NCBI GenBank assembly: GCA_963169695.1
Contig: CAUJDS010000073.1
Location: 1 to 35,946 of the forward strand
Direction of reading: 5' to 3'
Source: Bdellovibrionota bacterium
Lineage (GTDB): Bacteria; Bdellovibrionota; UBA1018; CAUJDS01
DNA length: 35,946 bases
Each line of letters opens with the position of its first letter. Positions within the stretch are counted from its first letter, which is position 1. Below, piece after piece: positions 1 to 35,946 of the stretch. The notes under the pieces are model-generated. The model saw only the letters and a program-made list of their open reading frames with translations. It ran no database searches and was not told where the DNA came from. The position numbers were made by a program, and so were the translations under genes.

Positions 1-962
1 CTTTTTCGCGGTCTATTTTTAGGTGGGGTCTTCCGCTGCCCTTTGATCTTAGCGATGTGTTCTTTGTTTGGTTTGATGCCCTGATCTATTACCTCACTGC
101 CACGGGTGTCGTGGCCATACTGCGCGATCCCAGCTCGGCAGAAGCACGGGCCTTCGACGAAAAGTGGTCTTCGGTATTTCATATCATCGGCAAAGATATT
201 TCGAGATTTCACTGCGTGTTTTGGCCGGCGATGCTGATGTCCATGGAATTGCCTTTGCCTAAAGGCGTATTTGCTCATGGGTTTGTTCAGCTCAAGGGAG
301 AGAAAATCTCCAAGAGCACCGGCAATATCGTCACGCCAGATGATGTGATCAAGGTCACCGGGCCCGATGCGTTTCGGTATTACTTGCTCGCTGAGAACTC
401 CTTTGCCGGGGACGCGGCATTTTCTTGGGAGTCGTTAATGCTGAAAAACAATGCAGACCTGTCAAACGACTTTGGCAACCTCGTCAATCGCAGCATCAGC
501 ATGACTCGGAAGTATTTTCCGGAGGAGGGCTTATTGCCTCCGAAGAAGCTCACCCATTCTCAGAAAATCGTGGATTCCTTTCAGCGATTGGTGGGTGAGT
601 TGCGAGGCGCCTTAGCGGAAGTGGATCCTTCGGTTTATGCCAAAGCGTGCACCCAGCGGTCGCGCGAGTTGAACCTCTATATAGATGAGACCAAGCCCTG
701 GGCCTTAGCCAAAGATCCTAGCAAGCGTGAGGAGTTGGCGGAGGTGCTTTATACCCTGCTCGAAGGGATTCGTTGGATTGCAACGGGACTGACGCCCATC
801 TTGCCGTTCAATATGCCCAAGGTCTTTCAGCAACTTGAGGTGAAGGCACCCTTAGCGTCGGGCAGTTTGGTGGCTCTGAAGTGGGCAGAGGTGCCGGAGT
901 ACCGACCTGGTGCGCCATCACCTATTTTTGCACGGATTGAGTTGCCTGAAGGCTTGTCGTAA
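1..962 (+). CDS. metG: Methionyl-tRNA synthetase, 3' part (5' end outside window)
   Basis: Class I aminoacyl-tRNA synthetase that charges tRNA-Met in the cytoplasm. The frame is open to the left edge (codons start at base 3), and the residues before the first possible start (GTG 57) already match the family (RWGLPLP, then VFFVWFDALIYYLTA), so the gene continues off the window. The KMSKS-type loop appears as GEKISKSTGN at about 300-330, with FHCVFWPAML and AHGFV upstream of it. An anticodon-binding helical domain follows. The protein ends at ELPEGLS without the extra C-terminal EMAP-like tRNA-binding domain that some MetRS carry. tatA follows after 27 bp. Very sure of identity. Confidence 0.95.
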   Translation, partial: FSRSIFRWGLPLPFDLSDVFFVWFDALIYYLTATGVVAILRDPSSAEARAFDEKWSSVFHIIGKDISRFHCVFWPAMLMSMELPLPKGVFAHGFVQLKGEKISKSTGNIVTPDDVIKVTGPDAFRYYLLAENSFAGDAAFSWESLMLKNNADLSNDFGNLVNRSISMTRKYFPEEGLLPPKKLTHSQKIVDSFQRLVGELRGALAEVDPSVYAKACTQRSRELNLYIDETKPWALAKDPSKREELAEVLYTLLEGIRWIATGLTPILPFNMPKVFQQLEVKAPLASGSLVALKWAEVPEYRPGAPSPIFARIELPEGLS

Positions 963-989
963 CGCCTATCGGCGGCTATAAGCTTGATC

Positions 990-1190
990 ATGTTTGGATT
1001 AAGCTTAGGTCATATCTTAGTACTCTTGGTAGTGGTGTTGCTCTTTGGTTCGAGGCGTCTTCCCGAGTTGGGTGGGGCACTTGGAAAGGCCATGCGAGCA
1101 TTTAAAAAAGGCCTCGAAGAAGGCGACGAACCTAAAATAGAAGACCGCTTAAAAAGCGATTCATTTCGAAAAGACGAAGACAAAAAGTGA
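990..1190 (+). CDS. tatA: Sec-independent translocase subunit TatA
   Basis: Small membrane component of the twin-arginine translocation pore, which exports folded proteins. It has one N-terminal membrane helix (GHILVLLVVVLLFG), the hinge and amphipathic helix typical of the family (RRLPELGGALGKAMRAFKKG), then a charged tail ending in lysines. At 66 residues it is normal for TatA/TatE. An in-frame TTG at 984 would add two residues; ATG 990 is preferred. The ribosome-binding site is weak. It sits between metG and pckA on the same strand, and no tatB or tatC is in the window. Confidence 0.9.
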   Translation: MFGLSLGHILVLLVVVLLFGSRRLPELGGALGKAMRAFKKGLEEGDEPKIEDRLKSDSFRKDEDKK

Positions 1191-1207
1191 AAGGAAAACC
1201 CAACCTC

Positions 1208-2755
1208 ATGCATACACCTACTACATCAGCATCCTCGATTGAAGAAACCCTCCGACGAGGACTTGGTGCACTGACCCTCGATGGTTCTCTCGTGGTCGAA
1301 ACCGGAAAATTTACGGGACGAGCCGTCAAAGAACGGTACGTCGTAAAACGTTCTGAAGTGGAAGGCCAAATCCACTGGGGTGCCGTCAATCAACCGATGG
1401 AAAAAAGCATTGCTGAGAAAGTAGAACAGGGCGTTCGCTCAAAGCTCGAGTCTTCAGAATCCTTTCACTATGAAGGTTATGTTGGGGGATTCCCAATCGC
1501 TGTGACCTCGCTGTCACCTTGGCATATAGCATTTGCGTCCAATATGTTTCGTGCGATTCCAGTCGCGTCTATCGCAAAGAAGCTGCAGTCCGCAAACCTG
1601 CCTTCAAAGAAAATTCAGATCTTTCATGATCCCAATGGAAACTTGGCCGACTACGCTATCGCTGGCTTGCCCCCTGGATTGAGTTCTACTTTGATTCTTT
1701 TGGATCCGGTGAGCCTAACGGTTTGTATTATCGGAACCGCTTATGCAGGCGAAATTAAGAAATCCGCATTTACGCTCAGCAATTTTGTGCTGCCTTCGCT
1801 TGGCATATTGCCAATGCACGCTTCAGCCAACGTTGCCCATGCCGAGAATGCTCAGGGAGAAAGCAGTGTGCTTTTTGGACTTTCAGGAACGGGCAAGACC
1901 ACCCTCTCTGCAAGTCCTGATCGATCCCTTATTGGTGATGATGAGATTGTTTGGACCGAGACCGGTTTGTCGAACCTTGAAGGGGGCTGCTACGCAAAGT
2001 TGATCGACCTCAAGGAAGCCAATGAGCCAGAGATTTTTCGCGCATCGAATCGATTCGGCGCCATTCTAGAAAATGTGGGATTTGATGCCGAGACTCGCAA
2101 GGTGGACTTCTTCGATCGAAGCAAGACTGAAAATACACGCGGCTCCTATCCTTTGGAGGCGCTGGGAGAAGTTTTTCCACAGGATCAAGAAGCCAAGCCT
2201 CCCAAGGCGTTGATCTTTTTGACGGCAGATGCGTTTGGCGCTTTGCCCGCAGTAGCACGCCTCAATGCTTGGCAAGCGCAGTATCACTTTATGTCAGGCT
2301 ACACGGCCAAGGTTGCCGGTACCGAGTTGGGAGTGAAAGAACCCAAGGCCGCTTTTAGTTGCTGCTTTGGCGCACCCTTTATGCCGAGACCTGCTCAGGT
2401 TTATGCGCAAATGCTCGCCGAAAAGGTTGCGGCGACAGGATCTGAAGTTTGGCTCCTCAATACCGGCTGGGTAGGTGGTTACGAAAAAGGGGAGCGATTC
2501 CCGATTGCAGTGAGTCGCAAGCTCCTCTCCGAAATTCAGTCGGGCTCTTTGGGCAAAGCCCCAATGCAGAAGCATCCCGTTTTTGGTTTTGATGTGCCTT
2601 TGAGCTGTGACGGTGTGGAGAGCAAGTGGCTTGCGCTTCCATCGGTAGAAAAAGCGCAGAAACTTGCGGCTTTGTTTCGAGAGAATTTTGAGAAAAGCTT
2701 TTCTGGCGCCGATCCGCGTATTGCTGAACTAGGCGGACCAGTTAGCACTTCTTGA
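1208..2755 (+). CDS. pckA: Phosphoenolpyruvate carboxykinase (ATP)
   Basis: Converts oxaloacetate and ATP to phosphoenolpyruvate, CO2 and ADP, the entry step of gluconeogenesis. Visible motifs are TGKFTGRAVKERYV near the N terminus (the ATP-PEPCK version of the TGRSPKDK motif, here with AVKER in place of SPKDK), LPMHASANV, the kinase P-loop GLSGTGKTT at about residue 224, the metal-binding IGDDE at about 242, and NTRGSYPL at about 308-315. The 515 residues are normal for the ATP-type enzyme. A GTG at 1187 overlapping the tatA stop would give seven more residues, but ATG 1208 with AAAGGA upstream is the better start. It is probably co-transcribed with tatA and meets a convergent gene 35 bp after its stop. 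Confidence 0.95.
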   Translation: MHTPTTSASSIEETLRRGLGALTLDGSLVVETGKFTGRAVKERYVVKRSEVEGQIHWGAVNQPMEKSIAEKVEQGVRSKLESSESFHYEGYVGGFPIAVTSLSPWHIAFASNMFRAIPVASIAKKLQSANLPSKKIQIFHDPNGNLADYAIAGLPPGLSSTLILLDPVSLTVCIIGTAYAGEIKKSAFTLSNFVLPSLGILPMHASANVAHAENAQGESSVLFGLSGTGKTTLSASPDRSLIGDDEIVWTETGLSNLEGGCYAKLIDLKEANEPEIFRASNRFGAILENVGFDAETRKVDFFDRSKTENTRGSYPLEALGEVFPQDQEAKPPKALIFLTADAFGALPAVARLNAWQAQYHFMSGYTAKVAGTELGVKEPKAAFSCCFGAPFMPRPAQVYAQMLAEKVAATGSEVWLLNTGWVGGYEKGERFPIAVSRKLLSEIQSGSLGKAPMQKHPVFGFDVPLSCDGVESKWLALPSVEKAQKLAALFRENFEKSFSGADPRIAELGGPVSTS

Positions 2756-2790
2756 TAAGTTGGTTTTTCGTACAGTACGATTGTCTATTT

Positions 2791-3858
2791 CTATGGAGAG
2801 GGTCTGAAGCGAATACCGTAGTCTCTGCTGAGGCGTTGATCGGCGTAACCTACCCCCACAAGTAGGACGGTTCTCGGTTTTGTGACCACTGGAACCTCGT
2901 GGATCAATGGACGTTGGGCGTTACTTAGGTAAGAGATTTGCCGCCCAGGAAATACGAGGCATGCCCCTTCTGGCAACATCCAGACAGGCTTGTTCGAACT
3001 GAATGAACGCCGTATATACTTCTGCGCAATGTATTTCCATGAATCAAAGGGAGTCGTTGCTATCTCGGGCCATTTTCCTAAAGGCATGACAGCATAATTG
3101 TTCCACAGTAAGTTTTTCCAATCAAAAGTCCAGGAACCTCGGCCCTCCTGGAACCAGGTGGTGTCTCCTTCCAGTCCGAGCGAAGCGGTGAAAAGGCCAT
3201 TGTCGACATGGCCCGGTCGTGTGGGAAAGCGATTGGGATACTGGTTGGGCGGAGCGTTTAGGACACTGACGTCTTTGCTGAAAGTGGGCGGAGAACTAGG
3301 ATATTCAAAGCGAATAGCAGCGAACAGGAGTACGGCGCGAGACCTATGTGCTTGCGGTACGGCTTGCAAAATTGTACCCAAATTAGCTTCAACAAGCTCC
3401 TTCAGGCTATTCGCCCCGGGCAAATTTCTTAGTTTTAGAAATTTTTGGAGAGCCCTAAATCCGTAGTCATGAAGCCCTGCTAGGTTTTGAAGGTCAGTGC
3501 TTTCTCGAAAAGGTTCGTTCACCGAGGGAGGGCGACTCGAAGCTTCAAACAGGACAAGTTCGTAACTGGGTCGATCTGGATTCTTGATAAGGGGCAAGTT
3601 CATTGTAGGATTCGCAGCAAGGTTCTCGGTGTTTGCTGTCAAAGCTTCGTGTACAGTCCGACCCCAGCCTGGTGGGAGGTCGAGTTTTGGCTTAAATGCT
3701 ACAAATCCTAATTTGGGATTGAGTAGATCCTTAGCTTGCAGGGTATCAGGCAGTTCTACTTGCCATACCTTCGCACAGAGATCCGAAGATCTTGCTATCG
3801 ATGACCCAATGAGTAGGCTGGCTAGCATCCCAATGACAAAAATCGGTATTTGTCCCAT
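2791..3858 (-). CDS. Exported protein of unknown function
   Basis: A 355-residue protein with a clear Sec signal peptide (short polar start, hydrophobic core IFVIGMLASLLIG, likely cleavage after SSIARS). The mature part is soluble-looking, rich in Pro, Trp and aromatic residues, with no repeats or membrane helices. It has a Cys soon after the signal (SSDLCAKVW) and a second in EGACLVFPG near the C terminus. I do not recognise a family or a catalytic motif. It lies alone between convergent pckA and the motB 3' end on the same strand. Likely periplasmic or outer-surface; function unknown. Confidence 0.7.
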   Translation of the reverse strand: MGQIPIFVIGMLASLLIGSSIARSSDLCAKVWQVELPDTLQAKDLLNPKLGFVAFKPKLDLPPGWGRTVHEALTANTENLAANPTMNLPLIKNPDRPSYELVLFEASSRPPSVNEPFRESTDLQNLAGLHDYGFRALQKFLKLRNLPGANSLKELVEANLGTILQAVPQAHRSRAVLLFAAIRFEYPSSPPTFSKDVSVLNAPPNQYPNRFPTRPGHVDNGLFTASLGLEGDTTWFQEGRGSWTFDWKNLLWNNYAVMPLGKWPEIATTPFDSWKYIAQKYIRRSFSSNKPVWMLPEGACLVFPGRQISYLSNAQRPLIHEVPVVTKPRTVLLVGVGYADQRLSRDYGIRFRPSP

Positions 3859-3961
3859 AGATTGGCCGGATGGTAGGGTAGATGGCGCGACAAGTCAAAT
3901 TCCTTTTAATTTATAAGCATCCAATATTTATATTTTCGAATGAGTCCTCATTAGCCTCAGC

Positions 3962-4729
3962 TTAGCGCGTAAGGGTCAGTTCAATGACTTTGCGTTGGTC
4001 AAGGTCTTTGGGTTCATCGAGTCCCACACTGCCAGGTTTGACACGATCAACGACGGGGCTGATTCGCTCTTGGTCCATGTACTTGTTTTTGACTAGGTAC
4101 TTCATCAGCGACACTGTGCGAGCCACTGTGAATTCGTAGTCATCTGGATTGGCCTCATCGGTCCCAGCAAATCCTCGCATCACTACTTTGCCTTCAAAGC
4201 GTCGAAGCCATTGTCCTACCTTCTTGAGGTAATCTTCGGCATCGGGCTTGATATGATCCGAGCCGAGGACAAAAATGCCTGCTTCAGGGATGGTGAATCG
4301 CAGGTGCTCGAGTTGTACTTCGCGAGGAGGAAGGTTGTCGTTAAGCAGTCCCTTTGCCATGGCATTGAGGTCATCGCTATGGCCTTGCTCTTCGTTTCTC
4401 CTTCGCTCGGGGCGCTGAACCATGTCTTCAGAAACCATTCCATCTAATCCGCGGTTGAGTGACTCACCAATTCCGGTTCGGTCACCCAATGGCATTTGTT
4501 TTTCTTCTGCCATATCAGGACGCATGGCTGATGCGGGGTTGTTGAAGTACGCGGCAACAGCAGCTTTGATTTCTTCGTCGGATCCCAAGAGCCACATCAC
4601 CATGAAGAACGCCATCATGGCTGTCACAAAGTCAGCATAGGCCACTTTCCATGCACCGCCGTGAGCGCCGGCATGTCCGCCGATAATTTTTTTGACGATG
4701 ATGACGGGTTTTTTCTTATCATCCGCCAT
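3962..4729 (-). CDS. motB: Flagellar stator protein MotB
   Basis: Stator subunit that anchors the flagellar motor to peptidoglycan and carries the proton-binding aspartate. The single N-terminal membrane helix contains YADFVTAMMAFFMVMWL, with the essential Asp at residue 33. A linker follows, and a C-terminal OmpA-like peptidoglycan-binding domain covers about residues 140-255 (LRFTIPEAGIF, then GFAGTDEAN and the VARTVSLMKYL helix). The basic start MADDKKKPVIIVKK is typical. The gene starts 3 bp after the motA stop, so the two are translated from one mRNA. Length of 255 residues is slightly short but normal. Confidence 0.93.
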   Translation of the reverse strand: MADDKKKPVIIVKKIIGGHAGAHGGAWKVAYADFVTAMMAFFMVMWLLGSDEEIKAAVAAYFNNPASAMRPDMAEEKQMPLGDRTGIGESLNRGLDGMVSEDMVQRPERRRNEEQGHSDDLNAMAKGLLNDNLPPREVQLEHLRFTIPEAGIFVLGSDHIKPDAEDYLKKVGQWLRRFEGKVVMRGFAGTDEANPDDYEFTVARTVSLMKYLVKNKYMDQERISPVVDRVKPGSVGLDEPKDLDQRKVIELTLTR

Positions 4730-4732
4730 GGG

Positions 4733-5587
4733 TTACTTCTTTAGATTCGAAGTTAGTTCGTCGACTTCTTTGAAGCTCGGACGAATGTGTGGAGGAACGG
4801 ATCGTCGCGAAAATTCCACGCAAACTTTTGGCGAACAATCTTTAGCAAATGCCAAAAGGCCAACTTTGATGACCTCGAGAAATTTTCCTTCGCTCCCGAT
4901 ATTGCCGTTGATCTTGGCGGCAAGAGGTTGAACTAAACCGTAACAAACCAAAATTCCGAGAAATGTTCCTACGAGTGCGGCAGCAACGGAGTGACCGATG
5001 ACTTCTTTACCTTCGGTCAACTTACCCATGGTGGTCACAACCCCCAAAACGGCGGCAACGATTCCTAGACCAGGCATCGCGTCTGAGACTCGACTGACGG
5101 TTTCTGCGGCTTGATGTTCAATGGCGTGGCCAGCGGCCATATCTTTATCCATCAGCTCCTCAAGGTCAAAAGGGCTCATCGGAGAACTGATCTGTACTTT
5201 GAGGGTGTCGCAAAGAAATTCCACGGCATGGTGATTGTGCAGAATTTCGGGATACTTCTTAAAGATATCGCTGCCTTCAGGGTTTTCGATATGGGGCTCA
5301 AGGGCGAGCAGGTTGCCTTTGGCGGTCTTAGTGAGTTCGTAGATAAGTAGAAGAAGCTGCTGATAGCGATCTTTGGTTGGTTCCTTGCCCTTCAGTACGG
5401 TGAGTATTTGGTGGATCACTTCTTTGATAAGGGCTGGAGGCGAAGAAATGACAAGGTGCCCAATGGCTGCACCAAAGATGATGACCATTTCGGAAGGCTG
5501 CCATAGGACAAGGAGGTTTCCCCCGTGAGCGGCAAATGCCCCAAAGACGCAGGCAAAAACAACAATGGCGCCGATAATTGCATTCAT
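4733..5587 (-). CDS. motA: Flagellar stator protein MotA
   Basis: Membrane stator subunit that, with MotB, couples ion flow to flagellar rotation. The 284 residues show the four-helix MotA layout: two helices in the first 55 residues (MNAIIGAIVVFACVFGAFAA), a long cytoplasmic loop with the charged patch that contacts FliG, and the last two helices containing DAMPGLGIVAAVLGVVTTMG, which holds the conserved Pro, and GTFLGILVCYGLVQPLA, with the second conserved Pro. The FVTAMM context of the partner MotB suggests a proton motor of the E. coli type. It is the first gene of a two-gene operon; the 128 bp upstream should hold its promoter. Confidence 0.93.
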   Translation of the reverse strand: MNAIIGAIVVFACVFGAFAAHGGNLLVLWQPSEMVIIFGAAIGHLVISSPPALIKEVIHQILTVLKGKEPTKDRYQQLLLLIYELTKTAKGNLLALEPHIENPEGSDIFKKYPEILHNHHAVEFLCDTLKVQISSPMSPFDLEELMDKDMAAGHAIEHQAAETVSRVSDAMPGLGIVAAVLGVVTTMGKLTEGKEVIGHSVAAALVGTFLGILVCYGLVQPLAAKINGNIGSEGKFLEVIKVGLLAFAKDCSPKVCVEFSRRSVPPHIRPSFKEVDELTSNLKK

Positions 5588-5716
5588 AGGCTTCTATGAC
5601 TCTCCGAGCAGCCTATCGTCAAAATCTTGATTCTACTTAAGCACTAAGTTTAATTCCTTAAGCAAGTCACTCATTTAACTCTCGTTGTTTGCCGAAAAGT
5701 GCACCGGAGTGGTGTG

Positions 5717-7090
5717 GTGGCTTTAAATAGGGTGAGTATAATCTTTGGGCTTTTCTGGGTAGCGATGGCGCTGCTGGGAGATAGCTTTGCCTGGAGTGCG
5801 GGAGTGTCGCCCGAGGTTCAAAGCCGATGGATTACTCCGCTTGGTCGCCCGGTTCAGCTTTCTTGGAAGGTTCAGAGCGCATGGATCTGGAAGAATTATA
5901 GTTACGGCAATCAATCCATTAAGCGACCAGTGCTAAGGACCTGGATTGAGCTACCAGAAAACTTGGTCCTTCGTTCCGCCAAAACAGACGATGGAACCGT
6001 CACAAAAGAAGTCGAGGATCCACCGAGTGGACCTTCCGATCGCTGGATCGCAATCGATAGCATCAAAAGTTCCGTCAGTGTGATGTTGATTCTAGAAAGT
6101 CCGAAGAAGACACTAGAGATCGGGCTCCTTCTTACAGACAACACCAGGCGGCCCATTTTTCTAGTGGATGATTCTTGCGTCGATACGGGCGTTCGATTTC
6201 AAAAACTCAAAGACAAGGGCTTAACTGGCGGAACGGTCTTAGGTGTGTCTTGCTACTACGACCCAAATGGTCAGACGGGAATTTACTTTTTTTCTCGAGA
6301 TTCTTCCGAAATCAAACTTACTTTGCCCAAGGAACAACTCGGGTCTGGATGGGTTCGCGGGCGAATGAGTGAACCAAAAAATTCCACCAAAGGCCACGAC
6401 CATGTTGTGAAAATAAGCCAAGGTGACGCCTCGAGCTACTATTCCATTCGTTCAGAACAACGAGCATGGTCGCGCTGGCGCTTTTTCTTTGGTTTGGGTC
6501 CGACCTACTTCAGTTACAAGGATTATCAAGTTCCCAATGTAACGCTTTCTGCTATCGCACTGACTGCCAAAGGGGGAGTGAATTATCGTTTGGGTAAGCG
6601 TTGGGATTTAGGGTTTAGTGCCTTTGGTACGGTACTCAATTTTTCTTCGTCTATTGAACCTGCGGAGTATCCGGTGGCTCGGTTTCTGGGGGCAAATCTG
6701 CGCGTAGGCTTTTCTATTCTAAACGGAAAGAAATTTTCTTTGAAGCTCTCGCCGGGACTTTATTACTGGGGAATGATTGTGCCTCAGAGTGCCTACGGCA
6801 TCATTTATATGGCTGGGCCTCAGATCTTCTTATCCAGTACCTTTGCTATCGCGCCGGACCGCAAGATGTCTGCCTACCTCAAATTTGCCCCCATCGCCGC
6901 GGGCCTTACCAGCCTAACCCTAGGCAGCCGCGAAATTGCCGTAGGCCTGGGTTATCCCCTGAATTCCGCCCGCGCCAAGGTCCAGTGGGCCCTTACCCTC
7001 GACCTATCCCAATTGAGCATCTCGGAGAACACTTCTCCCACCAAACCTTCGCTTTTCACTGTGTCATTGGGCACCCAGCTAGCATTCTAA
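5717..7090 (+). CDS. Exported protein with barrel-like C-terminal half
   Basis: A protein of about 457 residues with a signal peptide (VSIIFGLFWVAMALLG, cleavage near SFAWSAG). The N-terminal half is a beta-rich soluble region with two Cys (DDSCVDTG and GVSCYYD). From about residue 255 the sequence alternates polar and hydrophobic residues with aromatics (FFFGLGPTYFSY, YRLGKRWDLGFSAFGT, LSPGLYYWGMIV) and ends LGTQLAF with a terminal Phe, as in outer-membrane beta-barrels. Start is uncertain: GTG codons at 5699, 5714, 5717 and 5732 are all in frame; 5717 has GGAG upstream at about 7 bp. No named family recognised. Confidence 0.65.
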   Translation: MALNRVSIIFGLFWVAMALLGDSFAWSAGVSPEVQSRWITPLGRPVQLSWKVQSAWIWKNYSYGNQSIKRPVLRTWIELPENLVLRSAKTDDGTVTKEVEDPPSGPSDRWIAIDSIKSSVSVMLILESPKKTLEIGLLLTDNTRRPIFLVDDSCVDTGVRFQKLKDKGLTGGTVLGVSCYYDPNGQTGIYFFSRDSSEIKLTLPKEQLGSGWVRGRMSEPKNSTKGHDHVVKISQGDASSYYSIRSEQRAWSRWRFFFGLGPTYFSYKDYQVPNVTLSAIALTAKGGVNYRLGKRWDLGFSAFGTVLNFSSSIEPAEYPVARFLGANLRVGFSILNGKKFSLKLSPGLYYWGMIVPQSAYGIIYMAGPQIFLSSTFAIAPDRKMSAYLKFAPIAAGLTSLTLGSREIAVGLGYPLNSARAKVQWALTLDLSQLSISENTSPTKPSLFTVSLGTQLAF

Positions 7091-7198
7091 ACAAAAACGC
7101 TTGCCTAAAATAATGCATCAAGTCATAATATTCTTAAGCGCAAAATTCGGGTTTTTTGGGTGATCAAAGATGTACGTAGGATGGAAATCACAAGAATC

Positions 7199-7873
7199 AT
7201 GAAAATTCATTTCAATTGGAAGCTCGTTCTCCTAGGTTTGGCCCCGCTCGCAGCTTGCGACTCGGGTCTTGTTGGCAGCTATCGAAACTCAATTCCGATC
7301 TTTGAATCTGTGGATCAAGAATATGCCCCGGACGTCGATGCCCCGGCTGTGATGATTGCTGAGGAGGCTGGCGCGCCAGATGATGACTTCAATCAATTTG
7401 TAAAACTTCTAACGGATGATAGCCTTACCGTGGACAGCAGAGCGGGCGATGAGCTAGTAGCTTCGCTACAAACCCAACTTGATTCCGTGGAAGACAATGG
7501 GGAAGTGAGAACGATTAGCTTTACCTATCCCGGAAATGGCCAGACACTCGTCATAAATGACGCTTTGAATAATTTCGACTTAGGAGAATCAAAAAAAATC
7601 TCTAAGTCTGAAGCGATAAGTCAGTTTTGGAAGGTGCTATTGAGCGAATTCCTCAGTCCTGAGCTAAAACGAGGCGCTGCAATTCAGCTGGCGCTGTCTC
7701 AGTATCCTTCCAAAGACGAGACCTCGGTCCATCATGAAAGTAAATTCGAATTTAATGATGAACGAGGGGTAAATGTATCAATCCAACTGAACTCCTACGG
7801 AGTTCAGTTGAAGGTTTCGACGCGGCTTAGTAAGAAGGCGGCTGGATTCGAAGACAACAACAGCCTTGAATAA
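7199..7873 (+). CDS. Lipoprotein of unknown function
   Basis: A 224-residue protein with a type II signal peptide: KIHFNWK, hydrophobic core LVLLGLAPL, then the lipobox LAAC with Cys as the first mature residue. The residues after Cys are DSG; in the enterobacterial rule Asp at +2 favours the inner membrane, but that rule is not reliable here. The rest is acidic, with no recognisable domain, and contains two low-complexity acidic stretches. In-frame starts at 7160 (GTG) and 7181 (ATG) exist; 7199 gives the classic signal length. Function unknown. Confidence 0.7.
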   Translation: MKIHFNWKLVLLGLAPLAACDSGLVGSYRNSIPIFESVDQEYAPDVDAPAVMIAEEAGAPDDDFNQFVKLLTDDSLTVDSRAGDELVASLQTQLDSVEDNGEVRTISFTYPGNGQTLVINDALNNFDLGESKKISKSEAISQFWKVLLSEFLSPELKRGAAIQLALSQYPSKDETSVHHESKFEFNDERGVNVSIQLNSYGVQLKVSTRLSKKAAGFEDNNSLE

Positions 7874-7929
7874 GTGACAGCTCGTCATTCATCGGATAAA
7901 CTTTCTCTAGTACTGATGAGGGACGTAAT

Positions 7930-8748
7930 ATGCGAACAAGGCCATGGCCAATCGTTATTTTGGCGATACTTTATTTCTTTGCGCCATTTCCAAACTTTCT
8001 AATATCGGCTCACTTGTCTGGAGTGGGGTTGAGAGCTTACTTCCATGGTTTTCAAAACTGGTGGGATCTACTTTCTTCACTCTTGTTGTTTCCGCTGGCA
8101 GGGATTGCGATTTTCAAGGTGAGGCGTTGGAGCTATCCGGTATTCGTGGGAGTCATGGCCTGGGGATTCTGGGTAAGTGCTGAGTCCTTTATGCATTACC
8201 GTCAGATTTTTCCAATATTCTTATTTACGTTGGTCTACTTGGTTAACCTGGCGGTGGTGGGCTACTTCTTGATTCCCGCTGTTCGAGAAGTGTATTTCAA
8301 CGCTCGTTTGCGCTGGTGGGAGAGTCACCCGCGTTATGAGGTCGATGCAAGTGCCACGCTTCGAGTGGATGGAAAAGAAATTCAAGGAAAAATTCGTAAC
8401 ATCTCCGTAGGGGGGATCTTCTTGGAAGCGAATCAATCGCTCGAAGTCCCCAAGGACGTGGAAGTCAAATTTGACGTTCATCGCTACTCCTTTGACCTGT
8501 CTGGAAAGCTGCTCTACATCAATCCGCAGATGAGTCAGGGGTATGGCGTACAATTTACGGATCTCAAATTTTCTCAAAAACGTGATTTAAAGCGCATGGT
8601 CAAAGAACTCGACAAAGCCGGTGTGCGTCGTCGACCAGAGGTGCAGGACTGGAAAGAGAACTTCCAGGCTTGGGCCAAGCAAGCCTTCACGTCAGGGAAG
8701 GGGATTGTTCCTGAAATCCCAGAGAACCTTCGCCGCAAGAAAGGGTAG
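7930..8748 (+). CDS. Membrane-anchored PilZ-domain protein
   Basis: A 272-residue protein with about four membrane helices in residues 1-115 and a cytoplasmic PilZ-like domain in about 125-220. PilZ domains bind cyclic di-GMP through an RxxxR motif and a (D/N)xSxxG motif. Here the second motif is clear (NISVGG, 157-162), but the first reads E-S-H-P-R (131-135), with Glu where the first Arg should be, so nucleotide binding is doubtful. A basic tail rich in Lys and Arg follows. GAGGG lies upstream of the ATG. Its last 62 bp overlap the 3' end of epmC on the other strand. Confidence 0.8.
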   Translation: MRTRPWPIVILAILYFFAPFPNFLISAHLSGVGLRAYFHGFQNWWDLLSSLLLFPLAGIAIFKVRRWSYPVFVGVMAWGFWVSAESFMHYRQIFPIFLFTLVYLVNLAVVGYFLIPAVREVYFNARLRWWESHPRYEVDASATLRVDGKEIQGKIRNISVGGIFLEANQSLEVPKDVEVKFDVHRYSFDLSGKLLYINPQMSQGYGVQFTDLKFSQKRDLKRMVKELDKAGVRRRPEVQDWKENFQAWAKQAFTSGKGIVPEIPENLRRKKG

Positions 8749-9253
8749 CAGGATTGACAAGAGTGCTTTGGGCCCATTCCTCTACAATGCAAAGCAACTC
8801 CTTGGCTTGCGTGGGTAGTCCCTCATTGCGATATTGAATAGCTTTGGCTTCTACCTTCGCTCGAAAGTCCTCGACATCACCTGCTTCGCCAGCAAGGTTA
8901 TCGCAGCTTACGTCGAAGCTAACTCGAGCACCTTCTGAAAAAATCCGTTCGATCGCCTGGGGTTTGACTTCTACTTCAAAGAATCGCTTTTGTTCTTCGG
9001 CATTTCTACCATCGGGCCGATACCAGTAGCCATAATCCATCTTGGCTCTGCGTTCTTCTCCGCTTAGGCTCCAATGTGCCAATTCATGAAGTGCGCTCTG
9101 AAACGAGTCCAACGTGAAACGAATCTGGGCAAAGGCTCCTTCAGAAGCAGGAAGGTAGAGCGGCTCTGCAAATCCTCCCAGGATCGTGGTGCGGTAGGAT
9201 CTTAAAACGCGGTCATTGATCTGTTCGAGAAGTGCTCTTTGGATTTCAAGCAT
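8687..9253 (-). CDS. epmC: Elongation factor P hydroxylase (EpmC/YfcM family)
   Basis: EpmC hydroxylates the modified lysine of translation factor EF-P, the last step after EpmB and EpmA. The family signature is plain: HELAHW with GEERR at residues 56-69 (metal-binding His pair), YGYWYRPDGR at 74-83, EVKPQAIE at 95-102 and the SCDNLAGE segment. Length 188 residues matches the E. coli protein (about 180). Its gene starts 12 bp downstream of the monooxygenase stop, so the two may share a transcript. Neither efp, epmA nor epmB is in the window. The C-terminal 20 codons overlap the convergent PilZ gene. Confidence 0.88.
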   Translation of the reverse strand: MLEIQRALLEQINDRVLRSYRTTILGGFAEPLYLPASEGAFAQIRFTLDSFQSALHELAHWSLSGEERRAKMDYGYWYRPDGRNAEEQKRFFEVEVKPQAIERIFSEGARVSFDVSCDNLAGEAGDVEDFRAKVEAKAIQYRNEGLPTQAKELLCIVEEWAQSTLVNPATLSCGEGSLGFQEQSPSLT

Positions 9254-9265
9254 GACTGACGCGCA

Positions 9266-10777
9266 TTAGGGTGAATCCATCCATCGTGAAAAATCAAGAA
9301 GCATGCGGTCGTAGCGTGAGGGGTCCACATGGTAGCGATCCGCCTTTTGAAAAAGCTTACCTTTGAAGTCCGGGTTTTGTGCATAGCTGCGCATGCGATC
9401 AAACTGTGAAGCCGAAGGCCGTCCCATTGATCTTGCCTGATAGTAGGATCCAATGGCTCGAGCTTGCGCTGCAAAGGTTGGCCATACTCCTTTTGGCACA
9501 ATGACTTCCGTCATAAACGCTAGGCCCGTCTCACGGGGGTGAAAGATATGAAAAGGCATGGTGAAGTCCGGATCTTCTAATCTTACTAAGTCGCGATCTA
9601 GATAAGGCACTTGCCTCGTATATCCTGTTGCAAATACGACTGCGTCCACTGGAAGGGGAGGATTTAAGGCACCTTCAAAGTTTGCCTGGCCGTCCGAGAA
9701 ACCGATGACGTTGGGTCTCAGCACAATGCTTCCCTTTCTCAATGCTTCGACATAGCCACGATCCGAAACCGGCAAACGCTCCATGAGTCGATGGTTGGGT
9801 TCACGAAATCCCAATTTCTTTGGCTCACCAATCAACTTGCGCTGAAGGCGCGAGAAAAAGCCCATTTGAAGCGAGTACGGTATCCATCGCAAGATCCACT
9901 CGGGAGTCTTTGCAAAGTACTCATCGGCGGGTGTTTTGCCGATGTAGAGCGGAACAATATAGGGAGTGCTTCGGTAGGAATGATAAACTTGCCTTGCGAT
10001 TCCACTCAAAGCAGCAGCCAGTTCTAGCGCCGAGTTTCCAGCTCCTTGAACAAGCACCACTTTGTCGCGAAAGGCTTCAAAGTCCTGACAATCAGCCGAA
10101 TGAAGTGCGAGCAGTCCCTGGGTCTTTGCCTGGTCCATCAAATCTTGTGAAAAGCGCCGAGCATCCTTTTGAAACGCACCATTTGCAGAGATAATGCCGT
10201 CAAAATGCTCCTGGTAAGTTTTGTCCCTGCTGGCGTCGTAGAGAGTTACTTCCCATTTTCCAAACAAGTCTTTACTTGCTGCTATTACCTTGGACTGAAA
10301 TCGGGTGTTTGCTCTCAGACCATGTCGCTTCGCAAATTCAAAGAGGTACCTATGAGCGTCCGCTTGGGTAGGATAATCCGGAAATGAATCCGGCATTCTT
10401 CGATCGAGAAAAGTAGTCGCCTTAGATGAATTGGTGGCAAGCCCTGGATAAGCCGGGCTATCAGGATTGTCAGGGTTCCAAACCCCTCCATAATCCTTGC
10501 TTCGCTCGACGAGTACAAAAGGCAGCCCTCGTTGCCGAAATTCTGCCGCAACTGCTAGCCCGCCCGGTCCTCCTCCAACGATGAGGTAGTTCCCAGGTCT
10601 TGGCGCCGCGTAGCCGGTGGGTCTATCGGAGGGGGACGACTGCATTAGCCACTGCTTAAAGTTCTGCGGAACACTACGTGGCCCAAAGCTAGATGGACAA
10701 GCGTCCTTGTCGCCAGAAATAGCGAGAAGCATTGGACAGGTGCAGAAAAGTAGCAGGAAAGAGAAGAGTCGTTTCAT
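9266..10777 (-). CDS. Flavin-containing monooxygenase-like oxidoreductase with signal peptide
   Basis: A 503-residue FAD/NAD(P)H oxidoreductase of the flavin monooxygenase group. It shows an FAD-binding GGGPGG at 68-73, a GAGNSALE nucleotide-binding motif at 245-252 (the GxGxSxxE type), ISANGAF near 196 in the place of the FMO fingerprint, and ATGY at 383-386. Unusually, it begins with a Sec-like signal peptide (MKRLFSFLLLFCTC, then LLA), followed by CPSSFGPR at 27-34. No twin-arginine is seen. The ATG at 10777 was chosen over one at 10819 because it gives the normal signal peptide. Substrate unknown. Located immediately upstream of epmC on the same strand. Confidence 0.8.
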   Translation of the reverse strand: MKRLFSFLLLFCTCPMLLAISGDKDACPSSFGPRSVPQNFKQWLMQSSPSDRPTGYAAPRPGNYLIVGGGPGGLAVAAEFRQRGLPFVLVERSKDYGGVWNPDNPDSPAYPGLATNSSKATTFLDRRMPDSFPDYPTQADAHRYLFEFAKRHGLRANTRFQSKVIAASKDLFGKWEVTLYDASRDKTYQEHFDGIISANGAFQKDARRFSQDLMDQAKTQGLLALHSADCQDFEAFRDKVVLVQGAGNSALELAAALSGIARQVYHSYRSTPYIVPLYIGKTPADEYFAKTPEWILRWIPYSLQMGFFSRLQRKLIGEPKKLGFREPNHRLMERLPVSDRGYVEALRKGSIVLRPNVIGFSDGQANFEGALNPPLPVDAVVFATGYTRQVPYLDRDLVRLEDPDFTMPFHIFHPRETGLAFMTEVIVPKGVWPTFAAQARAIGSYYQARSMGRPSASQFDRMRSYAQNPDFKGKLFQKADRYHVDPSRYDRMLLDFSRWMDSP

Positions 10778-10895
10778 AGGGTTCGATCCAGCTTTAATCA
10801 AAGGCATCTCGGGTGACAAGTCGAATCGGCCCTAAGATAGCGTAGATTGACAAGACAGCCTGATTTGATCAAGCTAATGCCCTGGAGGAAGCAAG

Positions 10896-11276
10896 ATGCT
10901 GGCAAATTTTATTACTGTCGGGCTTGGGGGGTTCTTGGGATCGATGGCCCGCTATGCAGTCTACCTTGGAGAAAAGCGATGGCTTGCCAGTTCTTTTCCG
11001 CTTGGAACACTGACGGTTAATTGCTTGGGGTGCTTCCTTGCAGGGCTTGCTTCTGCCTATGCGGAGCGTTTATTGCCAGGGCAGAGATCATTTGTGCTCT
11101 TTGCCTCGGTGGGGTTTTTGGGCGCTTTTACTACTTTTTCTGCCTTCGGAGTGGAGACCTTAGGAATGCTACGAGAGTCTGGTTCTGAAATGGTATTTCT
11201 TAATATTTCATTGAATGTGGGCATGGGTATCGGTGCGGTTTGGCTTGGCAGAACAGCGTGGGCAAGCTTTGTGTAA
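10896..11276 (+). CDS. crcB: Fluoride ion channel CrcB/Fluc
   Basis: Dual-topology membrane protein that lets fluoride out of the cell. At 126 residues and four helices it is the standard size. Family motifs are GGFLGSMARY (11-20), GTLTVNCLG (37-45, with the key Asn) and GFLGAFTTFSAF (73-84, holding the phenylalanines of the fluoride path and the Thr-Thr). A good GGAGGA lies 6-7 bp before ATG. No fluoride riboswitch was found in the 76 bp upstream, so control by fluoride is not shown. It ends 14 bp before the convergent repeat lipoprotein. Confidence 0.93.
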   Translation: MLANFITVGLGGFLGSMARYAVYLGEKRWLASSFPLGTLTVNCLGCFLAGLASAYAERLLPGQRSFVLFASVGFLGAFTTFSAFGVETLGMLRESGSEMVFLNISLNVGMGIGAVWLGRTAWASFV

Positions 11277-11290
11277 TAGGAGTGGCCTTT

Positions 11291-13630
11291 TTATTTTACT
11301 TCAGTGGCGATTCCCAATTTCAAAAGGTCTACGACTACTTCCTTGTAATTGTAATACACGTGACCGAATCTTGGCTGGGCGATTCCAGGCAAATCTTTCA
11401 GATCATTTTTGATCGCTTTTTCGGCATTGCCATCGGCCACCAGATAGGCCATCTCAGTTAAATTCACTGACGAAAGTTGATATTTCCCGGGTTTGTGGTG
11501 AACAGGTATTTTTTCGTAGACCCGATATATTTTCTTTCCATCCTCAAGCGAGGGGTTGGGTTTGGCCATGGCAATTTTTTTTGAATTATTGGAATCCAGG
11601 AACCAAACGTCAATTTCCAGGTGATGATTCAATTCTTCCTCGACTCCCGAAACGGGAAAGGTAAATTCAATCCACTCATCCAAAGGATTATTATCGTACC
11701 GGGATTTACGAAATTCAGCAGGAAGATCTGTTCCTTTTACCTGTCTCATGCCGATTGCCTTGGTATCAACTTCAGGGAACGTGAGGTCGGGCTCGCTAGG
11801 GTGGATGTCAAACGACAAGCCTGGCATGTCACTAAGATCAGCGGAGTAGGCAGCGCTGTTCTTAGTGGCTGTTTCATTGAGATGTAAGTCCAGCGTGGCA
11901 AGAGTCACTGTGTCGTTTTGGAAGTGCTTTGGAAAGACTAAATGAGTAATAATGCTTGGATCACCGGGACGCGATTCAAACATAGAGTCTTTGACTTGAA
12001 AATTTATAGTCTTGTTTCCTTTTTTTAACTCGGCGTTGATGTAGAGCACATTGAGATCCTGGGGATGAGTAGTAGGGATTTCAACGTGGTAAGCTAGTTC
12101 TGATATGCCCGCTATCTGTTCTTCTGCGATAGTGATGCGATTGAGGATAGCATGGGCCTGGATGTTGTGAAAAGGAGGGCGCTCGTTTTGCCGTAACTTT
12201 GATCCATGCAAGTCAGCCAAAGCCGCGTCCTGTTCCTCGATGCTTGCATAGTGCTGATTTCCAGCAAGGTCTGAGAAGGAATAGAAACTAGCCCTATAAG
12301 TGCTTTCAAAAAGCTTATTCCTTTGAATGCGATCGGTGTGGTGATAGGAACCACTTTCTTGATTTGCAAGGTCTTTGTCACTAAAATTCAAATATAGAGC
12401 TGAATCGTCAACGGTTCGATTGCTAAGGCCTTGCTCACTTGCCCTGAGCATAAAGGAAATTTTGCCAATGCCAGAAATGTCGTCCCGCAATCCAGAAAGG
12501 GTCGCAGTGACGAACACATAATTTGAATCCTTCTCGTCAATCTCACTTGTGATGACGAGAGCGTCTTTGAGGGGGGTTTCGAGGTAGGGCGGCTTCACAT
12601 CTGAGGCAATGGCGGCAGCCCTTTCCTCAGCAGCACGCTTCTCTTCAGCAATTCGGTTTTCCTCAGCGATGCGTTTCTCGTTAGCGGCGACTTTTTCTTC
12701 GAGGGAGCGGTAGCCGTTTGCAAATTTATTGGCCATCGAGAGGTAGGCCGCGTTGACTCGCTTTTTGTCAGCGGCTTTTTGATCGGCGATGCGTTTCTCG
12801 TTAGCGGCGACTTTTTCTTCGAGGGAGCGGTAGCCGTTTGCAAATTTATTGGCCATCGAGAGGTAGGCTGCGCTGACTCGTTTTTTGTCAGCGGCTTTTT
12901 GCTTGGCGATGCGCCATTCATTGTATTCAACTTTTTTGGCGAGGGAATGGTAACCGTCTGCTACCTTGTCGGCAATGGAGAGGTACGCTGCTTTGACTCG
13001 TCTTTTGTCAGCAGCTTTTTGATCGGCGATGCGCTTCTCTTCGTCTACCTTTGCCTGAATCTGTCCTTTGATGGCGGTCAAGCGTGGGTATTGTTTCGTC
13101 CAAAGATGAACCAGTTGCAAATTGTCGGTTCCAGTAAAATTCTTGGCCGTTGCGAAGGTATAGCCGTAGGGGTTTATGGCCTCGTATTGAGTAGCATTGC
13201 CTCGCTCGGAGAGTAAAAGACCTGGAGTTTGACCCTCGTTGCCTAAGGGAAGCAAAGACTTGCCTTGAGCAACGTCGAGGGTAGTGAATTTGAGAGTACC
13301 CGCATCGCTGACAGCATAGAGCTCGACGGCAGAATTTTTGCAAATGGGGATGAGGCGGCTCTGATCTGAATCTGAGAGAGTGAGAACGAGGTCGGTGACT
13401 TCGCAAGTGTCGCCGGTTGCGTCGAGGTAGTTGAAGGCTGTGACCTTGACGATGTAAGAGGCGGGTGCTTCGTTGCGAGGCCTAACGACTCTCTTAGGAG
13501 TCTCAATGACGGCTTCTTTGGGTGAGGAGCTCGGAGGAGTTTGGGGAGTAGAACCGGAGCGGGGCTTGGGGGAAGAATCGCAAGCCGAGAGCGCCAAGAC
13601 AGAGAGAAGAAGTAGGCTGAACCGATTCAT
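11291..13630 (-). CDS. Large lipoprotein with three 40-residue coiled-coil-like repeats
   Basis: A 779-residue protein with lipoprotein signal (MNRFSLLLLSVLALSAC, lipobox LSAC) and a Pro/Ser-rich linker, an N-terminal domain to about residue 175, then three tandem 40-residue repeats rich in Ala, Lys and Glu (each with KKRV.AAYLSMANKFANGY-like text) and an Ala/Glu/Arg run (EENRIAEEKRAAEERAAA). The repeats read as helical, probably coiled coil. The C-terminal 430 residues are beta-rich, with four or more domain-like blocks; phrases such as ISGIGKISFMLRA and LAGNQHY recall Ig-like or cadherin-like surface modules. ATG 13630 has GAGG about 7 bp upstream. Cell-surface or periplasmic role likely; function unknown. 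Confidence 0.75.
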   Translation of the reverse strand: MNRFSLLLLSVLALSACDSSPKPRSGSTPQTPPSSSPKEAVIETPKRVVRPRNEAPASYIVKVTAFNYLDATGDTCEVTDLVLTLSDSDQSRLIPICKNSAVELYAVSDAGTLKFTTLDVAQGKSLLPLGNEGQTPGLLLSERGNATQYEAINPYGYTFATAKNFTGTDNLQLVHLWTKQYPRLTAIKGQIQAKVDEEKRIADQKAADKRRVKAAYLSIADKVADGYHSLAKKVEYNEWRIAKQKAADKKRVSAAYLSMANKFANGYRSLEEKVAANEKRIADQKAADKKRVNAAYLSMANKFANGYRSLEEKVAANEKRIAEENRIAEEKRAAEERAAAIASDVKPPYLETPLKDALVITSEIDEKDSNYVFVTATLSGLRDDISGIGKISFMLRASEQGLSNRTVDDSALYLNFSDKDLANQESGSYHHTDRIQRNKLFESTYRASFYSFSDLAGNQHYASIEEQDAALADLHGSKLRQNERPPFHNIQAHAILNRITIAEEQIAGISELAYHVEIPTTHPQDLNVLYINAELKKGNKTINFQVKDSMFESRPGDPSIITHLVFPKHFQNDTVTLATLDLHLNETATKNSAAYSADLSDMPGLSFDIHPSEPDLTFPEVDTKAIGMRQVKGTDLPAEFRKSRYDNNPLDEWIEFTFPVSGVEEELNHHLEIDVWFLDSNNSKKIAMAKPNPSLEDGKKIYRVYEKIPVHHKPGKYQLSSVNLTEMAYLVADGNAEKAIKNDLKDLPGIAQPRFGHVYYNYKEVVVDLLKLGIATEVK
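12668..13027 (-). repeat. Three in-phase 120-bp tandem repeats
   Basis: Units at 12668-12787, 12788-12907 and 12908-13027, each exactly 120 bp, so each encodes 40 residues without shifting the frame. The first two are near-identical: their first 81 bases match exactly, with only a few later differences. The third is more diverged. A partial fourth unit begins at 13028. They lie inside the large lipoprotein gene and would be expected to vary in number by slippage or recombination. Confidence 0.95.
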
Positions 13631-13733
13631 GGGGTACCTCGAGTTCTGCAAGGTTTACGATGAAGTAGCTCATTGTGTCAAACTCTATGATAGTCCACTG
13701 GGTCTGACCTGTGATAACGAAGGGACTGATTAG

Positions 13734-14882
13734 GTGGAAAAAGTGGAACTGAAAAAAAGTAAAACAGTCTTGGGTCTGATGCTCCTCTTGTTGATTTTGG
13801 GTATGTCACAGGTCGTATCTGCTCACGAGGAGAACTCTCCTGAGAGCGATCCTTGTCCAGGAGCCTTTGGGCCTAGGGGTGGTGAACATGATTTTTCGAT
13901 TTTGAAGGCAGCCGTATCGGAAGCAAGTCCTTCTATTGAGGAGCTCGATTGGAGGCCTCAGTTAGAAGATGCAAAAGCGAAGTTGAGAGCAGCCAATTTG
14001 GCGCGGTTGCGCAGAGATTTAATGAAGAAAGCGGGAGTGATCTGGAGTGGCCGTCGCCAAAGGGAAGAATTGGAGCTAGCGGGCGAACCGGTTGTAGATT
14101 TCAAAGTTTCGGATGGCAGTAAAAATCACCTCTACCTTGGTCCCACTCAAGATGCTTTTGTCTCCCTTCTTCGAGCTGAGGAAGTAGCTCAGACCAAAGC
14201 AGCTCCTCTGCGGGATAGGGCTTCCTTAAGGGCTGAAATTCAACGCCTGATGCAACTGGTAGAAAAAGTGCAGGGATCACGAATCGAAAGCCTGTTAGCC
14301 CTGAAGGTTGTATTGAGAGAGGTCAATTTGTATCGCGACTCGCTTCATGAGCATCAGGAAGTGGGAGAAGTGGGGGAGGAGGACCCTTCGGCTTTGGGTG
14401 TCTTGAGCCCAGACGTAGTATACAAGTCGCGTCCATCTGACAACGGTACGGTCTTTCAACTTCATGCGCAACATTTCGACATTGAAGTCTATCCAAAGAA
14501 GAGTGCTAGGTCTGGGCTAAAGGGCTATGAAACCTTTATTAAATGGAATATTCGAGGGTTAGTTTTTTCTACTTCGGGATTGGATGTTGCGCAGAGAGGT
14601 GGACCTGATCTTGATGAAGCCTATGCCACCATATCGAATGGCCCAGCTCCGCCGGAGGTTTTTTGGGATTTTTGGATTGAACTCGCGCTAAGTCATCTCA
14701 ATGAAACTCAGCTTAGGTTAGGTCAAGATTTTGAAAACCTCCAGGCATTGATGGGTGATCTTCAGTTAATGGCGTGGCCAAATAGGTCTCGAGGGCGGAT
14801 CTTGAATGCTTTGAGGGGATGCCTTGGGAGCGGGGACTCAGCTGACACTATCCGAGAGCTCCCCGAAGAAGAGCTAGAGTAA
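13734..14882 (+). CDS. Exported protein of unknown function with CPxxFGPR motif
   Basis: A 382-residue protein with a signal peptide (KKSKTVLGLMLLLLILGMSQVVSA, cleavage after VSA30). Right after it comes an acidic stretch and CPGAFGPR at 41-48, nearly the same motif as in the exported monooxygenase at 27-34. The rest is mostly helical and charged, with an Arg/Glu-rich segment (about 75-200) that may form a coiled coil, and a C-terminal part with two WDFW-like aromatic patches. No catalytic motif recognised. GTG start at 13734 (a second in-frame GTG at 13743). It is divergent from the repeat lipoprotein and convergent with the lipase-like gene, 1 bp apart. Confidence 0.68.
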   Translation: MEKVELKKSKTVLGLMLLLLILGMSQVVSAHEENSPESDPCPGAFGPRGGEHDFSILKAAVSEASPSIEELDWRPQLEDAKAKLRAANLARLRRDLMKKAGVIWSGRRQREELELAGEPVVDFKVSDGSKNHLYLGPTQDAFVSLLRAEEVAQTKAAPLRDRASLRAEIQRLMQLVEKVQGSRIESLLALKVVLREVNLYRDSLHEHQEVGEVGEEDPSALGVLSPDVVYKSRPSDNGTVFQLHAQHFDIEVYPKKSARSGLKGYETFIKWNIRGLVFSTSGLDVAQRGGPDLDEAYATISNGPAPPEVFWDFWIELALSHLNETQLRLGQDFENLQALMGDLQLMAWPNRSRGRILNALRGCLGSGDSADTIRELPEEELE

Positions 14883-14883
14883 G

Positions 14884-15936
14884 TTACGGACGTCTTCCGT
14901 GGCTCCACTTCTTATCAGAGACAAGCAGCGTGAGCATTGCCTTGACGATGGCTACACGGTCGTAGTGAGGATTGGGCTCGTGGGTGATGGGGTTTCGGTT
15001 CATGACAGGCATAGCATGATCCACTCCTGCTTCGTGAACGGCGATCGCGGAAGGTACAAGTTCTACTGGGAGCCTTGAGCTGGGCAATGTGACAAGTCCA
15101 TCGTTGTGTTGGGATCCTCTTTCTGCCGCAAGTCCGTATGGCGAAAAATCTATTCCCAATCTAGCAGCCATCCACTTCCATGGGAGGAGTGGCCGATTCA
15201 AAAAAGACGATATCGGTTTGCCGTCGGCATCAAGGATGCTGGATCCATAGGTGTAAAAGGGCATTCGCCGAGCGAGTGCTTCGATCTCCGCCGCATGGGC
15301 CACAATATACGCTTCTGAGTTTTTAGTAGTCAGGTCCAACAAAGACCGTGGATTGCCGCGTAGGATTCGAATCAGGGTACGAAGCGACCATTGCACGACA
15401 GGCTTTCTGCTGGTGAGCCAATCGACTAAAACAGAACCGAGGTAGGGTGACTGAAAGGATGCATTGCCTAGTACCAAATTCGACACGTCCGGTGATTGAA
15501 TCAAGCCATGCAGACTCACCAGTCCACCATTGCTATGACTTAGGATGATGAAACGCTCACGCGTACTCTTTGCTTTTCGTAAGTATGCGGTGAGAAAAGC
15601 GCCGTTATCATCGGTTGTTCTCTCGGAGTCCCAGCGCCTTCCGGTGACTTGCAAGTCAGGGGCGTATACAGCGTGAATGCCTAATTCAGTGAGGGAAGCG
15701 ATGGCTTCATCGAAGTAGGGGCCTAGGGATTTGAGGGGATCTGCAAGGTATCCAGGCACGAAAATAACGGTGATTCTTTCGACTCGGAGGAGGTGCATCG
15801 CCTCTTGCTGAAGGAATAGGTCTTGCGTTGCATCGAAGAGCAAAGAGCAGCGTTCGAGCGGGATTTCAGCAAGACTGAAGCGTGGGGCTGAAACAGGTAG
15901 AAAAATGAAAAAGAGGGCGACCAACCGTCGAAACAT
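14884..15936 (-). CDS. Exported alpha/beta hydrolase, lipase-like
   Basis: A 350-residue enzyme with signal peptide (MFRRLVALFFIFLPVSA). The alpha/beta hydrolase fold is supported by the oxyanion segment ITVIFVPGYLADP (54-66) and the nucleophile elbow LSHSNGG (132-138; Ser135 in the GxSxG place, here with His for the first Gly). A later HNDGLV could supply the acid and HEAGVDHAM the histidine, as in triacylglycerol lipases and esterases. Substrate is not certain. It ends 1 bp after the convergent 13734 gene and lies downstream of the phosphatase-family gene on the same strand with a 127-bp gap. Confidence 0.75.
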   Translation of the reverse strand: MFRRLVALFFIFLPVSAPRFSLAEIPLERCSLLFDATQDLFLQQEAMHLLRVERITVIFVPGYLADPLKSLGPYFDEAIASLTELGIHAVYAPDLQVTGRRWDSERTTDDNGAFLTAYLRKAKSTRERFIILSHSNGGLVSLHGLIQSPDVSNLVLGNASFQSPYLGSVLVDWLTSRKPVVQWSLRTLIRILRGNPRSLLDLTTKNSEAYIVAHAAEIEALARRMPFYTYGSSILDADGKPISSFLNRPLLPWKWMAARLGIDFSPYGLAAERGSQHNDGLVTLPSSRLPVELVPSAIAVHEAGVDHAMPVMNRNPITHEPNPHYDRVAIVKAMLTLLVSDKKWSHGRRP

Positions 15937-16063
15937 CCAGTGGATTTATCAGGTCGATGTCAGCCCCGCACGGAGTATTTTATTTGAGGGGAGTATTTCT
16001 TCCGCCGACATAGCAAGCATCTGCAAGTCGAGAAATTTGCCCGGGATTATCCTCAGCCAAAGA

Positions 16064-17116
16064 CTACGGTCTCAGAAACTCCAATGCAGCTTTGCGCTGG
16101 GTCCAGGCTGTAGGACTGGTAAACCAACAGAATTTGCTAAACTCAACTTTTTCAAAATAGGTGCGCAACTGAGCGATCTCTCCGTCAAGAGGTTTCGATT
16201 CAGGAAGTCGTCCGATGTTCTTTTCGAATCGGAGTGTTGCAGCGACTGCCCTGTGATCGGAAAGCAGAGGCTTGGCATCAGGGAGAATGTCGGCCCGCTC
16301 CACTTGCACACTTTTCGGCTTAACCCAAATGTAATCTAGGATTCCCTCACCGGGAGAGTCTTGCGCTTTGACAAAGGCATTGTCTGGACAAAAAGTGCAA
16401 AAGGATTTCCAGTCTTTGCGCTTCGCCGTTCTGAAGGCGTCTTGGAGACCTATGATACGCTCAAAAAAGGGATATTCCTCGGATTTTTGGTTCATATTGA
16501 AGTCGCCGGCCACAATCAGAGGCAAATTCGGATCCTGACGGTCGAGTAGTTTGCGAAGTTTCAGTAAGATCAGCTTGCGCTCCGGCGTAATCTGATCGGA
16601 AGGCAATGCAAACCCCTGAACATCTTGCCACCGCGCCAATTGATGCATGGTAACCACTCGAATACGTTTAGTGGGCAGGGTAATGGTTGCAGTTGCCACT
16701 CCAATAATTACTCGCGCAACCAATCGCTTGCAGTCGTGATAATTGGACCCCTGCCATTCGAAAGGATCGAAACCGAAATCTGAAATCGGATACTTGGAGA
16801 AAATGGCGAGCCCCGAAGTAGCGTCGGGTGTTGCCGCATAAGCATGGCCGCTCTCTTTTCGAATGACTTCAAAATCCCTAGGCGAGAATACCTCCTGAAG
16901 GAAAACAAGATCCGAAGCTTGAGCCTTAAGCCAGTGGCCAATGAGCGGTGCACGTTCATGGGGATGATCTTCCTCAGCCAAGATGCAACCCGGACCAACA
17001 CAAACCAGGCCCGTATTAAAGGTCATGACTTTGATGGGTTGTTCTGAATTTACCGCCCAAGCAGAGAGACTGAAAATCCGACCGATTGTTGCTACCAAAA
17101 GTAAAATGCTTATCAT
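16064..17116 (-). CDS. Exported endonuclease/exonuclease/phosphatase-family enzyme
   Basis: A 350-residue protein with an N-terminal hydrophobic signal (MISILLLVATIGRIFSLSAWA). It has the full motif set of the metal-dependent EEP superfamily: KVMTFNT at 29-35, VFLQEV, GLAIFSKYPI, LIVAGDFNMN, LDYIWV and LSDHRAV, in that order. The superfamily includes DNase I-like nucleases, inositol phosphatases and bacterial sphingomyelinases; export and the GLAIFSKYPI text favour a secreted phosphodiesterase, but the substrate cannot be told. ATG 17116 has GGAGGG upstream and yields the signal; a longer frame to 17215 is less likely. It is the last chromosomal gene before the hairpin region. Confidence 0.82.
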   Translation of the reverse strand: MISILLLVATIGRIFSLSAWAVNSEQPIKVMTFNTGLVCVGPGCILAEEDHPHERAPLIGHWLKAQASDLVFLQEVFSPRDFEVIRKESGHAYAATPDATSGLAIFSKYPISDFGFDPFEWQGSNYHDCKRLVARVIIGVATATITLPTKRIRVVTMHQLARWQDVQGFALPSDQITPERKLILLKLRKLLDRQDPNLPLIVAGDFNMNQKSEEYPFFERIIGLQDAFRTAKRKDWKSFCTFCPDNAFVKAQDSPGEGILDYIWVKPKSVQVERADILPDAKPLLSDHRAVAATLRFEKNIGRLPESKPLDGEIAQLRTYFEKVEFSKFCWFTSPTAWTQRKAALEFLRP

Positions 17117-17376
17117 AAGGCCCTCCAAGTAACCCAGACGGTGTGCGGCGGCAATTTTTCTGGTAACTTCAGCGCTTCTCCAGGCCCAAAGATCTAAATA
17201 AACGCGACAAGGCAACTTCCTTGGTAGGAGCAGTCCTAGTGGCCCAAAATGCAGCCGAGAAGTCGACCATTGCCCCTACCTAGAGTTTCTGCTTTTTGAA
17301 AATTCGAATTTTGATTTCTGAAATCAGAAATTTTGCTCATTTGTCCCCTTTTGCTTGCTCTCCTGTCGTCCTCGCT

Positions 17377-17745
17377 CATTTTGGCTTCGTGCCAAAATGG
17401 CCTGCACCGCAGGCACGCTGCGGTCGAGATTTTTGACATCCGTCAAAAATGGTGCCGAGGGCCGGACTTGAGCGACTTCAGTCGTTCGCTCGTGCTCACT
17501 CCTTGCGTCGCCAGCTACGTTGCTAGAAAAGTCTTCCGGACTTTTCTCCCTGCGCTAGATCGCTGTCGCGATCCATCGCAGGTCGCTCCTACGCGTTCAA
17601 GTCCGTCGCTACAAACACAAAGAGGGACGTAAATTGTGAGACAGGTCCGTAGTTCACACAACTGCTCGCTTGTTTTGCCATCCAGGCAAAACAGCCATGC
17701 ACAGCATGGCCGCTGCGCTATTGCAAAATGGACTCCTGTCCATTT
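17377..17745. repeat. Cluster of at least nine perfect stem-loops
   Basis: Hairpins with fully paired stems lie at 17377-17399 (9-bp stem, loop TTCGT), 17407-17423 (6), 17429-17450 (9, loop ATCC), 17470-17491 (6 outer pairs), 17526-17546 (8, loop TTCCG), 17558-17573 (6, loop TGTC), 17672-17692 (8, loop ATCCA), 17694-17710 (7, loop ACA) and 17726-17745 (8, loop TCCT). Stems differ in sequence, so this is not one repeat copied; most loops are 4-5 bases and pyrimidine-rich. The third hairpin ends at the first base of the 125-bp repeat. No T-run follows any of them, so they are not ordinary terminators. Confidence 0.85.
17450..17574 (+). repeat. Left copy of 125-bp direct repeat (probable attL)
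   Basis: Bases 17450-17574 match 35822-35946 without a mismatch; the bases just left of each copy differ (A and G). The match runs to the window edge, so 125 bp is a lower bound. The first 23 bases, read on the minus strand, are CTCAAGTCCGGCCCTCGGCACCA, which resembles the 3' end (T-loop, T-stem, acceptor, CCA) of a leucine tRNA; the rest of a tRNA is not present. I take it as the left junction of the mobile element. Confidence 0.8.
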
Positions 17746-18027
17746 CTGGTGCGCAGAACTGGACGACTTTCGAACTGCCTGCGTCATCTACTCTCAGAGT
17801 GCGGTTGCTTAGGCGCAATATCGAATCCTATCGAATATTGACACATTTTACGTCCACCGCTAATCTCGTTGCATAGGTTAGGCAGATACCTTGCGCCTGC
17901 GCACTAAAGCTTGCACTCGAGCACTGTCATTGAACGCACCGTTCTCTAAATCATATTAAACTTAACATCGCTCATCGATGTTTTGGAGCAGGCGACAAAG
18001 CGTTAGTGGGCAATATGTGAGGTTTAT

Positions 18028-18693
18028 ATGAAGAAGCCATTGGTTTCGCCGTCCTTTCTTAAGCAGAAAGCCAGACAACTAAAAAAAGAGAAATCGATAA
18101 GTCAGCATCAGGCGCTTGAAGAGGCATCAAAGATGCTAGGGTTTTCGAATTATCGAAACTATCTGAATTTATTGGAGTCCAACGCTCCGAAGCCCAAGCC
18201 AGCAACCGAAGAACAGATTGAAGCTTTGAGGTTAGATAAAGAAGATATTGCTTTGAAAAGAGCCCATTCCTTGATTGCCGAGACTGAAAAATCCAAGACT
18301 CAACTACATGAATTGCTAGAGAACCTGAAGGCAGTCGAAAACTCAGAAGCTGACGTTCAGGCATTTTGCGAAAAGAGCCCCGCACTTAATAAATACCTCG
18401 AGCTGAATTTCTTTAGCGATTTCTTACGAGATGAGGAATGCGAAATCGAAGATTTTGCACCTTACCACATAGCAAAGCTGGTCACTTTGAAGAATCTTGC
18501 GTTTAGATTTGAAGATGACGTGCTTTTCGTCGAAGGCGATTATGATCTGACACTCGAATTCGCCTTTGATTACGACAAAGATGATAAATCGGATACCTTC
18601 AAAGATCAGGAAATGTTCGGCTCATTTGAGCTAACAATTGATAAAAATCTGGAAATCAACTTCGAGAATCAAGACATTGGACACAATTGGTAG
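18028..18693 (+). CDS. Unknown protein with N-terminal mobile-element-type helical domain
   Basis: A 221-residue protein. The first 50 residues (LKQKARQLKKEKSISQHQAL, then GFSNYRNYLNLLE) resemble the short helical domain seen at the start of many plasmid- and phage-borne proteins, some annotated as glyoxalase-superfamily-related, which reads roughly as K..A..L+......S...AL...A...G+.NY..L. A coiled-coil-like middle part (about 65-120) and a very acidic C-terminal part (about 155-221) follow. Role unknown. Good ribosome-binding site (GAGG). It faces the defence operon, ending 11 bp from the last gene's stop. Confidence 0.6.
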   Translation: MKKPLVSPSFLKQKARQLKKEKSISQHQALEEASKMLGFSNYRNYLNLLESNAPKPKPATEEQIEALRLDKEDIALKRAHSLIAETEKSKTQLHELLENLKAVENSEADVQAFCEKSPALNKYLELNFFSDFLRDEECEIEDFAPYHIAKLVTLKNLAFRFEDDVLFVEGDYDLTLEFAFDYDKDDKSDTFKDQEMFGSFELTIDKNLEINFENQDIGHNW

Positions 18694-18704
18694 AAGATTT
18701 ATTG

Positions 18705-19568
18705 TTAGCTAATTAGGGTGCCAAACTTAAAAAGCGACGCATCCAACGGCGAGCGAGCTTTTGGATTCAACAAAATCTTTAAGTCTTTTCCTGAATCCAT
18801 CATGTCAACTAGATGTCTGGTAGATGTGAATACACCGCTGACGGAGGGATTATTCAATAATCCCTCCGTTGAAATTGATGCCTGTTGGCTCTTTTGAATC
18901 GACTTCTGTTCGGGAAAGACAACCTCTACGTCGTCATTCCTCTCAACCTTGTCGCCAAGATGAACAGAAACTTTAAATGCCATTGCTCCAACTCCCAATA
19001 ACGCCCGCACAGCTAGAGGTGGATACTGGTCAGCAAGGTCGGAGTCCCGCATTTCTCCCGTATTAATTGCGATGACCACTGCATCTTCAGGGGAAATTAT
19101 TTTCTGCTCGATATATCTTTCAATTTTTCTCGCTTTGTCTGCAAACGCGCTGGTTACACGAAGAACCATCTTATCGACAGGAAGTGTTCCAGCTTGCCCT
19201 ACTGGCGGACGTGTCACCTTGTTCTCCTTAGTACCGACTTTTACAGCAACCGCTTCGATCCACATTTTCTTACCATCAGGCAAAAGCACGCAAAAGTCTG
19301 GTCCTTCACCATTCACTTTCTGACCTTTGAATCCTGCGACCTTATAGAGTATCCAAGAAAGATACATCTCCCACCAACGCTGTTGGGGATTTTCAACTGC
19401 ATCCTGTTGAAAATGAGAATCCCCACAATATTGCCAGTGATGCTCAAGAAGTTTAGAGCAATAGTCGCGTACTTCTTGTCGATTAGAATGAGACTTATTG
19501 AAAGCGTAGACATCATTTTTCCCAGCCTTCTCTTCAAAGAAATTATTAGTTCTCTTTCCTTGGCTCAT
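18705..19568 (-). CDS. Possible PD-(D/E)XK-type nuclease, last gene of defence operon
   Basis: A 287-residue protein that I assign tentatively. Residues resembling a PD-(D/E)XK core are Glu67 in WWEMYLSW, GPDF at 89-92 and WIEAVAV at 103-109 (Glu105). The usual Lys of E-x-K is replaced by Val, with a Lys two to three residues later, so catalysis is uncertain. A following segment (MVLRVTSAFADKARKIERY, then VVIAIN) is reminiscent of uncharacterised proteins with PDF...IEAV text. Its ATG directly follows the stop of the HEPN gene (TGAATG), indicating coupled translation. Confidence 0.5.
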   Translation of the reverse strand: MSQGKRTNNFFEEKAGKNDVYAFNKSHSNRQEVRDYCSKLLEHHWQYCGDSHFQQDAVENPQQRWWEMYLSWILYKVAGFKGQKVNGEGPDFCVLLPDGKKMWIEAVAVKVGTKENKVTRPPVGQAGTLPVDKMVLRVTSAFADKARKIERYIEQKIISPEDAVVIAINTGEMRDSDLADQYPPLAVRALLGVGAMAFKVSVHLGDKVERNDDVEVVFPEQKSIQKSQQASISTEGLLNNPSVSGVFTSTRHLVDMMDSGKDLKILLNPKARSPLDASLFKFGTLIS

Positions 19569-20348
19569 TCACGAATCCTGTGGTTCATTTTTTAATTGTT
19601 CCAAATTTGGCTTTATCTTCCCCAAAATTCTGTGTGCTTGATAGTAGCCTGCTAAAGTCTTCGAGCGCTCGGTTTCTTCTGGAGCGAACCAAGACAGTGC
19701 CGAGCGAAATGACTCTATAAAAAAATGAAAATCGACGGTAGCCATCGCCTTATAGAAGTTGATGGGTTCGCCATAGTCTTCGTCTGCATACGCTCCATGT
19801 AAGATTCCATGGCGGTTGGTATTATCGGTATGCGGATACTTACTAGATTCAATATAAAGATGCTGATCCGCATACTCTTTGAATGAGTCCATCATCGAGA
19901 TGATTTCACCGACCGCTCCAATATTATATTTCTGCGCATCATCCTTACAGCTATCGGCAAGACCAATAAATATTTTGCGAGTGGATACTCGTTCACACTT
20001 AATTGAGCGACTCTTCGCCAAGTTGGTCCCGGCGCCTTCAAGAACTGGCATCAAACCAGTTACGGCAATATGATCCAGTCCTAAGAAGTGCGCGCGAACT
20101 GACTCCGCAATGATTTCTTTATATTCTTTTATGTACGGCACAACTGGATAACGACTAACCACCATGGCGGATATGTTCTCAGGCGAGTAAATCAGCGACA
20201 GCATAAACTCCAGATCTTTCTGAGTGAACGCACCGCCAGAGTCGATGATCTTCTTATACATCATGTTTAAAAAACCCATGGATATAAAGGGAGGAATAAA
20301 CCAACCGACACTATTAAAAGCTGTCTTAAAATGATTTAAGTCATGCAT
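19569..20348 (-). CDS. HEPN-type protein with RHGILH motif (candidate RNase)
   Basis: A 259-residue largely helical protein. HEPN RNases share an Rx4-6H motif in a helical bundle; here it is RHGILH at 179-184 in the context NRHGILHG, followed by DYGEPINFYKAMATVDFHF. The region LGLDHIAVTGLMPVLEG upstream also fits this family. HEPN domains are common in toxins and abortive-infection proteins, where they cleave tRNA or mRNA; that this one does so is inference. It starts within the end of the DUF2971 gene (8-bp overlap) and its stop touches the next ATG. Confidence 0.6.
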   Translation of the reverse strand: MHDLNHFKTAFNSVGWFIPPFISMGFLNMMYKKIIDSGGAFTQKDLEFMLSLIYSPENISAMVVSRYPVVPYIKEYKEIIAESVRAHFLGLDHIAVTGLMPVLEGAGTNLAKSRSIKCERVSTRKIFIGLADSCKDDAQKYNIGAVGEIISMMDSFKEYADQHLYIESSKYPHTDNTNRHGILHGAYADEDYGEPINFYKAMATVDFHFFIESFRSALSWFAPEETERSKTLAGYYQAHRILGKIKPNLEQLKNEPQDS

Positions 20349-21252
20349 ACGGTTTTGGCTTCAACTTGTAGCGGTGAGGGTCAGGAATCATCTCGTAGAT
20401 TTTAGCTTCTGGATTCCTTTTTATTGCGAGATCAACAATCGAGTCCTTAGTTTCTTTTGGCATCTTGCAACCTAAGAATACAGAAACCAGCTCGTCGTCA
20501 TGATATGTAAGGCAGTGGTTTTTCTTTCCCTCGAATAAATTAACTAAGATCGGCATATAGAGTCGGATTTCCTCCTCATACGCCCATTCTAAACTTTTTG
20601 TTTTTGTTATTTTCTTTGTGTATTCAGCCAGAATATCTTCAGTTTTTCGAAACATCGACTTTATCAAAAAGTCTTTATGGGATTCGTATAGATAAGGTCT
20701 GTTGTTGGTGTACTCGACATCTTCAGCCAAAATCAACATTGAGTCCTTCTCTACATTTGGCGAGAACTCCAACACTGCACCTTGATGCTTTTCTGCGTAA
20801 TGTGCCCATAAAAGATAATTATCAAACCGCTTAGAAGCACAAAATATGCCCGATAGCTCAAATGCCGTTTTAATATGTGCTAAAGTTTCAGCTCCACTTG
20901 CACGCAGGCTCTCTTCATCCCAAATGTTTTTAGCAGAAAACTCTTTTCTTAAGTTCGCCTTGTATGACTCTGATGCGTTTGAAAGAGCTGATCTAACTGC
21001 AACAAATTTATTAGATTGTGCACTGCCGTTACCTTCAGGCAAGACTTCGTCTGAAGTAGACAATGCTATGAATTCATCAAGGTGCGCTTCTAGGTCAAAG
21101 GCGTCATAACCAAAAAGAGTTTGGATAGAAATGTCGAAGGGGTCGTTGAAATATAGAGGCGAGGAGAAAAGAAGAGTTCCGTTTTGCAAGATTGCCGTGG
21201 CACCAGCTATATCAACATACTTAAAAAGTTGTTTTTTCGCTGTTGCCGACAA
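20341..21252 (-). CDS. DUF2971 family protein
   Basis: A 303-residue protein with the DUF2971 marks: LFKYVDIAGATAILQNGTL and SPLYFNDPFD (FNDPFD at 35-40), FCASKRFDNYLLWAHYAEKH with LLWAHYA at 147-153, and WAYEEEIR at 223-230. The family's biochemical role is unsettled; it recurs in bacterial defence loci and some members have been suggested to have an ADP-ribosyltransferase-like fold. It begins 1 bp after the stop of the small gene before it and overlaps the next gene by 8 bp. Confidence 0.8.
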   Translation of the reverse strand: MSATAKKQLFKYVDIAGATAILQNGTLLFSSPLYFNDPFDISIQTLFGYDAFDLEAHLDEFIALSTSDEVLPEGNGSAQSNKFVAVRSALSNASESYKANLRKEFSAKNIWDEESLRASGAETLAHIKTAFELSGIFCASKRFDNYLLWAHYAEKHQGAVLEFSPNVEKDSMLILAEDVEYTNNRPYLYESHKDFLIKSMFRKTEDILAEYTKKITKTKSLEWAYEEEIRLYMPILVNLFEGKKNHCLTYHDDELVSVFLGCKMPKETKDSIVDLAIKRNPEAKIYEMIPDPHRYKLKPKPYA

Positions 21253-21253
21253 A

Positions 21254-21481
21254 TTAAAGGTCCTTCAGGTCAGGATAGTCCTCTAGAACTTCTTGAGGAA
21301 CTTTAAGTCCACGATTGAGTGCGATCTCAACTGAGCTTTTGTGCTTAGAGAAATTTCCCGTGACAGTCGAATTGCCTCTGGGCGCTCCGAACTTAGCCTC
21401 ATACTCAGTCTTGGTCATTTGCCAAGGCTGTTTCTCTATTTTTCCAGGTGAGCGCTCTTGCTCATTTGTTATGTCATCCAT
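21254..21481 (-). CDS. Small protein of 75 residues in the defence operon
   Basis: Starts 8 bp after the res stop and ends 1 bp before the DUF2971 start. The central text PWQMTKTEYEAKFGAP and the C-terminal HKSSVEIALNRGLKVPQEVL with DYPDL resemble a small helical segment found fused to or next to phage and plasmid DNA-metabolism proteins (typically ending VP.EVL.DYPDL). It may be a protein-protein or nucleic-acid adaptor. Function unknown. Tight packing on both sides makes it a real gene. Confidence 0.6.
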   Translation of the reverse strand: MDDITNEQERSPGKIEKQPWQMTKTEYEAKFGAPRGNSTVTGNFSKHKSSVEIALNRGLKVPQEVLEDYPDLKDL

Positions 21482-21489
21482 GTTACCCC

Positions 21490-24171
21490 TTAGTCTTTAT
21501 ACTCTCTAAAGTTCTCTACCATTTGTTTGAAGTTTTTCATCTCGTACTTTTCAAACGATTCTTGATCGACAAAAACGAAGTCGTATTTTATTTTCTTTTG
21601 TACGCGATTTATATCTTCGCACCATTGCTTTAATCGGAACATTTTTAAAGGAACGTCCAAATCCTCTAAGCCCTTTGTTTCGACAATGTAAACTTCGTTA
21701 TTAGCGACTTTTACGAAAAAGTCCGGGTAATAATTAGAAATGTCGCCATCCGCATTCACATAGTCGATTTTGAAGTGAACCGCCAAATAGTTCTTAGAGT
21801 AAGAAATCACATCTTCGCATTCTTCAAGGAAGGTCGAAAACTCAAGCTCTAGGTGACTATCACCGATGACCTTATTAAAAACGCTTTTCTTGGGAACTAT
21901 AAACCCTTGTTCCTTAGCGATAAATGGACGGGTATTTCGTAACTTAATGTAGTCACGAATTTCTGCATCACCCTTATCCTGAACAGTAAGATCATTGATT
22001 TTCTTTTTAAAAGTTTCAATGATGGTTCGCGTAGCTTCAACTTCCGAAAGATTTCTAACAGTATTCGGGGTGTCTAATTCAATTTCCTTGCCAAAAAGTT
22101 GGCTCGATATGAACTCTTTAACTTTTCCATAAAGGATGGCGTATCCGCTGACTAAACGCAGATCTTTCATTATTGATTGCGTAAAATAGCCTGCAACACT
22201 GTTAAAATCGATTAAGCCAGATGCATCAAGAACAGTTGTATGGGTAATGTTCCCGGTTGTGATGTCTTTAAAAACAATTTCTCTCTGCTCTTCGTCCGAA
22301 AAGTCCTGATATCCGACCGGCTTGTGTCCGAACTTCGTCACATCGAGATTATTTAGATTTTTATACTCTCGATAAATCCGTGGCGTCATAATTGGAATTT
22401 CAATATCTAAGTTGTCTAAATCTTTTTTCTTGTTTTCGCTGTCGATTTCAACAACCAGTGGAGTCCGGGGTTGAGAACCGCTTCCCATAGGACCACGCTC
22501 AAGCTCAACGCCTTCCTGCTGAATGGACTCAACGAAGTCCATAAAAGCTGGTGTTCCAACTATACTTACGAACTCTTGAATATTGCCAGGATACATTTTT
22601 CGCAAGCCACGACCTAAAGCTTGCTCTGGGAGAATATTATTCTGAGCCGTGAAAGCTCGTAATCCGACAATAGTGGTGACATTGCGAACGTCCCATCCTT
22701 CCCGTAAAACCATAACAGAAATAATTGCTTTATACGGACTCTCAGCACTGTCGATAGTGTTTGCTTGCTCCCGCAGTCTGTCGAGCTCCTCCTTGTTTTT
22801 TCCAGAACTGGCTTCTGATATTTCGCCGTTATTCTTGGTATGAATGACTAAGACTGCGCCCTTTAAATCGGCATAGGTATTTTCTAAATATTCCGCCAGA
22901 TCATCACAGTTCTTTGTATCATCGGTCATGATGAAGAGGATGGCTTTTTTGTCGAGTTTTAAGTGCTCTTCATAAGCTTTGCGCCATTCAATCACTCCGA
23001 GATTGATATAGTCTGAATACTTCTCTGTAAATTTAGAACTTTTCTTTTCAGTGAGTTTGGCACGACTAGGACCGTCTGGCACAAGAGGATGCTTTACTAC
23101 GTTCTGCTTAATTGCTTCAACTAAAGGGTAGTCAGAAATTGTTTGGACGAAAATTGCGCCATTCGCGTGCTTTGGAGTTGCAGTTACGTCGAGTTGTAAC
23201 GAAAGAGCCGTTCCTTTTTGCTGTAAGCGGTTATGGATATCTTGGATAGATTTAAACCAAGCATTCTGTGGATCATGAACGTGATGTGCCTCATCGTTAA
23301 TAACCATTAACTCTTCGATATCTCGAACGACTTTACTTAAATCAAGATTTGAATCCGTCGTCGCATTCGCCGGCTTCGGACCCAAAAAATAATCCATAGA
23401 GTTTTCATCATTGGGCGATGCGTGGATATCATTGCCCGAATAAACTCTATGAATATTAGTGAGAAAAACATTACCAACAGGGCTGGTTACATGAACATCA
23501 TCTTGGATATGAAGATCCATCTGGAAATCTGATCTCCACTCCCGTCCATCGAAACCATCGTGAGGCAAAACCGGATCGTCTTTTAGAAAAATACGAAGCC
23601 CTTGAAAGTCTTTGTAGATGCGATCAAGCACGATTATATTGGGCGCTATCACCAAAAAATTGCGAGCCATCGGGGAATTCTCTTCATAGAGTTTATGAAA
23701 AAAGCTCCAGGCTAATGCAAGGCTGATTACTTTGGTCTTCCCGGCTCCAGTTGCCATTTTAACGACGAATCGCTTCCACGTTTCATCAAACATATTGGCA
23801 GAAACAGCACCCGAATTATCAAATCGTATTAAATCATATTTATCTTTTACTTTCATCACGTCGACTAGGTAAATAATCGTCTCTAAAGCTTCACGTTGAG
23901 AGAAAAAGTATTTAAACTCTGAAGAGGAATCAGCTTTCTGGACTAAATGGGGCGTTTTGAACCACCAATTTAACAAGCTTTTACTAGTTTGGGTCGCGCT
24001 TTCGTATCCACTATCACGAAACTTTTTTACTTGCTTTCGAAGCTCTGGGACTAATGGAGGCAACAACTTTTCAAAACTCGTATTTCGCAAAGTTTCATCA
24101 GCAGGAAACCAACGGATAGTTGGGTCTAGAATAGCATAAGGTGACTCTGGGAAGTTTGGATGCAATGCCAT
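21490..24171 (-). CDS. res: Type III restriction enzyme, Res subunit
   Basis: ATP-dependent helicase-nuclease subunit of a type III restriction-modification system. An SF2 helicase core shows motif I TGAGKT (141-146), the DEAH-type motif NDEAHH (293-297), LDVTATP, and motif VI QALGRGLRK near 515. A PD-(D/E)XK nuclease is at the C-terminal end: PDFF near 814, ETKG near 826-829. Length 893 is close to the usual 900-1000. It works with the Mod subunit on unmodified recognition sites. The TAATG junction with mod (1-bp overlap) shows coupling. All catalytic motifs look intact. Confidence 0.92.
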   Translation of the reverse strand: MALHPNFPESPYAILDPTIRWFPADETLRNTSFEKLLPPLVPELRKQVKKFRDSGYESATQTSKSLLNWWFKTPHLVQKADSSSEFKYFFSQREALETIIYLVDVMKVKDKYDLIRFDNSGAVSANMFDETWKRFVVKMATGAGKTKVISLALAWSFFHKLYEENSPMARNFLVIAPNIIVLDRIYKDFQGLRIFLKDDPVLPHDGFDGREWRSDFQMDLHIQDDVHVTSPVGNVFLTNIHRVYSGNDIHASPNDENSMDYFLGPKPANATTDSNLDLSKVVRDIEELMVINDEAHHVHDPQNAWFKSIQDIHNRLQQKGTALSLQLDVTATPKHANGAIFVQTISDYPLVEAIKQNVVKHPLVPDGPSRAKLTEKKSSKFTEKYSDYINLGVIEWRKAYEEHLKLDKKAILFIMTDDTKNCDDLAEYLENTYADLKGAVLVIHTKNNGEISEASSGKNKEELDRLREQANTIDSAESPYKAIISVMVLREGWDVRNVTTIVGLRAFTAQNNILPEQALGRGLRKMYPGNIQEFVSIVGTPAFMDFVESIQQEGVELERGPMGSGSQPRTPLVVEIDSENKKKDLDNLDIEIPIMTPRIYREYKNLNNLDVTKFGHKPVGYQDFSDEEQREIVFKDITTGNITHTTVLDASGLIDFNSVAGYFTQSIMKDLRLVSGYAILYGKVKEFISSQLFGKEIELDTPNTVRNLSEVEATRTIIETFKKKINDLTVQDKGDAEIRDYIKLRNTRPFIAKEQGFIVPKKSVFNKVIGDSHLELEFSTFLEECEDVISYSKNYLAVHFKIDYVNADGDISNYYPDFFVKVANNEVYIVETKGLEDLDVPLKMFRLKQWCEDINRVQKKIKYDFVFVDQESFEKYEMKNFKQMVENFREYKD

Positions 24172-26291
24172 TACTTTTTCCCTTTCCCTGTTAGCTCAAT
24201 TACAGACATCGTATCGTTTCCAAAAATATCGACAACCTTGATGGCAACCTTTTGAGTTTTTGATTCGAATTCATGAAAGGGGCTCATCAATTCCAAAGAA
24301 CGATCCTTCTTGGTGCGGAACGATTGCCACTCGTTTTCAAAAATATAATCACCAGTCCAAACCTCTTCCCACTGATCCGAGGTTTCGCTCTTGGTCCGTA
24401 TGATCTCTTTTTTGCTACCATAGTTAAAATCCACCGACCAATAGTCAACCCAATCACTCCACTTATTGGTTAACTTTTCTCGAGTTATTTTTCCTTTTGC
24501 ATCCTTAGATATTTTTACGATTTGCCCTTGTTCCACGACTACTTTGCTACCTTTGTTCTTCAGATTTTCAGCAACGTCATTCGTCGCATCTTGGTTGTAG
24601 AACACCGAGAAGTCTTTTAGCTCAATGGCAACACTACTTTTTTTAAAATGGGATTTAGCCTCGATATAAGAAACATCATGAAAAGATACCTGATTTTTTT
24701 CTACAGCTCGTTTATCAAAAACATCAGCTGGTATATACTTGGGCGAAATATCAATTCCCTTGCGTTTTGCTTCCTCAAGAGAATCAGGAAAGAGACCCAT
24801 TTCAAATTCGAACCCAAGAATGTCAATTTTAGTAATTTTCTTTTGACGGCACTCAGAAATAATCTCCTCAACGAAAAGTCTAGAAACCGGCAAATTTACA
24901 GGACCAATCGCAACCAGGCGACCATTGCGCTTACCTTGGAATATTTTAAATCCCGTTGTTTTTTCTGCTTTGTATGCCTTTAAGATTAGTTCAATAAATG
25001 CAGATTCTTTTTCTTCTAGCTGTTTAGCTTTTTGCTCTTCGCGCAGGTCGGGGTTTGTTCCAACATAAAGTTGGCGTTCATACTTTCCTAAATTCAGAAT
25101 TTCAAAAGCCCTAAAATCTTTCCCTGCTTTTTTTAGTTCTCGTTGTACACCGATCATCCTCTTGCGAGTTGTATGAATTGCATACTTCCCTAGATCTGCG
25201 ACAATCCATTTGCGACCCATTTTTTCAGCCATTGCCGATACTGATCCAGAACCGCAGAAGAAATCAGCAACGACATCTCCTTCGTTTGTTGTGCTTTCAA
25301 TAATTCTACGAACCAAATGCTCAGGCTTCTGTGTTGGGTAAAATAGATTCTCAGTTTTATCCGCTGGTTGAAGCATCGACAAGCGCCACACGTTATCCAC
25401 CACGCGTTCTTCTCTTGTCTGGTACATTACGTTGCCAGCTTCATCTCGCGCATTAATCATTTTTCCATCAACTTTTTTTCGCACGAGTTGCTTAACTGGA
25501 GTATCGCGTTTCTCCTCAAGAGGATTAAACGTATAGTTTGAATTTTTATTTTTCACATACCAAAAAATAGTATCAGTGGATCTGGGGAAAACACCTTTTC
25601 GAGTGTCTGGCATTTTATTATAATAGTACCAATAGATCTCATTTCTAAAATTATCACGTCCAAATATCTCGTCTAATATCAAGCGAACATAAGGGCTCAC
25701 TCTCCAGTCGCAATGGAGAAAAATACTTCCATCATCAGTCAGAAGGTCTCGAATTAGATGAATGCGCTCGTAAATCATTGCATTAAAAGAATCAGTGCCT
25801 CGCCCCCAAGTATCCCGATAGGCAATTTCTTCTAATATACTCGGCTTTTTAGTTAGAGTCTCATCTCCGACTTCAATATCCATGGAAAAATCAGCGCCGA
25901 CATCAAATGGAGGATCAATGTAAATGAGCTTTAGCCCACCTTGCTTATCGAGCTCATCCCTCAACGGACCGTTTTTAAGTGAAGAGAGGATCAGTTTGTT
26001 GTCGCCCCAAATTAGCTTATTGGTCCAACCGCGTATCTGGCGACCACGATCATCTATATCAAAAAGACTTTGTTGGAGTTTTGTATCGGCTTCTTCACGG
26101 GGTTCGTCGACCTGTTCAATGGTTTGAAATGGCAGAACGATGTTACAAACATCCTTATTTTTCCCGTTCCAAACAAGTTCGACTTCGCGCTTATCTTCAA
26201 AAAGTAAAAACCTATACTTATCTGGAAGTGGTTTTCCCGCTTCGATAAAGCGAGCGACTTCTTGTTGTTCAATCTCAGTTAGTTTTGCCAT
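24171..26291 (-). CDS. mod: Type III DNA adenine methyltransferase, Mod subunit
   Basis: S-adenosylmethionine-dependent N6-adenine methyltransferase that marks and recognises the host site. Motif IV DPPF is at 126-129 (IYIDPPFDVG) and the AdoMet-binding motif ADFFCGSGS is near 343, the beta-class order in which DPPY precedes FxGxG. The stretch before it, with TQKPEHLVRRIIE, is typical of Mod. The target recognition region lies between and after these motifs. Length 706 is slightly longer than the roughly 640 of EcoP15I Mod. Its start overlaps the HTH gene by 13 bp. Confidence 0.93.
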   Translation of the reverse strand: MAKLTEIEQQEVARFIEAGKPLPDKYRFLLFEDKREVELVWNGKNKDVCNIVLPFQTIEQVDEPREEADTKLQQSLFDIDDRGRQIRGWTNKLIWGDNKLILSSLKNGPLRDELDKQGGLKLIYIDPPFDVGADFSMDIEVGDETLTKKPSILEEIAYRDTWGRGTDSFNAMIYERIHLIRDLLTDDGSIFLHCDWRVSPYVRLILDEIFGRDNFRNEIYWYYYNKMPDTRKGVFPRSTDTIFWYVKNKNSNYTFNPLEEKRDTPVKQLVRKKVDGKMINARDEAGNVMYQTREERVVDNVWRLSMLQPADKTENLFYPTQKPEHLVRRIIESTTNEGDVVADFFCGSGSVSAMAEKMGRKWIVADLGKYAIHTTRKRMIGVQRELKKAGKDFRAFEILNLGKYERQLYVGTNPDLREEQKAKQLEEKESAFIELILKAYKAEKTTGFKIFQGKRNGRLVAIGPVNLPVSRLFVEEIISECRQKKITKIDILGFEFEMGLFPDSLEEAKRKGIDISPKYIPADVFDKRAVEKNQVSFHDVSYIEAKSHFKKSSVAIELKDFSVFYNQDATNDVAENLKNKGSKVVVEQGQIVKISKDAKGKITREKLTNKWSDWVDYWSVDFNYGSKKEIIRTKSETSDQWEEVWTGDYIFENEWQSFRTKKDRSLELMSPFHEFESKTQKVAIKVVDIFGNDTMSVIELTGKGKK

Positions 26292-26500
26292 ACAGTCCCT
26301 TGTTTATCGTCTTCGATTTTTGAAATTGCACCGCCATCCATGACCCATTGGTCAACTTCGCGGGCTTTGAATTTCCAAAGTCGCCCCACGCGATGAGCCG
26401 GAATTTTCTTTTTTTCTAGCCAGCGATAAACAGTCTCTTTGGATACTCCCAAGTGAGCACCAATTTCTTCGACCGATAGCCAACGCTCCGATTCACCCAC
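26279..26500 (-). CDS. Excisionase-like / MerR-type helix-turn-helix protein
   Basis: A 73-residue protein with one helix-turn-helix of the excisionase group: WLSVEEIGAHLGVSKETVYR, then WLEKKKIPAHRVGRLWKFK. Such proteins act as recombination-directionality factors or as transcriptional regulators. Here it is the first gene of the restriction operon, with GTG start at 26500 and GGAGG about 8 bp before it. It may control the operon, or help the serine recombinase excise the island; the sequence alone cannot separate these. Confidence 0.8.
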   Translation of the reverse strand: MGESERWLSVEEIGAHLGVSKETVYRWLEKKKIPAHRVGRLWKFKAREVDQWVMDGGAISKIEDDKQGTVWQN

Positions 26501-26947
26501 GGCAATGCCTCCAAAAATTATCTTGTGCAGTTTACGATAAAATTAAATCAACCGAGGTTCCTTTTGACAAGCTAATACAATGAAAGCCTACGAAGAGACT
26601 TCCATTGGCAATGAACTATTACTGCCTGCGTTATGTGGTTTGATGTCTAATTAGGCAGATGCCCCAATCCTCTTAATTTACCAATCCGGCTTGATTCTTG
26701 TCTCCCGTTTTAAGCCACGCAGGAGCACCAAACCGGAGCACTTTCATCTTTTTACCGGACACTTCCATTCGAGCCCGGCATCCTAGTTATGTGCGCTGGA
26801 AAGGAATGAAAAGATTAGCACCACGAGAACAGGTCCAAGTATTCAGGCAATTCAGCCTCAAGACTCGGACGAATTGCCTGAGAAATCAGGTTTAACTGCG
26901 GGATCGATCTTTAGATTCCGAAGAAACTCGTGAATAGGACCAACAGG
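26501..26947. other. Intergenic control region between defence operon and XRE operon
   Basis: These 447 bases separate the divergent minus-strand defence operon and the plus-strand XRE operon. A frame at 26698-26895 is open but has no ribosome-binding site or domain and is not counted. The stretch includes an 11-bp inverted repeat (26843-26881), copies of two short sequences also found at 17774 and 17878, and presumably the promoters of both operons. No promoter could be fixed by its -35/-10 spacing. Confidence 0.6.
26843..26881. promoter_or_regulatory. 11-bp inverted repeat upstream of the XRE gene
   Basis: TCAGGCAATTC (26843-26853) and GAATTGCCTGA (26871-26881) form a perfect inverted repeat with a 17-bp spacer. 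It ends 66 bp before the XRE regulator start. The size and position fit a two-half-site operator for the XRE protein; binding is not shown. Confidence 0.45.
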
Positions 26948-27265
26948 ATGGAAGACACAAACGACTTTGGAACAAGATTAGAGAGACTGTGCCAAGAGAA
27001 AGGCATCACACCAAGTGAACTTGCTCGGCGTACATCATTGTCTCGAAAATCAATTTTCGAGTGGGTGGGAAAATCAGGGCGAATTCCTCGTGATCCACTT
27101 CATTTAAAAAAGTTGTGTGAGTTCTTCAAGGTTTCACCCGCATGGCTACTATGGGGAGAAGAAGAGAAAGTCAGCACTATCGACTCGCTGATTTCCAAAA
27201 CTGATCTCCATGTTGGAATGTATGAAATCTCGATTAAAAAAATCGATCCAAAGTCCAAAAAATGA
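26948..27265 (+). CDS. XRE-family helix-turn-helix regulator
   Basis: A 105-residue protein with a Cro/C1-type domain at the N terminus: ERLCQEKGITPSELARRTSL, then SRKSIFEWVGKSGRIPRDP and the LCEFFKVSPAWLLWG tail of the HTH. The rest has no recognised domain. ATG 26948 has TAGGA about 8 bp upstream; a GTG at 26930 is less likely. First of four close genes (stop overlaps or nearly meets the next start). Likely repressor of its own operon and perhaps of the divergent defence operon, through the inverted repeat upstream. Confidence 0.8.
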   Translation: MEDTNDFGTRLERLCQEKGITPSELARRTSLSRKSIFEWVGKSGRIPRDPLHLKKLCEFFKVSPAWLLWGEEEKVSTIDSLISKTDLHVGMYEISIKKIDPKSKK

Positions 27266-27279
27266 TGAGGGATACAAAT

Positions 27280-27468
27280 ATGGGTACGGTGGCACGTTAC
27301 ATTTTTAGTTCGTCTACAGATGCAGAGCATTGCATGGAACAACTTTGGCGAAGGATGTCTGGTGGATTTTCCCGAGGGGGAAATGAAATCTACATCGAAG
27401 TTTCATGTAGTGATCTGCAACTAGCTTCGCAAATTTGCCGGGCTTGTGGCGGACGTTTAGGAGGATAA
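27280..27468 (+). CDS. Small protein of unknown function
   Basis: A 62-residue reading frame (ATG 27280; a start at 27262 that overlaps the XRE stop by ATGA is also possible). The sequence SSTDAEHCMEQLW...RGGNEIYIEV..ICRACGG contains three Cys and a basic patch but no known domain. It ends 1 bp before the GTG of the lipoprotein gene. Its position in a tight gene row supports it; function unknown. Confidence 0.5.
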   Translation: MGTVARYIFSSSTDAEHCMEQLWRRMSGGFSRGGNEIYIEVSCSDLQLASQICRACGGRLGG

Positions 27469-27469
27469 A

Positions 27470-28513
27470 GTGAATACGATAAAAAATATGATCGTGATAG
27501 TTATTCTAAGCCTTGGTCTCAGTGCTTGCGGTGGCGGAAACGGAGGAAGCTCTACGTCTTTGCCGTCCGATGGGGGAACTAATCCAGGCGGTGGAAACGG
27601 CGGAGGTGGATCAACTGGCGGTGGCAATGGAACGGCTTCGTACTATGGTTTCAATAGTGCGAATAGCATTGTCTCTAACGCCTTACCCCCATTCGTTTCT
27701 GGAGAGCAATTTGTAGTAGATAACGAGGTTGCGATCATAGTTTCAGATTTGGACAACAGAACTGCCGACTATATGATTTACGAACCGATCTGCCTTTCTG
27801 GTGTTTTAAGTTATGACTACAATGCGGTCTTAATGAAGGGCGATCCAACGGCACCTTCTCGAGTTCGCATCTCGGCAAGTTCATCCAGCACAACAATCAC
27901 AGAATACACTGAGCTTCAATCGGGCGCTGGGTATGTTGATAAAACCACAGAGACCAATACAGGCGTCTGTAACAACGGAGAATTTTATTCCTCCGTGAGC
28001 CAGTGGGTCGTATTTCAGAATGGTCGATCTATTTTGCTGAAAGATATGGATAACAATATCTATTTCGGATTCAGAAATCAGCTTGTTGATAAATCCCTGC
28101 TTTTAGCAAAGCAGTATAAAGTTTATCACCAGTTGAACAATGGCGCAGTTGACGTCGCAAACAAACTGAATAGCTGGAGTTCAGCTTCGGCAAGTGTTGT
28201 TAATCTTGACGCATCTTCGTCGCCATCAAATTCGGCATTTGGATTTAGCTCACCGCATACGACTGCCAAAGGATTCGCAAGCACGACACGAGGTTCGCAC
28301 TATACCATTCATGGCAACTTTTCTAGAATTTATGACAATCAAACTGCGACGGTTCCTATGATGGGAATCACGGCAACTCTCGCAGGAAAGAACATATCGA
28401 TTCATAATGCCGTTCACCGCACTTGTGGGTCTGGCGACGTATATTCTCACAACGGACAAAGCGTCTGCGACACTGTTGGCTCTGGAGCTGTCAGCTTCTA
28501 TTTCGAACAGTAA
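27470..28513 (+). CDS. Lipoprotein with glycine-rich linker
   Basis: A 347-residue protein with lipobox LSAC after a hydrophobic stretch (KNMIVIVILSLGLSAC); Cys is followed by a Gly/Ser-rich linker of about 40 residues, then a beta-rich domain with several Cys (PICLSGV, GVCNNGE, RTCGSGD, QSVCDTV) that may pair. No named family. AGGAGG lies 5 bp before GTG 27470. The island encodes its own surface-exposed candidate lipoprotein next to a membrane protein gene; an entry-exclusion or receptor-masking role is possible but unproven. Confidence 0.7.
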   Translation: MNTIKNMIVIVILSLGLSACGGGNGGSSTSLPSDGGTNPGGGNGGGGSTGGGNGTASYYGFNSANSIVSNALPPFVSGEQFVVDNEVAIIVSDLDNRTADYMIYEPICLSGVLSYDYNAVLMKGDPTAPSRVRISASSSSTTITEYTELQSGAGYVDKTTETNTGVCNNGEFYSSVSQWVVFQNGRSILLKDMDNNIYFGFRNQLVDKSLLLAKQYKVYHQLNNGAVDVANKLNSWSSASASVVNLDASSSPSNSAFGFSSPHTTAKGFASTTRGSHYTIHGNFSRIYDNQTATVPMMGITATLAGKNISIHNAVHRTCGSGDVYSHNGQSVCDTVGSGAVSFYFEQ

Positions 28514-28530
28514 TGAAAGGAGGCAGTTTT

Positions 28531-29124
28531 ATGTCGGCATCAATATATAAAATTGCCTCTTCTATTTTTACGTTGATCGTAGTTGGCAAGGTGCTTTTCT
28601 TGATCTTTAAAAATTTGTCACCACTAGTGTCGAAAGCAACCTCAATAATGAAGCGAAGGATTAACAAATCCTTCGAGGTCTCAGAAGGTGAAAAAAACAA
28701 AATATGGTTCGCCGATTATCAGCGGAAAGAAAAAGAAAAGCGAGATCTTTCCGAACGTGAGCATTATCGGTACCAAGGCACATATGTAAACCTATCGACC
28801 GTGCAAAGAGACCGAACAACATTGTTTGAAGACCGCTGGAAGAATTGGGAGTTCAATAAGGATAACTGCCAACTAAGAACTCCTGGGGACCATCACTCCC
28901 AGTGCCTAAAGATGTTTGGCGAGATGTCTTACGCGCGAAAAGCAATCATCGCAAAAGACCCAGCATTCTGGAGCCAAGAGAAAGAACGCTTTTGGATTAA
29001 GATTTGCCATCCCCAGATTAGAAAAGTCGACCTTCGTGGTCTAAGTCTTTTTGATACTAGACAGAGAATTTTGGCAGAGGAAGAATTTAATCAGGACGAT
29101 GGCGAGGATCGTTCATCTGCTTAG
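28531..29124 (+). CDS. Single-pass membrane protein with charged cytoplasmic part
   Basis: A 197-residue protein. One N-terminal membrane helix (IASSIFTLIVVGKVLFLIF) is followed by a long basic, helical and acidic region rich in Lys, Glu and Arg, ending EDRSSA. AGGAGG lies 7 bp before ATG 28531; ATG 28513, overlapping the lipoprotein stop as TAATG, is less likely. No known family. It overlaps by 38 bp the convergent membrane protein gene that ends at 29087. Confidence 0.65.
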   Translation: MSASIYKIASSIFTLIVVGKVLFLIFKNLSPLVSKATSIMKRRINKSFEVSEGEKNKIWFADYQRKEKEKRDLSEREHYRYQGTYVNLSTVQRDRTTLFEDRWKNWEFNKDNCQLRTPGDHHSQCLKMFGEMSYARKAIIAKDPAFWSQEKERFWIKICHPQIRKVDLRGLSLFDTRQRILAEEEFNQDDGEDRSSA

Positions 29125-29389
29125 TCCTTTCCTCAGCATCCTTAATACGTTTTCTCACGCGGTATGCCTCGTATTTTTCTTTTAAGTCTTGGTTTTGGTA
29201 TCGAGCTAAAAGAAAAAACCAAGAAACCACTATATAAGAGCCGGCAAACCCATAAAAATTGAACCATAATTCTGCGGTTCCAAAATATCCGAGCCATTGC
29301 GCCAATGGCTTAATAAATACAATAAACAAGGCTGATAGCCATATCCTTACAAAGCCTTGATAAACGAATTCGTAGCCCCTCTGCTTCAT
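29087..29389 (-). CDS. Small membrane protein of unknown function
   Basis: A 100-residue protein with about three hydrophobic segments (WLSALFIVFIKPLAQWLG, FNFYGFAGSYIVVSWFFLLA) and a basic, Lys/Glu/Arg-rich C-terminal tail. It converges on the preceding membrane-protein gene and overlaps it by 38 bp. No family recognised. Might be a bona fide gene given its clean hydrophobic pattern; no clear ribosome-binding site seen. Confidence 0.5.
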   Translation of the reverse strand: MKQRGYEFVYQGFVRIWLSALFIVFIKPLAQWLGYFGTAELWFNFYGFAGSYIVVSWFFLLARYQNQDLKEKYEAYRVRKRIKDAEERTKQMNDPRHRPD

Positions 29390-29448
29390 TCTTTATGCTA
29401 AATGGATCAATGGGTGGATCATTCCATTTAGATCGCTCTGGAGGCTTT

Positions 29449-29808
29449 ATGGAGCATTTACCGCCATTTTTTCTTAATAAGGACGTCGTAGGACCAAATT
29501 CACTACGGCTCTTTTTATTATTTTATCAATCTTCAAAAGCATACCCTCAGCGAAGATCCCATCGATTCACCAGAGACGATCTGATGAAGATCACGCATCT
29601 TTCCTACAATTCATGCCAGGCAGGAATTGCTGAACTAATACTGCTTAAAATTGTTATTTTAGATCCATTTGATATTTCAAAGACACACTTCATTGTGAAT
29701 AAGAGTGAGGAATACAATTGGGAGGAACTGCGAAAACGGCAGGGTTTAAAAATCGAAGGGGTACCAAATTCTGCTGAGGGTTCTCCGGAGAGTGAGGATT
29801 CTGACTAG
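29449..29808 (+). CDS. Winged-helix-like DNA-binding protein
   Basis: A 119-residue protein whose first 70 residues read as a wHTH: LPPFFLNKDVVGPNSLRLFL, then FTRDDLMKITHLSYNSCQAGI and an LLKIVIL strand. This is the shape of N-terminal domains of replication-type initiators and replisome organisers, and it resembles the first part of the 30306 gene product. TGGAGG lies 4 bp before ATG 29449; a frame start at 29395 is unlikely. The tail is acidic and disordered. Role in replication or control is inferred only. Confidence 0.55.
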   Translation: MEHLPPFFLNKDVVGPNSLRLFLLFYQSSKAYPQRRSHRFTRDDLMKITHLSYNSCQAGIAELILLKIVILDPFDISKTHFIVNKSEEYNWEELRKRQGLKIEGVPNSAEGSPESEDSD

Positions 29809-29887
29809 GGTTTTATATATAAACTTTGGATTTTTAAGGGCTCGGCAAATTTTGATGATCTTCCATTTAGCTTCTGGAGGATCAGTT

Positions 29888-30124
29888 ATGAAAAATCAAA
29901 TTAACAAGTTCCGCTTTCACCAAGTGCCTGAGTTACCTAGTCAAGCCTGCTTTCTCATTACTAGAAACGATGAGGAACAACCTGTCGCCTTTATTGAGTT
30001 CGCTGACGGAAATTATGAGGTCTCAAGAATGCGAGAGCTTACGTTGACTGACCACCTTCTCATTCTTCAAGAAGCTGAGAGATACCGAGATTCATTTTTC
30101 AATCCTGAATACTGGAATATTTAA
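29888..30124 (+). CDS. Small protein of 78 residues
   Basis: Starts at ATG 29888 with GGAGG about 7 bp upstream; the longer frame from 29792 overlaps the preceding gene and is not preferred. The sequence shows a mixed alpha/beta pattern with LITRNDEEQPVAFIEFADGN and a charged C-terminal helix LLILQEAERYRDSFFNP, but no known family. It follows the winged-helix gene on the same strand. Confidence 0.5.
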   Translation: MKNQINKFRFHQVPELPSQACFLITRNDEEQPVAFIEFADGNYEVSRMRELTLTDHLLILQEAERYRDSFFNPEYWNI

Positions 30125-30136
30125 TTTATCAGTTTG

Positions 30137-30169
30137 TTTGGCATAAGCCCATCAGGGGCGTTTGCCAAA
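30137..30169. other. Hairpin after the 29888 gene
   Basis: TTTGGCA (30137-30143) pairs with TGCCAAA (30163-30169), with an inner GCCC/GGGC pair (30147-30150 and 30156-30159). There is no T-run behind it. It sits 12 bp after a stop codon, so it may be a weak terminator or an mRNA-stabilising structure. Confidence 0.4.
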
Positions 30170-30305
30170 GAACTCCATTATTAATTGTTATTCTAACTAC
30201 TTCCGTTCAGCGTGGGCACAAGACCACTGGGGTGGGTAAAAACAGAGATCAGAATCGACTTTTCTTTTTCTCCATTTATTTATCAACCCATGGAGGTGGG
30301 TACAA

Positions 30306-31190
30306 ATGAATGAGAAAAAAGATAACAAACTTGCCTTTATTTTTACACCGATCCCGTTCGTATTATTGAGAGCCTACGACCTGTTAACAAAAAATGATCG
30401 CGATCTTCTGGTTCAGATCGCGTCCTTTGGTCCAAACGGTTGCTTCTTTAGTGTGGACAAGATTACTGAGAAAATTTTGGTCTGCGGGGAGCCCGCATTC
30501 TATCGTTCTGTCTACAAACTCAAGCATCTAAAGCTTATTAAGTTCAAACGAGGCAACAGGAAAATGTCTAACCGATATTTCTTCGAGACGGACCCCAGAA
30601 ATTGGCGACTTACCGAAGACTTGCATAAAAAAATTCAGGAAGATGCTGGGAAGTTAGGGATCTCAGATCTTAAATTCAATAACGAACCTTTTCCGAACGT
30701 ATTCGGATTCGTCACTTCTTTCAATATCTGTTATCCCAGTTATAAAATCGAGAATTCAAAAAAGATTAAGAATTCTCAGGAAAATTACAGACAGCCTGTA
30801 GTCGAAGATGATTCTTATCTCCAGATCACGAAATGGCAAAACAGAATTGAACAAATGGAGCGAAGTAAAACCACTTTCTTAATCATCAAAAATTATAACT
30901 ATTTTAGCCAAAATATTACCGCCTACAAAGCTTGGAAAGATGGAATGTTGAATGAATATTCAGCAACCGAAACCGAAAAAAGATATATTAAGGCGTTAAT
31001 TGATAAGTTTGAGTTAATTGCCAAAAATCCAAAAAGTGAATTCGAAAAACAATGTTTTGTGTTGATGGAAGCCCTATTGAATGATGGGAAGTCTGGATTT
31101 GAAATCGAAGGCGCTCTACTGAAGTTAAAAAACCGCTACGATCAGGAAACTACATTACAGGCGCCTGTAGACGGAGATCCCGAGAAATAA
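30306..31190 (+). CDS. Winged-helix replication-type protein
   Basis: A 294-residue protein. The N-terminal region (FIFTPIPFVLLRAYDLLTKN, DRDLLVQIASFGPNGCFFSV, then VYKLKHLKLIKFKRG) looks like the winged-helix domain of phage or plasmid replication initiators and replisome organisers. The rest is Lys/Asn-rich, helical and of unknown structure, with an acidic end. GGAGGTGGG lies a few bases before ATG 30306. Its coding sequence includes two TACAG/CTGTA dyads (30786-30800, 31156-31169). Replication function is likely by analogy but unproven. Confidence 0.5.
   Translation: MNEKKDNKLAFIFTPIPFVLLRAYDLLTKNDRDLLVQIASFGPNGCFFSVDKITEKILVCGEPAFYRSVYKLKHLKLIKFKRGNRKMSNRYFFETDPRNWRLTEDLHKKIQEDAGKLGISDLKFNNEPFPNVFGFVTSFNICYPSYKIENSKKIKNSQENYRQPVVEDDSYLQITKWQNRIEQMERSKTTFLIIKNYNYFSQNITAYKAWKDGMLNEYSATETEKRYIKALIDKFELIAKNPKSEFEKQCFVLMEALLNDGKSGFEIEGALLKLKNRYDQETTLQAPVDGDPEK
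30786..30800. promoter_or_regulatory. TACAG-N5-CTGTA dyad, copy 1
   Basis: TACAG ACAGC CTGTA inside the replication-type gene. Its exact reverse complement (TACAGGCTGTCTGTA) occurs at 32891-32905, and a related 14-bp palindrome at 31156-31169. Possibly binding sites of one protein. Confidence 0.35.
31156..31169. promoter_or_regulatory. TACAG-N4-CTGTA palindrome, copy 2
   Basis: TACAGGCGCCTGTA, a perfect 14-bp palindrome in the last codons of the replication-type gene. Shares arms with the sites at 30786 and 32891. Confidence 0.3.
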
Positions 31191-31193
31191 AAA

Positions 31194-31216
31194 AGGCAGT
31201 GCCGTCGCATCTGCCT
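31194..31216 (-). terminator. Rho-independent terminator for minus-strand operon
   Basis: AGGCAG (31194-31199) pairs with CTGCCT (31211-31216) and, read on the minus strand, is followed by a run of T (from bases 31188-31194, which are As on plus). It lies 25 bp beyond the stop of the 31242 gene, in the right place to end that operon. On the plus strand the T-run is absent. Confidence 0.6.
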
Positions 31217-31241
31217 CTCTTAGCCGGAGTTCTCATGAAAC

Positions 31242-31895
31242 CTAGGTTTTGGACGATTGGATTATGTATTGAAAAATCATGGCATCACTTGGTCTAACAT
31301 TAGCTGTGAGTATCAGCTTTTCCCCGCGCGGAAACTTCAGAATATCCCCTTGGGTGACAAAAAGCTTAAATGTCTTCGGTGCGATTGTCATAGCCATGCA
31401 AACTTGCACAAATGAAGCCTTACAGCACATCAGATCTATGTCGTTTATAAATATATGCAAAGGTTTAGCAAGTTTGTATGAACCAATAAACCCCAGAATC
31501 AGAGCGCCGAAGCCAACGCAAGGATCATTGACAGAGACATCGTCTCTATCCCTGAAGTCTTCTTCTCTTAATTGATAAAGCTCTCCAACTAGCTTTGCTA
31601 TCGGGTTGGGTGTAAAATGCTGAGCTTTTTGAACCTTGCCAAACTCGCGCGTCGTTCTCTCGAAAACTGGACCCAGGTGATCCATAAAGGGATTTTCATT
31701 AACCACTAGAAAATACGCGTGAAAAAATGGTAGCGAAGAAGCTTGGTATTCCAACAGTTCCTTCGTCGCATTATGGGCGTAGACTGCACACAGGAGATCC
31801 AGTAAAATCTCCCATGCCTTTCTGTATTCAAGATTGTTAACTTTTTTAAAATTACAAAATTCGATGTACATATCGGGAGTTTCTGAGGCTTTCAT
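31242..31895 (-). CDS. N6-adenine methylase-like protein lacking motif IV
   Basis: A 217-residue protein with the N-terminal AdoMet half of HsdM-type methylases: QHFTPNPIAKLVGEL at 92-106, DPCVGFGA (motif I) at 124-131, and IFINDIDLMCCKAS with NDID at 151-154. After TQGDILKFPRGEKLILTANV, where NPP(Y/F) would stand, it reads RPSD and ends, so no catalytic motif IV is present. Many plasmid and phage proteins have this short form; whether it methylates DNA is doubtful. It starts 1 bp after the preceding gene's stop and ends in a terminator. Confidence 0.65.
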   Translation of the reverse strand: MKASETPDMYIEFCNFKKVNNLEYRKAWEILLDLLCAVYAHNATKELLEYQASSLPFFHAYFLVVNENPFMDHLGPVFERTTREFGKVQKAQHFTPNPIAKLVGELYQLREEDFRDRDDVSVNDPCVGFGALILGFIGSYKLAKPLHIFINDIDLMCCKASFVQVCMAMTIAPKTFKLFVTQGDILKFPRGEKLILTANVRPSDAMIFQYIIQSSKT

Positions 31896-31896
31896 T

Positions 31897-32742
31897 TTAA
31901 GCCCCCTTTCTTTCTAAAAACTTTCCCGTTTGCCATTCGACGATCTCCTCAACCAAAGCGTCGACTTTAGGGGTAGTCTTTTTATCAGAAAACGCAGAAC
32001 GAACCTGTTCAAACGCTTTTCGAAATCCTTCCAAGACAATCTCTTGAGACATTCTCTCTGTAAACTGAAGGCTCATAGAAACGACCTTTGCCAGAGGAAC
32101 GTCAGGAATGTTTACGCGGTCGATTTCTCTAAAAAAGCCATTCATATTTGCATCGAAGGAAGACCCGGACGGTAGGTCGGATTTCTTACTTGTATTTCTG
32201 TTTGCAGTTCGCTCTTTCTTTTGAGCTCTGCGATTGCAAGTCTTCACGAGCGCCTTAATTTCTCGATATGAAAGCGTTCGAAGGTGCGACTCATCATTTT
32301 TTTCTAGAAGTGCAGAAAGTGATTCGGGAGATAATCTAGCAAGCTCAACAAGCGACGAAATTGATAATCGCAGACTAGAAACTCCTTCATTACCCGCAAC
32401 TGTCATATAATCGTAAGCTCTTGCGGGAAGTATCCCGAATGCGACTTGGATATATTCGTTAAATGCTTTCCGGATTTCCGAATCAGAAATATTTTGTTGA
32501 ACCGCATGACTATCAAATTCATTCTTAAGTTTGATGATCATATTACCGACTTCTTTTTCTCCTTTTGAAAGATTAGCCATTTTCTCGATAATCTCGGACG
32601 ACGTTGTCCGCACCAGATCGCAAAATTCTGGTGTCAAAATCACACTCTTGAATTTCGGAGTCGCTTGCGGTGCTTCTCGCATAGCAATTTGGGGTTGAGT
32701 AACTTTAGCTTCAGTAACCGGGGACACATTATTTTTAGGCAT
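31897..32742 (-). CDS. Putative DUF3102/KorB-like DNA-binding protein
   Basis: A 281-residue protein with a basic, disordered N terminus, a helical middle that has AFNEYIQVAFGILPARAYDY followed by MTVAGNEGVSS (like the AxxYMxxA part of DUF3102 plasmid proteins), LSYREIKALVKTCNRRAQKK, then a Ser/Asp-rich loop and a helical C-terminal domain. Such proteins are plasmid- or island-maintenance regulators. AAGGAGG precedes ATG 32742, and a GAAC/GTTC dyad sits about 22-37 bp upstream of its start, fitting autoregulation. Family assignment tentative. Confidence 0.5.
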   Translation of the reverse strand: MPKNNVSPVTEAKVTQPQIAMREAPQATPKFKSVILTPEFCDLVRTTSSEIIEKMANLSKGEKEVGNMIIKLKNEFDSHAVQQNISDSEIRKAFNEYIQVAFGILPARAYDYMTVAGNEGVSSLRLSISSLVELARLSPESLSALLEKNDESHLRTLSYREIKALVKTCNRRAQKKERTANRNTSKKSDLPSGSSFDANMNGFFREIDRVNIPDVPLAKVVSMSLQFTERMSQEIVLEGFRKAFEQVRSAFSDKKTTPKVDALVEEIVEWQTGKFLERKGA

Positions 32743-32763
32743 ACAGCCTCCTTTTGGTTTTGC

Positions 32764-32779
32764 CGAACACCACCGTTCG
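32764..32779. promoter_or_regulatory. CGAAC-N6-GTTCG dyad upstream of the DUF3102-like gene
   Basis: CGAAC (32764-32768) and GTTCG (32775-32779) form an inverted repeat close to the start codon of the 31897 gene, in the place of a repressor site. Five-bp arms could be chance. Confidence 0.35.
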
Positions 32780-32890
32780 ACTTAAAACCAGTATGAAGGC
32801 TGGACAAAAAGTTACGTGAAGACCGCGAATGCATCTATTTCGGAAGACATTCGCAATCCGTATTCTTGGATTTTCACAATTTATGGGGAT

Positions 32891-32905
32891 TACAGGCTGT
32901 CTGTA
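32891..32905. promoter_or_regulatory. TACAG-N5-CTGTA dyad, copy 3
   Basis: TACAGGCTGTCTGTA, the reverse complement of the site at 30786-30800, lying 149 bp upstream of the DUF3102-like gene, near the end of the 32923 gene. A possible operator of the island's maintenance genes. Confidence 0.35.
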
Positions 32906-32922
32906 AAAGGATTCAAAATCAG

Positions 32923-33813
32923 CTACTTGCCAGCGCCGTGTCTCAAAAAGAGATGGTTCACAAAATCAGCATCGATGATTTTAATTTTAGACGGAAGAAG
33001 CTCCAAGGAATTCTTTAATCTCATATCAAGCTTCGGGCGGATATGATGGGCGCCAAGTTTCATACCCAGTCTGTTTCCAAACTCAAAATTCAACTTCTCT
33101 GCTATGAACGTCTGAATTCCATAGGCGACGCGATGGTTTTTTTGTTCGCTTTCTTCAGATTCCTTCTCCTCGAAGTCCTCGCTAGCCAAGGCGAAATGAG
33201 CTTCGAGCAAGCCTGAATATAGTTGAGCGTAGTGGCGCAAGAACTCAAATCGAGTAATATTAATCGACAGAACGCCATCTTTTGAAAGGGTTAAAAATCC
33301 ACTGCTTTTCGTTTCTTTGGCTAAATCCTTCTTTAGATTTTTGAGGACCTTATCTCGGAGATCCTTCAAAGGATCTGTCAGATCGATTAATTTACTTTCT
33401 GATTCTTCCATTGATTTTCTTGCCGTAGCCTCGAAAAATTCCAGATCTTTCATGGCTCGCTTAACATCAATTTCTATTTTTCGAACGGTGCTTTTCTTTT
33501 CGAACGTGAGTTGGCTAAAGCCAAAATCAGATCGGTTTGGATGTTTTGCGAGATACGCTTTAATTTTATCTACTCTATTGCTGGGGCTCATCTTACCGCA
33601 AAAGTCTTCAATACAAAGGATCTCGTTTTCATATCTAAAGCCGGTACGGGCTTGTTCACTTGCCATCAGTTGGCGAAAAAGAACTTCGTAATAGAGGAAA
33701 GCATCTTTACTAAGATTAAAACCAGAAAACCTGCTTAGAAACTTAGATCGGGCGCGATCATTCGTGTCCTCATTTCCCTGGCTAGTATTTGGAAGTTCCA
33801 AAATTAAACTCAT
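32923..33813 (-). CDS. Unknown protein of 296 residues
   Basis: A charged, largely helical protein with no signal peptide, membrane helix or recognised domain. Notable are a C-terminal AHHIRP motif, an E/K-rich linker (EDFEEKESEESEQKNH) and many Lys/Glu-rich helices. It is the first of three minus-strand genes, 180 bp upstream of the DUF3102-like gene. The divergent small protein gene starts 191 bp away, with an inverted repeat between. Function unknown; a plasmid/island-maintenance or replication role is only a guess from context. Confidence 0.5.
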   Translation of the reverse strand: MSLILELPNTSQGNEDTNDRARSKFLSRFSGFNLSKDAFLYYEVLFRQLMASEQARTGFRYENEILCIEDFCGKMSPSNRVDKIKAYLAKHPNRSDFGFSQLTFEKKSTVRKIEIDVKRAMKDLEFFEATARKSMEESESKLIDLTDPLKDLRDKVLKNLKKDLAKETKSSGFLTLSKDGVLSINITRFEFLRHYAQLYSGLLEAHFALASEDFEEKESEESEQKNHRVAYGIQTFIAEKLNFEFGNRLGMKLGAHHIRPKLDMRLKNSLELLPSKIKIIDADFVNHLFLRHGAGK

Positions 33814-33865
33814 ACCTAAATATTAGATGAATGGAGTTTGGCGGTCATTTAATTTCTTTTATAGC

Positions 33866-33899
33866 CCGCGAAAGCCTTCAAAAAAATCATCTTTCGCGG
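33866..33899. promoter_or_regulatory. 9-bp inverted repeat in the divergent control region
   Basis: CCGCGAAAG (33866-33874) and CTTTCGCGG (33891-33899), spacer 16 bp, between the divergent 32923 and 34004 genes. The sequence GCGGTCATT(T/C)AA occurs directly at 33841 and again at 33896, overlapping the right arm. Likely a binding site for a regulator or part of a recombination or replication site. Confidence 0.45.
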
Positions 33900-34003
33900 T
33901 CATTCAACTTATTGCGCTACCAGCCCATATCCTGACTTAGGAGATCAGACGATTTCCTAGGTTAGGGACACCCCGATAAACGAAATCCCTAAAGGTGAGT
34001 TTT

Positions 34004-34261
34004 ATGGACAACCCCAAAGATGGCACAACTCAGCCAGCTTCCAGCGAAATGAGTGAACAGGAATCGAAGAATAAGTTGCGGACCTATAAGAAACCTAATG
34101 GTGATTCATTTCAGGTCACTGAAGAAGAGTTCGCTCAAATAGTTGAAATTTTCGATTATTTTAGAAAGTTAAGAGAATCAAAAGACACCCAGTCGGAATC
34201 ACTCGAACCAGAATTGACTGGGCTCAATGCTGGCAATCCGGTAAATTGGAAGGTCGGGTAA
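34004..34261 (+). CDS. Small acidic protein upstream of the recombinase
   Basis: An 85-residue protein (ATG 34004, AAGGTGAG upstream; a GTG at 33995 is less likely). It is rich in Glu, Ser and Lys, with a short basic-helix part (KLRTYKKPNGDSFQVTEEEF, then FDYFRKLRES) and a disordered end. No known family. It ends 3 bp before the recombinase start, so the two are co-translated; a small partner of the recombinase, such as a directionality factor, is possible but not shown. Confidence 0.6.
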   Translation: MDNPKDGTTQPASSEMSEQESKNKLRTYKKPNGDSFQVTEEEFAQIVEIFDYFRKLRESKDTQSESLEPELTGLNAGNPVNWKVG

Positions 34262-34264
34262 TAT

Positions 34265-35946
34265 ATGAATGAGATTTATTATAAAAACAAAAATGCGGTG
34301 GCAATTTTACGGGTCAGTAGCGTCAAGCAAACTGACGGTGGTATTTCACACCAAGTTCAAGAAGAAAAATGCCGAGAGTATGCCAAAGAGTTAGGACTTA
34401 ACATCGTTCAGGTTTTTACTTTTGCTGAAAGCGCAAAAAATAGTAATGAACGCCACAAATACAATGAAGCCATGACGTTTGTTAAAAAACGTAAAGTCGG
34501 CAATGTTTTATTTTATATGCCTGACCGAGAAGCTCGAAACATGACTGATGGAGAAGAAAATGAGCGTAAGGTCTTGCGTGGCGAGTTTAATATTCACTAC
34601 GTAAATGAAAGAAAAATCCTGCACAAAGACACGCCCTCAAGTGAACTCTTTGCGAGAGATGTTCAACTTGTAATGGCAAAAAATAATTCAAAGGTTACGA
34701 GCGATAAAGTTATTGACGCCATGGCATCTAAAGCGCGGATGGGATGGTATCCAAGCAATCACCCACCTCTAGGCTATGTCACCGTTAAAATTACTGACTC
34801 AGCAACGGGACGAGCTAAAAACCGAGGAACAACCATCGGGCTTGATCCGAACGAAAATAATCGCAAAATTGTTCTTCGAGAATTTGAACTGAGATCAAAA
34901 GGATTCACTTATGAGGAAATTAGAAAAACAGTTTTAAGTGAAGGTTTAATTTCTGGCAAAAAAGCACTGACGTATTCAAAAAGCTCCATAGAATATCGTC
35001 TGAAAAACCTTTTCTATCGAGGCGAATACGATTGGCGCGGAGTACGCTACCAAGGGAAGCACGAATTATTTGTGCCGAAAGCTTGGGTTGCGAAAGTCGA
35101 TGAGATGAATGGCTTGCGAGGCAATACTAAACGTGAATTTACCGATGAGCATACTACCCTAGTAGATGGGTGGTTAAAGTGTTCATGCGGATGTCGAATA
35201 ATTTATGATCCAAAGACGAAGTATATAAAAACCACGGGTGAAACAAAAACCTACCATTACTATCATTGCACGAACGGGAAACAGTCTCATCCCAAGCTTG
35301 AGAACATCCAAGGTGACAAACTCTGGGAGCAGTTTGGCGAACTGATCGACAAAATTAATATTAGTGATGAGTTCGCAAAGGACATTGCGGATGCCCTGAA
35401 CAAAACCGAAAAGAAAGCCCACAAAGTTGTCGAACTTCAAATCGAAGGCTTCAGTCGCAAATTGAAAGAACTCGATAATCAACGAGACGCACTCGTCGAT
35501 TTAATGATCAGCAAACAGATCGACAAAGAGTTGTTCGACCAACAACTTCAGAGAGTGCGCTCCAATCGAGATTCTTTAGTTGAGCAACTCGAGATGAATC
35601 AGAAGAGCTTAACCTCTGTAGTATTAGAAACTGCGAAGACCGTTCTCGAACTGGCTACTTCTGCGAAATCGTTGTGGATTTCCAAATCACCTCAAGAACG
35701 TCGTGAGTTCCTAGATTTGATACTCTCGAACCCGACACTCGATGGGCTAAATGTGCGATTTGAATTGAAAAAACCATTTGCGGTCTTGATAAAAATGGCT
35801 GAAAAAACTGAAAAAGAAGAGTGGTGCCGAGGGCCGGACTTGAGCGACTTCAGTCGTTCGCTCGTGCTCACTCCTTGCGTCGCCAGCTACGTTGCTAGAA
35901 AAGTCTTCCGGACTTTTCTCCCTGCGCTAGATCGCTGTCGCGATCC
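34265..35946 (+). CDS. Large serine recombinase (integrase), 3' end outside window
   Basis: Site-specific recombinase of the resolvase/invertase superfamily. The catalytic domain has AILRVSSVKQ with catalytic Ser18 and then QVQEEKCREYAKELG; the PDREARNMTDGEEN region follows. The recombinase domain (about 150-275) includes GWYPSNHPPLGY. A Cys cluster at 306, 308 and 310 with Cys335 marks the zinc-ribbon domain, and residues about 380-440 form a long coiled coil. From codon 520 (base 35822) the frame reads into the 125-bp repeat as WCRGPDLSDFSRS and continues past the window; if the repeat extends like the left copy it would end after about 579 residues. Probably integrates and excises the island. 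Confidence 0.88.
   Translation, partial: MNEIYYKNKNAVAILRVSSVKQTDGGISHQVQEEKCREYAKELGLNIVQVFTFAESAKNSNERHKYNEAMTFVKKRKVGNVLFYMPDREARNMTDGEENERKVLRGEFNIHYVNERKILHKDTPSSELFARDVQLVMAKNNSKVTSDKVIDAMASKARMGWYPSNHPPLGYVTVKITDSATGRAKNRGTTIGLDPNENNRKIVLREFELRSKGFTYEEIRKTVLSEGLISGKKALTYSKSSIEYRLKNLFYRGEYDWRGVRYQGKHELFVPKAWVAKVDEMNGLRGNTKREFTDEHTTLVDGWLKCSCGCRIIYDPKTKYIKTTGETKTYHYYHCTNGKQSHPKLENIQGDKLWEQFGELIDKINISDEFAKDIADALNKTEKKAHKVVELQIEGFSRKLKELDNQRDALVDLMISKQIDKELFDQQLQRVRSNRDSLVEQLEMNQKSLTSVVLETAKTVLELATSAKSLWISKSPQERREFLDLILSNPTLDGLNVRFELKKPFAVLIKMAEKTEKEEWCRGPDLSDFSRSLVLTPCVASYVARKVFRTFLPALDRCRD
35822..35946 (+). repeat. Right copy of 125-bp direct repeat (probable attR)
   Basis: Identical to 17450-17574. 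It starts at codon 520 of the recombinase gene, in frame, and runs to the window edge, so its full length and the chromosomal flank beyond are unseen. It may be the right island boundary, or the join of an excised circle, or one of several genomic copies; all would give this sequence at a contig end. Confidence 0.8.

Follow-up and report, generated by a model that had tools for sequence, protein, structure and literature searches.

A hairpin cluster in a Bdellovibrionota genome is probably an array of tRNA-linked repeats from a phylum-wide family

The window analyzed here, a stretch of 35,946 nucleotides, is contig C73 of the 2.79-Mb, 82-contig assembly of a Bdellovibrionota bacterium. It contains a compact cluster of hairpins and, starting within this cluster, an island framed by two copies of a direct repeat (Table 1). 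On a 400-bp scale, the hairpin density of the whole window peaks at the cluster. Eight perfect hairpins with stems of at least 6 bp were counted there, against a mean of 0.51 and a maximum of 3 in 500 dinucleotide shuffles. Seven have stems of at least 7 bp (mean of 0.13 and maximum of 2 in 1000 shuffles), and four have stems of at least 9 bp (mean of 0.006 in 500 shuffles). RNA folding of positions 17340-17790 (451 nt) gave a z of −7.1, and none of 100 shuffles folded equally well. These counts, far above those of shuffled sequence, bear out the original prediction of a dense cluster of distinct hairpins and refute chance at equal composition as their source.

Table 1. Coordinates of the features of the window
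Feature	Position	Strand	Basis or remark
Hairpin cluster	17377-17745	read on minus strand	perfect hairpins, loop 3-8
Trailer module, three hairpins (17429-17450, 17406-17424, 17377-17399), abutting the CCA	17349..17449	-	85%-identical relative
Complete tRNA-linked repeat unit (inverted arm, core, tail)	17450..17609	-	best R1 match in the genome, 81.8 bits
Tail TCAAGTCCGGCCCTCGGCACCA, 22-nt 3' end of tRNA-Leu(UAA) with CCA	17450..17471	-	sequence match
Third stem region, GCGAC ... GTCGC	17472..17524	-	consensus fold of 13 full units
Hairpin 2, variable perfect 9-bp stem, loop CGGAA (NGGAN)	17525..17547	-	hairpin scan, alignment
Hairpin 1, loop GACA (GNNA), conserved G:U pair and A.G mismatch	17550..17581	-	alignment, pair counts
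Inverted arm GGACTTGAACGC (minus strand), reverse complement of tRNA T-loop/T-stem	17593..17609	-	sequence and family-wide cognate match
Degenerate second unit-like module, three perfect hairpins	17671..17745	-	hairpin scan, sequence anatomy
Left copy of 125-bp direct repeat (tail and most of core)	17450..17574		identical copies
Island between the repeat copies (type III restriction-modification, candidate defense genes, recombinase)	17575..35821		left limit approximate
Large serine recombinase, frame running into right copy	34265..35944	+	PF00239, PF07508
Right copy of 125-bp direct repeat, ending at contig end	35822..35946		identical copies

Several details of that prediction needed adjustment. 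Its figure of at least nine hairpins is exceeded once imperfect stems are included, the perfect ones stopping at eight. The similar pyrimidine-rich loops that it described account for most of the loops read on the plus strand (TTCGT, GCACG, ATCC, TTCCG, TGTC, ATCCA, ACA, and TCCT), not for all of them. Four of these contain TCC, which is GGA on the minus strand, the strand of the unit itself. The statement that no hairpin is a copy of another holds for single hairpins, yet they are members of recognizable repeat units. CRISPR, which had been discounted, is indeed without support, and no direct repeats were found inside the cluster. Known RNA families were likewise rejected as its identity, no Rfam family reaching the gathering threshold in the window. 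What had been missed appears, from the sequence, to be a tRNA-linked repeat array on the minus strand, in which a tRNA 3' end recurs in direct as well as inverted orientation. We favor this reading, in which the cluster is an array resembling the tRNA-linked repeats (TLRs) of Escherichia coli and consists of one complete unit plus relatives, with a probability of about 0.6.

In the complete unit, the inverted arm, which is the reverse complement of the tRNA T-arm and 3' end, and the tail, a direct copy running from T-loop to CCA, enclose a folded core that measures about 120 nt and has three stems. Over its whole length the tail agrees (100%) with the 3' end of a relative's tRNA-Leu(taa), and the inverted arm pairs with the tail over approximately 9 bp. 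The trailer module matches the covariance model of the core weakly, and its 85%-identical counterpart in the same genome lies directly 3' of a tRNA-Gln gene (C13:41083).

This model is R1. In an alignment of 17 cores (A1), 99.7% of the cells are paired and 13 of the 23 pairs have changed on both sides. The covariation score is 0.556, versus 0.183 for shuffled and at most 0.133 for slid alignments. Core matches were obtained in 39 of 369 Bdellovibrionota genomes, belonging to 28 genera, with up to 13 per genome, so that the cluster does have counterparts in relatives. A closed multi-branch fold is common to 13 full units; it is made of an arm:tail closing helix and three stems, and 25 of its 38 consensus pairs have changed on both sides. 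Among 84,980 species genomes, the pattern of the first hairpin matched only records of Bdellovibrionales, Bacteriovoracaceae, and one Deltaproteobacteria metagenome-assembled genome. It had no match in viral contigs, nor was any match obtained in plasmid and phage collections, and an origin from phages, viruses, or plasmids was rejected on these grounds. Across the 28 genera, loop sequences and loop positions are kept and stems are not. The loop of hairpin 1 is GNA or GNNA, GGA is present in 55 of 71 hairpin 2 loops while eight of the nine stem pairs vary, and the third hairpin loop is often GGA as well. The distribution of the units is patchy, and internal deletions and lost tails are seen.

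These data are strong evidence for the reality and identity of a phylum-wide family of tRNA- and transfer-messenger RNA (tmRNA)-linked folded repeats. It is highly improbable that the cluster arose by chance or as an artefact of assembly. The second 125-bp copy does end at the contig end, and in two further contigs of the same genome, C58 and C82, the break likewise falls within a unit. However, shuffled sequence gives far fewer hairpins, and the family is conserved in many independent assemblies. Moreover, the contig-end overlaps measure 125 and 72 bp, which does not correspond to one fixed k-mer overlap.

The link to tRNA genes is evident from both position and sequence. A tRNA gene lies upstream on the same strand within 1.5 kb for 47 of 69 units. 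For 45 of them it is at most 400 bp away, at a median distance of 83 bp and with 20 anticodons represented. The longest match of the tail averages 14.8 nt with the cognate tRNA versus 5.6 nt with non-cognate tRNAs, and that of the inverted arm averages 11.4 versus 5.3 nt. Tail matches of at least 12 nt were found in 26 of the 45 units, compared with 0.3% for non-cognate tRNAs. Many tails are 21 to 22 nt long and others have decayed. Three units lie 3' of tmRNA (one in L104, two in L095), as does one in G097. The remaining 19 of 69 were not placed beside either kind of gene; many of these lie at the end of a contig or are separated from the tRNA by an island, and a few are unexplained. A strict terminator-like site is present in 2 of 35 spacers between tRNA and unit, and imperfect ones in several. 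At one locus (L150, G313:C29), the 3' half of a tRNA-Leu directly precedes the unit, with an entire tRNA-Leu(CAA) gene about 4.2 kb further upstream; displacement by an insertion in the anticodon loop would give such an arrangement.

The 125-bp repeat of the window begins exactly at the CCA end of tRNA-Leu. Since the right copy runs into the contig end, its length is a lower bound. The 3' end of tRNA-Leu(UAA) occurs in the assembly only as the two tails and no intact gene was found there, which indicates that the gene probably lies just past the end of the contig. The island, with its serine recombinase, would have been inserted into a unit at the CCA, so that a unit copy now lies on either side. 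Its type III restriction-modification pair consists of Mod (24171-26291) and Res (21490-24171). Neighboring genes match the PADLOC candidates PDC-S31 and, weakly, PD-T7-1/PD-T7-5, and the region that they form with the pair (18705-26291) is a candidate defense island.

The other serine recombinase of this genome (on C58) also borders a unit, at the junction of C58 and C82. These contigs (G000; positions 1-69 of C58 and 4-76 of C82, loci L043 and L081) start in the same unit with a 72-bp overlap and are therefore probably adjacent. A large serine recombinase was found next to a unit in one further case, near G035:C17, and is absent in most. The domain PF07508 is missing from 7 of the 20 genomes with units that were examined, and where such genes do occur, few lie close to a unit. 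On this basis the serine recombinase was rejected as a general mover of the units. The tyrosine integrase was rejected too; it is present in all 20 genomes and rarely adjacent to a unit (one case, G009:C70). No enzyme that moves the units was found. The original prediction placed the island's repeat inside the hairpin cluster, where it does lie, and called the cluster an integration site. The latter is apt in that the repeat is there, but not as a description of its main role, given the unit-bearing genomes that lack the large serine recombinase.

The same observations bear on whether the unit is a folded single-stranded DNA recombination site akin to the attC sites of integrons, in which arm and tail would rebuild the tRNA attachment site, with the core apical, and cargo elements would dock. 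We consider this unlikely. The stems are nearly free of wobble pairs, the arms match the target site, the repeat boundary coincides with the CCA, both serine recombinases of the genome border units, and cargo separates the tRNA from the unit in G099 (2.4 kb) and in the window (18.2 kb). As in attC, structure is kept over sequence and inverted arms surround a variable structured center. Against this, most units have neither cargo, as the short median distance to the tRNA shows, nor a nearby recombinase; PF07508 is missing from 7 of the 20 genomes, and tyrosine integrases are rarely adjacent. In contrast to integrons, the site is a tRNA 3' end, and no integron integrase, cassette array, or attC boxes were identified.

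The spread of tRNA-linked units between target genes is partly shown by three genomes of one genus (G097, G098, and G099). Their cores at tRNA-His, tRNA-Thr, tRNA-Val, and tmRNA are 82 to 98% identical in pairwise matches, and the inverted arm and tail switch at the T-loop to fit each target. The tmRNA gene of G098 has no unit, and those of G097 and G099 have one. At tRNA-His, the unit is complete in G097, lacks hairpins 1 and 2 in G098, and has been displaced by the cargo in G099. Near-identical cores, target-switched arms, and the tmRNA gene without a unit point to a core that spreads and whose ends come from the target. The inverted arm of L066 is 26 nt long and extends past the CCA into the flank, which points to an event at the level of DNA. 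Copying of the core between tRNA genes may proceed by recombination at the T-loop (TTCGA), which is conserved and self-complementary and which we infer as the crossover point because arms and core meet there. The 3' end of the new target would then flank the core on both sides, inverted on one and direct on the other. Only tentatively can this be extended to a picture of the units as mobile elements without genes, each of which reaches a new tRNA or tmRNA gene by capping a fold-back of that gene's 3' end. The core would insert at the T-loop and gain both copies, so that it always matches its gene.

Two unusual arrangements were observed among the units. In L148 (G099:C252, positions 2470-5060), the cargo of about 2.4 kb between tRNA-His and the unit includes a gene for a 548-amino-acid SEC-C-motif protein. 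Exact tail copies of 21 nt, along with similar sequence downstream of them, border this cargo, and the unit may form the distal end of a small element. In L034 (G056:C119, unit near 4831-4905) and also L017, a dispersed copy of the tRNA-Trp unit lies away from any tRNA. It has the look of a circular permutation whose two ends, each CCTGG, fall in the tail, as would result from the re-insertion of a circle.

Whether the units act as RNA or as DNA was approached through the types of base pair. On the model-fitted alignment, G:U pairs outnumber A:C pairs by 91 to 2, and 50 of the 91 come from the one conserved pair of hairpin 1. A symmetric search of hairpins 2 and 3 gave four G:T and three A:C in about 900 pairs, that is, almost pure Watson-Crick pairing. 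Since wobble pairs are nearly absent there, the excess of G:U was not counted as proof of RNA, and this strand test was dropped. Stems of such purity would be unusual for selection at the RNA level and are expected from palindrome correction in DNA. The selection for structure that had been suggested for the cluster agrees with pairing that is kept while sequence varies. It is likely, yet unproven as selection, because template switching that corrects palindromes also yields paired changes. Some selection is suggested by the conserved loops, whose constancy where stems vary favors selection on a folded strand, either RNA or single-stranded DNA.

One folded strand, in the sense of the tRNA, may be maintained, most simply as read-through RNA from the tRNA. 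The GGA loops could then serve as a protein contact, with CsrA as a candidate. Multiple hairpins with GGA in the loop, the feature that marks the CsrB/RsmZ type, are present in the units. All 20 unit-bearing genomes examined contain csrA, which is permissive, CsrA being common anyway. In favor of RNA are the conserved G:U pair of hairpin 1, the small number of spacers with a strict terminator-like site, and the fact that some E. coli TLRs are transcribed and processed; most of the latter are not predicted to bind CsrA (PMC8144298). A Bdellovibrio RNA-seq paper makes no mention of tRNA. The units could also be a selfish or neutral gene-less repeat, copied between tRNA genes, with hairpins kept perfect by template-switch correction and not by selection. 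This would accommodate the patchy distribution, the internal deletions and lost tails, and the near-perfect Watson-Crick stems, but it is quite unlikely in view of the conserved multi-branch fold and of loops whose sequences and positions, unlike the stems, are conserved over 28 genera. The unit may thus be an RNA trailer (possibly CsrA-binding), a recombination site, or a selfish repeat.

Among known systems, the family matches the TLRs of E. coli in anatomy. These have been known since 1978, number 22 at ten loci, are mostly without known function, and end in an 18- to 19-nt copy of the 3' end of the upstream gene (PMC8144298). The comparison covered rtT/RttR of tyrT-tyrV (Rfam RF00391), argQ/argZ, and RrA/RrB/RrF of the rrn operons (PMC8144298). 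The repeats of both groups lie directly downstream of a tRNA or rRNA gene on the same strand, are hairpin rich and often in tandem, and end in an 18- to 22-nt copy of the 3' end of that gene. The family thus shows two of the features of the class, the location and the 3' identity over 18 to 19 nt. The tyrT/tyrV repeats also carry an inverted arm (GGGGAAGGAT ... ATCCTTCCCC), as do those of argQ/argZ in degenerate form, and RrB, which has hairpins with GAA and GGA loops, binds CsrA in vitro (PMC8144298). In contrast to the E. coli repeats, the Bdellovibrionota units belong to another phylum, have many more target genes, including tmRNA, and have a conserved NGGAN loop hairpin and inverted arms of up to 26 nt. 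The likeness seems to be one of anatomy, without detectable sequence homology. R1 detected nothing in E. coli, including the tyrT repeats (best E of 0.65), and RF00391 gave four matches in E. coli and none in nine unit-bearing loci or in the window; homology of rtT to the R1 family is therefore without support in either direction. Short inverted T-arm copies (GGATTTGA and GATTCGA) lie about 50 to 55 nt downstream of the E. coli genes metY (L160) and lysV (L159), where there is no unit, and may be due to chance.

Genomic islands that target tRNA or tmRNA genes, such as the Dehalococcoides ssrA islands with serine recombinases and crossover in the T-loop (PMC3146451), resemble the window's island in their direct repeat, which covers about 20 nt of the tRNA or tmRNA 3' end from the T-loop onward, and in the serine recombinase near one end. 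They differ from the typical unit, which is gene-less and has a folded core, common to different targets, and an inverted arm. REP/BIME elements (Y1/RAYT transposases) are, like the units, short dispersed hairpin repeats with a conserved fold, whereas the units are tRNA linked, their arms are derived from the target, and their stem sequences are mostly not conserved. No such repeats outside enterobacteria were found in the literature searched, which mostly did not cover subscription journals.

The units thus form a large set in another phylum, unconnected to the TLRs of E. coli, with 20 tRNA anticodons and tmRNA as targets and with target-matched arms. For DNA after tRNA genes that has so far been unlabelled, R1 provides a covariance model. 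A warning also follows, since the units are places where islands and contig breaks occur. Should the units indeed spread by capping their targets, the E. coli TLRs would be related to them in mechanism. With cores that are nearly identical from gene to gene, and with presence and absence between relatives, the way in which the repeats move, and any action as RNA, become directly testable in a host group of mostly predatory bacteria.
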